A stretch of 51,143 nt of DNA from Faecalibacterium longum CLA-AA-H243 (lineage in GTDB: Bacteria; Bacillota; Clostridia; Oscillospirales; Ruminococcaceae), in contig NZ_JAJEQG010000020.1 in the NCBI RefSeq assembly GCF_020687245.1, positions 1 through 51,143 of the forward strand, in the 5' to 3' direction. The notes below the pieces were generated by a model. It ran no database searches. It was not told where the DNA came from and was given only the letters and a program-made list of their open reading frames with translations. The position numbers were made by a program, and so were the translations under genes. How positions within the stretch are numbered: position 1 is the stretch's first letter; each line of letters starts with the position of its first letter. Of this stretch, positions 1 through 51,143 are shown one piece after another.

Positions 1-134
1 AACCTCTCCGTCCCGGCTGCGCCGTGCCGCCTCCCCTATCGAGGGGAGGCTTTGGCATGGCAGAAAGCCCAATCTCTTCGCCAGAGGCTCCCCTCGGTAG
101 GGGGAGCTGTCGAACGAAGTGAGACTGAGAGGTT
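1..134. repeat. MITE-like dispersed repeat, copy 1
   Basis: The segment begins AACCTCTCCGTC and ends GACTGAGAGGTT, so it has imperfect terminal inverted repeats of about 12 bp. Inside are two smaller palindromes (around CTCCCCTATCGAGGGGAG and CTCCCCTCGGTAGGGGGAG). It contains no credible gene. A second, longer copy lies inverted at 19544-19777 and shares the ends, the TCTTCGCCAGAGGCTCCCCT core and the spacing of the first palindrome. The window starts at base 1 of the repeat, so the true left end may be cut. It is probably a non-autonomous mobile element or intergenic repeat family. Confidence 0.75.
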
Positions 135-165
135 GCTTTTACAGCGGCCTCTTATTTTTTGCTAT

Positions 166-561
166 TTACTTTTCTTCTCGTTCCGCCTTTTCGGCCTCCT
201 GCTGCTGGCGCAGTTTCTTGATGCGCTTTTTCTCGCTTTCGACGCGGGGCCAGGGCCACGAGAAGCCCTCGTTCTCCTTGCACCAGCGGGTCAGCGGGTA
301 GAACGCAAACGCCAGCCCGAACAGGTACAACAGGACGTACAGCAGACCCGAAAGCGTTACCAGTGCGTCCAGCGCACCAATGAGCGCCATGATGAAGCCA
401 GCTTTCAGGAAAAACAGGCCGTTCTGGCGGCAGTACTCGGGGAAATTTTCGGCCTTGACGGCCTGACGGCCCTGGTCGCCCCAGACCCGTGGATTTTTCA
501 TGACCGAATAGCCGTAAAAGACCAGCATCAGGCCACAGGTGAGTTGGAATCCAAAAAACAT
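166..561 (-). CDS. small membrane protein of unknown function
   Basis: This 131-residue protein has a hydrophobic N-terminal segment (about residues 1-18), two further hydrophobic stretches around 52-70 and 73-88, and a strongly charged Lys/Glu/Arg-rich tail (about 107-131) likely to be helical and cytoplasmic. The ATG at 561 is preceded by a GAGGAA ribosome-binding site. It lies 48 bp downstream of lysA on the same strand and may be cotranscribed with it. I do not recognise a family with certainty. The start, the hydrophobicity pattern and the codon bias, like that of the neighbours, support a real gene; no function is assigned. Confidence 0.75.
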   Translation of the reverse strand: MFFGFQLTCGLMLVFYGYSVMKNPRVWGDQGRQAVKAENFPEYCRQNGLFFLKAGFIMALIGALDALVTLSGLLYVLLYLFGLAFAFYPLTRWCKENEGFSWPWPRVESEKKRIKKLRQQQEAEKAEREEK

Positions 562-609
562 CTGCGTCGTTCCTCGCTTTATTCTGGTGTGATGGAGTCA
601 GAAGCGTGC

Positions 610-1908
610 TCAGTCGTCGTTGTACTCGCCCAGCAGCGGCTTCATGAAGGGCAGGAAGTCCAGCGTTGCAAAGTAGTCACGGGGAGTCTCAGCACGGCGG
701 ATGAGGCGGTGAGAGCCGTCCTCGCAGAGCAGGACCTCGGCGCTGCGCAGCTTGCCGTTGTAGTTGTAGCCCATGGCAGAGCCGTGCGCACCGGTGTCGT
801 GGATATACACGATGTCGCCGATGTCGATTTTGGGCAGCATACGGTCGATGGCAAACTTGTCGTTGTTCTCGCACAGACCGCCGACCACGTCGTACTTGTG
901 GTCGTGGGGTGCGTCTTCCTTGCCCAGCACGGTGATGTGGTGGTAAGCGCCGTACATGGCGGGGCGCATCAGATTGGCCGCGCAGGCATCCAGACCGATG
1001 TATTCCTTATAGATGTGCTTCTCGTGGATGGCAGTAGCCACCAGAGCGCCGTAGGGGCCGGTGGTGAAGCGGCCCATCTCGGTGAAGATGGAGACATCGC
1101 CCATGCCGGCGGGGACCAGAATTTCTTCAAACTTCTTGCGAACACCCTCGCCGATGGCCATGATGTTGTTCTCCGTCTGCTCGGGGCGGTACGGGATGCC
1201 GACACCGCCGGACAGGTTGATGTAGGCGATATGCACGCCGGTGGCCTTCTGGACGCGGACAGCCAGCTGGAAGAGGATGCCTGCCAGCTCAGGATAATAG
1301 GCGTCAGAGATGGTGTTGGAGGCGAGGAAGGCGTGGATGCCAAAGTTTTTGGCACCCTTTGCAGCCAGCTTCTTGTAGCTGTCGATCATCTGCTCCTCGG
1401 TCATGCCGTACTTGGCGTCGCCGGGCTTGTCCATGACCTGGAAGCCCTCTTTGCTCTCGCCCAGCTGGAAGGTGCCGCCCGGATTGTAGCGGCAGAAGAT
1501 GTTCTCCGGCACACCGGCCACCCGGTCGAGGAAGTCCACCATCGTGGCGTCATCGAGGTTGATATAAGCGCCCAGCTCGTAAGCCTTCTTCATGTCCTCC
1601 ACAGGGGTCTGGTTGGAGGAGAACATGATGTCGCTGCCGCTGAAGCCGCACACTTCGCTGAGCATCAGCTCGGTCAGAGAGGAGCAGTCCACGCCGCAGC
1701 CCTCTTCCTTCAGGATCTGGAGGATGACGGGGTTCGGCAGAGCCTTGACCGCAAAATACTCGCGGAAGCCCTTGTTCCAGCTGAATGCCTTGTTGATGCG
1801 GCGGGCGTTCTCGCGAATGCCCTTCTCGTCATAGACGTGGAAGGGGGTGGGTACGTCCTGAATGATGTCCTGAGCCATCGACTCAGTCAAAAACGGTTTC
1901 TTTTCCAT
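610..1908 (-). CDS. lysA: diaminopimelate decarboxylase
   Basis: This 432-residue enzyme belongs to the PLP-dependent fold-III decarboxylases that convert meso-diaminopimelate to lysine, the last step of lysine synthesis, in the cytoplasm. The PLP lysine is K55 in YFAVKALPNP. A glycine-rich phosphate loop (LSGGVGIPYRP) and a C-terminal HDTGAHGSAMGYNYNG segment fit the branch of LysA common in Clostridia. Length is normal for the family (about 420-430). The ATG at 1908 follows GAGGG at a good distance. The next gene upstream on the strand is a sugar dehydratase 58 bp away. Related PLP decarboxylases (ornithine, carboxynorspermidine) are less likely because of the long DAP-type C-terminal region. 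Confidence 0.88.
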   Translation of the reverse strand: MEKKPFLTESMAQDIIQDVPTPFHVYDEKGIRENARRINKAFSWNKGFREYFAVKALPNPVILQILKEEGCGVDCSSLTELMLSEVCGFSGSDIMFSSNQTPVEDMKKAYELGAYINLDDATMVDFLDRVAGVPENIFCRYNPGGTFQLGESKEGFQVMDKPGDAKYGMTEEQMIDSYKKLAAKGAKNFGIHAFLASNTISDAYYPELAGILFQLAVRVQKATGVHIAYINLSGGVGIPYRPEQTENNIMAIGEGVRKKFEEILVPAGMGDVSIFTEMGRFTTGPYGALVATAIHEKHIYKEYIGLDACAANLMRPAMYGAYHHITVLGKEDAPHDHKYDVVGGLCENNDKFAIDRMLPKIDIGDIVYIHDTGAHGSAMGYNYNGKLRSAEVLLCEDGSHRLIRRAETPRDYFATLDFLPFMKPLLGEYNDD

Positions 1909-1966
1909 GATTGTACATCCCTCTCATATATTTTTACACAGCAAAGGTGCCGTGCAGCCAGCGGTT

Positions 1967-3865
1967 TTACAGTTTGAGGTTCTCACGGGTGGGGGTAAAG
2001 GTAGGCACCATTTTGGCCAACTGCTCCACCACGCTGTCGTCGTTATGTTCGGCGGCGACGGCCAGCTCCTGAAGCTGCTGGTAGAACTCGCCCAGGTCGA
2101 TGTTCCGAGGCGGAGCCACGAAGATCTTATTGTGGACGGTGCGGCGCATCTTGTCCTGCTCCTCGTCCATCATCAGTTCTTCGTAGAGTTTTTCGCCGGG
2201 GCGCAGACCCACGATCTTAATATCCATGTTCACGCCCGGCTCATAGCCGTAGAAGCGGATGAGCTGTTTTGCAAGGTCCATGATCTTGACCGGCTCGCCC
2301 ATGTCCAGCACATAGATGCTGCCGCTCTCGGCCAGCGCACCGGCCTGCAGCACCAGCTGTGCCGCCTCCGGGATGGTCATAAAGTAGCGCTCGATGTTGG
2401 CATCGGTGAGGGTGACGGGGCCGCCCTTTTTGATCTGCGCCTCAAACAGCGGGATGACACTGCCGTGGCTGCCCAGCACATTACCGAAGCGGACGGCGAC
2501 GCACTTCATGTCGGTGTTGCCTGCGAAGGTCTGGATAAGCATCTCACACAGGCGCTTGGTGCAGCCCATGACGCTGGTGGGGTTGACGGCCTTATCGGTG
2601 GAGAGCTGCACCAGCCGCTCCACGCCGTGTTCACTGGCACTGGTGAGCAGGTTCTTGGTGCCAAAGACATTATTCTTGACGGCCTCGGCGGGGCTGATCT
2701 CCATCAGCGGGACATGCTTGTGGGCGGCAGCATGGAACACCACCGTCGGGTGGTACGTCTCAAATACCTCGTCCAGACGGGCCTTGTCCCGGATGGAGCC
2801 GACCAGCACCGTGACCGGCACATCACGGCCATACTTCTGCTGCAATTCCATCAGCAGTTCATAGGCACAATTCTCATAAATATCGAAGATAAGCAGTTTT
2901 GCAGGCTTGAAGCGCATGACCTGACGGCAGAGCTCGCTGCCGATGCTGCCACCGCCGCCCGTCACCAGAACGGTCTTGCCGGTGAGGTAGCCGGAAATTT
3001 TCTCCGTGTCCAGTGTGACTTCCTCACGGGAGAGGAAATCGGCGGTGTTCAGCTCACGGAACGCACCCTGCTGAGGTGTGCCTGCACCCACCAGCTGGGG
3101 GTCGCTGAGCATCTGCACGGCGCAGTGGGTGGAGACGCAGAGGTCGATGACGTGGTTCAGGCGGTTTCCCTTCAGGGTCGGGATCGCCACGATGATGGTG
3201 TGGATGTTGTAGCGGGTACACAGGTCAGGAATTTCTTCCAGTGTGCCGCGCACCGGGACACCGTGGATGGTCTGGCCCAGCTTATTGGGGTCATCATCCA
3301 CGGCCACGATGACATGGCCGTAGCTGGTGTTGGTCTTGCAGACATTGATGGCCCACGCACCAGCCTCGCCCGCACCCACGATCATGACGGGGCGGTTGGG
3401 GTCCTTGCTGGTGTTGCCGCGCAGACGCTCGCCCAGCGGGTGGTTCAGGAAGAGCCGCCATGCCAGACGGCTCCCGCCGATGAACAGGAAAATGAGCACC
3501 GCCGCCATGGCGTTGGCCGAGTTGAAGAGCACACCGTGGATGAAGCAGCGGTTGACCAGATAGACGATGCCCGTCGGGACGGCGATCATCCCGGCCAGAC
3601 GGATGAGGTCACGCTCCCCAGCGTACTTCCAAAGGATGGTGTAGAGCCGCCCGGCCAGAAAGCTGAGCAGGTAGACTGCCACGATCCAGGGCAGATTCGC
3701 GTAGAGCAGGGCGCGGTTGTGGGGCCACCAGGAGGCCTCGACAGCACCGTCTGCGCGCAGCAGCAGGGCGAAATAAAAGCTGAAGGCTACGATGGCTCCG
3801 TCCAGCGCCACCAGCAGAGCCCGGCGGGCCAGTACCTGCAGCAGATTTGTTTTCTTTTCCTTCAC
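1967..3865 (-). CDS. membrane-bound NDP-sugar 4,6-dehydratase (CapD/PglF/FlaA1 family)
   Basis: This 632-residue protein has about four N-terminal membrane helices (residues 12-125), a CoA-binding-like Rossmann domain starting near VMIVGAGEAG (about 160) and a C-terminal SDR dehydratase domain with TGGGGSIGSEL (about 300). It has FHAAAHKHVPLME and STDKAVNPTSVMGCTKR, where the catalytic Tyr-x3-Lys of ordinary SDRs is replaced by Met-x3-Lys, as in PglF and other large 4,6-dehydratases. It probably converts UDP-GlcNAc to a 4-keto-6-deoxy sugar for surface polysaccharide. Translation starts at GTG (3865) behind AGAGGA. Its substrate cannot be read from sequence. It may belong functionally with the sugar transferase cluster at 21216-23795. 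Confidence 0.88.
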   Translation of the reverse strand: MKEKKTNLLQVLARRALLVALDGAIVAFSFYFALLLRADGAVEASWWPHNRALLYANLPWIVAVYLLSFLAGRLYTILWKYAGERDLIRLAGMIAVPTGIVYLVNRCFIHGVLFNSANAMAAVLIFLFIGGSRLAWRLFLNHPLGERLRGNTSKDPNRPVMIVGAGEAGAWAINVCKTNTSYGHVIVAVDDDPNKLGQTIHGVPVRGTLEEIPDLCTRYNIHTIIVAIPTLKGNRLNHVIDLCVSTHCAVQMLSDPQLVGAGTPQQGAFRELNTADFLSREEVTLDTEKISGYLTGKTVLVTGGGGSIGSELCRQVMRFKPAKLLIFDIYENCAYELLMELQQKYGRDVPVTVLVGSIRDKARLDEVFETYHPTVVFHAAAHKHVPLMEISPAEAVKNNVFGTKNLLTSASEHGVERLVQLSTDKAVNPTSVMGCTKRLCEMLIQTFAGNTDMKCVAVRFGNVLGSHGSVIPLFEAQIKKGGPVTLTDANIERYFMTIPEAAQLVLQAGALAESGSIYVLDMGEPVKIMDLAKQLIRFYGYEPGVNMDIKIVGLRPGEKLYEELMMDEEQDKMRRTVHNKIFVAPPRNIDLGEFYQQLQELAVAAEHNDDSVVEQLAKMVPTFTPTRENLKL

Positions 3866-3987
3866 AGCATATCCTCTTTTTCATCGGGGGCTGGCATCCG
3901 AAGATGTCAGCTGCCGTTTTTCATTTCAAGGGCCTATCACCCCATAATATCTTTAGTATTATACTCGATTCTCTTCCCCGTGTCCAG

Positions 3988-5568
3988 CTATTTCACTTTT
4001 TGGACATTTTTCTTATGCCGCCTCTCCCCTGCCGCCACGGCCCGCAGCTCTTCGCCGAGGCCCAGCGGCCACGCCGCCGCAAAGCAGACCACTGCCATCC
4101 CCGCGCCGCCCAGCGCTACCGCCGCCAGCTGCAAGAGGACTCCGCCGGTGAGCCAGTCCGCTAAAAGATGCCGCAAGGCCAGCCCGGCCCCGGCGCTGAC
4201 GGCCCCCGCAAAGCCCGGTGCGCCCAGCCACCGCCACAGACGCAGCGGAAGGCCGCAGCTGGACAGCAGCCGCCCCGTGTTGGCGGTGCAGGTGTAGAAG
4301 CTGGACAGCAAGATCACAAAAAGAAAGCCCTTCATCCCGAAGCGGGGCAGCAGGAGCAGCACGCCCACAATGCGGAGACAGGAGTCCCACATGCTGTAGC
4401 GGAAAACGGCTTTCTGTTCTCCTACCCCCTTCATGGCACCGTCCACCATGCTCTCGAGATACATCAGCGGCATGGCCGGGCCGAGGATGACGAGGTAGCT
4501 GCCCGCCTCGGCACTGCCGTAGAGGGCTTCGGCCAGCGGCTGACCCCACACCCAGAACGCCGCTCCCGCCAGCGCCGAGAAATAGCCGGTGAGCCGGAGC
4601 ATCCTGTCGATAAGAGCCGCCAGCCGCCCGTTCTGGCCCCGGAGGTGGGCCTGAGTGATCTCGGGCATCAGCAGAACGGAAAGGCTCCCCAGCAGTCCGA
4701 AGGGAAAGGTCAGCAGAGGCAGGGCCATCCCTTTGAGGTTGCCGTACTGGGCCACGGCTTCGGCACGCCCGCCGGAAAACTGCAGATAGACTGCCAGGCA
4801 GGCCGGCACCAGCATATTCTCCGCGGTGTGGAGAGCGCTGGCGAGACAACGTCCTCCCTCCACCGGCCAGAGAATGTCCCAGAGGCGCTTTCCCGGCTCC
4901 TGCGGGCGGCAGGCAGGCCGCGCACCGAAGCAGCGGCGGGCCTCTTTACGGTAAAAAAGTGCCATCAGCCCAGTGCTGACGGCCTCGCTGACCGCCGTTG
5001 CGCCCAGCACTGCCGTGCAGCGCCCGCCCACGTCCCAGCCGAGGGTGTCGGCCCGCTCCAGCGCAGCCCATACGATGCCGATGCGGACGGTCTGCTCGGC
5101 CAGCTGGCTCAGGACGTTTGGCTCCACCTGCCGCCGGGCGATGAAAAAGCCCCGCAGCACCGACGACACCGCCATCCACGGCAGGCCCAGCGACGAGACA
5201 CGCAGCGCCCCCGCTGCCCGGACATCGCCCAGCCACCATTTTGCGGCGAGGCCCGCCAGCCCGAACTGCGCCGCCAGCGCCAGCATGCCCAGCCCGGCCC
5301 CCGCCAGCAGGAGACAGTGAAGCATCCCCCGGGCCTCCGCCGGGCTGCGGGCCAGCTCTTCAGCCATCAGGCGGGTGGCCGCCACCGAGACGCCCGCCGT
5401 CGCCAGCGTGACGAAGAGCGAATAGACCGCCAGCACCAGCTGGTACAGCCCCATCCCCTCGCCGCCCAGAGCGTTCGCCAGCCAGATGCGCAGCCCCATG
5501 CCCGCCAGGCGGAGCAGGACGTCCGCTCCGGTCATCAGGGCTGCGTTTTTCAGATAGCTCTGCCGCAC
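3988..5568 (-). CDS. SpoVB/MurJ-type polysaccharide flippase (MATE/MVF superfamily)
   Basis: This is a 526-residue integral membrane protein with roughly 14 hydrophobic segments. The N-terminus QSYLKNAALMTGADVLLRL and the following GMGLRIWLANALGGEGMG resemble SpoVB/Wzx-like flippases that move lipid-linked sugars across the membrane. I place the start at GTG 5568 because a strong GGGAGGGG site sits 6 bp upstream. The open frame extends further upstream to 6618, but only as the antisense shadow of the mrp-like gene. The C-terminal tail is short and basic. It is probably involved in peptidoglycan or exopolysaccharide precursor export. SpoVB homologues occur in non-spore-formers too, so sporulation should not be inferred. 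Confidence 0.8.
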   Translation of the reverse strand: MRQSYLKNAALMTGADVLLRLAGMGLRIWLANALGGEGMGLYQLVLAVYSLFVTLATAGVSVAATRLMAEELARSPAEARGMLHCLLLAGAGLGMLALAAQFGLAGLAAKWWLGDVRAAGALRVSSLGLPWMAVSSVLRGFFIARRQVEPNVLSQLAEQTVRIGIVWAALERADTLGWDVGGRCTAVLGATAVSEAVSTGLMALFYRKEARRCFGARPACRPQEPGKRLWDILWPVEGGRCLASALHTAENMLVPACLAVYLQFSGGRAEAVAQYGNLKGMALPLLTFPFGLLGSLSVLLMPEITQAHLRGQNGRLAALIDRMLRLTGYFSALAGAAFWVWGQPLAEALYGSAEAGSYLVILGPAMPLMYLESMVDGAMKGVGEQKAVFRYSMWDSCLRIVGVLLLLPRFGMKGFLFVILLSSFYTCTANTGRLLSSCGLPLRLWRWLGAPGFAGAVSAGAGLALRHLLADWLTGGVLLQLAAVALGGAGMAVVCFAAAWPLGLGEELRAVAAGERRHKKNVQKVK

Positions 5569-5646
5569 AGCGCACCCCTCCCTTTCCCCAGTGTATCTTT
5601 TTATAAATATGTAAACTGCTCTGGGAAATATGAGCGGGGCCGTGGG

Positions 5647-5707
5647 TTGTTTCTTTCCCAGTTTTATGATATGATATATATTGTATCTGGCGGGAATGTT
5701 CCGCCAG
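5647..5707 (+). promoter_or_regulatory. promoter and leader hairpin of the mrp-like gene
   Basis: A sigma-A-like promoter is visible: TTGTTT (5647-5652), 17 bp, TATGAT (5670-5675). The leader then carries a perfect 7-bp hairpin, CTGGCGG/CCGCCAG (5687-5693 and 5701-5707), without a U-run. It lies in the divergent region between the flippase gene and the ATPase gene. Confidence 0.6.
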
Positions 5708-5769
5708 ACCGGATCTAAGAATGCAAGGAGGAAGCGCACCCCGGTACCACGGCCGTGCGCAACGAGACA

Positions 5770-6600
5770 ATGAGCGAAGAATGTACCCATGACTGCTCCA
5801 ACTGCGGGGCAGCGTGTTCTTCCCGCAATGCTGCGCCCCAGCATGACGCACCCAACCCCAATAGCAGCGTCAAGAAGGTCATCGGCGTCGTATCCGGCAA
5901 GGGCGGCGTCGGCAAGAGCATGACCAGCGCCCTGCTGGCCTGTGCAATGGCACGCCGCGGCTACCACTGCGGCATCCTCGACGCCGACATCACCGGCCCG
6001 TCCATCCCCAAGCTGTTCGGCATCCATGGCCGTGCCATGGCTGACGACAAGGGCTGCTGGCCCATCCAGAGCCGGATGGGCATCGACGTGATGAGCATCA
6101 ACCTGCTGGTGGAGAACGAGGAAGACCCCGTCGTCTGGCGCGGCCCCGTCATCGCCGGTGCGGTCAAGCAGTTCTGGACCGATGTGGTCTGGAAAGACGT
6201 CGATTTCCTGTTCGTGGATATGCCTCCGGGAACCGGTGACGTCCCCCTGACCGTCTTCCAGAGTCTGCCCGTGGACGGCATCGTCGTCGTGGCAAGCCCG
6301 CAGGAGCTGGTGAGCATGATCGTGGCCAAGGCCGTGAACATGGCCGAGATGATGAAGGTGCCGATGCTGGGCATCGTCGAGAACATGAGCTATATCGTCT
6401 GCCCCGACTGCGGCAAGCACATCAATGTGTTCGGCGACAGCCATGTGGACGAGGTGGCCGCAAAGCATCACCTGCCCGTTCTGGCCAAATGCCCCATCGA
6501 CCCGCAGCTGGCTGCGCTGTCCGACGCCGGCATGATCGAGACCTACGGCGGACAGTTCCTCGAGGGTGCCGCTGACGCCTGCGAGAAGCTGCTGAAGTAA
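5770..6600 (+). CDS. Mrp/NBP35-family Fe-S cluster carrier ATPase
   Basis: This 276-residue P-loop ATPase of the Mrp/ApbC/NBP35 group binds and transfers Fe-S clusters to apoproteins in the cytoplasm. A deviant Walker A, GKGGVGKS, lies near residue 42. The MPPGTGD and VENMSYIVCPDCG motifs are typical, with CxxC near residue 216 as the dimer cluster ligand. The N-terminus has an extra cysteine set (CTHDCSNCGAACSS), as in NBP35-type proteins. Most relatives begin MSEEC, so I choose ATG 5770. An in-frame GTG at 5755 has no better ribosome site, and AAGGAGGA at 5725-5732 is too far from both. Fe-S clients lie downstream (hcp, gltB, gltD). Confidence 0.88.
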   Translation: MSEECTHDCSNCGAACSSRNAAPQHDAPNPNSSVKKVIGVVSGKGGVGKSMTSALLACAMARRGYHCGILDADITGPSIPKLFGIHGRAMADDKGCWPIQSRMGIDVMSINLLVENEEDPVVWRGPVIAGAVKQFWTDVVWKDVDFLFVDMPPGTGDVPLTVFQSLPVDGIVVVASPQELVSMIVAKAVNMAEMMKVPMLGIVENMSYIVCPDCGKHINVFGDSHVDEVAAKHHLPVLAKCPIDPQLAALSDAGMIETYGGQFLEGAADACEKLLK

Positions 6601-6610
6601 GACTTTTCCT

Positions 6611-6650
6611 CCCTGCACTGCCTGTTCCGGGCCGGTGCAGGGATTTTTTG
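6611..6650 (+). terminator. intrinsic terminator after the mrp-like gene
   Basis: CCCTGCAC (6611-6618) pairs with GTGCAGGG (6635-6642), followed by ATTTTTTG. It sits 11 bp behind the stop codon. Confidence 0.85.
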
Positions 6651-6771
6651 TTTCTTTATAAAAGCAGGTTTTATCGCAATTTTTTGATGTGTCCCGTCTT
6701 TTTCGTGAAGTGCATTCATCTTTTCCATTGTATTTTGAAAGATTTTCCGGTTTTTTGCGGGGCGGGCCATC

Positions 6772-8247
<1,476 letters not shown>

Positions 8248-8267
8248 GCTTTTCCTGATCTACAAGG

Positions 8268-8297
8268 GCCGCATCCGCGAGGGTGCGGCTTTTTTTG
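8268..8297 (+). terminator. gdhA terminator
   Basis: GCCGCA-t-CC loops back to GG-g-TGCGGC and is followed by seven T. It sits about 20 bp after the gdhA stop. Confidence 0.9.
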
Positions 8298-8372
8298 GTT
8301 TGCCCCGCCTGCCTGCATAACCGTCTGCCGCCCCGCTCATACTCCTTTCATCAAACGAAAAGAGGTTTTTGC

Positions 8373-9974
8373 ATGGACGAAATGATGTTCTGTTATCAAT
8401 GCGAGCAGGCGGCAAACTGCACGGCCTGCACCGGAAAAGCGGGTGTCTGCGGCAAATCAGCCGAGACAGCCGACGCGCAGGACAAGCTCACCGGGGCACT
8501 CATCGGCTTTGCCACCCTGCTGCTGGACATCGGCAGACCCATCCAGCCCCCGCAGGCACTCCTGCTGACGGAAGGATTGTTCACCACCATCACCAATGTT
8601 GATTTCGACCCCCAGACGGTGGCGCAGCTGACCGATAAGGTCTGGAAGGCCAAGCAGGAAGCCTTTGCCTCGGCCAGCCCTGCACCTGCACCAGTGTCCG
8701 ACTACGATATGCAGAAGCTGTGGCAGGAGCCGGACCCCGACCGGAAGAGCCTGTGCTCCTTTGTCCTCTTTGGGCTGCGCGGCATGGCAGCTTACTCCTA
8801 CCACGCGCGGGTGCTGGGCTATACCGATGGCGAGATCGACCTGTTTTTCTGCACGGCGCTGCGGGCCATCGCACAGGAGCGGGACAAGGACAAGCTCTTC
8901 CAGCTGGTGGAGGACACCGGGCGGATGGCCTACCGGGTCATGGCTGAGCTGGACAAGGCCAACACCGGCGCGTTTGGCGACCCGGAGCCGGTGGAGGTGT
9001 CCCTGACCATCGAGAAAGGGCCTTTCATCGTCATCTCCGGCCACGACCTCTACGACGCCAAGTGCCTGTTGGAGCAGACCGAGGGCAAGGGCATCAATGT
9101 CTACACCCACTCCGAGATGCTGCCTGCCCACGGCTACCCGGAGCTGAAAAAGCGCTTTCCTCATCTGAAAGGCAACTTTGGCACCGCATGGCAGAACCAG
9201 CAGCGGGAGTTTGAGGACATCCCTGCACCGGTGCTCTTCACCACCAACTGCATCATGCCCCTCCGGCCCAGCTATGCCGACCGGGTATTCACCACGTCTG
9301 TCGTCTCCTATCCCGGCGTCACCCACATCGGGGAGGACCGAGATTTTTCACCGGTCATCGCCAAGGCGCTTGAGCTGGGCGGCTACCCGGAGGACACCCT
9401 CATCCCGGGCATGAACGGCGGCAGTGTGGTCGCCACCGGCTTTGCCCACCATGCCGTACTGAGCCATGCGGAGGAGATCGTCCAAGCCGTCCACGAGGGT
9501 GCCATCCGGCACTTTTTCCTCATCGGCGGCTGCGACGGCACCCGCCCCTCCCGCCGGTACTACACGGATTTTGCCAAGCTGACCCCGCCCGACACCGTCA
9601 TCCTGACGCTGGCCTGCGGCAAGTTCCGGCTCAACGACCTGCCGCTGGGTACGGTGGCGGGTCTGCCCCGCATCCTCGACGTGGGCCAGTGCAACGACGC
9701 CTACAGTGCCATCCGGATCGCGCTGGGTCTGGCCGAAGCTTTTGACTGCTCGGTCAACGAGCTGCCCCTCTCCATCATCCTCTGCTGGTTCGAGCAGAAG
9801 GCGGTCTGTGTGCTGATGGCCCTGCTGGCGCTGGGCATCCGGGGCATCCGTCTCGGCCCCACCCTGCCCGCCTTCCTCTCCCCCGGGGTGGCCGCTGTTT
9901 TGCAGGAGAAGTATGACCTCCGGCCCATCACCACGCCGGAGGACGATCTTGCCGCCTGTCTGGGCCGGCACTGA
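8373..9974 (+). CDS. hcp: hybrid cluster protein (hydroxylamine reductase)
   Basis: This 533-residue hybrid-cluster protein has an N-terminal FCYQCEQAANCTACTGKAGVCGK cysteine set (C7, C10, C19, C26) for the cubane Fe-S cluster. Later cysteines and histidines (FTTNCIMP; GGCDGTRPSRRYY; LTLACGKFRLN; DVGQCNDAYSAI) ligate the hybrid Fe-S-O cluster. The family reduces hydroxylamine in vitro and acts as an NO reductase or S-nitrosylase in E. coli, so a nitrosative-stress role is plausible in this anaerobe. ATG 8373 is chosen because the cysteine motif follows at once and AAAAGAGG precedes it; upstream codons lack support. No separate Hcr reductase gene is nearby. Confidence 0.93.
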   Translation: MDEMMFCYQCEQAANCTACTGKAGVCGKSAETADAQDKLTGALIGFATLLLDIGRPIQPPQALLLTEGLFTTITNVDFDPQTVAQLTDKVWKAKQEAFASASPAPAPVSDYDMQKLWQEPDPDRKSLCSFVLFGLRGMAAYSYHARVLGYTDGEIDLFFCTALRAIAQERDKDKLFQLVEDTGRMAYRVMAELDKANTGAFGDPEPVEVSLTIEKGPFIVISGHDLYDAKCLLEQTEGKGINVYTHSEMLPAHGYPELKKRFPHLKGNFGTAWQNQQREFEDIPAPVLFTTNCIMPLRPSYADRVFTTSVVSYPGVTHIGEDRDFSPVIAKALELGGYPEDTLIPGMNGGSVVATGFAHHAVLSHAEEIVQAVHEGAIRHFFLIGGCDGTRPSRRYYTDFAKLTPPDTVILTLACGKFRLNDLPLGTVAGLPRILDVGQCNDAYSAIRIALGLAEAFDCSVNELPLSIILCWFEQKAVCVLMALLALGIRGIRLGPTLPAFLSPGVAAVLQEKYDLRPITTPEDDLAACLGRH

Positions 9975-10064
9975 GCCGGAAAAGGCATACTATTTCCTAC
10001 TCTGCGTGTCTGTTTTTCACAAGAAGAACCGTCGCCGTGTACCCACATTTGGTGCAGCTGTCAC

Positions 10065-10093
10065 TTGAATCTTTTTCAGCACCTTTGTATAAT
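10065..10093 (+). promoter_or_regulatory. gltB promoter
   Basis: TTGAAT (10065-10070), 17 bp, TATAAT (10088-10093). Transcription would start near 10100. A 6-bp stem with loop ATCCGG lies at 10097-10114, largely at or before the expected start. Confidence 0.8.
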
Positions 10094-10114
10094 ATTCTTG
10101 TTATCCGGAACAAG

Positions 10115-10164
10115 GGCGTTCCAGATGAGTCTTTGCCGACCCATCTGGGACGCCTTTTCTTTTT
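10115..10164 (+). terminator. intrinsic terminator inside the gltB leader (possible attenuator)
   Basis: The stem is formed by 13 bases, GGCGTTCCAGATG (10115-10127) with CATCTGGGACGCC (10142-10154), one pair being G-U, followed by TTTTCTTTTT. It lies between the gltB promoter and the gltB start, with no gene in between. Transcription into gltB must therefore read through it or start elsewhere. A second small hairpin (CTGCGG/CCGCAG, about 10186-10202) follows. The rest of 9975-10249 is unremarkable. Confidence 0.85.
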
Positions 10165-10249
10165 ACCGGCATTAAGAGGGACTCTGCGGAATGTGCCGCA
10201 GCATTGCCAGGATATTCTCCGGAAAATCGAAAAAAGGATGGGAAAGTCT

Positions 10250-13200
10250 ATGGAAAATTTCACGGAGCAAAAAGGGCCTCTGGGCCTCTATGACCCCCAG
10301 TTCGAGCACGACGCCTGCGGCATCGGTGCCGTCGTGGACATCAAGGGCCGTAAGAGCCACCAGACCGTCAGCGACGCGCTGTCCATCGTGGAGCGCCTTG
10401 AACACCGCGCCGGCAAGGACGCCGAGGGCAAGACCGGCGACGGCGTGGGCATCATGCTACAGATTAGCCACCGCTTCTTTGCCAAGGTAGCCGACGAGCT
10501 GAACATCAGCCTTGGCAACGAGCGCGAATACGGCGTAGGTATGTTCTTCTTTCCCCAGAACGAACACCTGCGCGCCCAGGCCATGAAGCTTTTTGAGCTT
10601 GTCACCCGCAAAGAGGGCCTCGAGTTTCTGACATGGCGCGAAGTGCCTGTAGACCCCGACGCCGTGGGCCAGAAAGCCCGCGACTGCATGCCCGCCATCT
10701 GGCAGTGCTTCATCAAAAAGCCCGCCAAGGTGAGCAAGGGCATCGACTTTGACCGCAAGCTCTACATCGTCCGCCGGGTCTTCGAGCAGGCCAGCAACGG
10801 CACCTATGTCCCCAGCCTGTCCAGCCGCACCATCGTGTACAAGGGCATGTTCCTCGTCCACGACCTGCGCCAGTTCTACCTCGATCTGCAGGACGAGGAC
10901 TATGAATCCGCCATCGGCATGGTCCACAGCCGCTTCTCCACCAACACCAACCCCAGCTGGATGCGCGCCCACCCCAACCGCTTCATCCTCCACAACGGCG
11001 AGATCAACACCATCAAGGGCAACACCGACGCCATGCTGGCCCGTGAAGAGACCATCTCCTCCCCCATCATGAAGGAGGACATGAACAAGATCCTGCCCAT
11101 CATCAACACCTCCGGCTCCGACTCCGCCATGCTGGACAACGCCCTCGAGTTCATGGTGATGAACGGCATGGACCTGCCGCTGGCCGTTATGATCACCATC
11201 CCGGAGCCCTGGGAGAACAACAAGAACATCAGCCAGAAAAAGCGGGACTTCTACCAGTATTACGCCACCATGCTGGAGCCCTGGGACGGCCCTGCGGCCA
11301 TCCTCTTCTCCGACGGCGACGTGGTGGGCGCTGTGCTGGACCGCAACGGTCTGCGCCCCAGCCGCTACTACATCACCAAAGACGGCAGGATGATCCTCTC
11401 TTCCGAGGTGGGCGTGCTGCCCTGTGAGCCGGAGAACATTCTGGTCAAAGACCGTCTCCGCCCCGGCAAGATGCTGCTGGTGGACACCGTCAAGGGCGAA
11501 GTCGTGGACGACGAGAAGCTGAAGGAATACTACGCCAGCCGTGAGCCGTACGGCGAGTGGATCGACCGCAACCTCGTCCAGCTGAAGGACCTCAAGATCC
11601 CCAACATCAAGACCCCCAGCTACACCGGCGACGACCTGCTGCGCCTGCAGAAGGTGTTCGGCTACAAGTATGAGGACATCAGCACCCTCATCCTGCCCAT
11701 GGCACGTCAGGGCGCAGAGCCTTCCGGCGCAATGGGTACCGATACCCCGCTTGCCGTCCTCAGCGGCCAGCACCCGCCGCTCTTCAATTATTTCAAGCAG
11801 CGTTTTGCACAGGTCACGAACCCGCCCATCGACGCCATCCGCGAGAAGATCGTCACCTCCACCAGCGTCTATGTGGGCGCACACGGCAACCTGCTGGAAG
11901 ACAAGCCCGAAAACTGCAAGGTGCTCAAGGTCAACAATCCCATCCTCACGTCCACTGACCTTCTCCGCATCAAGTACATGAACGTCCCGGGCTTCAAAGT
12001 CTCCACTGTCTCCATCAACTACTACAAGAACACCAGCCTCGAAAAGGCCATCGACCGCGTTTTCCTGGAGGTAGACCGCGCTTATAAAGAGGGTGCGAAC
12101 ATCATCATCCTGTCCGACCGGGACATTGACGAATACCATGTGGCCATCCCCAGCCTGCTGGCGGTTTCTGCCGTGTCCCAGTACCTCATCCGCACCAAGA
12201 AGAGCACCGCACTGGCTCTCATCCTCGAGAGCGCAGAGCCTCATGAAGTGCATCACTTTGCCGCTCTGCTGGGCTACGGTGCCTGTGCCGTCAACCCCTA
12301 TCTGGCCCATGAGACCATCGGCCAGCTCATCGACGACGGCCTGCTGGACAAAGATTATTACGCCGCCGTGGACGACTACAACAAGGCTGTGCTGGGCGGC
12401 ATCGTGAAGATCGCCTCCAAGATGGGCATCTCCACCATCCAGAGCTACCAGAGCAGCCAGATCTTCGAGGCCGTCGGCATCTCCAGGGACGTCATCGACA
12501 AGTATTTCACCGGCACGGTGAGCCGTGTGGGCGGCATCGGCCTCGAGGACATTCAGGCTGACGTGGAGGCCCTGCACAACGCAGCCTTCGACCCGCTGGG
12601 CCTTGACATCAACATGCAGCTGGAAGACGGCGGCGCCCACAAGTTCCGCAGCGGCAAGGAAGAGCACCTCTTCAACCCCCAGACCATCCACCTGTTCCAG
12701 AAAGCCTGCTTCACCGGTGACTACGACACCTTCAAGCAGTTCACCCACACCGTGGACAACATGGGCCAGAACGGCGTCCATCTGCGCAGTCTGCTGGACT
12801 TCAACTATGCCCCCGACGGCGGCATCCCGCTGGACGAGGTGGAGCCGGTGAGCTCCATCGTCAAGCGGTTCAAGGCCGCTGCCATGAGCTACGGCGCACT
12901 GAGCAGCGAGGCCCACGAGACCATCGCCATCGCGCTGAACCGCCTCGGCGGCCGGAGCAACACCGGCGAGGGCGGTGAGCCCGAAGAGCGCTACCACAGC
13001 GAGAGCAATTCCAAGATAAAGCAGGTGGCTTCCGCCCGCTTCGGCGTCACCAGCAAGTATCTTGTCTCGGCAGAGGAGATCCAAATCAAGCTGGCACAGG
13101 GCGCAAAGCCCGGCGAGGGCGGCAATCTGCCCGGCGCAAAAGTGTACCCGTGGATCGCCAAGACCCGTCACAGCACTACCGGTGTCGGCCTCATCTCTCC

Positions 13201-14785
13201 CCCGCCGCACCACGATATCTACTCCATCGAAGACCTTGCAGAGCTTATCTACGACCTCAAGAATGCCAACCGCCACGCCAACATCAACGTCAAGCTGGTC
13301 AGTGAGGCCGGCGTCGGCACGATCGCTGCCGGTGTCGCCAAGGGCGGCGCACAGGTCATCCTTGTTTCCGGCTACGACGGCGGCACGGGCGCAGCGCCCC
13401 GCAACTCCATCAAAGATGCCGGTCTGCCCTGGGAGCTTGGCATCGCCGAGACCCACCAGACCCTTATCCTCAACGGCCTGCGCACCCGTGTGCGCATCGA
13501 GAGCGATTCCAAGCTGCTCTCCGGCCGCGATGTGGCCATCAGCTGTATGCTGGGCGCTGAGGAGTTCGGCTTCGGCACCTCTCTGCTGATGACCATGGGC
13601 TGCGTCATGATGCGTGTCTGCAACCTCGACACCTGCCCCATGGGCATCTGCACCCAGAACCCCGAGCTGCGCAAGCACTTCCGCGGCAAGCCCGAGTATA
13701 TCATCAACTACCTGACCTTCGTGGCGCAGGAGCTGCGCGAATACATGGCAAAGCTGGGCATCCGTACCATCGACGAGCTGGTGGGCCGCACCGACCTGCT
13801 CCATGTCAAGTCTGCCCCTGCCGACAGCCGGATGTCCAAGATGGACCTCGACTGCATCCTGCACAACCCCGCCATCGTCAACAGCAATGTCCACTTCCAG
13901 AAGGAAGACACCTACGACTTCCATCTGGAAGACACTCTGGACATGAAGGTGCTGATGAAGAAATTCAAGCTCAGCAGCAAGACCCCTCAGAGCGTGAAGC
14001 TGGATGTCTCCAACACCGACCGCGCCTTTGGTGCCATCTTCGGCAGCGAGATCACCCGCAAGTACGGCAGCGACCTGCCCGATGACGTCTACACCGTCCA
14101 CTGCACCGGTGCAGGCGGCCAGAGCTTCGGCGCATTCATTCCCAAGGGCCTGACGCTGGAACTGACCGGCGACTGCAACGACTACATGGGCAAGGGCCTC
14201 TCCGGCGGCAAGCTCGTCGTCCGCCCGCCCGAGGGCATCACCTTCAAGCCCGAGGAGAACATCATCATCGGCAATGTGGCACTCTACGGTGCCACCAGCG
14301 GCAAAGCCTTTGTTTCCGGTGTGGCCGGTGAGCGCTTCTGCGTCCGCAACTCGGGCGCTGTGGCCGTCGTCGAGGGCGTGGGCGACCACGGCTGCGAGTA
14401 CATGACCGGCGGCACCGTCGTCGTTCTGGGCCAGACCGGCAAGAACTTTGCAGCCGGCATGACCGGCGGCATCGCCTATGTTCTGGATGAGAACTGGGAC
14501 TTCTACCAGCGGGTGAACAAGGAGACCGTCAGCCTCGAGCCGGTGGAGCACAAGTACGACGTCGCCACCCTGAAAGAGCTCATCCGTGAGCACGTCGAGC
14601 TGACCGGCTCGCCCCGCGGCAAGGAGATCCTGGACAATTTCAGCGAGTTCCTGCCCAAATTTAAGAAAGTCCTCCCCTACGATTACGACCATATGCTGCG
14701 GGTCATCGCCTCCATGGAAGAGCGCGGCCTCGACGGCGAGCAGGCGCAGATCGAAGCATTCTACGCCGTGCAGAAGAACAAGTAA
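10250..14785 (+). CDS. gltB: glutamate synthase large subunit
   Basis: This 1511-residue GOGAT large subunit transfers the amide of glutamine to 2-oxoglutarate, giving two glutamates. The class-II glutaminase nucleophile is C23 in EHDACGIGAVVD, exposed after removal of a short propeptide. The FMN/synthase domain follows (EGGEPEERYHSESNSKIKQ; GYDGGTGAAPRNS), with a 3Fe-4S ligand set CNLDTCPMGIC near residue 1125. The C-terminal GXGXG beta-helix (TGAGGQSFGAF) closes the protein. I choose ATG 10250, 11 bases after AAGGA; ATG 10238 overlaps that site. The gene sits 13 bp before gltD. Ammonia channelling and the NADPH source follow family knowledge. Confidence 0.95.
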   Translation: MENFTEQKGPLGLYDPQFEHDACGIGAVVDIKGRKSHQTVSDALSIVERLEHRAGKDAEGKTGDGVGIMLQISHRFFAKVADELNISLGNEREYGVGMFFFPQNEHLRAQAMKLFELVTRKEGLEFLTWREVPVDPDAVGQKARDCMPAIWQCFIKKPAKVSKGIDFDRKLYIVRRVFEQASNGTYVPSLSSRTIVYKGMFLVHDLRQFYLDLQDEDYESAIGMVHSRFSTNTNPSWMRAHPNRFILHNGEINTIKGNTDAMLAREETISSPIMKEDMNKILPIINTSGSDSAMLDNALEFMVMNGMDLPLAVMITIPEPWENNKNISQKKRDFYQYYATMLEPWDGPAAILFSDGDVVGAVLDRNGLRPSRYYITKDGRMILSSEVGVLPCEPENILVKDRLRPGKMLLVDTVKGEVVDDEKLKEYYASREPYGEWIDRNLVQLKDLKIPNIKTPSYTGDDLLRLQKVFGYKYEDISTLILPMARQGAEPSGAMGTDTPLAVLSGQHPPLFNYFKQRFAQVTNPPIDAIREKIVTSTSVYVGAHGNLLEDKPENCKVLKVNNPILTSTDLLRIKYMNVPGFKVSTVSINYYKNTSLEKAIDRVFLEVDRAYKEGANIIILSDRDIDEYHVAIPSLLAVSAVSQYLIRTKKSTALALILESAEPHEVHHFAALLGYGACAVNPYLAHETIGQLIDDGLLDKDYYAAVDDYNKAVLGGIVKIASKMGISTIQSYQSSQIFEAVGISRDVIDKYFTGTVSRVGGIGLEDIQADVEALHNAAFDPLGLDINMQLEDGGAHKFRSGKEEHLFNPQTIHLFQKACFTGDYDTFKQFTHTVDNMGQNGVHLRSLLDFNYAPDGGIPLDEVEPVSSIVKRFKAAAMSYGALSSEAHETIAIALNRLGGRSNTGEGGEPEERYHSESNSKIKQVASARFGVTSKYLVSAEEIQIKLAQGAKPGEGGNLPGAKVYPWIAKTRHSTTGVGLISPPPHHDIYSIEDLAELIYDLKNANRHANINVKLVSEAGVGTIAAGVAKGGAQVILVSGYDGGTGAAPRNSIKDAGLPWELGIAETHQTLILNGLRTRVRIESDSKLLSGRDVAISCMLGAEEFGFGTSLLMTMGCVMMRVCNLDTCPMGICTQNPELRKHFRGKPEYIINYLTFVAQELREYMAKLGIRTIDELVGRTDLLHVKSAPADSRMSKMDLDCILHNPAIVNSNVHFQKEDTYDFHLEDTLDMKVLMKKFKLSSKTPQSVKLDVSNTDRAFGAIFGSEITRKYGSDLPDDVYTVHCTGAGGQSFGAFIPKGLTLELTGDCNDYMGKGLSGGKLVVRPPEGITFKPEENIIIGNVALYGATSGKAFVSGVAGERFCVRNSGAVAVVEGVGDHGCEYMTGGTVVVLGQTGKNFAAGMTGGIAYVLDENWDFYQRVNKETVSLEPVEHKYDVATLKELIREHVELTGSPRGKEILDNFSEFLPKFKKVLPYDYDHMLRVIASMEERGLDGEQAQIEAFYAVQKNK

Positions 14786-14798
14786 GGAGGGGAACATC

Positions 14799-16277
14799 AT
14801 GGCAAAACTCACTGGTTTTATGGATTACACGCGCAAGACCAGCACGGATGTTCCGCCGCTGGAGCGCATTGAAAACTTTAACGAATTTCACATCTGGCTC
14901 TCCCGGGAGGAGCAGCAGACCCAGGCAGCCCGCTGCATGGACTGCGGCGTTCCCTTCTGCCAGGCGGGCATGATGATCGGCGGCATGGCCTCCGGCTGCC
15001 CGCTGAACAACCTCATCCCCGAGTGGAATGATTTGGTCTATCAGGGCAAGTGGGAGCTGGCACTCCGCCGCCTGCGCACCACCAACCGTTTCCCGGAGTT
15101 CACGAGCCGGGTCTGCCCTGCCCTGTGTGAGGCCGCCTGCACCTGCGGCGACGTCACTGGCAGCAGCGTCACTGTCCGGGAGAACGAACACGCCATCGTG
15201 GAGACGGGCTACGCCAAGGGCTGGCTCCATGCCGCCCCGCCTCCGGCCCGCACCGGCAAGAGCGTGGCCGTCATCGGCAGCGGCCCTTCGGGCCTGTCGG
15301 TGGCCGAATACCTCAACATCCGGGGCCATGCCGTCACCGTCTTCGAGCGTGCTGACCGTGTGGGCGGTCTGCTGATGTACGGCATCCCCAACATGAAGCT
15401 GGACAAATCCGTCATCGAGCGCCGCATCAAAATTATGCAGGCTGAGGGCGTCGAGTTCCGCACCAACATGGATGTGGGCGGGGCTGTGGATACCGCTGAG
15501 ATTTTGAACAGCTATGACGCCATCGTGCTCTGCTGCGGTGCCAAGAAAGCCCGCGATTTGAACGTCCCCGGCCGCGACGCGAAGGGCGTGTACCTCGCAG
15601 TGGACTACCTCACCAGCGTGACCAGGAGTCTGCTGGACAGCAAGTTTGCCGACGGCAGGGCCATCAACGCGGCAGGCAGGAATGTCCTCGTCATCGGCGG
15701 CGGCGACACCGGCAACGACTGTCAGGGTACCGCCCTGCGGCAGGGCTGCACCGACCTCGTGGCACTGGAAATGATGCCCCAGCCCCCGAAAGAACGGGCC
15801 GCGAATAACCCCTGGCCCGAGTGGCCCAAGGTGCTGAAGGTGGACTACGGCCAGACTGAGTGCCTTGCCAAGTTCGGCAAAGACCCCCGCGTCTACCAGA
15901 CCACCGTCAAAGAGTTTCTGAAGGATGACGCCGGCAATCTGACCGGCGCGGTCATCTCCTATCTCAAGCCCCAGCGTGACCCTGACACCGGCCGTACCAG
16001 CATGGTACCCACCGGCGAAGAGTTCACCTACGACTGCCAGCTGGCCTTTATCGCCGCCGGTTTCGTGGGCTGCGAGGACTATGTGGCCGAGGCGTTCGGC
16101 GTGGAGCGGAACGCCCGGGGCAATGTGGCCGACCATGGCTTCCACACCAATGTAGACAAGGTCTTTGTCTGCGGCGATATGCGCCGGGGCCAGAGCCTCG
16201 TGGTCTGGGGCCTGCGGGAGGGCCGCGACTGCGCCGCCGAGGTGGACCGCTATCTGATGGGTTACACCAATCTGTGA
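14799..16277 (+). CDS. gltD: glutamate synthase small subunit
   Basis: This 492-residue flavoprotein takes electrons from NADPH and passes them through FAD and Fe-S clusters to GltB. The N-terminal cysteines (CMDCGVPFCQ, CPLNNLIPEWND, CPALCEAACTCGDV; residues about 46-115) bind two 4Fe-4S clusters. The FAD motif GSGPSGLSVAEYL starts near 157 and the NADPH motif GGGDTGNDCQG near 303. The start ATG has a strong AAGGAGGGG site within the 13-bp gap after gltB, so the two are an operon. Length matches GltD (about 470-495). Confidence 0.95.
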   Translation: MAKLTGFMDYTRKTSTDVPPLERIENFNEFHIWLSREEQQTQAARCMDCGVPFCQAGMMIGGMASGCPLNNLIPEWNDLVYQGKWELALRRLRTTNRFPEFTSRVCPALCEAACTCGDVTGSSVTVRENEHAIVETGYAKGWLHAAPPPARTGKSVAVIGSGPSGLSVAEYLNIRGHAVTVFERADRVGGLLMYGIPNMKLDKSVIERRIKIMQAEGVEFRTNMDVGGAVDTAEILNSYDAIVLCCGAKKARDLNVPGRDAKGVYLAVDYLTSVTRSLLDSKFADGRAINAAGRNVLVIGGGDTGNDCQGTALRQGCTDLVALEMMPQPPKERAANNPWPEWPKVLKVDYGQTECLAKFGKDPRVYQTTVKEFLKDDAGNLTGAVISYLKPQRDPDTGRTSMVPTGEEFTYDCQLAFIAAGFVGCEDYVAEAFGVERNARGNVADHGFHTNVDKVFVCGDMRRGQSLVVWGLREGRDCAAEVDRYLMGYTNL

Positions 16278-16313
16278 CCCCCCTATTTATGACATTCTCT
16301 TTCCTATCCTAAA

Positions 16314-16360
16314 CAGAAACGGGAGCTTTCCTTCACCGGGAGGCTCCCGTTTCTGCATTT
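16314..16360 (+). terminator. gltBD terminator
   Basis: CAGAAACGGGAGC (16314-16326) pairs perfectly with GCTCCCGTTTCTG (16343-16355). The T-run is partly within the stem and continues as CATTTC. Confidence 0.75.
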
Positions 16361-16409
16361 CGGGGCTTTTATTTTCACAAAGTTTTCACAGCTAGTATTT
16401 CCTACCCAC

Positions 16410-16470
16410 TTGAAACAGATACCCCCAAGTGGTAAAATCAGAGTGTCGGGAGATTTACCCCCACAGGGTA
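16410..16470 (+). promoter_or_regulatory. csoR-copA promoter with two CsoR-type operator boxes
   Basis: The promoter is TTGAAA (16410-16415), 17 bp, TAAAAT (16433-16438). A box TACCCCCAAGTGGTA (16420-16434) fills the spacer and touches the -10. A second, TACCCCCACAGGGTA (16456-16470), lies just downstream of the start. Both match the TACCCC-N-GGGTA style of CsoR operators. Copper-free CsoR would block the polymerase directly. Confidence 0.82.
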
Positions 16471-16514
16471 CATTTCCTTTTCACACCGATACACCCGGAA
16501 AGGAGTTATCTGCT

Positions 16515-16865
16515 ATGACTGATGCTGAAAAAAAGCCCTGCTGCTGCGCCGCTGAGCCTGCCGAAGAGGACACTGCCCCCTCCTGCTGCCGCCACAAGGA
16601 CCGTACCCCTGAGGAGTACCGCGCCCTTGCCAACCGGCTGAGCCGCATTGAGGGCCAGGTGCGCGGCATCCGCGCGATGCTGGACAAGGACGTCTACTGC
16701 GCCGATATTCTGGTGCAGGTAGCTGCGGTGAACGCTGCACTGAACGGCTTTTCCAAAGAGCTGCTGGGCCAGCATATCCGCACCTGCGTGGCCGACGATT
16801 TGAAAGCCGGCGAGACGCAGAAGCTGGACGAACTGCTGCAGCTGCTGCCCCGGCTCATGAAATGA
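16515..16865 (+). CDS. csoR: copper-sensing repressor CsoR
   Basis: This 116-residue all-helical DUF156-family repressor releases DNA when Cu(I) binds. The ligand triad is C62, H87 and C91, with the exact 25- and 4-residue spacing of CsoR, and NRLSRIEGQVRGI is the family signature. It has an unusual N-terminal extension of about 30 residues with five cysteines and a histidine (C9, C10, C11, C24, C25, H27) that could bind extra metal. ATG 16515 follows AAAGGAG. It is 40 bp upstream of copA and clearly cotranscribed. The operator boxes upstream support autoregulation. The nickel (RcnR) and formaldehyde (FrmR) branches have different ligands. Confidence 0.92.
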   Translation: MTDAEKKPCCCAAEPAEEDTAPSCCRHKDRTPEEYRALANRLSRIEGQVRGIRAMLDKDVYCADILVQVAAVNAALNGFSKELLGQHIRTCVADDLKAGETQKLDELLQLLPRLMK

Positions 16866-16905
16866 CCCCGTTCCGGGCATCCTATAAGAGGGAAAGGAAT
16901 CCGCA

Positions 16906-19482
16906 ATGGAACAATACAATGTCACGGGCATGAGCTGCGCGGCCTGCTCTGCCCGGGTGGAAAAGGCCGTGAAGAAGGTGCCGGGCGTCACGAGCTGCTC
17001 GGTGAGCCTTCTGACAAACTCCATGGGCGTGGAAGGCACAGCCTCTCCTGCCGCCATCCTCTCGGCTGTGCAGGAGGCAGGCTATGGCGCAAGCCCGAAG
17101 AATGCCTCTGCCAGTAAGACTTCGGACGCCAGCGCCGACCTCGACGCACTGGCCGACCACGAGACACCGAAGCTCAAGCGCCGTCTCATCGCCTCGCTGG
17201 GCTTCCTGCTGGTGCTGATGTACTTCTCCATGGGCCACATGATGTGGGGCTGGCCCCTGCCCCACTGGTTCGACGGCAACCACGTCGCCATGGGCCTCGT
17301 CCAGCTGCTGCTGGCGGGCATCGTCATGGTCATCAACCAGAAGTTCTTCATCAACGGCTTCAAGGGCCTCATCCACGGCGCACCCAACATGGATACGCTG
17401 GTGGCCCTCGGCTCCATGGCAAGCTTCGTGTGGAGCACTTACGCCCTCTTCGCCATGACCCGTGCCCAGGTGGATGGCAACGACGAGCTCGTCATGCACT
17501 ATATGATGGAGTTCTACTTCGAGTCTGCCGCCATGATCCTGACTCTCATCACGGTGGGCAAGATGCTGGAAGCCCGCTCCAAGGGCAAGACCACCGACGC
17601 CCTCAAGAGCCTGATGAAGCTGGCCCCCAAGACCGCCACGCTGGTGCGGGACGGCGCGGAAGTGACCGTGGCCATCGCCGACGTGCAGAAGGGCGACGTC
17701 TTTGTGGTCCGCCCCGGCGAGAATATCCCGGTGGACGGCGTGGTGCTGGAAGGCACCAGTGCAGTCAACGAGAGCGCCCTGACCGGCGAGAGCATCCCAG
17801 TGGACAAGGCCGTCGGCGACAAAGTCAGTGCTGCCACCACCAATCAGTCGGGCTTCCTCCGCTGTGAGGCTACCCGCGTGGGCGAGGATACCACGCTGGC
17901 TCAGATCATCAAGATGGTCAGCGATGCCGCCGCCACCAAAGCTCCTATCGCCAAAATCGCCGACACCGTGTCGGGCTTCTTCGTCCCGGCGGTCATCTCC
18001 ATCGCCGTCGTGACCACCATCGTCTGGCTGCTGCTGGGCCATGAGCTGGGCTATGCGCTGGCACGCGGCATCTCCGTTCTGGTCATCAGCTGCCCCTGCG
18101 CACTGGGCCTTGCAACACCTGTGGCTATTATGGTCGGCAATGGTCTCGGCGCAAAAAACGGCATCCTCTTCAAGACTGCCGCCTCGCTGGAAGCCGCAGG
18201 CCGCACCCAGATCGTGGCGCTGGACAAGACCGGCACCATCACCGAGGGCGCACCCCGCGTCACCGACCTGCTGCCCGCTGAGGGTGTCTCCGAGACGGAG
18301 CTTCTGACGCTGGCCGCAGCGCTGGAAAGCCGCAGCGAGCACCCTCTGGCAAAGGCAGTTCTGGCCGACGCCGAGGCAAAGGCCATCACTCCCCCGGAAG
18401 TCACTGACTTCGCGGCCCTGCCGGGCAATGGTCTGGCGGCTAAGCTGAACGGCATGGGCATCTATGCCGGCAATGCCGCCTTCATCCAGACCAAGCTCAC
18501 CCTGCCCGCCGCACTGGCACAGCAGGCTGAAAAGCTGGCCTCTGAGGGCAAGACTCCCCTCTTCTTCGGCGGCGCAGGCCGTCTGCTGGGCGTTATCGCC
18601 GTGGCCGACACCATCAAGGAGGACAGCCCCGAAGCCATCCGTCAGCTGCAGAACATGGGCATCCGGGTCGTGATGCTCACCGGCGACAACCAGCGCACCG
18701 CCGACGCCATCGGCAGGCAGGCGGGCGTGGACGAGGTCATCGCGGGCGTCCTGCCCGACGGCAAGGAGGCCGTCATCTGCCAGCTGCAGACCAGCGGCAA
18801 GGTGGCCATGGTGGGTGACGGCATCAACGACGCTCCCGCCCTCACCCGTGCCGACACCGGCATTGCCATCGGCGCAGGCACCGACGTGGCCATTGACGCC
18901 GCCGACGTCGTGCTGATGAACTCGAAGCTCTCGGACGTGCCTGCGGCCATCCGCCTCAGCCGCGCCACCCTGCGGAACATCCACGAGAATCTGTTCTGGG
19001 CGTTCATCTACAACATCATCGGCATCCCGCTGGCGGCTGGTCTGTTCATCCCCTTCGGCCTGACGCTGAATCCCATGTTCGGTGCTGCTGCCATGAGCCT
19101 GTCCAGCTTCTGCGTCGTGAGCAACGCCCTGCGGCTGAACCTGTTCGATTTGCACAGCACCAGGCACGACCACAAAACCGCTTCTCCCGCTGCTGCCCCG
19201 GTGCAGTCTGCGGCTGAAAATAACAAAAAATCGGACGCCGAAGCGCCCGAAGTCAAAACGAAGGATCATACCATGAAGAAGACCCTGAAAGTGGAAGGCA
19301 TGATGTGCGGCCACTGCGAAGCCCGCGTGAAGAAGGCTCTGGAAGCCCTGCCCGAGGTGGACGAGGCTGTCGTGAGCCACGAGGCCGGCACCGCCATCGT
19401 CACCCTGAACGCCGAGGTCGCCGACGACGTGCTCAAGAACGCCGTCGAGGCACAGGACTACAAGGTCACCGGCATCCAGTAA
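16906..19482 (+). CDS. copA: Cu(I)-exporting P1B-type ATPase with N- and C-terminal HMA domains
   Basis: This 858-residue copper exporter has an N-terminal metal-binding domain ([15 protein letters not shown], residues 7-21), about eight membrane helices, the TGES actuator motif, the CPC ion site ([11 protein letters not shown], about 395), the phosphorylated aspartate in DKTGT (about 439), SEHP and GDGINDAPA (about 640). After the last helices and a poor, Lys/Ala-rich linker comes a second HMA domain ([15 protein letters not shown], about residues 797-811). An internal ATG at 19273 with AAGGA 7 bp upstream could yield this domain as a free CopZ-like chaperone. It is the second gene of the csoR operon. 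Confidence 0.95.
19273..19482 (+). CDS. possible internally initiated CopZ-like copper chaperone (in frame within copA)
   Basis: ATG 19273 is in frame with copA (codon 790) and is preceded by AAGGA at 19261-19265. Translation from it gives a 69-residue protein that is exactly one HMA domain with the MCGHC copper site and the size of CopZ. No separate copZ is visible in the operon. Internal initiation is an inference; the domain may simply be part of CopA. Confidence 0.45.
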
Positions 19483-19496
19483 GCTGTAAAATGCAG

Positions 19497-19536
19497 AAAA
19501 GCCAGCGCACGAGAAATGTGCGCTGGCTTTTGTTAT
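19497..19536 (+). terminator. copA terminator
   Basis: AAAAGCCAGCGCAC (19497-19510) pairs with GTGCGCTGGCTTTT (19518-19531), then GTTATAGG. The stem is perfect over 14 bp. Confidence 0.92.
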
Positions 19537-19543
19537 AGGTCAT

Positions 19544-19777
19544 AACCTCTCAGCCTCGCTATCGCTCGACAAGGCCGGGTTGCGGCACCCAGCATCCGCT
19601 GCGCATTGCGCGCGTCTTACTGGCCGCTGCCCCAACAACGACTCCCTGTTTCCGCCACTGGCGGCGGTCGTCGTTGTTGCCCCTACCGAGGGGAGCCTCT
19701 GGCGAAGAGACAAAGCTTTACGAAATGGCCTCTCCTCGATAGGAGAGGTGGCAATGCGAAGCATTGACGGAGAGGTT
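19544..19777. repeat. MITE-like dispersed repeat, copy 2 (inverted relative to copy 1)
   Basis: The 234-bp segment starts AACCTCTCAGCC and ends GACGGAGAGGTT. Its reverse complement matches 1-134 at both ends and over TCTTCGCCAGAGGCTCCCCTCGGTAGGGG, read in pieces. It carries about 100 extra bases, including a GACGACCGCC/GGCGGTCGTC palindrome around 19640-19675. It lies between the copA terminator and the aspS stop codon. No gene is supported inside it. Confidence 0.8.
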
Positions 19778-19784
19778 TCATTCC

Positions 19785-21119
19785 TTACGGAGTCAGACGG
19801 TTGGGGCCGCGGAACAGGAACTCGGCGTCCTTGATAGACTGGCCGCAGAGCAGCATGGTCAGACGGTCGATGCCCAGACCGAAGCCGCCGTGCGGGGGGC
19901 AGCCGTACTGGAAGAACTCCAGATAAAACTTGACGTCATCGGCCAGGCCCTTCTCCTCTGCCTGCTTCTTCAGCACATCGTAGCGATGCTCACGCTGTGC
20001 GCCGGTGGTGATCTCCACGCCGCGCCAGATGAGGTCGTAGCCCTGCGGCACGCCGTTCTCGTCGCGCATGTGGTAGAAAGCACGCTTCTCGGCGGAGTAG
20101 TCGGTGATGAACAGGAACTCGTGGCCGTAGTGCTTCTTGACCCAGTCGTAGCTCAGGCGCTCGGCCTCGGTGGTCAGGTCGCCCTTCTCGCTCTCATCGA
20201 CAGTGTAACCGAACTCCTCTTCCAGAGCCTTGTACAGGTCGGCCAGCTTGACCACGGGGAACGGCGTGGTGGGGACGACGACTTCCAGACCAAACAGCTC
20301 CTTGATCTGCTCACCGTACTGCTCCTTGACGGCCTTCAGGCCGGCAGTCAGAAGCTCTTCCTCCATCTTCATGACGTCCTTGTAAGAGGTGATGTAGCTG
20401 AACTCAAGGTCGAAGCCGGAGAACTCGGTGGAGTGCTTGTTGGTGTAGCTCTTCTCCGCGCGGAAGACGGGGCCGGTCTCAAAGATGCGCTCGAAGCCGG
20501 CGGCCATGGCCATCTGCTTATAGAACTGAGGGCTCTGGGCCAGATAGGCGTTGCGGTCGAAGTAGTCCACCTTGAACACCTCAGAGCCGCTCTCGCTGGC
20601 AGCAGCGATGAGCTTCGGGGTGTGGATCTCGATGAAGCTGCGCTCGAGCAGGAACTGACGCATGGCGTTGACGAAGCAGCTCTGTGCCTTGAACATCAGC
20701 TGGTTCTCATCGGTGCGCAGGTCGATCCAGCGGTAGTCGATGCGCTGGTCGATGCTGGAACGCTCCACAGCCTTCTTCTTCTTGGTGGCGGCGATCTCCT
20801 TGCGGACGATGGGCAGCGCGTTGGCGATGCTCTCGATCTCGATGGCCTCGGGGATCATCTCGATGCCGCCCATCTTGACGTAGTCGTTCTCCATCACTTT
20901 GCCGGTGACGGTGATGACAGAGTCCGGGGTCAGCTTGTCGATGGTGTCCACCAGCTCAGGGTGGTCCTCCTTCTCGACGGTGATCTGAAGTTTGCCGGTA
21001 ATATCCTTCAGCACGATGAAGGCCATATATTTGCTGTTGCGCAGGTTCTCGATAAAGCCCTGCACCTTGACCGTGCTGCCAATTTCCTTTTGTACCTCAT
21101 TGATATAGGTGCGTTCCAT
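19785..21119 (-). CDS. aspS: aspartyl-tRNA synthetase, archaeal-type (AspS2), probably non-discriminating
   Basis: This 444-residue class-IIb synthetase has an N-terminal OB-fold anticodon domain (residues 1-105) and a catalytic domain with FRAEKSYTNKHSTEF (motif 2) and GGFGLGIDRL (motif 3). It ends FLFRGPNRLTP, like the FPRDPNRLTP ending of archaeal-type AspRS, whereas AsnRS ends differently. The short length lacks the GAD insertion of bacterial AspRS (about 590 aa). Such enzymes usually charge both tRNA-Asp and tRNA-Asn, with GatCAB making Asn-tRNA; that dual role is inferred. ATG 21119 has AAGGAGGAT upstream. The stop codon abuts repeat copy 2. Confidence 0.87.
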   Translation of the reverse strand: MERTYINEVQKEIGSTVKVQGFIENLRNSKYMAFIVLKDITGKLQITVEKEDHPELVDTIDKLTPDSVITVTGKVMENDYVKMGGIEMIPEAIEIESIANALPIVRKEIAATKKKKAVERSSIDQRIDYRWIDLRTDENQLMFKAQSCFVNAMRQFLLERSFIEIHTPKLIAAASESGSEVFKVDYFDRNAYLAQSPQFYKQMAMAAGFERIFETGPVFRAEKSYTNKHSTEFSGFDLEFSYITSYKDVMKMEEELLTAGLKAVKEQYGEQIKELFGLEVVVPTTPFPVVKLADLYKALEEEFGYTVDESEKGDLTTEAERLSYDWVKKHYGHEFLFITDYSAEKRAFYHMRDENGVPQGYDLIWRGVEITTGAQREHRYDVLKKQAEEKGLADDVKFYLEFFQYGCPPHGGFGLGIDRLTMLLCGQSIKDAEFLFRGPNRLTP

Positions 21120-21215
21120 GGAAATCCTCCTTCTGTGTCTTGTATACTGTTTTATTATATAACATTTCCGACATAAATCAAGACAAAACCACTTCGTTTC
21201 TCAAGATGCTCCGGC

Positions 21216-22223
21216 TCATCCCTGTTTCAGCTTTTTTCCCAGCCTCCACATCCAGCGTCCCGCCGCCGGGCAGCAGATCAGCATCCAGAGCTTGCTCTTT
21301 TCACGCTTCTTGCTGTTCGGGACGCGCAAGGCCGCCCGCCAGTGCTCTCGCGCCATCCGCACGATCTTGGCTTGCAGCTCCGGATCGGCATGGTCGCTGC
21401 CCGCCATCCGGTAATATACATGGGCGCAGACCACCGCCAGCCGTTCCTCGGCTGTTCGTTCCATGCTTTCTTCCCCGGGTCTCCTCTGCTCCCGGATCAG
21501 TGCATAAATTCTTTCCCATGCCGTTATCTCGCTGAACTGCTTTGGCTTGAATGTCTCCTGATGGAGCGCCGAGCCATCCCGCATATAGTATGCGTACAGG
21601 CCGCACGGCAGATAAATGTATCCTCCCGCCTTCAGAAGTGCCTTTGCCATAAACAGCGCATCTTCTCCGATCGAAAGCTCCTCATCGAACCGAATATCAC
21701 GAAGAAATTCAGTCTTCATCATCCCTCTACAGCACCACAGGCACCCATTTTCATCCCAGAATGTATATTGCCTCAGATTCATCCGCTCTGTTTTCGGCAT
21801 TTTTTCCGGGAGGGCCTTGAAAGGGACCTCTTTTTCAAAATCATTCACCCGCACATCCCTGCAGATCGCAACCGCCTCTCCGCTCTGCCGGAGGGCCAGA
21901 TACAACCATTCCATATATTGCGAAGCCACCACATCGTCCGCATCCACAAAGCACACATATTCGCCTTTTGCCTGTTCCAGTCCCCTGTTGCGTGCCGAGG
22001 ACACCCCGCCATTTTTCTTATGTAGGGTGCGGATGCGCGGGTCCTTCTCCGCGTATCTCTCCATGATCTCAGGGCTGCCATCCGATGAGCCATCGTTTAT
22101 CAGGAGCAGCTCAAAATTCGAATACGTCTGTGTCAGGAGGCTCTCGATGCAGCGGGGGAGTTCTTTTTCTACATTATAGACCGGTACGATCACGCTGATC
22201 TTCACATCTGTTCTGCCCGCCAT
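21216..22223 (-). CDS. family 2 glycosyltransferase
   Basis: This 335-residue GT-A glycosyltransferase begins its domain at ISVIVPVYNVEKELPRCIESL (residues 9-29). It continues with LLINDGSSDGSPEI, GVSSARNRGLEQA and the metal-binding FVDADD. A C-terminal basic stretch may contact the membrane. It transfers a sugar to a lipid-linked surface polysaccharide; donor and acceptor are unknown. ATG 22223 follows AAAGGA. The gap to the upstream glycosyltransferase is 3 bp, so the two are translationally linked, and the sugar transferase heads the operon. Confidence 0.87.
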   Translation of the reverse strand: MAGRTDVKISVIVPVYNVEKELPRCIESLLTQTYSNFELLLINDGSSDGSPEIMERYAEKDPRIRTLHKKNGGVSSARNRGLEQAKGEYVCFVDADDVVASQYMEWLYLALRQSGEAVAICRDVRVNDFEKEVPFKALPEKMPKTERMNLRQYTFWDENGCLWCCRGMMKTEFLRDIRFDEELSIGEDALFMAKALLKAGGYIYLPCGLYAYYMRDGSALHQETFKPKQFSEITAWERIYALIREQRRPGEESMERTAEERLAVVCAHVYYRMAGSDHADPELQAKIVRMAREHWRAALRVPNSKKREKSKLWMLICCPAAGRWMWRLGKKLKQG

Positions 22224-22226
22224 CTT

Positions 22227-23159
22227 TTATCCTTTGCCTTTCTGCTCTGTTGATGTGCCGCCCAGCATCTCCGCTGTAACGTGATAATATTCCATCAGGT
22301 TCTGAAGTGCTTCATCGTTCCGCATCCTTCCGGCGGTGTTGACCGACATCAGGCACTGGCGCTGGCTGTTCCGGATGGTGAACCACTCCTTCGAGTTGGT
22401 GCTCACCTTCACTGCCGGGATCCTTTTCTGCGCTCCCACGATCTTGAGCCACATATCGTCCGCCGTCGGGCACAGCTTCATAATCTTCCCGCTGTCGAAC
22501 TCGATGCCGCTGAAATAGCCTGCAGGATACAACACCCCTCCAACGCCCACCGGGAAAAGTGCTTCCGAAGGTCCTTTTTTGTCTGGCGACAAGCCGTACC
22601 ACTCCTGATAAGGCGCCACCCTTCCGCCTTCAAACGTGATTTCATGCGCGCGGTAACAGCACACGCAGCCCGGATACTTTTCGTGGGTATCCCACAGCCC
22701 TTCCAGCCAGTTTTCCGGGTAGAGCGCATCATCATCCGCCGTAACGATCACATCATTTTCAAATTCCTGCGCGGTGTAGAACACCTTTTTAAAGGAGCGG
22801 ATATTGTCGCAGAAGCGGATATCCAGTCCCTTTTCTTTCAGGCGGAGCAGATTTGCCGGGAGCTGTGCTTCCTCCGGAAATTCCTCCTTGGACAACCAGA
22901 GCAGGATACGATCCGTCGGACGGCTCTGCCGCAGGATGCTCTGGATCGTCAGATGGACTTTCCCGATTCGGAGCGGGAAGGTGGTCAGAGATACCACCAT
23001 CCTTTCGCCCTGCGTTGTTCTCTGCTTCGGGAGCGGACTCCATGCACAATATATCGGATAAAGAGCATTCGCCGCCACTCCAAGCATCCGGTTCACATTG
23101 ATCTGGCGTTTCGTTGCCTTTGCCCATGGAGTCGCAAAGTGATACAGTGCATTCAGCAT
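22227..23159 (-). CDS. glycosyltransferase-like protein
   Basis: This 310-residue protein contains [22 protein letters not shown] (start near residue 54), [12 protein letters not shown], a [14 protein letters not shown] metal-binding segment (about 140) and a later [11 protein letters not shown]. These features fit GT-A-fold glycosyltransferases found in polysaccharide clusters. The first 50 residues are poorly conserved in appearance. ATG 23159 has AGGGAA upstream. It is 12 bp downstream of the sugar transferase and 3 bp upstream of the family 2 enzyme, consistent with a single operon. The exact CAZy family is not assigned. Confidence 0.75.
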
Positions 23160-23171
23160 GTTATGTTTCCC

Positions 23172-23795
23172 TTATTTATGGTCATTTTTCTCTTCTTCGT
23201 GCAGCGTCCCGGTGCCGCCCTCCACCACGCCGTCGTGGTCGGCCACAGCCTTGATGGTGCCGAAGAAGCATTTGACGTCCAGCCAGAAGCTCATATGCTC
23301 CACATACCAGCCGTCGAGCTTCGCTTTCTCCGTGATCTCCAACTCGTCGCGGCCATGGATCTGCGCCCAGCCGGTCAGGCCGGGGCGGACGTCGTTTGCG
23401 CCGTACTTGTCCCGTTCGGCCAACAGGTCGTACTGGTTCCAAAGGGCCGGGCGCGGACCGATGACTGCCATATCGCCCACAAGGATATTCCACAGCTGGG
23501 GCAGCTCGTCCAGGCTGGTCTTGCGCAGGAAACGGCCCACCCGGGTGATATATTGCTCCGGGTCGTGGAGCAGATGGGTGGGCATGTCGTGGGGGGTGTC
23601 GATGCGCATGGTGCGGAATTTCAGGATGTTGAAATAGCTCTTATGAATGCCCACCCGCTTCTGCTTGAAAAACACCGGCCCCGGCGAGTCCAGCTTGATG
23701 GCAAGGCAGAGCAAAAGCAGCAGCGGTGACAGCACCAGCAGCCCGCAGGCCGACAGTACCACGTCCAGCAGCCGCTTGATTCCTTTTTGATACAT
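23172..23795 (-). CDS. undecaprenyl-phosphate sugar phosphotransferase (initiating enzyme)
   Basis: This 207-residue monotopic phosphoglycosyl transferase has one N-terminal membrane segment (about 9-33, [12 protein letters not shown] onward). It carries the family motifs [39 protein letters not shown] and [15 protein letters not shown]. It loads the first sugar-phosphate on undecaprenyl phosphate to start a polysaccharide repeat unit. ATG 23795 follows AGGGAG; upstream in-frame codons are not needed. It is the first gene of the three-gene leftward cluster. It lacks the long N-terminal domain of WbaP/WcaJ, so it is of the minimal type. Confidence 0.9.
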
Positions 23796-23884
23796 GATGG
23801 TTCTCCCTTTTATTCCTAGAATATACTTATTATATACCATTTTCCCCTGCCCAAACAAGCCCCGGGCCGCCTGTTCTGCCGAAA

Positions 23885-24268
23885 ATGCCGGTTTTGTTGT
23901 ATCGGCTATACCATACCCGCCACGACACCCTCCGCTTCGCCACGGCAGAGCCGAACTATGCGCTCTACCTCATCACAGCCCCTACAGCGGCAGAGGTCGC
24001 AAAGGAATTCCGGCAGCTCATCGGCCCCAGCTATATCCCGCCCAAGTGGGCGTTTGGTCTGGCCCAGAGCCGCTTCGGCTACAAGACGGAGGCCGACATC
24101 CGGGAGGTGGCACAGCCCGTCGCCAACACCGCCCAGCTGAACGATACGGCCCTCACCTTCTGGCGCTTCGCGCCCGACGGCCAGCCTGCGCCCTACCGAA
24201 TGTATACCGACGACGGCGTGACCACCGATCACAACAAGCCCGAACACTGGCGCATCGTCGGACAATAA
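23885..24268 (+). pseudogene. remnant of a family 31 alpha-glucosidase, internally deleted
   Basis: The 127 residues begin mid-domain. IGPSYIPPKWAFGLAQSRFGY and TEADIREVAQ are the hallmark of the region before the catalytic core of GH31 glucosidases. This is joined directly to a C-terminal piece (APYRMYTDDGVTTDHNKPEHW) that resembles the extreme C-terminus of such enzymes. The catalytic aspartates and the barrel are missing. There is no convincing start or promoter in the 90 bp upstream. It looks like the scar of a large in-frame deletion. Together with the terminator it fills the gap between the sugar transferase and nitroreductase genes. Confidence 0.7.
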
Positions 24269-24272
24269 CGCA

Positions 24273-24309
24273 AAAACACCCGGAAGCATCTCCGGGTGTT
24301 TTTTTGGTA
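24273..24309. terminator. bidirectional intrinsic terminator
   Basis: AACACCCGGA..TCCGGGTGTT has A-rich and T-rich flanks on both sides (TTTTTTT at 24299-24305). It can stop both the GH31 remnant and the leftward nitroreductase transcript. Confidence 0.85.
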
Positions 24310-24822
24310 TTACAGGTATGCGACCGTCGCGGACAAGGGCTTTCTCGAGCCGTGGTTTGCCAGCGGCCCTGCGCCTTCTGCGGCATAGCCGAGGTCGAGG
24401 ATCATCAGGACCTCTTCATTTTCCGGCAGGCCCAGCTCCTTGGCTAGCTCATCCGGGTCGAAGAAGTTGAGCCAACAGCTGTCCACACCTGCGTTGGCGG
24501 CGGCCAGCATCAGGTGGGTCGCCACGATGGCGGCATCCTCCATGCCGGAGTCCCGCTTTCCGCCGGGATAAGTAAAGACGCTGTTTTTATCGAAGGCCAC
24601 AACAAGGCAGGTAGGTGCGCCATAGCGGCAGGGCGTCACCTTGTCGAGCTTTGCCAGGCTTTCTTCCGACTGCAGCACATAGATGCGCTGCTCCTGAAAA
24701 TTCTTGGCGGTCGGGGCCAGCCGCCCCGCTTCTAGGATCTCCGTCAACTTCTCGGCTTCTACCTTACGTGTGCTGAAATTCTTGCAGGAATAACGCTCTG
24801 CAACGACCTTAGTAAATTCCAT
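24310..24822 (-). CDS. nitroreductase-family flavoprotein
   Basis: This 170-residue FMN-binding nitroreductase fold opens with VVAERYSCKNFSTRKVE (the Arg-Ser/Tyr-Ser-x-R FMN phosphate region). It has LEAGRLAPTAKNFQEQRIYVL, AATHLMLAAANAGVDSCWLN and a C-terminal LDLGYAAEGAGPL. It reduces nitro, quinone or similar substrates with NAD(P)H; the natural substrate is unknown. ATG 24822 is chosen because AGGAGG lies 9 bp upstream and family members start with a short helix before RYS. Upstream in-frame codons reach 24879 without support. It is a single-gene unit with its own terminator. Confidence 0.87.
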   Translation of the reverse strand: MEFTKVVAERYSCKNFSTRKVEAEKLTEILEAGRLAPTAKNFQEQRIYVLQSEESLAKLDKVTPCRYGAPTCLVVAFDKNSVFTYPGGKRDSGMEDAAIVATHLMLAAANAGVDSCWLNFFDPDELAKELGLPENEEVLMILDLGYAAEGAGPLANHGSRKPLSATVAYL

Positions 24823-25002
24823 AACCGTTGTCCTCCTGACTTTGGGTGATAGACTTTTCATGTACAGAAGTCTCAGCATTATTGTAGCACGCTTTTTCTC
24901 TGAGAGCCACTGTTATTTTTACTAAAGGATCTGTCGTTTTTTAAGAAACGGCGCGTCCGATTCAGCCGGCCATTCCCCGCAGGCCGCCCGGGTGAAAAGT
25001 CC

Positions 25003-25031
25003 TTGACAAATCCTTCTAAAAGAGTTACACT
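25003..25031 (+). promoter_or_regulatory. tRNA promoter
   Basis: TTGACA (25003-25008), 17 bp, TACACT (25026-25031). It lies 25 bp before a truncated tRNA copy and about 140 bp before the intact tRNA-Ala, so the transcript would include both. Confidence 0.75.
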
Positions 25032-25049
25032 GTTCTCGTTCTGAAAAAC

Positions 25050-25077
25050 AAATATGGGCCTATAGCTCAGCTGGGAG
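25050..25077 (+). repeat. partial duplicate of the tRNA-Ala 5' end
   Basis: These 28 bases (AAATATGGGCC through CTGGGAG) are identical to 25166-25193, which includes the acceptor and D arms of tRNA-Ala. After base 25077 the sequence diverges, so this copy is not a functional tRNA. The 88 bases between the copies contain no gene. Confidence 0.9.
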
Positions 25078-25171
25078 TGCAAGCGTATCGCTTTTGTGCC
25101 CCACGGAGTTGTGGGCATTCAAATGGGGAGTATGTCGGTTGGTCGCCCAACCGCGTCACGCCCCTAAATAT

Positions 25172-25247
25172 GGGCCTATAGCTCAGCTGGGAGAGCGTTC
25201 GGTTCGCATCCGAGAGGTCAAGGGTTCGAATCCCTCTAGGTCCACCA
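25172..25247 (+). tRNA. tRNA-Ala (anticodon CGC)
   Basis: A full cloverleaf is present. The acceptor GGGCCTA pairs with TAGGTCC, including a G3-U70 pair, the alanine identity mark. The D arm is GCTC/GAGC, the anticodon loop TTCGCAT reads CGC, and the T loop is TTCGAAT. CCA is encoded (25245-25247). There is one A-C mismatch at the outer end of the T stem. It reads GCG codons. Confidence 0.93.
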
Positions 25248-25251
25248 ATCT

Positions 25252-25284
25252 GCCGCATCGTTTTGTACGATGCGGCGTTTTTTA
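25252..25284 (+). terminator. tRNA-Ala terminator
   Basis: GCCGCATCG (25252-25260) pairs with CGATGCGGC (25268-25276), followed by GTTTTTT. It marks the last clearly chromosomal feature before the mobile element. Confidence 0.9.
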
Positions 25285-25302
25285 TGCCTAAAAAACTTTG
25301 GC

Positions 25303-25344
25303 GGACCGTGCCGGGCTCCGAACCCTGAAGTCGGATGCGAACCG
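25303..25344 (-). repeat. degenerate inverted copy of the tRNA-Ala 3' half
   Basis: On the minus strand CGGTTCGCATCCGA (25344-25331) is identical to the tRNA-Ala anticodon arm at 25200-25213. It is followed at similar spacing by AGGGTTCG (the T arm) and by GGTCCGCC, resembling the GGTCCACC end. The 5' half is absent. It lies between the tRNA terminator and the recombinase stop codon. Confidence 0.6.
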
Positions 25345-25435
25345 GGTGGGGTCATCCATGTACTTTTTGAAAATCCATCGGTTTCACGCTTCTTTCTTTG
25401 CATTTTGCAGAGTTCTGCGGGCAAGTGCATCGCTT

Positions 25436-27049
25436 TTATGCTCCCTTCTCGGAAATTCCTTCAAAAATTTCCGCACCATCGTAGGTTGACACAGCCTTGA
25501 GCTGTTCCACTTGGTTGAAGCTGGCGTTCAGGGTGATCGAGATTTCGTAGTCTTTTCGGACACGAATCTCCGCAATGAACTGCTGCAAGATAGCGCGGCG
25601 TTCATCGTGGTTGGCGGTGTCGTACACATCCGCCCATGTAAACAGCTCGTTGCAGATGTAGTTGCTGCGCTTTGCCGTTTTGGTGGCTTCTTCGTATTCT
25701 TCCTGCGCCTGAACAAGCTGCTTTTCCAGAGTTTCCAAAGCCTCTCTTGCCTCGGCTACCAGTGTACCCAGCAGTTCTTTGTCCAAGGCACTTACGCCCC
25801 GGATGACCAGAATGGTTTCGGCTTTCAGGTCGTCCAGTTCTTTCTGCTTGCTTTCCAAGTCTTTCTGGATTTTCTTGACCTTCTTCTGGATGCGGGCGGC
25901 ATCGTTGGTCTTGACCGATTCCAGCAGCTTCTTCCGGGAAACTTCCCGGAACTGTGCGAAGATCTGCCGGACAACTTCTTCCACGATGGAATCCAGCTTG
26001 GAAACACCGTAGCCAGACTGCCCATCGCAGTCACCCGGATGCCGGATCTTATAAAAGCAGCTATACCGGGGCCGGACTTCTTTCACCGTATGCCCATCGG
26101 CGTAGGTGTGTGTCCGTCCGCTGCTGGTCAGGCTCAAGCGGTTGCCGCAGTGACCGCAGTAAACCAGCCCGGTCAAAAGGGCTTTGGAGCTGGTGCCCAG
26201 TGAAGTGCCGCCACGCTCACAAGTGCGTGCCTGCCGCAGTTCCTGTGCCTGCTCGAACAATTCTGGTTCAATGATGCGGAGCTGTGGGCACTCGGCTTCC
26301 ACTGCACCATTGATAAGGTAGCCCGTGTATCCTTTGTTCTTGATCATCCGAACGATGCTGGTGTTGGGGATATTTTTGTTGTTCCGTCCTACGACTCCCT
26401 GTTCATAAAGATAGTGGCTCAACTTCTGTGCGCCGTAGCCCTCGTAAACGTACTTGTGGAAAATCAGCCGGACGATCTCAGCTTCCGCTTCGTCGATCAC
26501 AAGGTCACAGACCTCTTGATTTTTCTTGTTCACCCGACCAAGGCGGACACGCTTGTAGCCAAAAGCCACGGTGCCGCCCGTGTAGTGACCTTCCCCGGTG
26601 AGCTGTTCCAGCCTTGTCCGGGTACGGACAGAGGTTTTCAGACTCTCGCCGGATGCCTGCCAGTAGCGGATGTAGTTCATCAGCTTGTCCACATGGGTGT
26701 CGAACCGCTGCTGTCCCTCGTTCACGCTCCAGACCTCGATGCCCTGCTTCGTGAACCATTCCACGATAAAGGGCGTTTCATCATCACGGCGACCGAGACG
26801 GTCAAACATGAACACCAGCAGAATGTCAAACTTGCCCTCCATCGCGGCCTGTTGAATTTTCTGGAGTTCGTCACGCTCTTTGGCAGACTTCTTAAAGCCG
26901 GAAACGCCTTTTTCGGAAAATTCCTTGACGATCTCCCAGCCCTGACTTTCTGCAAAGTTGCGGCAGGCTTCTTTCTGCATGGGGATGTCGTCTTTCTCGA
27001 CCTGTCCCTTTGTCGAAACACGGTATAAGGTATAAACGCGTTTTTTCAT
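25436..27049 (-). CDS. large serine recombinase (TnpX/integrase type)
   Basis: This 537-residue enzyme should cut and join the element's ends. The N-terminal resolvase domain has catalytic Ser12 in YRVSTKGQ, GVSGFKKSAKERDELQ and FDRLGRRDDE. A recombinase domain follows (NIPNTSIVRMIKNKGYTGYL, about residues 245-265), then a zinc ribbon (YCGHCGNRL with SCFYKIRHPGDC) and a coiled coil (about 385-455). ATG 27049 is chosen at MKKRVYTLY; the ribosome site is weak (AAGTGAG). The gene is closest to the left end of the element, as expected for an integrase next to its attachment site. GC content drops here relative to the chromosome. Confidence 0.92.
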   Translation of the reverse strand: MKKRVYTLYRVSTKGQVEKDDIPMQKEACRNFAESQGWEIVKEFSEKGVSGFKKSAKERDELQKIQQAAMEGKFDILLVFMFDRLGRRDDETPFIVEWFTKQGIEVWSVNEGQQRFDTHVDKLMNYIRYWQASGESLKTSVRTRTRLEQLTGEGHYTGGTVAFGYKRVRLGRVNKKNQEVCDLVIDEAEAEIVRLIFHKYVYEGYGAQKLSHYLYEQGVVGRNNKNIPNTSIVRMIKNKGYTGYLINGAVEAECPQLRIIEPELFEQAQELRQARTCERGGTSLGTSSKALLTGLVYCGHCGNRLSLTSSGRTHTYADGHTVKEVRPRYSCFYKIRHPGDCDGQSGYGVSKLDSIVEEVVRQIFAQFREVSRKKLLESVKTNDAARIQKKVKKIQKDLESKQKELDDLKAETILVIRGVSALDKELLGTLVAEAREALETLEKQLVQAQEEYEEATKTAKRSNYICNELFTWADVYDTANHDERRAILQQFIAEIRVRKDYEISITLNASFNQVEQLKAVSTYDGAEIFEGISEKGA

Positions 27050-27166
27050 TGCATTCTCACTTTCTTTTGGCGAGAAAAGCAAAATCAAACGGATATTGTC
27101 CATATCAGGTTTTCAAGGTTCAGTTCGATTTTATCTTATCTCACGCAGTTAAGGAATACAAGGATG

Positions 27167-27328
27167 TCAGGCAGCAGTGTGTCCTGCCGTCCGCAGAATG
27201 GTGGTCTGCAATAGTTTCTGGATGGCATCCAGACAGTCCGTATCCGCAGGCGCATAAGTGATCTTGACTTTGCAGCCTTTGACGGAAAGAGTTTCAGATT
27301 TAGCGGTGGTATCGCAGATAGCGTTCAT
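27167..27328 (-). CDS. 53-residue conserved-looking small protein, TnpW-like in size and position
   Basis: The ORF starts at ATG 27328 with AAAGGAGG directly upstream and ends at TGA 27167. Its N-terminus overlaps the last 29 bases of the mazF-like gene in another frame. The protein is MNAICDTTAKSETLSVKG, then CKVKITYAP, then a helical ADTDCLDAIQKLLQT segment. The short beta-strand plus helix layout and the place just before the large serine recombinase recall TnpW-type proteins of clostridial elements. A role as recombination directionality factor is possible but unproven. Confidence 0.65.
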   Translation of the reverse strand: MNAICDTTAKSETLSVKGCKVKITYAPADTDCLDAIQKLLQTTILRTAGHTAA

Positions 27329-27716
27329 AGGCCTCCTTTCTCCATACCCATTCGTTCAAATCGAGCTGATACAGCAGCGCATAATTAAGCCGAATGAGTT
27401 CCGGGATGCTCAACCGCCCCATCGGGCGGATCAGCCGTCCCTTGCTGATGGTCTGAACAGATTCTGCCAAGATCATAGAGGGCTGCAAAAAAGCCCGATT
27501 ACCGTCCACAAGAACGTGGGCTTGGTGATCGGGCTTCTTTGCAGTATTGGATGTGACAGGCGCAACAATGAGGTTGGGCGAATAGCAGTTTGCGGTGTTG
27601 TTCTGCACCACGACCACAGGGCGGATACCGCCCTGCTCGGAGCCAAGGTGCGGCTCCAGATTGGCGTAGTAAATATCACCGCGCAGAAACTTTCGGTTGA
27701 CTGGAATCATGCTCAT
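27300..27716 (-). CDS. MazF/PemK-family toxin (mRNA interferase-like)
   Basis: This 138-residue protein has the PemK/MazF fold marks: FLRGDIYYANLEPHLGSEQGGIRPVVVVQNN, LIVAPVTSN, AFLQPSMILAESVQTISKGRL. Such proteins cut RNA at short sequences. I place the start at ATG 27716, which overlaps the TGA of the preceding ParB-like gene (TGATG), so translation is coupled. No typical small antitoxin gene precedes it. The C-terminus is longer and more basic than classical MazF (about 110 residues). Whether it is an active toxin or an element-specific regulator is unknown. Confidence 0.82.
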   Translation of the reverse strand: MSMIPVNRKFLRGDIYYANLEPHLGSEQGGIRPVVVVQNNTANCYSPNLIVAPVTSNTAKKPDHQAHVLVDGNRAFLQPSMILAESVQTISKGRLIRPMGRLSIPELIRLNYALLYQLDLNEWVWRKEAYERYLRYHR

Positions 27717-28513
27717 CACCGCTTGCAAGGCAGACTGTGGGCACGGCCAGCACCGTTGTAGATGGACAGGATCTGTTTCATGTGGCGGTCTGCCACATTG
27801 CCAGTGTCGTTTTGTGCCAACCGGGTGATGGTCTTGGGATGCACTGTGCGCAGCCGGAGAATTAGCCGTTCCCGGCTATATTCGCCCTGATACAGAGCCA
27901 GAAAACGAGCCATGCCGTGCAGGATGCCAGACAGGAACGAATCCGAATCGCCACCCCAAGCGTCTACGAGAACGCTCAGCATTTCACGGTAAAGTGATGC
28001 ACCGTAGCTCTTGTAGATGTAGTAAGCCGAGCGGATGCAGTAGATTTTCCACGGGGCACGAATCCCATCCAGTGCAAACCGAACGCCTGTGTCCTCCGTT
28101 ACCGAAACAAAATCGCAGGCGTTTTCTTCGTGTGCCACCAGTTTGGCACGAAGCTGTTCACCAGCGGTCAGTTCGCTGGAAATGCCTGTCTGCACAGCAA
28201 ACAGCAGAGCTTCATGCTCTTTAGAAAGGCCGTAGAATACCTTGCAGCGAATCGGGAGGTCACGCCCACCGTTGCACGTTTTCCGTGCCTCAATGGTGTT
28301 CTGACCATCAAAGACGAAGTAGCGGCCATCCCGGTAGCTGACCTTCGGCTCATTGGCGATGTACTCCGAAAAGTTTGCTGCGATTCGTGCAACCTTGCCC
28401 ATACGGAGCAGCCGCTGATATTCGGCGCAGGGGTTCAGCAGAACGCTGTCAACGTACCGCACCTCGAAGTTGCACTCCGGCAGGCTGGAAAGATTCAGGT
28501 TAGAAAGCATCAT
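27716..28513 (-). CDS. ParB-nuclease-like (DUF6551-type) protein of the element
   Basis: This 265-residue protein has an N-terminal half that resembles ParB/sulfiredoxin-like folds: YVDSVLLNPCAEYQRLL, KVARIAANF, then GRYFVFDGQNTIEARKTC, where DGQ-N replaces the GERRxxA box of ParB. The C-terminal half is helical. The gene overlaps the upstream parB-like gene by 4 bp (ATGA) and the mazF-like gene downstream (TGATG), forming one tightly coupled unit. I recall similar proteins in Firmicutes conjugative elements, without a known function. It might modulate the toxin or act in plasmid-like partition; neither is shown. Confidence 0.65.
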   Translation of the reverse strand: MMLSNLNLSSLPECNFEVRYVDSVLLNPCAEYQRLLRMGKVARIAANFSEYIANEPKVSYRDGRYFVFDGQNTIEARKTCNGGRDLPIRCKVFYGLSKEHEALLFAVQTGISSELTAGEQLRAKLVAHEENACDFVSVTEDTGVRFALDGIRAPWKIYCIRSAYYIYKSYGASLYREMLSVLVDAWGGDSDSFLSGILHGMARFLALYQGEYSRERLILRLRTVHPKTITRLAQNDTGNVADRHMKQILSIYNGAGRAHSLPCKR

Positions 28514-29499
28514 AGCGTTTTCTCCTTTATTTTCAGAAGATACTGTACGGCATCTTCGGTCAAGTCATGAATGATCTTGCGGCAGTCCGAATCTTCAAAA
28601 ACATCCGGGTATTCTTTGAAAATCGTATTCCAGCGGCGAATAAAGTCCTCTTTGGCACCCTGTACCTCGCACATCATCAGGGAGCCGTTTGCAACGGCTC
28701 GTTCCTGATAGCGGTTGTCAATGGATGCTTTCAGAAAGGTTCTTTCTTCAGTAGTAAGCTGGCGTTGATGTCCTTGGATGCTTTTGCTGATTTCAGAAAG
28801 CGTTTGTTTTGAAGAAGATGTTTCGGCTTTTCGGGGCTGACGTTCCTGCTTTGGCTTCCGCAATTCTGCGAGAGCCGCAGGGATTTCTGCTTTTGGCGTT
28901 TTTGCCAAGGCGGTGATTTCTGCATCCGTTGCCTTGATGCGCCCGGTTAGGATTTCTTCTCTTGCACCGGGGACTGCATCTTCCGCAGCGTCTACGCCTT
29001 TGGCATACTTCTCTGCTCTCTTTACGGTAGCCGCCCCAACGCCGTTTTGTGCGGCAATGCGCTCACAGGTGGAGAGCTGCTTTGCCCTCAATGGATCATT
29101 TTGAACCATTGAGGTGAACCGTCCGTTCTCATCGTGTGCCCGCTCTTTGGAGCCGCCCCGTGCCAGCTTTTCGGATTCATACAGCTTGCCCATCAGAAAC
29201 TTCTTCCGTTCCGGGTCGAGATTTCTGCGTCCAAGCTGGTTCTGGCAGATCCATGAGAGAGCTGCGTAACGGTTATCCAGTTCGATCTCCTGTATCTGGT
29301 AGACAATGAACGGATGCTTCCGCAGGATGCGGTAGCGGGTATGCCCGTCCAGAATAAAGCCATTCCAGATGATAATGGGATTCAGCAGCCGCCCTTCGTG
29401 GAGAATGTTCTGCTCAAGCTGTTGTTCTTCTTCAAAATTCAGGGGCGGGATCTTGCCCTGAAATTCCGGGTCGATTTTAAGCGCATTCAGATTCATCAT
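28510..29499 (-). CDS. ParB/RepB-like nuclease-domain protein
   Basis: This 329-residue protein has an N-terminal ParB-like domain with FEEEQQLEQNILHEGRLLNPIIIWNGFILDGHTRYRIL spanning residues about 22-60, and LSWICQNQLGRRNLDPERK. A helix-turn-helix-like central region follows (STCERIAAQNGVGAATVKRAEKY, about 145-167), then a Lys/Ala-rich linker and a C-terminal helical domain. It probably binds DNA and may stabilise or regulate the circular form of the element. Its start overlaps the preceding zinc-finger gene by 23 bp; its stop overlaps the next start (ATGA). Confidence 0.75.
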   Translation of the reverse strand: MMNLNALKIDPEFQGKIPPLNFEEEQQLEQNILHEGRLLNPIIIWNGFILDGHTRYRILRKHPFIVYQIQEIELDNRYAALSWICQNQLGRRNLDPERKKFLMGKLYESEKLARGGSKERAHDENGRFTSMVQNDPLRAKQLSTCERIAAQNGVGAATVKRAEKYAKGVDAAEDAVPGAREEILTGRIKATDAEITALAKTPKAEIPAALAELRKPKQERQPRKAETSSSKQTLSEISKSIQGHQRQLTTEERTFLKASIDNRYQERAVANGSLMMCEVQGAKEDFIRRWNTIFKEYPDVFEDSDCRKIIHDLTEDAVQYLLKIKEKTL

Positions 29500-29722
29500 C
29501 GAAATGGCCTCGCTTCACATACTGCCCAGCGTTCTTATCGGGCTGTACATAATAATCGAAACCATAGCGAATCTGGCAGTAGGTGCAGACATCCTTGATC
29601 TTCTGCTTAGGGTCTGCGCGCCGGACGCGAACGCCCTTTGCCCCCTGAAAGGAATCCAGACAAATCGGGCAGAGGGTAGTCAAGCTGGCTTCGTCTACGC
29701 AGTTGTTATAAAATCGACTCAT
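29477..29722 (-). CDS. small zinc-finger protein
   Basis: This 81-residue protein has two CxxC knuckles, CPIC (about residue 18) and CTYC (about residue 46), separated by 24 residues with a basic strand VRVRRADPKQK between them, fitting a single zinc ribbon. The start is ATG 29722, with GGAGG 8 bp upstream; a second ATG at 29737 overlaps that site. The 3' end overlaps the parB-like gene. It heads the operon that runs to the recombinase and lies directly behind the candidate structured RNA. The function is unknown; DNA or RNA binding is plausible. Confidence 0.7.
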   Translation of the reverse strand: MSRFYNNCVDEASLTTLCPICLDSFQGAKGVRVRRADPKQKIKDVCTYCQIRYGFDYYVQPDKNAGQYVKRGHFDDESECA

Positions 29723-29760
29723 ATAGATTTCCTCCATATCGGTATTTTGATGGGAAATGT

Positions 29761-30054
29761 AAAACCACCAGCCGAGAAATCCTCAACTGGTGGTTTGAAA
29801 AATACTGTTTTTCTCCTATTTGTCCTCGACACCCCGGAGGTGGGAACTTTTCGGCGGCGGATTTGCACCGCTCCATTGGCATCTCAGCCACCCCGTCTGC
29901 TTTCTGACCGGGCCGCGAATTACGGAAGTATCATTGTCTGGAAGTGCCGAAAAGCTGCTTCTTCAATTTTCAAGGTACACGGTACAGTTTCGGGTTTGTC
30001 GTCCCCTGTTGGGGGGCTGCCCTTGCTGTGACCATAGTGTACTTGAAAACTGAA
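29761..30054 (-). ncRNA. candidate structured RNA or leader, about 290 nt
   Basis: This gene-free stretch, read leftward, can form a long outer stem. Bases 30054-30036 pair with 29979-29960 over 19 pairs with one bulge, one pair being G-U. They enclose a CCCC-AACA-GGGG hairpin. Further hairpins follow (GCGG/CCGC near 29865; CACC..GGGGTG near 29838). The last, AAACCACCAG/CTGGTGGTTT (29795-29786 with 29770-29761), is a perfect 10-bp stem with a weak U-rich tail, so it may be a terminator. Two palindromic operators lie just upstream. It could be a free RNA or an attenuating leader of the zinc-finger/parB operon. Confidence 0.55.
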
Positions 30055-30064
30055 GTTCTCGTTA

Positions 30065-30115
30065 GGAACCAGTAGTTCCGGTTTTGCCATTTTCACCGGA
30101 ACCAATCGTTCCGGT
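30065..30115. promoter_or_regulatory. pair of palindromic operator-like sites
   Basis: Site 1 is GGAAC-cagta-GTTCC (30065-30079). Site 2 is ACCGGAAC-caatc-GTTCCGGT (30095-30115). The centres are 33 bp apart, about three helical turns. They lie between the XRE gene stop and the structured RNA, so the nearby repressor is the natural candidate ligand. Confidence 0.65.
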
Positions 30116-30136
30116 TTACAACAGTAAAGCGTTTGA

Positions 30137-30463
30137 TCAAGCAGATTCGCCCAGCATTTCCAGCATAACAAGAATCCGCCGCTGCATTTCTTTCAGTTCT
30201 TTGCGGAGCATTTGCAGCTGATCTTGCAGTTCCTGCTCCCGCTGGGATGCAGACACGCCCAAAACGATGTAGTCCAGCGAGGAGCCAAATCGCTCCCGCA
30301 GCTCCACAAAGAGGTCGACAGACGGAACTTTCTCACCCTTCTCCAGATTTCTCATGTAGCGGTCACTGATGTTCAGGTCGATGGCAAGCTGTTCTTGTGT
30401 CACTTCACGGTCTTTTCGGAGGTTTTGGATTCGTTCACCCGTTGCAGTAGGATCATAATACAT
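30137..30463 (-). CDS. XRE-family transcriptional regulator
   Basis: This 108-residue protein has an N-terminal helix-turn-helix (TGERIQNLRKDREVTQEQLA through DLNISDRYMRNLEKGEK, residues 8-47). Its C-terminal half (about 70-104) is a Leu/Glu/Arg-rich coiled coil, likely for dimerisation. ATG 30463 follows GGAGGGAG; a longer frame upstream is the overlap with the preceding small gene. The protein probably represses element genes, with the paired palindromes downstream as candidate targets. It overlaps the upstream 74-residue ORF by 11 bp. Confidence 0.85.
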   Translation of the reverse strand: MYYDPTATGERIQNLRKDREVTQEQLAIDLNISDRYMRNLEKGEKVPSVDLFVELRERFGSSLDYIVLGVSASQREQELQDQLQMLRKELKEMQRRILVMLEMLGESA

Positions 30464-30677
30464 CACTCCCTCCGTTTCTTCCGCCGGGAGTGGGCGGAGC
30501 TTCATCTCCCATGCCGGATACGGCCAGCACATGATTTTTCACCAACATGAAAATACGGTCGGCATCAGCACTATGATTTTTGGTGCGCTTTTTGACGTTG
30601 GAAACTTCCAGCAATCGAGACAGTCGGAAGTACCATGTGGTCATCTTGAACCACGGAAGCAAATAGGTCGATTTCAT
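30453..30677 (-). CDS. small protein of unknown function
   Basis: This 74-residue ORF begins MKSTYLLPWFKMTTWYFRL and continues SNVKKRTKNHSADADRIFML, with a Gly/Pro-rich C-terminus. GGAGG lies 10 bp before ATG 30677. The last 11 bp overlap the XRE gene start, suggesting translational coupling. It has no family I recognise, and the low-complexity tail (GMGDEAPPTPGGRNGGSDV) leaves doubt about coding near the end. It could act with the regulator downstream. Confidence 0.5.
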   Translation of the reverse strand: MKSTYLLPWFKMTTWYFRLSRLLEVSNVKKRTKNHSADADRIFMLVKNHVLAVSGMGDEAPPTPGGRNGGSDVL

Positions 30678-30764
30678 TATCAATAATCCTCCAGTTATTT
30701 TACGGAATGTGAGCATTCGGACAAAAAGGATCGTGGTGGCCCACGACACCTTGCCCTTAAAAGC

Positions 30765-30800
30765 GCAAAAACGCCAGCCTCCCACAGTGGGAAGCTGGCG
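30765..30800 (-). terminator. leftward intrinsic terminator
   Basis: On the minus strand CGCCAGC-tt-CCCA-ctg-TGGG-ag-GCTGGCG is followed by TTTTTG. It lies upstream of the 74-residue ORF and would stop leftward transcripts from the XRE intergenic region. Confidence 0.8.
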
Positions 30801-30906
30801 CAATATTGCACATTGGCATGATTATGGGTGGTGAAGCAGAACGATTGTGCCGGTTTGTTGGCATTCTGGTCTACGGCAGCAGACAGGCTTTTTTTGATGC
30901 GTTACC

Positions 30907-30950
30907 CCAATAAAAAATCACAGTTACCTCCACAAACGGCAACTGTGATC
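30907..30950 (-). terminator. second leftward intrinsic terminator
   Basis: On the minus strand ATCACAGTTGCC pairs with GGTAACTGTGAT, followed by TTTTTTATTG. Together with the terminator at 30765 it brackets a gene-free stretch (30678-31103), which may give short leftward RNAs. Confidence 0.82.
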
Positions 30951-30967
30951 GAATAGCGCGTGAAATC

Positions 30968-31006
30968 TCCCGGACGAGTTACCGTTTTTTTATAACTCGA
31001 CCGGGA
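30968..31006. repeat. long inverted repeat of unknown role
   Basis: TCCCGG-a-CGAGTTA (30968-30981) and TAACTCG-a-CCGGGA (30993-31006) form a 13-bp stem with a single A-A mismatch and an 11-base T-rich loop. No U-run follows on either strand, so it is not a standard terminator. Confidence 0.75.
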
Positions 31007-31059
31007 AAAGGCATAAATCAGCACAATAGGACAAAATCACCCGAACGATGATGTTATAC

Positions 31060-31078
31060 CGTTCTTTCTGTAAGAACG
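31060..31078. promoter_or_regulatory. palindrome upstream of the rightward XRE gene
   Basis: CGTTCTT-tctgt-AAGAACG is a perfect 7-bp inverted repeat. A TACAAT -10-like hexamer on the plus strand starts just after it, and TATAAC lies on the minus strand just before it. It is a likely autoregulatory operator between divergent promoters. Confidence 0.6.
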
Positions 31079-31103
31079 ATACAATACTATTGAGGTGATG
31101 ATA

Positions 31104-31460
31104 ATGCCGAATGCAGATGCAATCGCTCTGGGAAAGCAGATAAAAGCTGTCCGAAAAGCGATGAAAATGACACAAGATCAACTGGCACTGAAAAGTAATG
31201 TTTCGGTGAAGTATATCGCCAATATTGAAAACGGAAAGCAGAATCCTTCTTTTGACATTTTAAGTGCCATTCTCCATGTCCTGCCACTTTCCCTGGATTC
31301 GGTTATCAACCCGAACTTATCAGAAGCAGAGCGCGAATGTCGAGAGTTAGAATCGATTTATTTTGCTTGTCCGCCAGAAATGCGAAAAACGCTGTTGGAT
31401 GCCACAAGGTCACTCGCAATCCATTTGACAGAACTTTCAGAACAGAACAAAAACACCTAA
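31104..31460 (+). CDS. XRE-family regulator, the only rightward gene of the element here
   Basis: This 118-residue protein has a helix-turn-helix (ALGKQIKAVRKAMKMTQDQLA, then VSVKYIANIENGKQNPSFD, residues about 7-50) and a C-terminal helical part (AERECRELESIYFACPPEM). ATG 31104 follows GAGGTG; upstream ATG and GTG codons overlap that site. It is transcribed opposite to nearly all other genes of the element, from a region with a perfect palindrome. It resembles Cro/CI-like switches that control excision or transfer. Its target is unknown. Confidence 0.85.
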   Translation: MPNADAIALGKQIKAVRKAMKMTQDQLALKSNVSVKYIANIENGKQNPSFDILSAILHVLPLSLDSVINPNLSEAERECRELESIYFACPPEMRKTLLDATRSLAIHLTELSEQNKNT

Positions 31461-31582
31461 GCTGCCAGAGTGGACGTTACGCTTCTCTCTGGCGTTCTTT
31501 TGTCTGAATACGCAATATTCTAACAGGTCATTCAATAAAATCACGTGAAAAGCAAACGAATTACACAATAATTTTCTCGTAA

Positions 31583-31804
31583 TCAGTCTCGTTGTGGATT
31601 TTGAACCTCTTTTTCAATGGCAAGATCATTTTCTAGCGTATCATATAGTTCTTGTGGGGTACGGCATAAGACTGCGTAGAAGTTGATAGGAGCACCCTCA
31701 TTAAAAAGCCGTACATACCCCCATCGACATGGGAGAACCTCTAAATAGGATGCCGTTTGCAAAAAATCTTCAAACTCTCTCAGAACATCTTCGAAGGATT
31801 GCAT
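31583..31804 (-). CDS. small protein of unknown function
   Basis: This 73-residue acidic protein (MQSFEDVLREFEDFLQT then ASYLEVLPCRWGYVRL) has a strong site, AGGAGG, 8 bp before ATG 31804. It contains CRTPQELYDTLENDLA near the C-terminus and looks like a compact alpha/beta protein. An AT-rich promoter region with TTGACA (31871-31866) lies upstream. It stands between the cargo terminator and the XRE gene. No function is assigned. Confidence 0.7.
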   Translation of the reverse strand: MQSFEDVLREFEDFLQTASYLEVLPCRWGYVRLFNEGAPINFYAVLCRTPQELYDTLENDLAIEKEVQNPQRD

Positions 31805-31856
31805 CTTACCGCCTCCTAAAATCTTTTTTCTATATTTTAGAAAAGATTATTTCCGA

Positions 31857-31871
31857 TTGCAAGGATGTCAA
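31857..31871 (-). repeat. TTGCAAGGATGTCAA motif, copy 1
   Basis: The 15 bases are identical to 42142-42156, and an 11-base core (CAAGGATGTCA) recurs at 27159-27169, all in the same orientation. Read leftward the motif begins TTGACA, so it may serve as a -35 element or a protein site. Confidence 0.6.
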
Positions 31872-31890
31872 TTTTTATCTATCCAGCTAA

Positions 31891-31943
31891 CGATAAAAGC
31901 CATACTCAAGGTTTAAGTTACCCATTGAGTATGGCTTTTATCG
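31891..31943. terminator. perfect 19-bp inverted repeat, bidirectional terminator
   Basis: CGATAAAAGCCATACTCAA (31891-31909) is the exact reverse complement of 31925-31943. It ends in T-rich or A-rich runs on both strands and sits directly behind the winged-helix gene stop, closing the transport cassette. Confidence 0.85.
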
Positions 31944-32369
31944 TTATAAGGAATCTTTTTTCACTGAAATGTTCGGCATAAATTGGTAGCCGAGGTTGGA
32001 GATCGTTCGGATATAGACAGGTGCAGCTCTATCATCCTCGATTTTTTGCCGGATGCGTCCAATTGTATTGGTAACAGCAGTCAGGCAGCTTTCACTATCC
32101 TGATGCCACACGGCTTCAAATATCTGCTCTTTTGTAAACAATTGCCCCGGATGCCGTGCCATTAAACTTAAAACGCCATATTCGTAACGGCTCATGTACA
32201 CTTCCTGTCCGTTTTTGAAAACACGACGGTGTTCTAAGTTTATTTCCAGACCGGGATAATTCAAAGTGTCTGGCGCAGCACGGTTCATTTCAATCCACTC
32301 AAAAATCGTCTGCTCTTGGGGAGGGCAGTGGCCCTTCGTGATACGAACAATAACTTCAATTTTTTGCAT
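31944..32369 (-). CDS. winged-helix (OmpR/PhoB-type) DNA-binding protein without receiver domain
   Basis: This 141-residue protein carries a C-terminal Trans_reg_C domain: LEINLEHRRVFKNGQEVYMSR, YEYGVLSLMARHPGQLFTKEQIF and IGRIRQKIEDD..YIRTISNLGYQF (residues about 41-130). The phospho-receiver domain normally fused to it is absent; the first 40 residues are too short for one. It lies 75 bp downstream of the second ABC half-transporter and is probably in the same operon. The start at 32369 has only a weak AGAAGAA site. It may regulate the cassette through binding partners rather than phosphorylation. Confidence 0.8.
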   Translation of the reverse strand: MQKIEVIVRITKGHCPPQEQTIFEWIEMNRAAPDTLNYPGLEINLEHRRVFKNGQEVYMSRYEYGVLSLMARHPGQLFTKEQIFEAVWHQDSESCLTAVTNTIGRIRQKIEDDRAAPVYIRTISNLGYQFMPNISVKKDSL

Positions 32370-32444
32370 AGAATTCTTCTAGAATCTTTGGTGAACAACT
32401 TCTCACAGACATTTAATGCTCCGCATCGCATACGCTGAATTTTG

Positions 32445-34193
32445 TTAAGCAAGGCTCCATCCAGCCGCATTCTTTCGGATGTTGACAAACTCCTGATAAA
32501 TGCCGGGCTGCTTCAAAAGTTCTTCGTGCGTGCCCTGCTGTGCAATCTGGCCGTTGTCAATGACCAAAATCTGATCGGCATTCTGGATGGTATTCAGACG
32601 GTGGGCGATTACGAGAAGTGTCTTGCCCTTTACCAGTTCCGAGATAGCCTCCTGAATATAGCTTTCGTTATCAGTATCTACGCTTGCGGTAGCTTCATCC
32701 AAAATGATGATAGGGGCATCTTTCAAGATGCAGCGTGCAATCGAGATGCGCTGCTTTTCACCGCCGGAGAGTGTAGCACCGCCTTCACCAACTACGGTCT
32801 GGAATCCATCAGGCAACGCCATGATGAAATCATAGCAGCGGGCCTTCTTAGCAGCTGCATAGACTTCTTCCTCTGTGGCGTCCGGTTTGCCTATGCTGAT
32901 ATTGTTGTAAATGGTATCTTGGAATAAGTACACTCGCTGGAATACCATGCTGATCTGCTCCATCAGCTCTGCCAAAGGCACGTTCCGAATGTCCATACCT
33001 CTTATTATTATGCTGCCAGATTTTACATCCCAAAGCCGAGCCAGCAAATTGGCAATAGTAGACTTTCCGCTGCCAGAAGGTCCGACTAAAGCAGTCATAG
33101 AATCTTTCTTCATGGCAAAGCTGATATGATGCAGAACTTCTTTGTCCTGATAAGCAAATACAACATCGTTAAACTGAACTTCTGGCTGTCCCGGCTGTGC
33201 CTGTGCAGGAAGATGCTGCTTGCCCGTGTCGGGAAGTTCAGGCTCATTCAGGACTGCTTCAATGCGGTCAAGAGCTGCATTCATAACGGTAAGGCGAGAT
33301 GCTTCCCCATAAAGAGCTTTCAGCGGTCCAAAGAGGTCAAACACAAACAGCAGAACACCAAGCACATAGGCCAGCGGAAGTGCGCCGCGCTGTTCCAATA
33401 CAATCGACAAGCCGAAAATCGCCGCAATACCAATGCCGTAAAGGATATTCAGACTCATTGTCCATGGTGTCATTTTCTGCTCAAAAGCAAGGGAGGTGTT
33501 TCTGGAACGCTGGAAATTGTCAGTCAATTCTTCTGATTTTTCGCCCAGCAGGTTGTAGCTCTTGATGACGCCAATGCCCTCCACAAAGGATAGAACCGCA
33601 TCGGTCAGCCGTTCGCTCTGCTCCTGCCGCTCTGCGGCTTCCCGCAGGGAAACCTTGTTCATTCCTTTTGACACCAGCCATGCCAGAACCGTGACGGCGG
33701 CAGCAATCAAACCAAGCTGTACGTTCAAATAAAACATGAATACCAGCAGAATCAAGGAGGACAGCAGATAGCCCATCATGTTGCCCAGCGTACTCATAGC
33801 GACTTCTTCAATGAATACCATATCCGTGCTAAGAACAGAGCTGATTTTGCCAATGTTGCCGGAAGTAAAATAGCCCATCGGAAGTTTCCGCAGATGGCTG
33901 CCCAGTTCCATGCGTTTATCCGCAAACATCAAATATCCTGCGGCACTTTGCAGGCTGTCGCTGAGGTAATGAACAAGGATTTGCACCAACACTGCTGCGG
34001 CAAGTCCAAGGCCGATATAAAGGCAAGTCTGGCTGGTCAGTGTGTCAGCTGCAAAGCGGCTTAAAACTACAAAGGCAAGAACGATTGGCATTTTTGACAA
34101 AATGGATTCCAAAAACGCACAAACGAATGCACCTTGAATACGGCCTTTATAACGGCCGGAGAGTTTCAAAATTCTTGAAAACATCGCAAACAT
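32445..34193 (-). CDS. ABC half-transporter, YbtP/Q-IrtB-like (second of pair)
   Basis: This 582-residue protein has an N-terminal six-helix membrane domain (about 15-290) and an ATPase domain with GPSGSGKSTIANLL (Walker A), LSGGEKQRISIARCILKD (signature) and IIILDEATASVD (Walker B). The start ATG (34193) follows the stop of the partner gene with no gap, so the two form a heterodimer. Although the fold is of exporter type, paired proteins of this kind (YbtPQ, IrtAB) import metal-siderophore complexes. The neighbouring ECF genes and AraC activator support that role here; drug export is the alternative. Confidence 0.85.
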   Translation of the reverse strand: MFAMFSRILKLSGRYKGRIQGAFVCAFLESILSKMPIVLAFVVLSRFAADTLTSQTCLYIGLGLAAAVLVQILVHYLSDSLQSAAGYLMFADKRMELGSHLRKLPMGYFTSGNIGKISSVLSTDMVFIEEVAMSTLGNMMGYLLSSLILLVFMFYLNVQLGLIAAAVTVLAWLVSKGMNKVSLREAAERQEQSERLTDAVLSFVEGIGVIKSYNLLGEKSEELTDNFQRSRNTSLAFEQKMTPWTMSLNILYGIGIAAIFGLSIVLEQRGALPLAYVLGVLLFVFDLFGPLKALYGEASRLTVMNAALDRIEAVLNEPELPDTGKQHLPAQAQPGQPEVQFNDVVFAYQDKEVLHHISFAMKKDSMTALVGPSGSGKSTIANLLARLWDVKSGSIIIRGMDIRNVPLAELMEQISMVFQRVYLFQDTIYNNISIGKPDATEEEVYAAAKKARCYDFIMALPDGFQTVVGEGGATLSGGEKQRISIARCILKDAPIIILDEATASVDTDNESYIQEAISELVKGKTLLVIAHRLNTIQNADQILVIDNGQIAQQGTHEELLKQPGIYQEFVNIRKNAAGWSLA

Positions 34194-35978
34194 TTAGGCT
34201 CCCTCCTTTGCAGTGTGTACTTTCCATTCGGCACTGTCCTGTGCGGCTTTCCACAATTTCTGATATTCAGGGCAGGAGCGAATCAAATCCTGATGCTTAC
34301 CCGCTGCTACCAATTTTCCGTGGTCGATGACACAAATTTGATCGGCATTCATAATGGCGGGCAGTTTGTGAGCAATCACCACGAGGGTCTTGCCTTTTAC
34401 AAGTTCTGCAATGGCTGCTTCCATCTTTTCTTCATTTTCGGGGTCAGCATAGGCTGTTGCTTCATCAAGAACTACAATGGGGGCATCCTTTAAGATTGCT
34501 CGCGCCAGAGAAATACGCTGACGCTGACCGCCGGAGAGCATTTTTCCCGCATCGCCTGCCATGGAGTGAATGCCCTGCGGAAGTTTTTCAATGAACTCCA
34601 TGCACTGAGCTTTCTTTGCGGCCTCTATTACTTCTTCATCCGTTGCAGTCAACCGACCGAGCCGGATGTTTTCCAGTAGAGAAGTATTAAACAAATACTG
34701 ATCCTGCGCCACATAGGAGATACGACTGTTCAATGCTTCAAGGCTCATATCGCAAAGTTTCTGTCCGCCGATGGAAATGCTGCCCTTTTGCGGGTCATAA
34801 TAGTGAATCAGCAGTTTTGCCAAGGTACTCTTGCCGGAGCCAGATTCACCGACAAGAGCAGTTTTTTGTCCAGCCTTTGCCGTAAAGGAAATATCATGGA
34901 GAACTTCATCCTCAACCACTGCGGGCTTTCCATCCGGGCCGGGCTGTGTTGTCTGGTAAGCGAAAGAAACATGGTCGTAAGTAACGGTGTCATCTATTCC
35001 ATGGAATCTATCATCCGTCTGCTGAAGTTCCGGCGCATCCAACACCTGCTCCAATGCGGAGATTTTATAGTTGAGCTGGGGCATGGTTGGCAGAAAGCCA
35101 AGAGATTTCAGCAGCGGCATACCGATACTCAAAGAAAGACACAGCACCAAAATCAAATTGGGCAGAGTCGACCAGCCGCAGAGGACAAACCATGCACCCA
35201 CAGGCAGGGTCAGGATGATGGTACAAGGAAGCAGGCTGCTGTAAATCGCCATCCACGGCCATGCCGCCCTATACCATGCCAGTGTATAGTTCCGATAATC
35301 TGATATATCTTTGCGGAACCGTTCGTAAGAATCTGCGTCTTTATTGAAAACCTTGACGACTTCCATACCGTTGATGTACTCAATAATGGTATTGTTCATC
35401 TTTTGCCCGGCCATATAGTAAGGTCCCATTTTCTTCATACCAACGGAATACATCGTCATCATGGCAACTAAGCTAAGTGGAATGGATGCCAAAGATAACA
35501 GTGCCAGCTTCCAGTCTACAAAGAACATTGCCACATAAACTGCAATGGGAGCCATCAGGTTGGCGATGCCCTCCGGCATAGAGTGTGCCAGCAGAACTTC
35601 CAGACTGTCTACATCGTCCACGAACAGCTTTTTCACGGTGCCAGTGCCTTTGTCCTGAATAACACCCAGCGGCAGTTTTTCAAACCGTTTTTGCAGAGCC
35701 GTCCGCAGGCGGAGCAGCGTGTCATAAGCTGCTTTATGAGAGAGATTCAGGCCCCAGCCATAGAAAAGAGCTTGCAGCACCAGACATACCAAGACCAGTA
35801 TGACATGCTGGATGATAAAGGAAGCAGTGATTGCCTCCCCCATGACCAGCGGTGCAATTACCTGATATGCCAGCACAAAGGGAAAAACACCCAGCAGAAC
35901 ACTGACCAGTACAACGACCGTGGCCACATACATATTTTTCTTATATGGCCCTGCGTACTCAAAGATTTTTTTGAACAT
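34194..35978 (-). CDS. ABC half-transporter, YbtP/Q-IrtA-like (first of pair)
   Basis: This 594-residue protein has an N-terminal membrane domain (about 15-300) and an ATPase domain with GESGSGKSTLAKLL, LSGGQRQRISLARAILKD and IVVLDEATAYADPENEEKM. The ATAYADPEN variant after Walker B is typical of the YbtQ/IrtA side of importer pairs. It lacks the siderophore-interacting domain of mycobacterial IrtA. ATG 35978 has AAGGAGGG upstream. A terminator (36012-36050) separates it from the ECF genes, so a second promoter or read-through drives it. Confidence 0.85.
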   Translation of the reverse strand: MFKKIFEYAGPYKKNMYVATVVVLVSVLLGVFPFVLAYQVIAPLVMGEAITASFIIQHVILVLVCLVLQALFYGWGLNLSHKAAYDTLLRLRTALQKRFEKLPLGVIQDKGTGTVKKLFVDDVDSLEVLLAHSMPEGIANLMAPIAVYVAMFFVDWKLALLSLASIPLSLVAMMTMYSVGMKKMGPYYMAGQKMNNTIIEYINGMEVVKVFNKDADSYERFRKDISDYRNYTLAWYRAAWPWMAIYSSLLPCTIILTLPVGAWFVLCGWSTLPNLILVLCLSLSIGMPLLKSLGFLPTMPQLNYKISALEQVLDAPELQQTDDRFHGIDDTVTYDHVSFAYQTTQPGPDGKPAVVEDEVLHDISFTAKAGQKTALVGESGSGKSTLAKLLIHYYDPQKGSISIGGQKLCDMSLEALNSRISYVAQDQYLFNTSLLENIRLGRLTATDEEVIEAAKKAQCMEFIEKLPQGIHSMAGDAGKMLSGGQRQRISLARAILKDAPIVVLDEATAYADPENEEKMEAAIAELVKGKTLVVIAHKLPAIMNADQICVIDHGKLVAAGKHQDLIRSCPEYQKLWKAAQDSAEWKVHTAKEGA

Positions 35979-36011
35979 AAGCCCTCCTTATATTAAGCCG
36001 TACTGTCTGTG

Positions 36012-36050
36012 CTTCAAAAACAAGAGGCCGCCAAAGTAAAGCGGCCTCTT
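36012..36050 (-). terminator. terminator after the ECF operon
   Basis: On the minus strand AAGAGGCCGC-tttactttg-GCGGCCTCTT is followed by GTTTTTG. It lies between the fused ECF ATPase gene and the ABC half-transporter pair. Confidence 0.88.
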
Positions 36051-36104
36051 ATCATTATCTTTCTGTCCAGTCAAGGCGGCCCTGACATTCATAATTTCTA
36101 AAAT

Positions 36105-37571
36105 TCACTGGCGGATTCGAAAAAAATCCAAAACCTTTTTACTGCCGGATTCGTCCAATGGATAGCTTTCTTTTATTTGCCCTTTTTCCATATGGACTAC
36201 ATACGAACATCCCGCCATCACCAACTCCGGATCATGCGTAATAACAAGAAGCGTTTTGCCCTGATCCGCGAGTGACTTCAAACTCCGCGCAACTTCCCGC
36301 ATATGTTTGAGATCAAGCCCGCTGGTTGGTTCGTCAAACACAATGATCTCCCGGTTACTCACAATGGCAGATGCGATCGCTACCCGCTGTTTTTGCCCGC
36401 CGGAAAGAGAAAGCGGGTGCCTGTCTTTATATTCCAGCAGATCAAACTGTTTAAGGATTTCATCTGCAACAGTTTCATCCTCGTTGTCCATGCTCAGAAG
36501 CACTTCATCCGTCACGCTTTCGGTAAATAGCTGATGGCTGGTATCCTGCATTACCATGTAGCAATGTTTGAGCCGGGCTTTCCAATCAAGGGTTTTCCCG
36601 TCAACCTGCAAAAGGCCACACTTCTTTTCCAGTCCGCAAATACAGCGGGCCAGAGTAGATTTTCCAGCGCCATTCAGGCCGATAATGGCAATCGTTTCTC
36701 CAACAGGCAGTTCAGCACTCGGAATATGGAGGCTTTCCGGTTCCCGCTTTTTATACGCAAAGCAGAAATTTTGAAATTCCATCAGTTTAGCTGTATGCGC
36801 CTGATACTGATTCGCGGGTTTCAACTTCGAGAGAGAAAACGGCCGCAGCCCCATTTCTTTTCGAGTGCTATCCGATAAACTGTCAAATTCAGCAGGCGTG
36901 TATTCCCGTTCAATCTCCCCATCTTTTACATACAGCACACGATCTGCAAGATCGTGAAGGTAGTAAAGGCGGTGTTCTGCAATCAGAATTGTTTTGCCCT
37001 GCTTTTTCCAGAGGCTCAAGACCTGCCGCAGGTCATCAATAGCAGCCATATCCAGATTAGAAGATGGTTCGTCAAGGACCATAATTCCCGGTAGCAATAC
37101 ACTTGATGAAGCACAGGCTATTTTTTGCTTTTCGCCCCCGGACAGAGCAAACACGCTCCGCCCCATCAAATCTTCAATATGATAATCGGAAACTGTACGG
37201 TCAATCCTTTTCAGGATATCTTCCTGGGGATAGCCTAAATTTTCACAGGCAAAGGCTAATTCACTATCCGTATCCACGTTGAAAAACTGACTTTTGGGAT
37301 TCTGGAATACAGATCCCACCATAGCAGCCAAGTCATAAAGCGGCGTATCTGATACGCTTTTTCCGTCCAGAAGGACATCGCCCTCTAAATTACCTTCGTA
37401 ATAATGAGGCACCAGCCCGTTTACCAAACGGGTAATCGTTGTTTTCCCGCAGCCGGATTCTCCCGTGAGTAAAACAAATTCCCCTGTGTTTATGGTGAGA
37501 TTGACATTTCTAATCCCTCCGCCGCTGGACTCTTCACCATAAGAAAAAGAAACATTTTGAAAATCTATCAT
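36105..37571 (-). CDS. fused ECF transporter ATPase (EcfA1-EcfA2 in one chain)
   Basis: This 488-residue protein has two ABC ATPase domains. The first has GESGCGKTTITRLVNGL, LSGGEKQKIACASSS and MVLDEPSSNLD (residues about 30-180). The second has GLNGAGKSTLARCICGL, LSGGQKQRVAIAS and IVFDEPTSGLD (about 290-440). Both Walker motifs and signatures look intact. It would power an energy-coupling factor importer with the T and S proteins upstream. ATG 37571 overlaps the stop of the T gene by 4 bp. It is the last gene of the ECF unit before a terminator. Confidence 0.9.
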   Translation of the reverse strand: MIDFQNVSFSYGEESSGGGIRNVNLTINTGEFVLLTGESGCGKTTITRLVNGLVPHYYEGNLEGDVLLDGKSVSDTPLYDLAAMVGSVFQNPKSQFFNVDTDSELAFACENLGYPQEDILKRIDRTVSDYHIEDLMGRSVFALSGGEKQKIACASSSVLLPGIMVLDEPSSNLDMAAIDDLRQVLSLWKKQGKTILIAEHRLYYLHDLADRVLYVKDGEIEREYTPAEFDSLSDSTRKEMGLRPFSLSKLKPANQYQAHTAKLMEFQNFCFAYKKREPESLHIPSAELPVGETIAIIGLNGAGKSTLARCICGLEKKCGLLQVDGKTLDWKARLKHCYMVMQDTSHQLFTESVTDEVLLSMDNEDETVADEILKQFDLLEYKDRHPLSLSGGQKQRVAIASAIVSNREIIVFDEPTSGLDLKHMREVARSLKSLADQGKTLLVITHDPELVMAGCSYVVHMEKGQIKESYPLDESGSKKVLDFFRIRQ

Positions 37572-38320
37572 GGCAAAATCCCTCCTGCGGAAATTATCGG
37601 GGAAGCAATCGCCCAAACCACTACAAAGCAACAAAACAAGATCAGCACCACATCGGCAAAACTGAATTTAAGCTGGCAAATGTTTGTGCGTTTGACAGGA
37701 GCGCCGAGGCCACGGGTAATTGCCGCGGCGGAAAGTTCCTCACCGATTTTCACGGAGCAGGTAATCATCGGGATCAGCTTATACTCCAATATTTTTGAAG
37801 GTTTTTTCCCTCCAAGTTTAATCCCACGCATTTTCATAGCGTCACTGATTGCTTCTGACTCCTGAATGACAGTTGGAAAGAAGCGGAACATGACCGTTAA
37901 GGGGATCGTCACTTCTTTAGGCATATGGATTCTTTCCATGCCGGAAATCAATTCACTGACCGTTGTTGTTTTCACTGCATAGGCAGCAATCGCAACACTG
38001 GGAAGGATTCGGCAGAAGAATCCTGTTGTAAACAGAACGAGGAAATTCAATATTCCCGTAAGGTGCGGCAAAACATAAATTTGAACAGCATAAAAAGCAG
38101 AAAACATAGCAATATAGCCCACAGCTTTTGCACATTGTTTCGAGGTAAGCAGCAATATAGCCGGAACCGTACAAAGAACAAGGCGGATCAGCCCCATAGC
38201 TTCTCCGCCTGTTCCACCCATGACAAAAATGCTTATGATGAAGATGAGCAACAGTTTTGTACGCGGATCGAGCCGTAGCCCTTGTTCTGTTTTTTTGCTG
38301 AGCAGAATTTCCCGCGCCAT
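37568..38320 (-). CDS. ECF transporter T component (EcfT/CbiQ family)
   Basis: This 250-residue membrane protein has about five hydrophobic segments and the coupling-helix signatures of EcfT: MFRFFPTVIQESEAISDAMKMRGI and SVKIGEELSAAAITRGLGAP, whose Ala-Arg-Gly-type motifs dock to the ATPases. ATG 38320 shares its A with the TAA stop of the S component (TAATG), and the stop overlaps the ATPase start (ATGA), so all three are translationally coupled. It links substrate capture to ATP hydrolysis in the membrane. Confidence 0.9.
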   Translation of the reverse strand: MAREILLSKKTEQGLRLDPRTKLLLIFIISIFVMGGTGGEAMGLIRLVLCTVPAILLLTSKQCAKAVGYIAMFSAFYAVQIYVLPHLTGILNFLVLFTTGFFCRILPSVAIAAYAVKTTTVSELISGMERIHMPKEVTIPLTVMFRFFPTVIQESEAISDAMKMRGIKLGGKKPSKILEYKLIPMITCSVKIGEELSAAAITRGLGAPVKRTNICQLKFSFADVVLILFCCFVVVWAIASPIISAGGILP

Positions 38321-38916
38321 TATGCAATACCGGCACGCTGGAAGTGCTTTTTGCAAATGGCTTTCCCAATCATACCTCCGACAAGGCCAAACACAAAGCA
38401 GGCAACCAGCAGAATAGGCGCAATCCACATAGGCATATATGTATTAAGGGTAGCTGCATATTCAGCGCCGTATCCTTCAGTCAACATTACCATATAGCTT
38501 TCACGGTTCAGGAAAATGGGAGCAAAGTTGCCAAACACCCAGATGCTGAACACGCCGCAGGAAAGAACTGTACTCTTTGCACTTTTGTAGTCCGCCTTTT
38601 TCAGAATCACGTCGGCCAACAGGCCGCCAACAAGACCAGTTACCATAGTAAGATAGCCGTTGCCGAAGAACACCATGATTAGGCCAATCAGGAAACCCAT
38701 GATTGCAGTCATCCCGAATTTTTTAGCCTTTGTAACATACAGCATATAGGGGATGCCGCCAATCAAAGGGCACAGCACCGCCATCAGCGGAATAAAAACG
38801 GGGATAAAGCCAAGCATCGCCACCAGCATAACAATCACGACATAGATGACGGTGTAGATGCCGATAGTAATTAAATCTTTTCCCTCAAGCCGGGAACTTT
38901 TTTTCTGGGAACTCAT
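38320..38916 (-). CDS. ECF transporter S component, MptD (Trep_Strep) family
   Basis: This 198-residue integral membrane protein has about five or six helices after a short charged N-terminus (SSQKKSSRLEGKDLITIGIY). VFIPLMAVLCPLIGGIPYML and GLVGGLLADVIL fit the MptD family of substrate-binding subunits. The S component sets specificity; in this family it is mostly unknown, although metal-chelate uptake is suspected from context. AAGGAGG precedes ATG 38916. Expression is likely driven by the promoter at 38986-39014 under AraC control. Confidence 0.85.
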   Translation of the reverse strand: MSSQKKSSRLEGKDLITIGIYTVIYVVIVMLVAMLGFIPVFIPLMAVLCPLIGGIPYMLYVTKAKKFGMTAIMGFLIGLIMVFFGNGYLTMVTGLVGGLLADVILKKADYKSAKSTVLSCGVFSIWVFGNFAPIFLNRESYMVMLTEGYGAEYAATLNTYMPMWIAPILLVACFVFGLVGGMIGKAICKKHFQRAGIA

Positions 38917-38949
38917 ACCAGTATCCTCCTTATCTCTGAGAAAATGAAA

Positions 38950-38985
38950 ATGTGGTGTGGTTAGCTTCCTCTAATCACACCACAT
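38950..38985 (-). terminator. terminator of the araC-type gene, overlapping the ECF promoter start region
   Basis: On the minus strand a 15-base arm (38985-38971) pairs with 38964-38950 with one wobble or mismatch, followed by TTTCATTTTC. The expected ECF transcript start (about 38979) lies inside its first arm, so only transcripts coming from araC would form the whole hairpin. Confidence 0.7.
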
Positions 38986-39045
38986 ATAATAGCAATTTGC
39001 GCCCACGATTCCAACCCAAAACCAATTTTATTCTACCCAAAATCA
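38986..39045 (-). promoter_or_regulatory. ECF operon promoter with AraC-type direct repeats
   Basis: Read leftward: TTGGAA (39014-39009), 17 bp, TATTAT (38991-38986). Two direct repeats, TGGTTTTGGGT and TGATTTTGGGT (39024-39014 and 39045-39035), are spaced exactly 21 bp and abut or overlap the -35. This is the layout of an AraC-activated promoter. Confidence 0.7.
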
Positions 39046-39057
39046 GTATTTTTGCAT

Positions 39058-40023
39058 TTATCCAATCGTAGCTTTTGCTTTATAGTTTTTCGGATTCACT
39101 CCGTATTTCCTTTTGAACGCCGCTGCGAAATTGCTCGCTTTTGAATATCCCACCAGTATAGCCACCTGGCTGACATTCAAATTACTTTCTAACAGCAGGC
39201 TTGCTGCCTTTTCTAACCGCTGGTCGATGACATACGCATGAACCGATGTTCCGAACAGGGAGGAAAAGCCCTTCGTCAATTTTGAAGTGCTGATATTGAC
39301 CTGCCGCGCCAATTCCTCGCAGCTCGGAGCCAGGGCAAGCTGGCTGTCAATAATTCGCTTTGCCTCTATGATGGAATCCCGGTCACTTCTGGAAATTGCA
39401 ACGTAGGTTGACGCGAGAATACTCAGCTCCAGGACCTCGCTCAAATATACCGATAGCAGCTCAAAGACCTTGCTTTCCAGAAACAGGTATCCCAACCCGC
39501 CGCGATATTGCGTGAAGTCTTGCAGCTCCGCAAAAATGTGTTCCATATAGGGCGTGATATTCACCTTTGATATGCCGTCCAATAATTTTTTCTGATAGAC
39601 CTCGATCTCACCAGCCTCAAAGTAGTCATTCAGAATCTTATAGAAATAGGATAGAGGTATTTTCACATTTTTGAAAAGGAAATCGCTCTTTTTAGAATAG
39701 CACAGATATTCCATTTTCCCGTGGCCGCGATAAATACAGGATTCACCCTTTTGTATGCTGGCACTTTGCCGGTTGTCTGCAATATTCCAGGAAACACCGT
39801 CATTGAAGCAGAACAGCATTTGTATGTATTCTTCACTGCTCACTCCCTGCACGTTCATATCCGAAAAGTAATTCATTCTCCAGTCTGAAACAACTGCTCC
39901 CTGTTTCGTGACGATCTGCGAAATCTGACCGGTTCCCATGTCTGTCGGAATATCTATGGTGATCGTCTGCGGTGAATTAGAGAGCAGATCACGATAAAGA
40001 TTATTCATGTATTGATTTGTCAT
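39058..40023 (-). CDS. AraC-family transcriptional regulator (PchR/YbtA-like)
   Basis: This 321-residue regulator has an N-terminal ligand-sensing part and a C-terminal double helix-turn-helix (about 220-318) with CEELARQVNISTSKLTKGF, SLFGTSVHAYVIDQRLEKA and VAILVGYSKASNFAAAFKRK, ending YGVNPKNYK. Regulators of this layout (PchR, YbtA) sense siderophores and switch on their uptake genes. AAGGAGGG precedes ATG 40023. It has its own promoter and terminator, and direct repeats downstream are its probable target. The ligand is not known from the sequence. Confidence 0.88.
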   Translation of the reverse strand: MTNQYMNNLYRDLLSNSPQTITIDIPTDMGTGQISQIVTKQGAVVSDWRMNYFSDMNVQGVSSEEYIQMLFCFNDGVSWNIADNRQSASIQKGESCIYRGHGKMEYLCYSKKSDFLFKNVKIPLSYFYKILNDYFEAGEIEVYQKKLLDGISKVNITPYMEHIFAELQDFTQYRGGLGYLFLESKVFELLSVYLSEVLELSILASTYVAISRSDRDSIIEAKRIIDSQLALAPSCEELARQVNISTSKLTKGFSSLFGTSVHAYVIDQRLEKAASLLLESNLNVSQVAILVGYSKASNFAAAFKRKYGVNPKNYKAKATIG

Positions 40024-40044
40024 GTATGAGCGCCCTCCTTATGG

Positions 40045-40091
40045 TTAGCTAAAGCTAATAACAGTTTACAACACCAACCCGGAAAAGTCAA
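40045..40091 (-). promoter_or_regulatory. promoter of the araC-type gene with a downstream palindrome
   Basis: Read leftward: TTGACT (40091-40086), 17 bp, TAAACT (40068-40063), then TTAGCT-tt-AGCTAA (40058-40045), a perfect 6-bp inverted repeat at the expected transcript start. The remaining gene-free DNA from 40092 to 40310 shows no clear feature. Confidence 0.65.
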
Positions 40092-40307
40092 TTTGTATTC
40101 CTTGTGTAGCCAGAGCCATGATGGATCACACCATGAATGGAGGTTCAGCCGTGGCCTTTTAAGGTAGGTTTTCGATAGCAAGCAGGGCATTCGTCTATAC
40201 AAATGCTATTTTGCTTTGCAAAATGCTTGTTGGGCTGTGCCCAAACCCCATTTGTTCTGCATCGTGCCGATGCAGGCTGCGCGTTTGTTCTAAACACTTT
40301 TATAACA

Positions 40308-40357
40308 AAAAAGATAGCCTAGGGCTCTTCCACGAGGGAAGAATCCTAGGCTATCTT
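40308..40357 (-). terminator. terminator of the mobilization operon
   Basis: AAGATAGCCTAGG (40311-40323) and CCTAGGCTATCTT (40345-40357) form a perfect 13-bp stem with an inner CTTCC/GGAAG stem. On the minus strand TTTTTTGTT follows. It ends transcripts from the relaxase gene. Confidence 0.9.
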
Positions 40358-40360
40358 CAT

Positions 40361-41749
40361 TTATCGGGACTTCGTTTTTTCTGCGCTGCTCTTTTCCTCT
40401 GCAAAGAACAGTTCTACATTTCTCTTTGCACGAAGAAGCTCCTGCATTTCTTCTTTCGCTTTTCGATAGTCCGGGTAGCGTGCTTTCTTTTCTGTCAGCA
40501 GGTTGGAATAATCCGCGTCTAACTCTTTGACCTTGGGAAGCGTTCTCAAATTGGATTCATCAAATGCTGCCTTCGCCGCCTTGTGCAGCGTGATTTCTTC
40601 CCGGTGGGCTTCCAGAAATCTCTTACTGTACCCGGCTTTGCGGTAGGCATCATAAACCGGACGTGTCCGGGCGTAATTGACGATGTGCGTCCGCAGCACG
40701 GCAATCTCGGCCATGCGCGCTTCTGCAGCTTTAATGGAATCGCCCAACTCGTGATAGCGAGCAGTTGCTGCATCTACACGTTCTTGCATTTCTTTAATGC
40801 TGCCGATTTTATGCTCCTGTAAGAAAATCAGCGTCTTGGACATTTCTTTCAGATTATATCGCTTTGCCCAGCGAGCATACCCCATGCTCTTTCCCTCGGC
40901 CAGCTTTGCCTGAATGTCCACCAGCATCTGAAACTTTTGTTCCGGTACGATGCGGTTCTGCTTTTGCCGGGGATGGTGTTCGACTTCTCCAGAGATAACC
41001 ACTTTCAGTTCTTCTTCGCTGTATCCTGCACCCAAAGTGCGGAACCGGATGAATCGTTTCTGCCGTGTGCCTTTGACGGAGGTGTATTTCCCTCGCTTGA
41101 CCTCGTATCCCTGCTGCTCCAGCTTTTGCAGAAAATCTTCGTAGTCTTTGGGTTTTTCCGCCAGAATGTTGTCGATCACGCCGCATAGACAGTCACGATT
41201 GCTTTCTTTGGGCGAATAAAGTGTGCGCTTCTGCCGCTCCCGATAGGGTTTTATCTCAATGACGGAAAGCTGATGCTCTAAGCAGATCAGATCGCTCAAC
41301 CGTTGCACAGCCAGCCCGGACAATAAAAAATCCCGGAATTTCCGGGTGCTGTCCAACGCAGTGGAGTTGTAGATAATGTGATTATGAATGTGTTCCCGGT
41401 CCGTGTGGGTTGCAACGATAAACGCATACTTGCCTTTGGTGAAACGCATTGCCAGCTCATAACCCACCTTGTTGGCTTCTTCGGCGGTGATCTCGCCGGG
41501 TTTGAACGACTGCCGGATCTGATAGGCAATCACGTCACTTTTTTGTCTGCGCCCAGTGACAAGTTCATACTGCCGTTTGGACAGCATAAATTCTTCATCC
41601 ACCGTCAAAGGACTGCATTCGTAGCTGCTAATCAGTTCGCCATGCTCAGTCTTGTCGGGATTCTGTACATAGTCTGTACGGCTTTTCAGACAGGCCGCAA
41701 CCGACTTGCCTTTGTTTTTGTGCAGCGCGATCAGCCGTGTTGCGGCCAT
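40361..41749 (-). CDS. relaxase/mobilization nuclease (MOB-P type)
   Basis: This 462-residue protein nicks one strand at oriT and leads it into the recipient cell. The candidate catalytic tyrosine is Y27 (SRTDYVQNP). The metal-binding histidine cluster is THTDREHIHNHIIYNS (about residues 114-129), the HxH of relaxases. The C-terminal part is helical and charged (about 310-460). ATG 41749 has GGGGGTGA upstream. The MobC accessory protein is nearby, with a membrane protein between them. The family fits MobP relaxases of Tn1549-like elements. Confidence 0.92.
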   Translation of the reverse strand: MAATRLIALHKNKGKSVAACLKSRTDYVQNPDKTEHGELISSYECSPLTVDEEFMLSKRQYELVTGRRQKSDVIAYQIRQSFKPGEITAEEANKVGYELAMRFTKGKYAFIVATHTDREHIHNHIIYNSTALDSTRKFRDFLLSGLAVQRLSDLICLEHQLSVIEIKPYRERQKRTLYSPKESNRDCLCGVIDNILAEKPKDYEDFLQKLEQQGYEVKRGKYTSVKGTRQKRFIRFRTLGAGYSEEELKVVISGEVEHHPRQKQNRIVPEQKFQMLVDIQAKLAEGKSMGYARWAKRYNLKEMSKTLIFLQEHKIGSIKEMQERVDAATARYHELGDSIKAAEARMAEIAVLRTHIVNYARTRPVYDAYRKAGYSKRFLEAHREEITLHKAAKAAFDESNLRTLPKVKELDADYSNLLTEKKARYPDYRKAKEEMQELLRAKRNVELFFAEEKSSAEKTKSR

Positions 41750-41770
41750 GCTAAATCACCCCCATAAAAG

Positions 41771-41795
41771 AAAAAGCCGCCCGAAGGCGGCAAAA
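41771..41795 (-). terminator. hairpin terminator between membrane-protein and relaxase genes
   Basis: GCCGCC-cgaa-GGCGGC (41776-41791) is followed on the minus strand by TTTTTC. It may reduce read-through into the relaxase gene. A near-identical hairpin recurs at 51067-51082. Confidence 0.75.
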
Positions 41796-41810
41796 GGTTG
41801 AAAATGCTCC

Positions 41811-42089
41811 TTACAGTTCGGCCAACCACTCACTGAACCGCCCGATGCCCTCGGTGATGGCAGTTGCACCGAAAAAGAGGATGAAGCAGATGAACTCGGC
41901 CACCAGCAGGATAAAGAACTGATTCCAAGTCTGACGGTAAGCAGTGTAGATGCCGCAGCCGAAGATGTAGAGCATCAGCGGAGCAACTACATAGCTGGAC
42001 AGGGTTAGCAGCCACCTTGCCATCAGAGCTAGAAACGCCACAAAGAGAGAAATCGGGAAAAGAACAATTTTCTTCAGCATAGACATCAT
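41811..42089 (-). CDS. small two-helix membrane protein of the transfer module
   Basis: This 92-residue protein (MMSMLKKIVLFPISLF start) has hydrophobic segments at about 8-45 and 58-78 and a short acidic tail. It lies between mobC and the relaxase gene, a position often held by small membrane proteins in related clostridial elements. The start ATG at 42089 follows AAAGGAAG. It may anchor the relaxosome or be part of the mating machinery. There is no enzymatic motif. Confidence 0.7.
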   Translation of the reverse strand: MMSMLKKIVLFPISLFVAFLALMARWLLTLSSYVVAPLMLYIFGCGIYTAYRQTWNQFFILLVAEFICFILFFGATAITEGIGRFSEWLAEL

Positions 42090-42141
42090 ATCGGGCACTT
42101 CCTTTCTGTTCACCCTTATTATAAAGGTATCGACTACTACC

Positions 42142-42156
42142 TTGCAAGGATGTCAA
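42142..42156 (-). repeat. TTGCAAGGATGTCAA motif, copy 2
   Basis: Identical over 15 bases to 31857-31871. It includes the palindrome CCTTGCAAGG (42140-42149) and lies within the mobC-membrane protein gap, where an origin of transfer could be. Confidence 0.6.
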
Positions 42157-42170
42157 ACATTATATGTACA

Positions 42171-42192
42171 CCCGCAGTCCTCCAACTGCGGG
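42171..42192. other. hairpin next to mobC, possible oriT element
   Basis: CCCGCAGT (42171-42178) and ACTGCGGG (42185-42192) form a perfect 8-bp stem with loop CCTCCA. A U-run exists only in the plus direction (AATTTTTA), against the direction of all genes here, so a role as relaxase/MobC recognition hairpin is as likely as termination. Confidence 0.4.
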
Positions 42193-42197
42193 AATTT

Positions 42198-42530
42198 TTA
42201 TAGCTCTGCCAGCTGGGAAAGAATTTGCTTGCCAATGTCAATCAGTTCATCCAGACGCTGCCGCAGATCTTCCATGTCGGCGGCGTAGACCTTGCCGCAC
42301 TCGTTGGCACGCTTGGCGTACTGATTCAGATTGTTGCTACAATTCTGGAGCAGATAAGCCATTCGGCGTAGCTGCGGCAGATCGAGATTTAGGCAGTATC
42401 CATCCAATGCCATTTTGCGGATATAGGCACTCAAGCTGCGGATGCCCATGCTGAACATCTTTTCATAGATGCGGTTCTTTTCTGTTTTGGTCAGGCGCAG
42501 GATGATGATTTCATCCCGTTTCTCTTTCAT
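42198..42530 (-). CDS. mobC: MobC-like relaxosome accessory protein
   Basis: This 110-residue basic protein has a ribbon-helix-helix-like N-terminus (IIILRLTKTEKNRIYEKMFS, then GIRSLSAYIRKMAL) and the MobC signature LRRMAYLLQNCSNNLNQYAKRAN. MobC widens the oriT melted region for the relaxase. ATG 42530 overlaps the helicase stop codon (ATGA), so it is translationally coupled to that gene. The gap after it holds the oriT candidate. Confidence 0.9.
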   Translation of the reverse strand: MKEKRDEIIILRLTKTEKNRIYEKMFSMGIRSLSAYIRKMALDGYCLNLDLPQLRRMAYLLQNCSNNLNQYAKRANECGKVYAADMEDLRQRLDELIDIGKQILSQLAEL

Positions 42531-45500
42531 CGTGCATCACCATCCTTATCATAGTAGCTGCGGAACGGTTTGACAGGCTCCGACTGATTGGTCTTTTCCC
42601 CCAGTGCAGCCAGCACAGACGGACGAGTTGCAGGTGTTTCGGTTTCCTCGGTTTCTTCGGGAGCATCCTGCGAGGAACTGCGGTCACGGTCGATGTTCAG
42701 CAAGGCGTTCAATTCAGCAAGGCGGGCAGACTTTTCGGCCAGTTCTTCCTCCTGTGCAAAGGGCTTTGCCACTTCGACCTCTGCGGCCTGCTTCTGCTGT
42801 TCAAGGTTTTGCAGAGCATTTTCGGCATCTGCAATACGGTCAGCGAAATTGTCGATGGCATTGTCCAGACGAGTGATATTGCCGCGCGCATCATCGCCCA
42901 GCGACACCGGGTAACTCAACTCTGCCCGGAGTACGGCCTGATGCTCATTTTTGAAGCTGTCGAATCGAATGTTCAGTTCAAAGCCACGGTAGGTGCCCAG
43001 CAGCATCATATCAGCATTGGGCATCTCCTGCCGAGCCAGCAGCAGCCGTTCGCCTGCAGCCTTTTTGTCATCGTACACCATGCCCTTGATGGTCATGCCG
43101 CAGAAGTTTTCTTTGTCCTGCGGGTGTGTTGCTGCAATATGTGAATCCTGTTGTAAAGCAGCAATGCGGGTTTTCTGTTTCTGGATCTCCTCCGGGAAAG
43201 TTTTGAGCAGCTTATCCTCCAGACGATATTTCTGATTCTGGAAGTCTCCGCGCAGCACCTTCAATTTTGCTACCTGCACGTCCAAGTCCATCTTTTCCCG
43301 GATGCGAGGGTCGCCTGCACACAGAGCCTTGATTTCTGCGTAAGATAAAGCCTGTTCGTCAATATCATCGCAAGATCGCATAGGCGATTTGCTCGTCATG
43401 ATCTGCGAGATAAACTTCTGTTTATTCTCAAGGGTCTGATAGAGGTAGGCGTCAAATGTCGATTCCGTGACGTAGTTATAGACGTAAACTTGTTTGTTTT
43501 GGTTGCCTTGGCGGATGATTCTGCCGTTACGCTGGGTCATATCGGACGGACGCCAGCCTACATCCAGATGATGCACCGCTACGAGCAGCGTCTGGACGTT
43601 GGTGCCAGCTCCCATCTTTGCAGTGCTGCCCAGCAGCACACGCACCTGTCCGCTGCGTACCTTGGAGAAAAGTTCTGCTTTCTTGTTCTCTGTATCTGCG
43701 TTGTGGATGAACTCGATCTCCTGTTCGGGCACACCGGCGTTGAGCAGCTTGGTGCGAATATCATCATAGACGTTGAACGAACCGTCCCCCTTGGGAGTAG
43801 ACATATCGCAGAAAATCAACTGGGTCAGCTTCTGCTCCTTGGTGTCGTTCCAGATGCGCAGGACGTTGTTGACGCAGGCGTTCAGCTTGCTGTTGGGGTC
43901 ATCGGGCAGAGCGGAATTCATCAACCGCTGGTCAAGCCCGATTTTGCGGCCATCCGATGTGATTTTCAGCATATTGTCCACCGAGGGGTCAACAGAACCG
44001 CTGTGGACTTCGGCTGCACGTTCGCTCAACGCCTGCACCATATCCTGTTGGATTTCCGAAGGCTTGACCACCACCGTCTCAAATTTTGCATCAGGCACCG
44101 GGAGATGAAGCTGGTCGCTGGTCTTGATATCTGCTGCTTCTTTGAACATCGCCATCAGTTCAGGCAAGTTGAAGAACTTCGCAAAACGAGTGCGTGCACG
44201 GTATCCGGTGCCTTCGGGCGCAAGTTCGATGGCAGTAGTAGTTTCACCAAAAGTAGAAGCCCACGCATCAAAATGGGTCAACCCTTTCTGCTGCAAGGTG
44301 TTGTACTGGAGGTAGCGCATGAGGGTGTACATCTCGGTCATACTGTTGCTCAGGGGTGTACCCGTTGCAAAAATCACGCCACGGCCACCGGTGATTTCAT
44401 CCAGATAGCGGCACTTGCCGAACATATCGCTGGATTTTTGTGCCTCGCTCGTACTCAAACCTGCGACATTACGCATTTTCGTATACAAGTAGAGGTTCTT
44501 AAACGCTTGGCTCTCATCCACAAACAACCTGTCTACGCCCAATTGTTCAAACGTAACCACATCATCTTTACGGTCTGCGCCTTGCAGCTTTTCTAGTTTC
44601 TGTTTCAGAGACTTGCGCAGCTTTTCCAGTTGCTTTACTGTGAAATGCTCGCCAACCTGTGCTTTCGCTTCTTCGATGGCCTCCTCGATTTCATCCATCT
44701 GTTCCTGAATCAGACGCTCCTGTCGTTCTGCGGACAAGGGTATCTTTTCAAACTGGCTGTGTCCGATGATAACTGCATCATAATCACCGGTCGCAATTCT
44801 CGCACAGAATTTTTTTCGATTACCGGGTTCAAAATCTTTCTTGCTGGTAACCAGCAGCTTCGCATTGGGGTACAGACGTAAAAACTCGCTGGCCCATTGT
44901 TCCGTCAAATGGTTTGGCACGACAAAAAGACTTTTCTGACACAAGCCCAGACGTTTCAGTTCCATAGCTGAAGCCGCCATCTCAAAACTCTTGCCAGCAC
45001 CGACTTCGTGCGCCAAAAGGGTGTTGTACCCATACAGCACATGGGCAACCGCATTGCGCTGATGCTCTCGCAAATTGATCTCCGGGTTCATGCCCACAAA
45101 ATGAATGTGACTACCGTCATACTCACGGGGGCGGGTGCTGTTAAAAAGCTCGTTGTACTTTTTTACCAGTAGGGCGCGTCGCTGTGGATCTTTCCAGACC
45201 CAGCCAGCAAATGCGTCCTTGATGGCCTGCTGTTTCTGCTGGGCGAGGGTGGTTTCGTTTTGATTCAGCACACGCTTTTCTTTCCCATTCTCCTCGATGG
45301 TATCATAAACGCGGCTGTCACGCAAATTCAAGGTATCCTCCAAAATCTTGTAGGCGTTGGCTCGGCGGGTACCGTAGGTTTCAGTGGCCATAATGTCACC
45401 AAAGCCAGTAGCAGATTTATTGCTGATCCGCCATTCGGAAGTGTAAGGGGAGTAGCGAACGGTGATGGCATTGTTGTAGCGGATACGATAGGGCGGCTGA

Positions 45501-48500
45501 AAAGTTTCCATCATAAACTGTTGTACGATAGAGGGGTCAAGCCATGTGGCACCCAAACGCACATCAATTTCAGATGCCTCCAGATCTTTGGGCTGTGCCT
45601 TGGTCAGTGCGTCCACATTAACCTTGAACTCCGGGTGACTTTCCGCAGCAAGCTGTGCCATCCGCAGCTTATCGCGTACATTACCCGAAAGGTATTCGTC
45701 CGCAGTCTGCCAGCCCGCTTCCGGGTCGGTGGGGTCGGCGGCAGGGTCCTTGAAGATCACACCAGACAATTCAGTGGTGATGCGCCCGTACTCGTCGGGT
45801 GTGCCCAGCAGTTCTGCCATATAGGGCAAGTCCACCTTGCCATGCTCCCCGATGGACACCGCCAACGCTTCACTGGGGGTATCCACGCTGGTAACGGTGC
45901 GCTCCGGGCGAATCGTCCGTTTCGTGAACATCGCTGCCTTAGATTTAAGCTGCCCCTGCTCGTCCAGATTTTCCAGCGAACACAGCAGATAGTAGGAGGA
46001 ATCCTGCTCAAATAGCCGCCCGTTTTTGCGGTCGTTCAGCAGACCGTACTTTGCGGTAAAGGCATCGTAGGCGGCGTTCAGCTTTGCCTGTGTCTCCTTA
46101 ATGTCCTCGTCCGGGAAGTCGTTCAACTGCTGGTCGATCAGGTCATTGACGATCTGCCGCAGCTCCACCATGCCGGTGACACGCCCCTTGGCGGTTTCGG
46201 ACAGTTCCACCTGTGTCATCACGGAATTTTCCCGGTAGAACACTTTGCCGTCCACCACGGTGTAGGAGAAGTTCTTGACCTCCGGATCAGCAGGGAGCGT
46301 CTTGCGCTCTGCCTCGGCATCCGCAATATCTGGCGTTTCCACCTCGACTTCGGTGTACTGACCCTCAATATGCTGTACCGCCTCGGCAAGCTGGTCTGCA
46401 AGGCTGGTACCTTCAAGGGGCGCAACGGTCAGGTCGTGACCGTATTGGGTGCTTTCCAGTTCCAAATTTCCCAGCACCATCTCCGGGTGGTCTACGAAAT
46501 ACTGGTTGATGGCAAAGCCATCCTCCGTTTTGCCCAACTGCACCCATGCAGGCTCAATGTCCGCAGGGCGGTCACGCTTCTGCAAAAAGATAATGTCACT
46601 GACAACATCCGTGCCAGCGTTGGCACGGAACGCATTATTTGGCAGACGGATGGCACCCAACAGATCGGCACGTTCTGCCATGTGCTTGCGGGCGGTGCTG
46701 TCCTTACTGTCCATGGTGTAACGGCTGGTGACGAACGCCACCACGCCGCCCGGACGCACTTGGTCGATGGCTTTCGCAAAGAAATAATTGTGGATGGAGA
46801 ATCCCAGCTTGTTGTACGCTTTATCGTTGACCTTGTACTGACCGAAAGGTACGTTGCCCACCGCTAAATCGTAGAAATCACGGCGGTCGGTGGTTTCAAA
46901 GCCAGCCACGGTAATGTCTGCCTGCGGGTACAGTTTTTTCGCAATACGCCCGGTGATGCTGTCCAGTTCCACACCGTACAGGCGGCTGTCCTGCATAGAG
47001 TCCGGCAGCATCCCGAAAAAGTTTCCCACACCCATGGACGGTTCCAGAATGTTACCACTGCGGAAACCCATGCGCTCCACGGCATCGTAAATGCCACGGA
47101 TCACGGTGGGGCTGGTGTAGTGGGCGTTCAGGGTGCTGGAACGGGCGGCGGCGTACTCGTCCTCGGAGAGCAGCCCTTTCAGTTCCGTGTACTCTTTTGA
47201 CCAGTTGCTCTTATCCGGGTCAAAGGCATCCGGCAGACCGCCCCAGCCCACATACTGCGAAAGCACTTCCTGTTCCTCGACGGTGGCTCCACGGTGTTCC
47301 TGTTCCAACTGAAACAGGGTGCGGATAGCTGCAATATTCCGGGCGTATTTCTGCTTTGCACCGCCCTCGCCCAAATGCTCGTCCGTGATGTGGAAATTCC
47401 CGGCAGCTTCCGGCGCAGATTCAGCATTCAGGGCTTCATCCAAGGCAGTAGCATCCGGGAAGGTCTGCACTTTTCCGTCCATCACGGCAGAAATGGGCAG
47501 CGCATCCAGTTCTTCGTCCGTCAGCTCCGGCATGACCTGCCGCAGACCGTCCTCGAATTGTTGCTTATTGATTACTTCGTTATCCCACGACTGTCCCTGT
47601 GCGCTGGTGTCAATGCGAACATCCGCTTCGCCTACATAGCCGATTTTGCCTTCGATGGTTCGGGTAGGAAGGTCTACCACAACATCGTCCCCGACCTTAT
47701 AATCAACGGCCTTTTCGGGAGCAGCGTCAAGGGCCTCGTCCTGCTGTTCGTACAATTCCCGGACAACAGATAGCGGTTCTTCCCGAAAAATTGGCACCCG
47801 CAGGTCGGCCAGTGCCATATCCTGCAAGGAAACCTTGCCCTTATCAAAATCCACTCCGTCAATCCGAAATTTCCGGCCATCCATATTGATGATGGAGCCG
47901 ATGGGCAGATAGTCCTCTTTGTGCAGATGTTTAGTCTGGTGATGAGTCCCATCTTTGTTCAATCCGGCAAGGTAAACATCATTGCCCGCAGACCACAATT
48001 CTTTTGACTTTCTTGCCCATAAGATAGGTGGAAAGCCTGTGACCTGAACTTCGCCCAGTGCTGTTTCTCTCGTAAACAAAGCACTGTTGAGAACTTTTGC
48101 GACCTTGGCAGCATCTTCTCCATAGAACATAAAATTGCCGCCAGCTTCAAATCCAACCAGAGTATCCGGGTGCTGCGCCTTTAATGCAGTGTATTCGGCT
48201 GCACTGGCGGCGTTCAGTTCAAGGGGAAAGTCGATGGCTCTTCTTTCTTTGTCCGACAGGTAGCGGTCAGACTGAATCATCAGGTCAATATATTTTTCGA
48301 CCCGATCCCAGCGGAGAAGCACTTTCTGATGGTCGGGATAATGCTCAAACGTCAGACCCTTGCTGTCATGGTCAAGCCAACCACTGCTTCCGTCCAGATA
48401 AGTGTGTGAAGAACCGCCGGGGCCATACGGTGCATATTCTTTGGCAAGAGCTTTTGCCCGGAGTTTTCGGTCAGGCTGCAACTGATAAATTTTCCATATC

Positions 48501-49780
48501 CGAAGTTTGCTGCCTTCAACATTGGAACCTCTCCGCAGCGCATTTTCAATCTCCGCCTGCGACAAAACAAAAGCGGAGGGCGATTTTTTGCCCTCCGCTT
48601 GGTCGATGGATTCAATTTGTTTGGCTTCGGTGGGAATGTGGGCATCGAAGAAACTTAACTGTAAATCAGTTCGTTCAGCACCAGTTCCTCTGCCTGTGCC
48701 CGCAGGCTGTTCATGTGCTGCACCCACGCCAGCTGATTCTGCTCCTTGTCCGGGGCCGGGGTCTGTTTCAAAAGCTGTGCCATGGTCTGCTGCATCCGGC
48801 TCTCTGCCGTCTGCTCCACCTCCATCAGGTGCGGGTACAGGCTCCCATTCAGGAGCATCGTGTGGTACAGCACCGGGCGATGCTCCTTCAGGTACGTCCG
48901 GCGCAGCCTGCCGTACTTGCCCAGCGGCTTCCGGGGCTGGTTCAGGGTCAGGTTCGGGAGAAGGTAATCCCCGACGGTCGAGTAGGTCACGTTCCTGCTG
49001 TTCGTATTCATATTGGCTCCTTTCTGCATTGCGGCGGCGAATGGTAGTTTTCACGGTGCGCTCGATGTTCCGCAGCACCTCCCGGCTCATGTCGCTGACG
49101 GCTGCGCCGAGGGCGTAGACACTATCCGGGGTGGAGAAATTGTAGATTGCCTGAAAATCGTCCTTGTCGAACCACCCGGCAGGCTCAAAGCCACAGCGTT
49201 CCAGCAGCGTGTAGGTGACACTGATGGTGGCGGCGCTTTTGAACTGCATCTCCACTCCGGCTTCATCATAATCCATCAGAAGCGAACCGTCAACGATGGC
49301 GAGAATGTCACCACTGTTGTTGTCCCAGTAATCTGCCACCAGTTTCCCGGCAACATCCGCAAGCTGCTGGCTGACACGCTCCCCGCTGATGCCGTAGGTC
49401 TTGCTCAACATTTCCGAAACCGGCTGTTTCAGGTCGTCATTGTACTGCCACATCTCCGGGTCACGGGAATTGCGGCGCACCCCGGTGTCGCTTACGTCAA
49501 AAACGTAGTGCAGTCGAGGGAATCCGCTGGATTCGTCCAGCAGAGCGATGCCCTTAGAGCCACGCCTGACATAGCGGTTCATCCGGTTGCGCCAAATGTC
49601 AAATTCGGCGCAGGCGGTGGCATCGGGCCGCTGAGCGTAGATCATGAGCTGGTCTGCAAAGGGGTACTTGTACAGCCGAGATGCGGTGGTCAGGTAGTCC
49701 GTCCAGCTTTCCCAGTACCGGGTCAAGCCGTTGGCCGTGCGCTGGGCAAGGGCGAGGTATTCTTCGGTTTTGCTTGGCAT
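42527..49780 (-). CDS. giant methylase-helicase polyprotein of the mobile element
   Basis: This 2417-residue protein has an ArdC-like N-terminal region (residues 1-250) and a Pro/Gly/Ala-rich linker (about 257-390). After middle domains comes an adenine-methylase-like part (ILEPSMGVGNFFG about 913; GNVPFGQY about 977). A SNF2/DEAD-type helicase follows (AHEVGAGKSFEM about 1593; FVDESQAF about 1753; NGRIIRQGNQNKQVYVYNYV about 2093), then a coiled-coil tail. AAAGGAGG precedes ATG 49780. Such proteins are typical of Tn1549-like elements and may protect or unwind transferring DNA. The linker coincides with tnpV in another frame. Confidence 0.92.
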   Translation of the reverse strand: MPSKTEEYLALAQRTANGLTRYWESWTDYLTTASRLYKYPFADQLMIYAQRPDATACAEFDIWRNRMNRYVRRGSKGIALLDESSGFPRLHYVFDVSDTGVRRNSRDPEMWQYNDDLKQPVSEMLSKTYGISGERVSQQLADVAGKLVADYWDNNSGDILAIVDGSLLMDYDEAGVEMQFKSAATISVTYTLLERCGFEPAGWFDKDDFQAIYNFSTPDSVYALGAAVSDMSREVLRNIERTVKTTIRRRNAERSQYEYEQQERDLLDRRGLPSPEPDPEPAPEAAGQVRQAAPDVPEGASPGAVPHDAPEWEPVPAPDGGGADGREPDAADHGTAFETDPGPGQGAESAGVGAAHEQPAGTGRGTGAERTDLQLSFFDAHIPTEAKQIESIDQAEGKKSPSAFVLSQAEIENALRRGSNVEGSKLRIWKIYQLQPDRKLRAKALAKEYAPYGPGGSSHTYLDGSSGWLDHDSKGLTFEHYPDHQKVLLRWDRVEKYIDLMIQSDRYLSDKERRAIDFPLELNAASAAEYTALKAQHPDTLVGFEAGGNFMFYGEDAAKVAKVLNSALFTRETALGEVQVTGFPPILWARKSKELWSAGNDVYLAGLNKDGTHHQTKHLHKEDYLPIGSIINMDGRKFRIDGVDFDKGKVSLQDMALADLRVPIFREEPLSVVRELYEQQDEALDAAPEKAVDYKVGDDVVVDLPTRTIEGKIGYVGEADVRIDTSAQGQSWDNEVINKQQFEDGLRQVMPELTDEELDALPISAVMDGKVQTFPDATALDEALNAESAPEAAGNFHITDEHLGEGGAKQKYARNIAAIRTLFQLEQEHRGATVEEQEVLSQYVGWGGLPDAFDPDKSNWSKEYTELKGLLSEDEYAAARSSTLNAHYTSPTVIRGIYDAVERMGFRSGNILEPSMGVGNFFGMLPDSMQDSRLYGVELDSITGRIAKKLYPQADITVAGFETTDRRDFYDLAVGNVPFGQYKVNDKAYNKLGFSIHNYFFAKAIDQVRPGGVVAFVTSRYTMDSKDSTARKHMAERADLLGAIRLPNNAFRANAGTDVVSDIIFLQKRDRPADIEPAWVQLGKTEDGFAINQYFVDHPEMVLGNLELESTQYGHDLTVAPLEGTSLADQLAEAVQHIEGQYTEVEVETPDIADAEAERKTLPADPEVKNFSYTVVDGKVFYRENSVMTQVELSETAKGRVTGMVELRQIVNDLIDQQLNDFPDEDIKETQAKLNAAYDAFTAKYGLLNDRKNGRLFEQDSSYYLLCSLENLDEQGQLKSKAAMFTKRTIRPERTVTSVDTPSEALAVSIGEHGKVDLPYMAELLGTPDEYGRITTELSGVIFKDPAADPTDPEAGWQTADEYLSGNVRDKLRMAQLAAESHPEFKVNVDALTKAQPKDLEASEIDVRLGATWLDPSIVQQFMMETFQPPYRIRYNNAITVRYSPYTSEWRISNKSATGFGDIMATETYGTRRANAYKILEDTLNLRDSRVYDTIEENGKEKRVLNQNETTLAQQKQQAIKDAFAGWVWKDPQRRALLVKKYNELFNSTRPREYDGSHIHFVGMNPEINLREHQRNAVAHVLYGYNTLLAHEVGAGKSFEMAASAMELKRLGLCQKSLFVVPNHLTEQWASEFLRLYPNAKLLVTSKKDFEPGNRKKFCARIATGDYDAVIIGHSQFEKIPLSAERQERLIQEQMDEIEEAIEEAKAQVGEHFTVKQLEKLRKSLKQKLEKLQGADRKDDVVTFEQLGVDRLFVDESQAFKNLYLYTKMRNVAGLSTSEAQKSSDMFGKCRYLDEITGGRGVIFATGTPLSNSMTEMYTLMRYLQYNTLQQKGLTHFDAWASTFGETTTAIELAPEGTGYRARTRFAKFFNLPELMAMFKEAADIKTSDQLHLPVPDAKFETVVVKPSEIQQDMVQALSERAAEVHSGSVDPSVDNMLKITSDGRKIGLDQRLMNSALPDDPNSKLNACVNNVLRIWNDTKEQKLTQLIFCDMSTPKGDGSFNVYDDIRTKLLNAGVPEQEIEFIHNADTENKKAELFSKVRSGQVRVLLGSTAKMGAGTNVQTLLVAVHHLDVGWRPSDMTQRNGRIIRQGNQNKQVYVYNYVTESTFDAYLYQTLENKQKFISQIMTSKSPMRSCDDIDEQALSYAEIKALCAGDPRIREKMDLDVQVAKLKVLRGDFQNQKYRLEDKLLKTFPEEIQKQKTRIAALQQDSHIAATHPQDKENFCGMTIKGMVYDDKKAAGERLLLARQEMPNADMMLLGTYRGFELNIRFDSFKNEHQAVLRAELSYPVSLGDDARGNITRLDNAIDNFADRIADAENALQNLEQQKQAAEVEVAKPFAQEEELAEKSARLAELNALLNIDRDRSSSQDAPEETEETETPATRPSVLAALGEKTNQSEPVKPFRSYYDKDGDAR
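48655..49011 (-). CDS. tnpV: TnpV-family protein, overprinted inside the helicase gene
   Basis: This 118-residue ORF lies on the same strand as the helicase gene, shifted by one base. The residues GKYGRLRRTYLKEHRPVLYH (about 36-55), NQLAWVQHMNSLRAQAEE and LVLNELIYS match the TnpV family of transposon-encoded proteins, as does the N-terminal YSTVGDYLLPNLTL. It has its own ribosome site, AAAGGAG, 5 bp before ATG 49011. In the helicase frame the same DNA encodes a low-complexity linker. The function of TnpV is unknown. Both frames appear to be used. Confidence 0.8.
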   Translation of the reverse strand: MNTNSRNVTYSTVGDYLLPNLTLNQPRKPLGKYGRLRRTYLKEHRPVLYHTMLLNGSLYPHLMEVEQTAESRMQQTMAQLLKQTPAPDKEQNQLAWVQHMNSLRAQAEELVLNELIYS

Positions 49781-49809
49781 TTTAGCCTCCTTTCAGCTCT
49801 GCGATAAAC

Positions 49810-49842
49810 AAAAAAGCGAGCGGCCTTTTCAGGTCACTCGCT
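49810..49842 (-). terminator. terminator between arsC-like and helicase genes
   Basis: On the minus strand AGCGAG-TGACC pairs with GGCC-GCTCGCT, followed by TTTTTTG. It ends the arsC transcript about 70 bp after its stop. The helicase ribosome site is about 10 bp further on. Confidence 0.85.
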
Positions 49843-49912
49843 TATGGAATTAAAACTGGTTTTAGTATAGCATGAATCGAAGCGTTCTATCAAAACCTCA
49901 CTTTTGAGGGTT

Positions 49913-50320
49913 TCAAAAACTGGAACCGCAAAGTTTCGATTTCAAAGCAAGAACGTTCTGACGAATCTGCTCCATGACTGCCTTGAATTCATCATCGCTT
50001 TTCCCGGTAGGGTCATCCAGACCCCAATTCTCATCAAAAGGTCTGCCAATGAAAGGGCAGCTGACGTTGCAGCCCATGGAAATAGCGATATCCGGCTTTG
50101 GAATTGCAGAAATCAGCTTGGAATACTGTGTCTTTTCCATGTCGATGCCATATAGTTCTTTCATCAGGCGCACAGCATCCTGATTGATCTGCGGTTTGGT
50201 TTCGGTTCCAGCCGAGTAGCTTTCAAACACATCTGCGGCCAGTACCTTGCCAAAGGCTTCGGCAATCTGACTGCGGCAGGAATTATGGACACAGATAAAG
50301 GCGATTTTGGGTTTTGACAT
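49913..50320 (-). CDS. arsC: arsenate reductase, thioredoxin-linked (LMW phosphatase fold)
   Basis: This 135-residue protein has the phosphatase loop C10-VHNSC-R16 (CVHNSCRSQ). A pair of redox cysteines lies in GCNVSC at about 89-94, and NWGLDDPTG contains the catalytic aspartate. The design matches Staphylococcus-type ArsC, which reduces arsenate to arsenite with three cysteines and thioredoxin. ATG 50320 has AAGGA about 9 bp upstream. No ArsB/Acr3 efflux pump or ArsR is beside it in the window, so arsenite export would need genes elsewhere. A related protein tyrosine phosphatase role is possible. Confidence 0.87.
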   Translation of the reverse strand: MSKPKIAFICVHNSCRSQIAEAFGKVLAADVFESYSAGTETKPQINQDAVRLMKELYGIDMEKTQYSKLISAIPKPDIAISMGCNVSCPFIGRPFDENWGLDDPTGKSDDEFKAVMEQIRQNVLALKSKLCGSSF

Positions 50321-50370
50321 ATAGGTGTTCCTTCCCCACAAACTGGAATTTGACTAATCCTACATGTGCA

Positions 50371-50988
50371 TCATATTACACTCATGTAATTATCCTCTAC
50401 ATAAACAGCTTTTCCATCAGCAAGCTTAATCTCATCTTTGCCGTTCGGTAATACTGTTGTTTCAGAACCATTCCAATGGGGGATAATAGGATTGTCAATA
50501 ATATGTAATCCATCTGTTAAATTTCCCGCCGCATACATACTTCCTGCACTGATTCCGACATATATAAGTCCGTTTTTAATTGCATTATTAAGTATTCTAT
50601 CAAAACCAGTTCTAGACATTTCACGACAAAGCACAGATACATCACCACCACTGACAAAAACAGCATCAAATTGGTTTAATTCTTCAAAAGTTAATAGCCT
50701 TGTAAGCATAAACGGGGTTGTAACATACGAAGAATAGGTTCTTTGATAGTCTTTTGAAAGAATTAATTCCAGATTGTACACTAATATATTTTCGTACTGA
50801 ATTCCCATTAGAAAGAGTTCATGAAAACATATTGCAAGCGACTCTCTTGCACCATCTGTTTCAATGCCAGCTGTTGGAATATAAAGCACTTTCACATCCT
50901 TCGGACACTTTCCAATAATATCAAAGAATTTCTCTTTCATCTTATCGGTCAACCCTGCAGATGTAAGAAATAGATGTTTTCCATTCAT
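50371..50988 (-). CDS. peptidase E-like (family S51) protein
   Basis: This 205-residue protein has the S51 fold: VLYIPTAGIE, then FDAVFVSGGDVSVLCREM and the nucleophile Ser in VGISAGSMYAAG (about residue 148), with a later ELADGKAVYVEDN-like end (LADGKAVYVEDNYM). Family members cleave Asp-X dipeptides (PepE) or act as cyanophycinase-like peptidases. The DNA is clearly more AT-rich than its neighbours, a sign of separate acquisition. A promoter (TTTCAC-17-TATACT, 51054-51026) and GAGGT ribosome site are visible. Its link to arsC downstream (50 bp) may be only positional. Confidence 0.82.
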   Translation of the reverse strand: MNGKHLFLTSAGLTDKMKEKFFDIIGKCPKDVKVLYIPTAGIETDGARESLAICFHELFLMGIQYENILVYNLELILSKDYQRTYSSYVTTPFMLTRLLTFEELNQFDAVFVSGGDVSVLCREMSRTGFDRILNNAIKNGLIYVGISAGSMYAAGNLTDGLHIIDNPIIPHWNGSETTVLPNGKDEIKLADGKAVYVEDNYMSVI

Positions 50989-51025
50989 ATTCTTTTACCT
51001 CGTCAAACTCCGATTTGTCGAGTTC

Positions 51026-51054
51026 AGTATACCACACCAAATGGCATTGTGAAA
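51026..51054 (-). promoter_or_regulatory. promoter of the peptidase E-like gene
   Basis: Read leftward: TTTCAC (51054-51049), 17 bp, TATACT (51031-51026). It is 38 bp upstream of the start codon. Confidence 0.6.
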
Positions 51055-51066
51055 GAGAGTATGTAT

Positions 51067-51082
51067 GCCGCCCGCAGGCGGC
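51067..51082. repeat. GCCGCC hairpin, probable terminator of the gene entering from the right
   Basis: GCCGCC-cgca-GGCGGC forms a 6-bp stem just after the partial gene's stop codon. No strong U-run follows. The same type of hairpin occurs at 41776-41791. Confidence 0.45.
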
Positions 51083-51087
51083 AAAGA

Positions 51088-51143
51088 TCAGTCCAGTGGA
51101 AATTCCAATTCAGCAAACTCCGCATCGGTCAGCAGTTTCAGCT
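51088..51143 (-). CDS. C-terminal end of an unidentified gene entering from the right
   Basis: The last 18 codons are visible: KLLTDAEFAELEFPLD then TGA (51088). The frame is open to the window edge and the strand agrees with the rest of the element. The residues are too few to assign a family. It shows that the element continues to the right. Confidence 0.5.
   Translation of the reverse strand, partial: LKLLTDAEFAELEFPLD

Follow-up and report, generated by a model that had tools for sequence, protein, structure and literature searches.

The locus and its two reading frames

The window analysed here is the whole 51,143-nucleotide stretch of Faecalibacterium longum CLA-AA-H243 at positions 1 to 51,143 of contig NZ_JAJEQG010000020.1. 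It contains a giant helicase gene and, wholly inside that open reading frame (ORF), on the same strand and in the +1 frame, a complete tnpV (Table 1). The initial annotation had proposed a 118-residue TnpV-family ORF with its own AAAGGAG site, shifted by one base within the helicase gene, and the ORFs, the frame, and the Pfam comparison all agree with this description: the window protein matches TnpV (PF14198) with an E value of 3.7e-37 and 127.1 bits against a cut-off of 27, over profile positions 1 to 111 of 111. The nesting is real and not a product of chance, as confirmed by homologues, stop avoidance, and synonymous sites. The first in-frame ATG of tnpV is at 49029, and the ATG at 49011 is the one that has AAAGGAG 5 nucleotides upstream. 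Across the overlap, the helicase frame encodes a linker; the Pro/Gly/Ala-rich composition noted at the outset is indeed seen, with Glu and Asp also abundant. At its end, the linker carries QLSFF, a sequence that resembles clamp-binding motifs.

Table 1. Features of the nested pair and its surroundings in the window
Feature	Position	Strand	Remarks
Giant helicase (polyvalent methylase-helicase) gene	42527..49780	(-)	2417 aa
N-terminal domain of helicase, before overlap	49013..49780	(-)	alignment to ArdcN-passing Listeria domain
In-frame extension upstream of tnpV, to alternative ATG	49012..49029	(-)	6 codons
AAAGGAG ribosome-binding site of tnpV	49017..49023	(-)	Glu-Arg(AGG)-Ser in helicase frame
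tnpV CDS	48655..49011	(-)	118 aa + stop; nested, +1 frame of helicase
QLSFF, helicase frame, linker end	48647..48661	(-)	overlaps tnpV stop codon
MutS_I domain	47966..48196	(-)	Pfam 31.6 bits, cut-off 20.6
Core: GWGG-motif stretch (LPD36-like) and methylase region	46541..47350	(-)	
SNF2-related ATPase domain	44495..45061	(-)	Pfam SNF2-rel_dom 40.6 bits, over cut-off
Helicase_C domain	43505..43819	(-)	Pfam 25.6 bits, over cut-off
NikA/MobC-like mobilisation protein, downstream of helicase	42198..42530	(-)	Pfam
MobA/VirD2-like relaxase	40361..41749	(-)	Pfam
Large serine recombinase, possibly same element	25436..27103	(-)	

The make-up of the window helicase is that of a polyvalent methylase-helicase protein, a type described by Iyer et al. 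2017 (PMC5512222), with P1 DarB as its archetype; shared features are the MutS-I domain, the GWGG core, the SNF2 ATPase, and a mobile-element context. The G-W-G-G residues, a candidate for the GXGU motif of LPD36, are invariant in all nine core sequences compared, and the Eco57I methylase match of the window protein is weak (21.8 bits, under the Pfam cut-off of 25.3). Pfam ArdcN has no match in the window helicase or in the Virgibacillus helicase, while a Listeria homologue that aligns to the window's N-terminal domain passes ArdcN (26.9 against a cut-off of 22.6). DarB itself was considered as a host for a nested gene and rejected: it starts close to the core, leaving no room upstream, whereas the window protein has its nested gene there.

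The nested pair in conjugative elements, plasmids, and phages

Of the eight TnpV genes in the source genome, four are nested and four stand free. Relatives of the helicase were fetched from genome contigs by means of the N-terminal domain, and the best 80 of 325 were taken without regard to an open helicase frame. In 78 of these best 80 of 325 relatives, both frames are intact over the whole of tnpV, with its position and frame unchanged. The other two are L095, in which both frames are present and damaged near the contig end (a stop in the helicase frame; tnpV runs off), and L084, which its contig end truncates shortly after tnpV begins. No stop codons interrupt tnpV in close homologues; frequent ones had been named beforehand as an argument against dual coding. 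Judged by record titles, most hosts of the best 80 of 325 belong to Clostridia, and one is a Collinsella. Distant plasmid helicases from Virgibacillus, Carnobacterium, two Listeria species, and Cohnella also have tnpV nested within them. For a Streptococcus agalactiae plasmid, the snf2-type helicase contains a 140-aa +1 ORF with a weak, 16-bit TnpV match; nested ORFs of this streptococcal type are barely recognisable (16 bits in L136 and 26 bits in L163). Across the phylum, the N-terminal domain is matched in 31 of 398 genomes, many of the matches being partial. Among the 30 phylum loci fetched (window included), TnpV is found in L149 to L163 (26 bits in L163) and weakly in L168; the full helicase L175 lacks it, and the other 13 have only partial N-terminal matches and are without TnpV. 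Full-length matches exist outside the fetched loci too, for example, the 4028-aa frame of G471. At the level of sequence comparison, common ancestry of the nested pair within conjugative and plasmid helicases is shown.

Viral-contig loci, fetched with the methylase core as the query, extend this range. The best 80 of 271 comprise 14 loci with and 66 without an ArdC-type N-terminus. For the ArdC-type loci among these best 80, TnpV matches at E <= 0.01 occur in 12 of 14; of the other two, L205 has no tnpV frame, and L199 has a streptococcal-type 140-aa ORF and none over the TnpV threshold. The helicases of viral contigs L127 and L128 are broken at or before the linker, and a Streptococcus phage relative (L262) has neither a long +1 ORF before the core nor a profile match.

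The 66 loci without an ArdC-type N-terminus (again within the best 80 of 271) were searched with a TnpV profile built before any of them was fetched. At E <= 0.01 it matched 17 of the 66, always in the +1 frame and no more than 650 nucleotides before the core, with one stray match elsewhere; at E <= 0.1, 31 matches were in place versus 2 stray. A second profile, made from 17 phage nested ORFs, matched 58 of the 66 loci, all in the same frame and place, 17 of these 58 being the rows of the profile itself. It had no match in the remaining 8 (L181, L210, L213, L228, L230, L236, L240, and L243). By length, the nested ORF is in the top three of the +1 ORFs in its gene for 37 of the 58, and it ranks first in 16. 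Automatic ORF choice was wrong for L193, L197, L187, L217, L232, L254, and L255, which were left out of A4. Many viral-contig nested ORFs have a ribosome-site-like sequence before the start, by a lenient rule applied without a background.

Homology of the phage nested ORFs to TnpV is supported by several comparisons. Profile-profile alignment of the two families gave 95.7% and an E value of 1.1e-8 over 55 columns. Against the PF14198 cut-off of 27, L190 scored over it (33.4 bits), and L219, L202, L220, L226, and L246 scored below it (14.4 to 23.2 bits). AlphaFold models of TnpV (pLDDT 88.3) and of a phage ORF (87.2) have a similar helix order and share Q8W6J4 as their best BFVD match, with an E value of 0.36 for TnpV. 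Among named phages, the nested ORF scored 112 to 118 bits in PEp14, VvAW1, and SopranoGao, values that are not independent because the nested ORFs of these three phages are themselves in the profile or nearly identical to sequences in it; it scored 93 bits in PBC5 and 14.8 bits in BcepMigl. In all, the nested pair spans Clostridia, Bacilli, one Collinsella, plasmids, and phages of Proteobacteria. Because the arrangement recurs in so many mobile elements and phages, one stretch of DNA would seem to have been kept for two proteins for a long time.

Selection and start signals in the two frames

For analyses of selection, 100 nested loci were reduced to 63 by dropping redundancy at 90% TnpV identity, and they were compared with 32 free-standing tnpV genes, a set without matches shorter than 300 nucleotides and without L012 to L015, which repeat L001 to L003 and L008. 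In the +1 arrangement, a third-base T in a tnpV codon creates a stop in the helicase frame if the next two bases are AA, AG, or GA. Such a third-base T occurs at 1 of 2026 places in the 63 non-redundant nested genes, where about 235 are expected from the 11.6% T elsewhere in those genes. In free-standing tnpV, T stands at 15.5% of such places, and the helicase-equivalent frame is open in only 2 of 32 genes. Recoding of nested tnpV predicts an open helicase frame in 2.6 of 63, a comparison that is favoured from the start because an open helicase frame of 300 aa or more was a criterion for choosing the 100 loci.

Fourfold-degenerate sites give a second line of evidence. In 21 sequences (17 Faecalibacterium loci, 3 of the source genome, and 1 phage-labelled gut contig), the difference at helicase fourfold sites is 0.319 before, 0.049 within, and 0.395 after the overlap. 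The ratio of overlap to flanks is 0.144 (95% interval, 0.076 to 0.228), about 7-fold less; synonymous constraint in the helicase frame, whose absence had been named beforehand as speaking against the overlap, is therefore strong. At tnpV fourfold sites the difference is 0.143, or 0.418 of the flanks (0.267 to 0.597), about 2.4-fold less. The phages show the same pattern, with helicase-frame differences of 0.122 in the nested stretch, 0.520 before it, and 0.546 after it; in 105 of 107 pairs, the nested stretch differs less than either flank. These pairs, left after 10 of 117 were dropped for too few sites, are not independent of one another.

Mean identity within the overlap is 0.505 for TnpV versus 0.339 for the helicase frame (1953 pairs). 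The suggestion that TnpV is conserved in sequence is thus borne out, and the similarity of TnpV proteins is not a by-product of a conserved helicase frame, which is the less conserved of the two there. The linkers shown are poor in order-promoting residues across a GC range of 0.39 to 0.62. In 62 of the 63 loci (one with a helicase-frame stop was left out), the linkers lack Cys, and compared with recoded versions they have lower hydrophobicity and higher acidity. The composition of the linker follows TnpV coding, as a by-product would, and the helicase imposes a mild requirement of its own. As judged from these substitution and composition patterns, purifying selection keeps both frames, and TnpV is the more constrained; chance or composition as the source of the overlap is ruled out by the homologues, the stop avoidance, and the fourfold ratios.

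The start of the nested gene has signals of its own. A strict Shine-Dalgarno (SD) rule holds in 53 of the 63 non-redundant nested loci (90 of all 100), against a background of 49 in 6200 random helicase positions, computed with L148 left out. The helicase Arg codon at this site is AGG in 51 of the 53, while AGG makes up 8.3% of 1054 upstream Arg codons. Of the 10 exceptions among the 63, 5 are without an ATG where the start rule pointed, and some others are near-matches such as GAGAGGAG. The ORF-start rule failed in 5 of the 100 loci; for these, counting began at the domain start instead of at an ATG.

Probable origin and role of the nested gene

The known TnpV family members described in PMC3158075 and PMC9815147 are separate genes of transposons, whereas the gene described here is nested in a giant one. 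The family (PF14198; Tn4451/Tn6104-type elements) is nevertheless the same, as evidenced by the full-length match and by the four free-standing members in the source genome, where all three free-standing copies tested adjoin large serine recombinases. A search for tnpV outside this locus, suggested by the initial annotation, found it readily: of 148 family genomes, 74 contain a TnpV match, and among the 30 such loci that were fetched, 28 are not nested. Free-standing tnpV can exist apart from the giant protein, an observation that counts against a partner role.

The direction of change was examined with trees. In an unrooted TnpV tree of 63 nested and 32 free-standing sequences, 28 free-standing members cluster (SH-aLRT 80), and 4 stand singly among the nested ones. 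When the tree is rooted on eight phage ORFs, free-standing TnpV falls inside nested diversity, with five state changes. This rooted tree, built without the long branches L137, L138, L147, and L148 and without nine of the 17 phage ORFs, has 114 columns and modest support. In it, 51 of the 96 inner branches are open, the phage branches are long, and L190 falls on the wrong side of the root. The overlap looks ancestral and the transposon tnpV an escapee, a view supported by this rooted but weakly resolved tree.

The foremost alternative is that a free-standing tnpV was once inserted into the helicase linker and that both genes now tolerate it. This was the origin first proposed for the linker, and it does not fare well here; we consider it unlikely. 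The abundance of free-standing tnpV would suit it, as would the unrooted tree taken alone. PMC9815147 describes tnpV-bearing elements whose integration sites lie in the snf2 genes of streptococcal ICEs; such carriage fits a link between TnpV and the helicase and proves nothing. L175, a full helicase without a tnpV frame that still has the linker at that place, cuts both ways: it offers a linker into which tnpV could have been inserted, and it argues against an old insertion as the linker's origin. However, insertion is disfavoured because free-standing TnpV falls inside the nested ones, as derived, on the phage-rooted tree (with the modest support noted), and the nested state, in frame and place, is common to very distant conjugative and viral-contig, phage-type proteins. 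A tnpV insertion would also usually break its host gene, because the helicase-equivalent frame is so seldom open in free-standing tnpV. An ancestral overlap with later escapes would, on these sequences, be clearly preferable to insertion.

A second alternative, which we regard as very improbable, is that the nested frame has no start of its own and is a C-terminal extension of the upstream part, reached via programmed frameshifting. In phage PBC5, the upstream half of the giant protein has a TnpV-like domain as its C-terminal end, and the end of PHROG 938, a 2185-position profile, matches four phage nested ORFs (L219, L226, L246, and L241). Nevertheless, most nested loci have both an SD sequence and an ATG, a stop codon interrupts the tnpV frame of the window 14 codons upstream of the chosen ATG, and free-standing TnpV is a protein of its own. 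Finally, that only one frame is real and the other an accident of composition or annotation has a negligible chance, even though long spurious ORFs are common in the window and the (incomplete) PLSDB tables give TnpV or the helicase alone for three nested plasmid loci, since stop avoidance points to selection on the helicase frame, and TnpV homology, the SD sequence, and fourfold constraint point to selection on the tnpV frame.

We therefore favour, with a probability of roughly 0.75, an ancient nested pair in which both frames are selected, TnpV is made from an internal start, the linker is a by-product, free-standing genes are derived, and TnpV is probably a partner of the giant protein. Ribosomes starting at 49780 would make the giant methylase-helicase, and ribosomes binding the internal AAAGGAG would start at 49011 and make TnpV, so that TnpV would be translated from the helicase mRNA. 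The helicase frame seems to be maintained chiefly as an open, disordered, acidic stretch without Cys; with TnpV the more constrained, the sequence tests support the odd linker as a by-product, and the nested tnpV would explain the linker of polyvalent methylase-helicase proteins. TnpV, coming from the same message as the giant protein, would have moved with it as one unit, and the tnpV of transposons would descend from the nested state, which it left several times. Because TnpV steadily accompanies the same methylase-helicase module in conjugative elements and phages, it is probably a small helical protein that partners the giant one, as an adaptor, chaperone, or regulator; the giant protein may reach the recipient cell along with the DNA. 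In a more specific form, the TnpV family would have arisen nested in a polyvalent methylase-helicase before the split of phage and conjugative types, served since as a built-in small subunit in that same frame, and later been picked up on several occasions by transposons and mobilizable elements, including some that integrate into helicase genes of this kind; for this fuller history, we put the odds at even.

In the Rz/Rz1 lysis genes of phage lambda, too, one whole gene lies within another, on the same strand and in the +1 frame. Their proteins are unrelated to those described here, and the tnpV/helicase pair, unlike them, is spread over conjugative elements, plasmids, and phages. Nested overlapping genes are thus already known; what is new is the wide spread of the tnpV/helicase nesting and the proposed origin of TnpV. 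No report of tnpV nesting was recognised in the literature covered, which lay mostly outside subscription journals and bioRxiv, and the words "TnpV" and "overlapping" are absent from the main text of PMC5512222. Few long overlapping genes have been fully established in bacteria, as stated in PMC9927249. Because this nested pair is so widespread, it offers well over a hundred natural variants for the study of dual coding.

Through the nested tnpV, a transposon family that lacked an explanation becomes linked to anti-restriction proteins presumed to accompany transferred DNA. The excision role of TnpV given in PMC3158075 is only a postulate by homology. A Foldseek search of the TnpV fold against the PDB gave no match at E <= 0.001, and the sequence found nothing there below E 0.1; a lambda-Xis-like fold is neither supported nor excluded. 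Annotation tables may list one gene of a nested pair and drop the other: the records of phages BcepMigl, PEp14, VvAW1, and SopranoGao annotate the giant protein and not the nested gene.

Relatives with and without tnpV

In two streptococcal-type helicases, from a Streptococcus agalactiae plasmid (L136) and a viral contig (L199), the position of tnpV is held by a 140-aa ORF, also in the +1 frame, whose likeness to TnpV is barely recognisable. The tnpV frame is absent from three relatives that carry the methylase core, namely, the full helicase L175, the viral contig L205, and the Streptococcus phage L262; all three represent either losses or the state before overprinting.

Just after the linker, a Q-L-(S/T/D/N)-(L/F)-like motif was found by a loose pattern in 47 of the 63 nonredundant helicases; it resembles sliding-clamp-binding motifs.

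Coordinates of nested, downstream, and likely cargo features
Feature	Locus	Position	Remark
140-aa +1 ORF	L136	4667-5087	
140-aa +1 ORF	L199	from 3853	
Q-L-(S/T/D/N)-(L/F)-like motif	window	48647-48661	helicase frame; shares bases with tnpV stop codon
Second TnpV match	L179	9967-10303	downstream of helicase gene
Second TnpV match	L183	11267-11600	downstream of helicase gene
Second TnpV match	L186	9904-10240	downstream of helicase gene
Two ABC transporter proteins	window	31944-40023	with membrane domains
CbiQ, Trep_Strep, and double ABC ATPase	window	31944-40023	set
AraC-type regulator	window	31944-40023	
Response-regulator DNA-binding domain	window	31944-40023	

Additional copies, plasmid tables, and phage PBC5

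Three loci whose helicase gene has a nested TnpV also carry a second match (see the table). For loci L129, L130, and L139, the PLSDB tables, which are incomplete, enter TnpV without the helicase in Cohnella and Monoglobus and the helicase without TnpV in Listeria seeligeri.

In phage PBC5 (1886-8428), the TnpV-like domain is the in-frame end of the upstream polyvalent half, which overlaps a separate downstream frame of 3260 aa; this layout reflects either a split that exists in the phage itself or an indel introduced by sequencing. This type of protein may also be what PHROG 938, which carries the label endolysin, represents.

Other features of the window

The stretch at 31944-40023, between the recombinase and the relaxase, is likely cargo; its genes and domains are listed in the table. 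At 10037-14812, a 1451-aa antisense ORF lies opposite a 1582-aa plus-strand ORF along nearly its whole length, which is probably an effect of composition.
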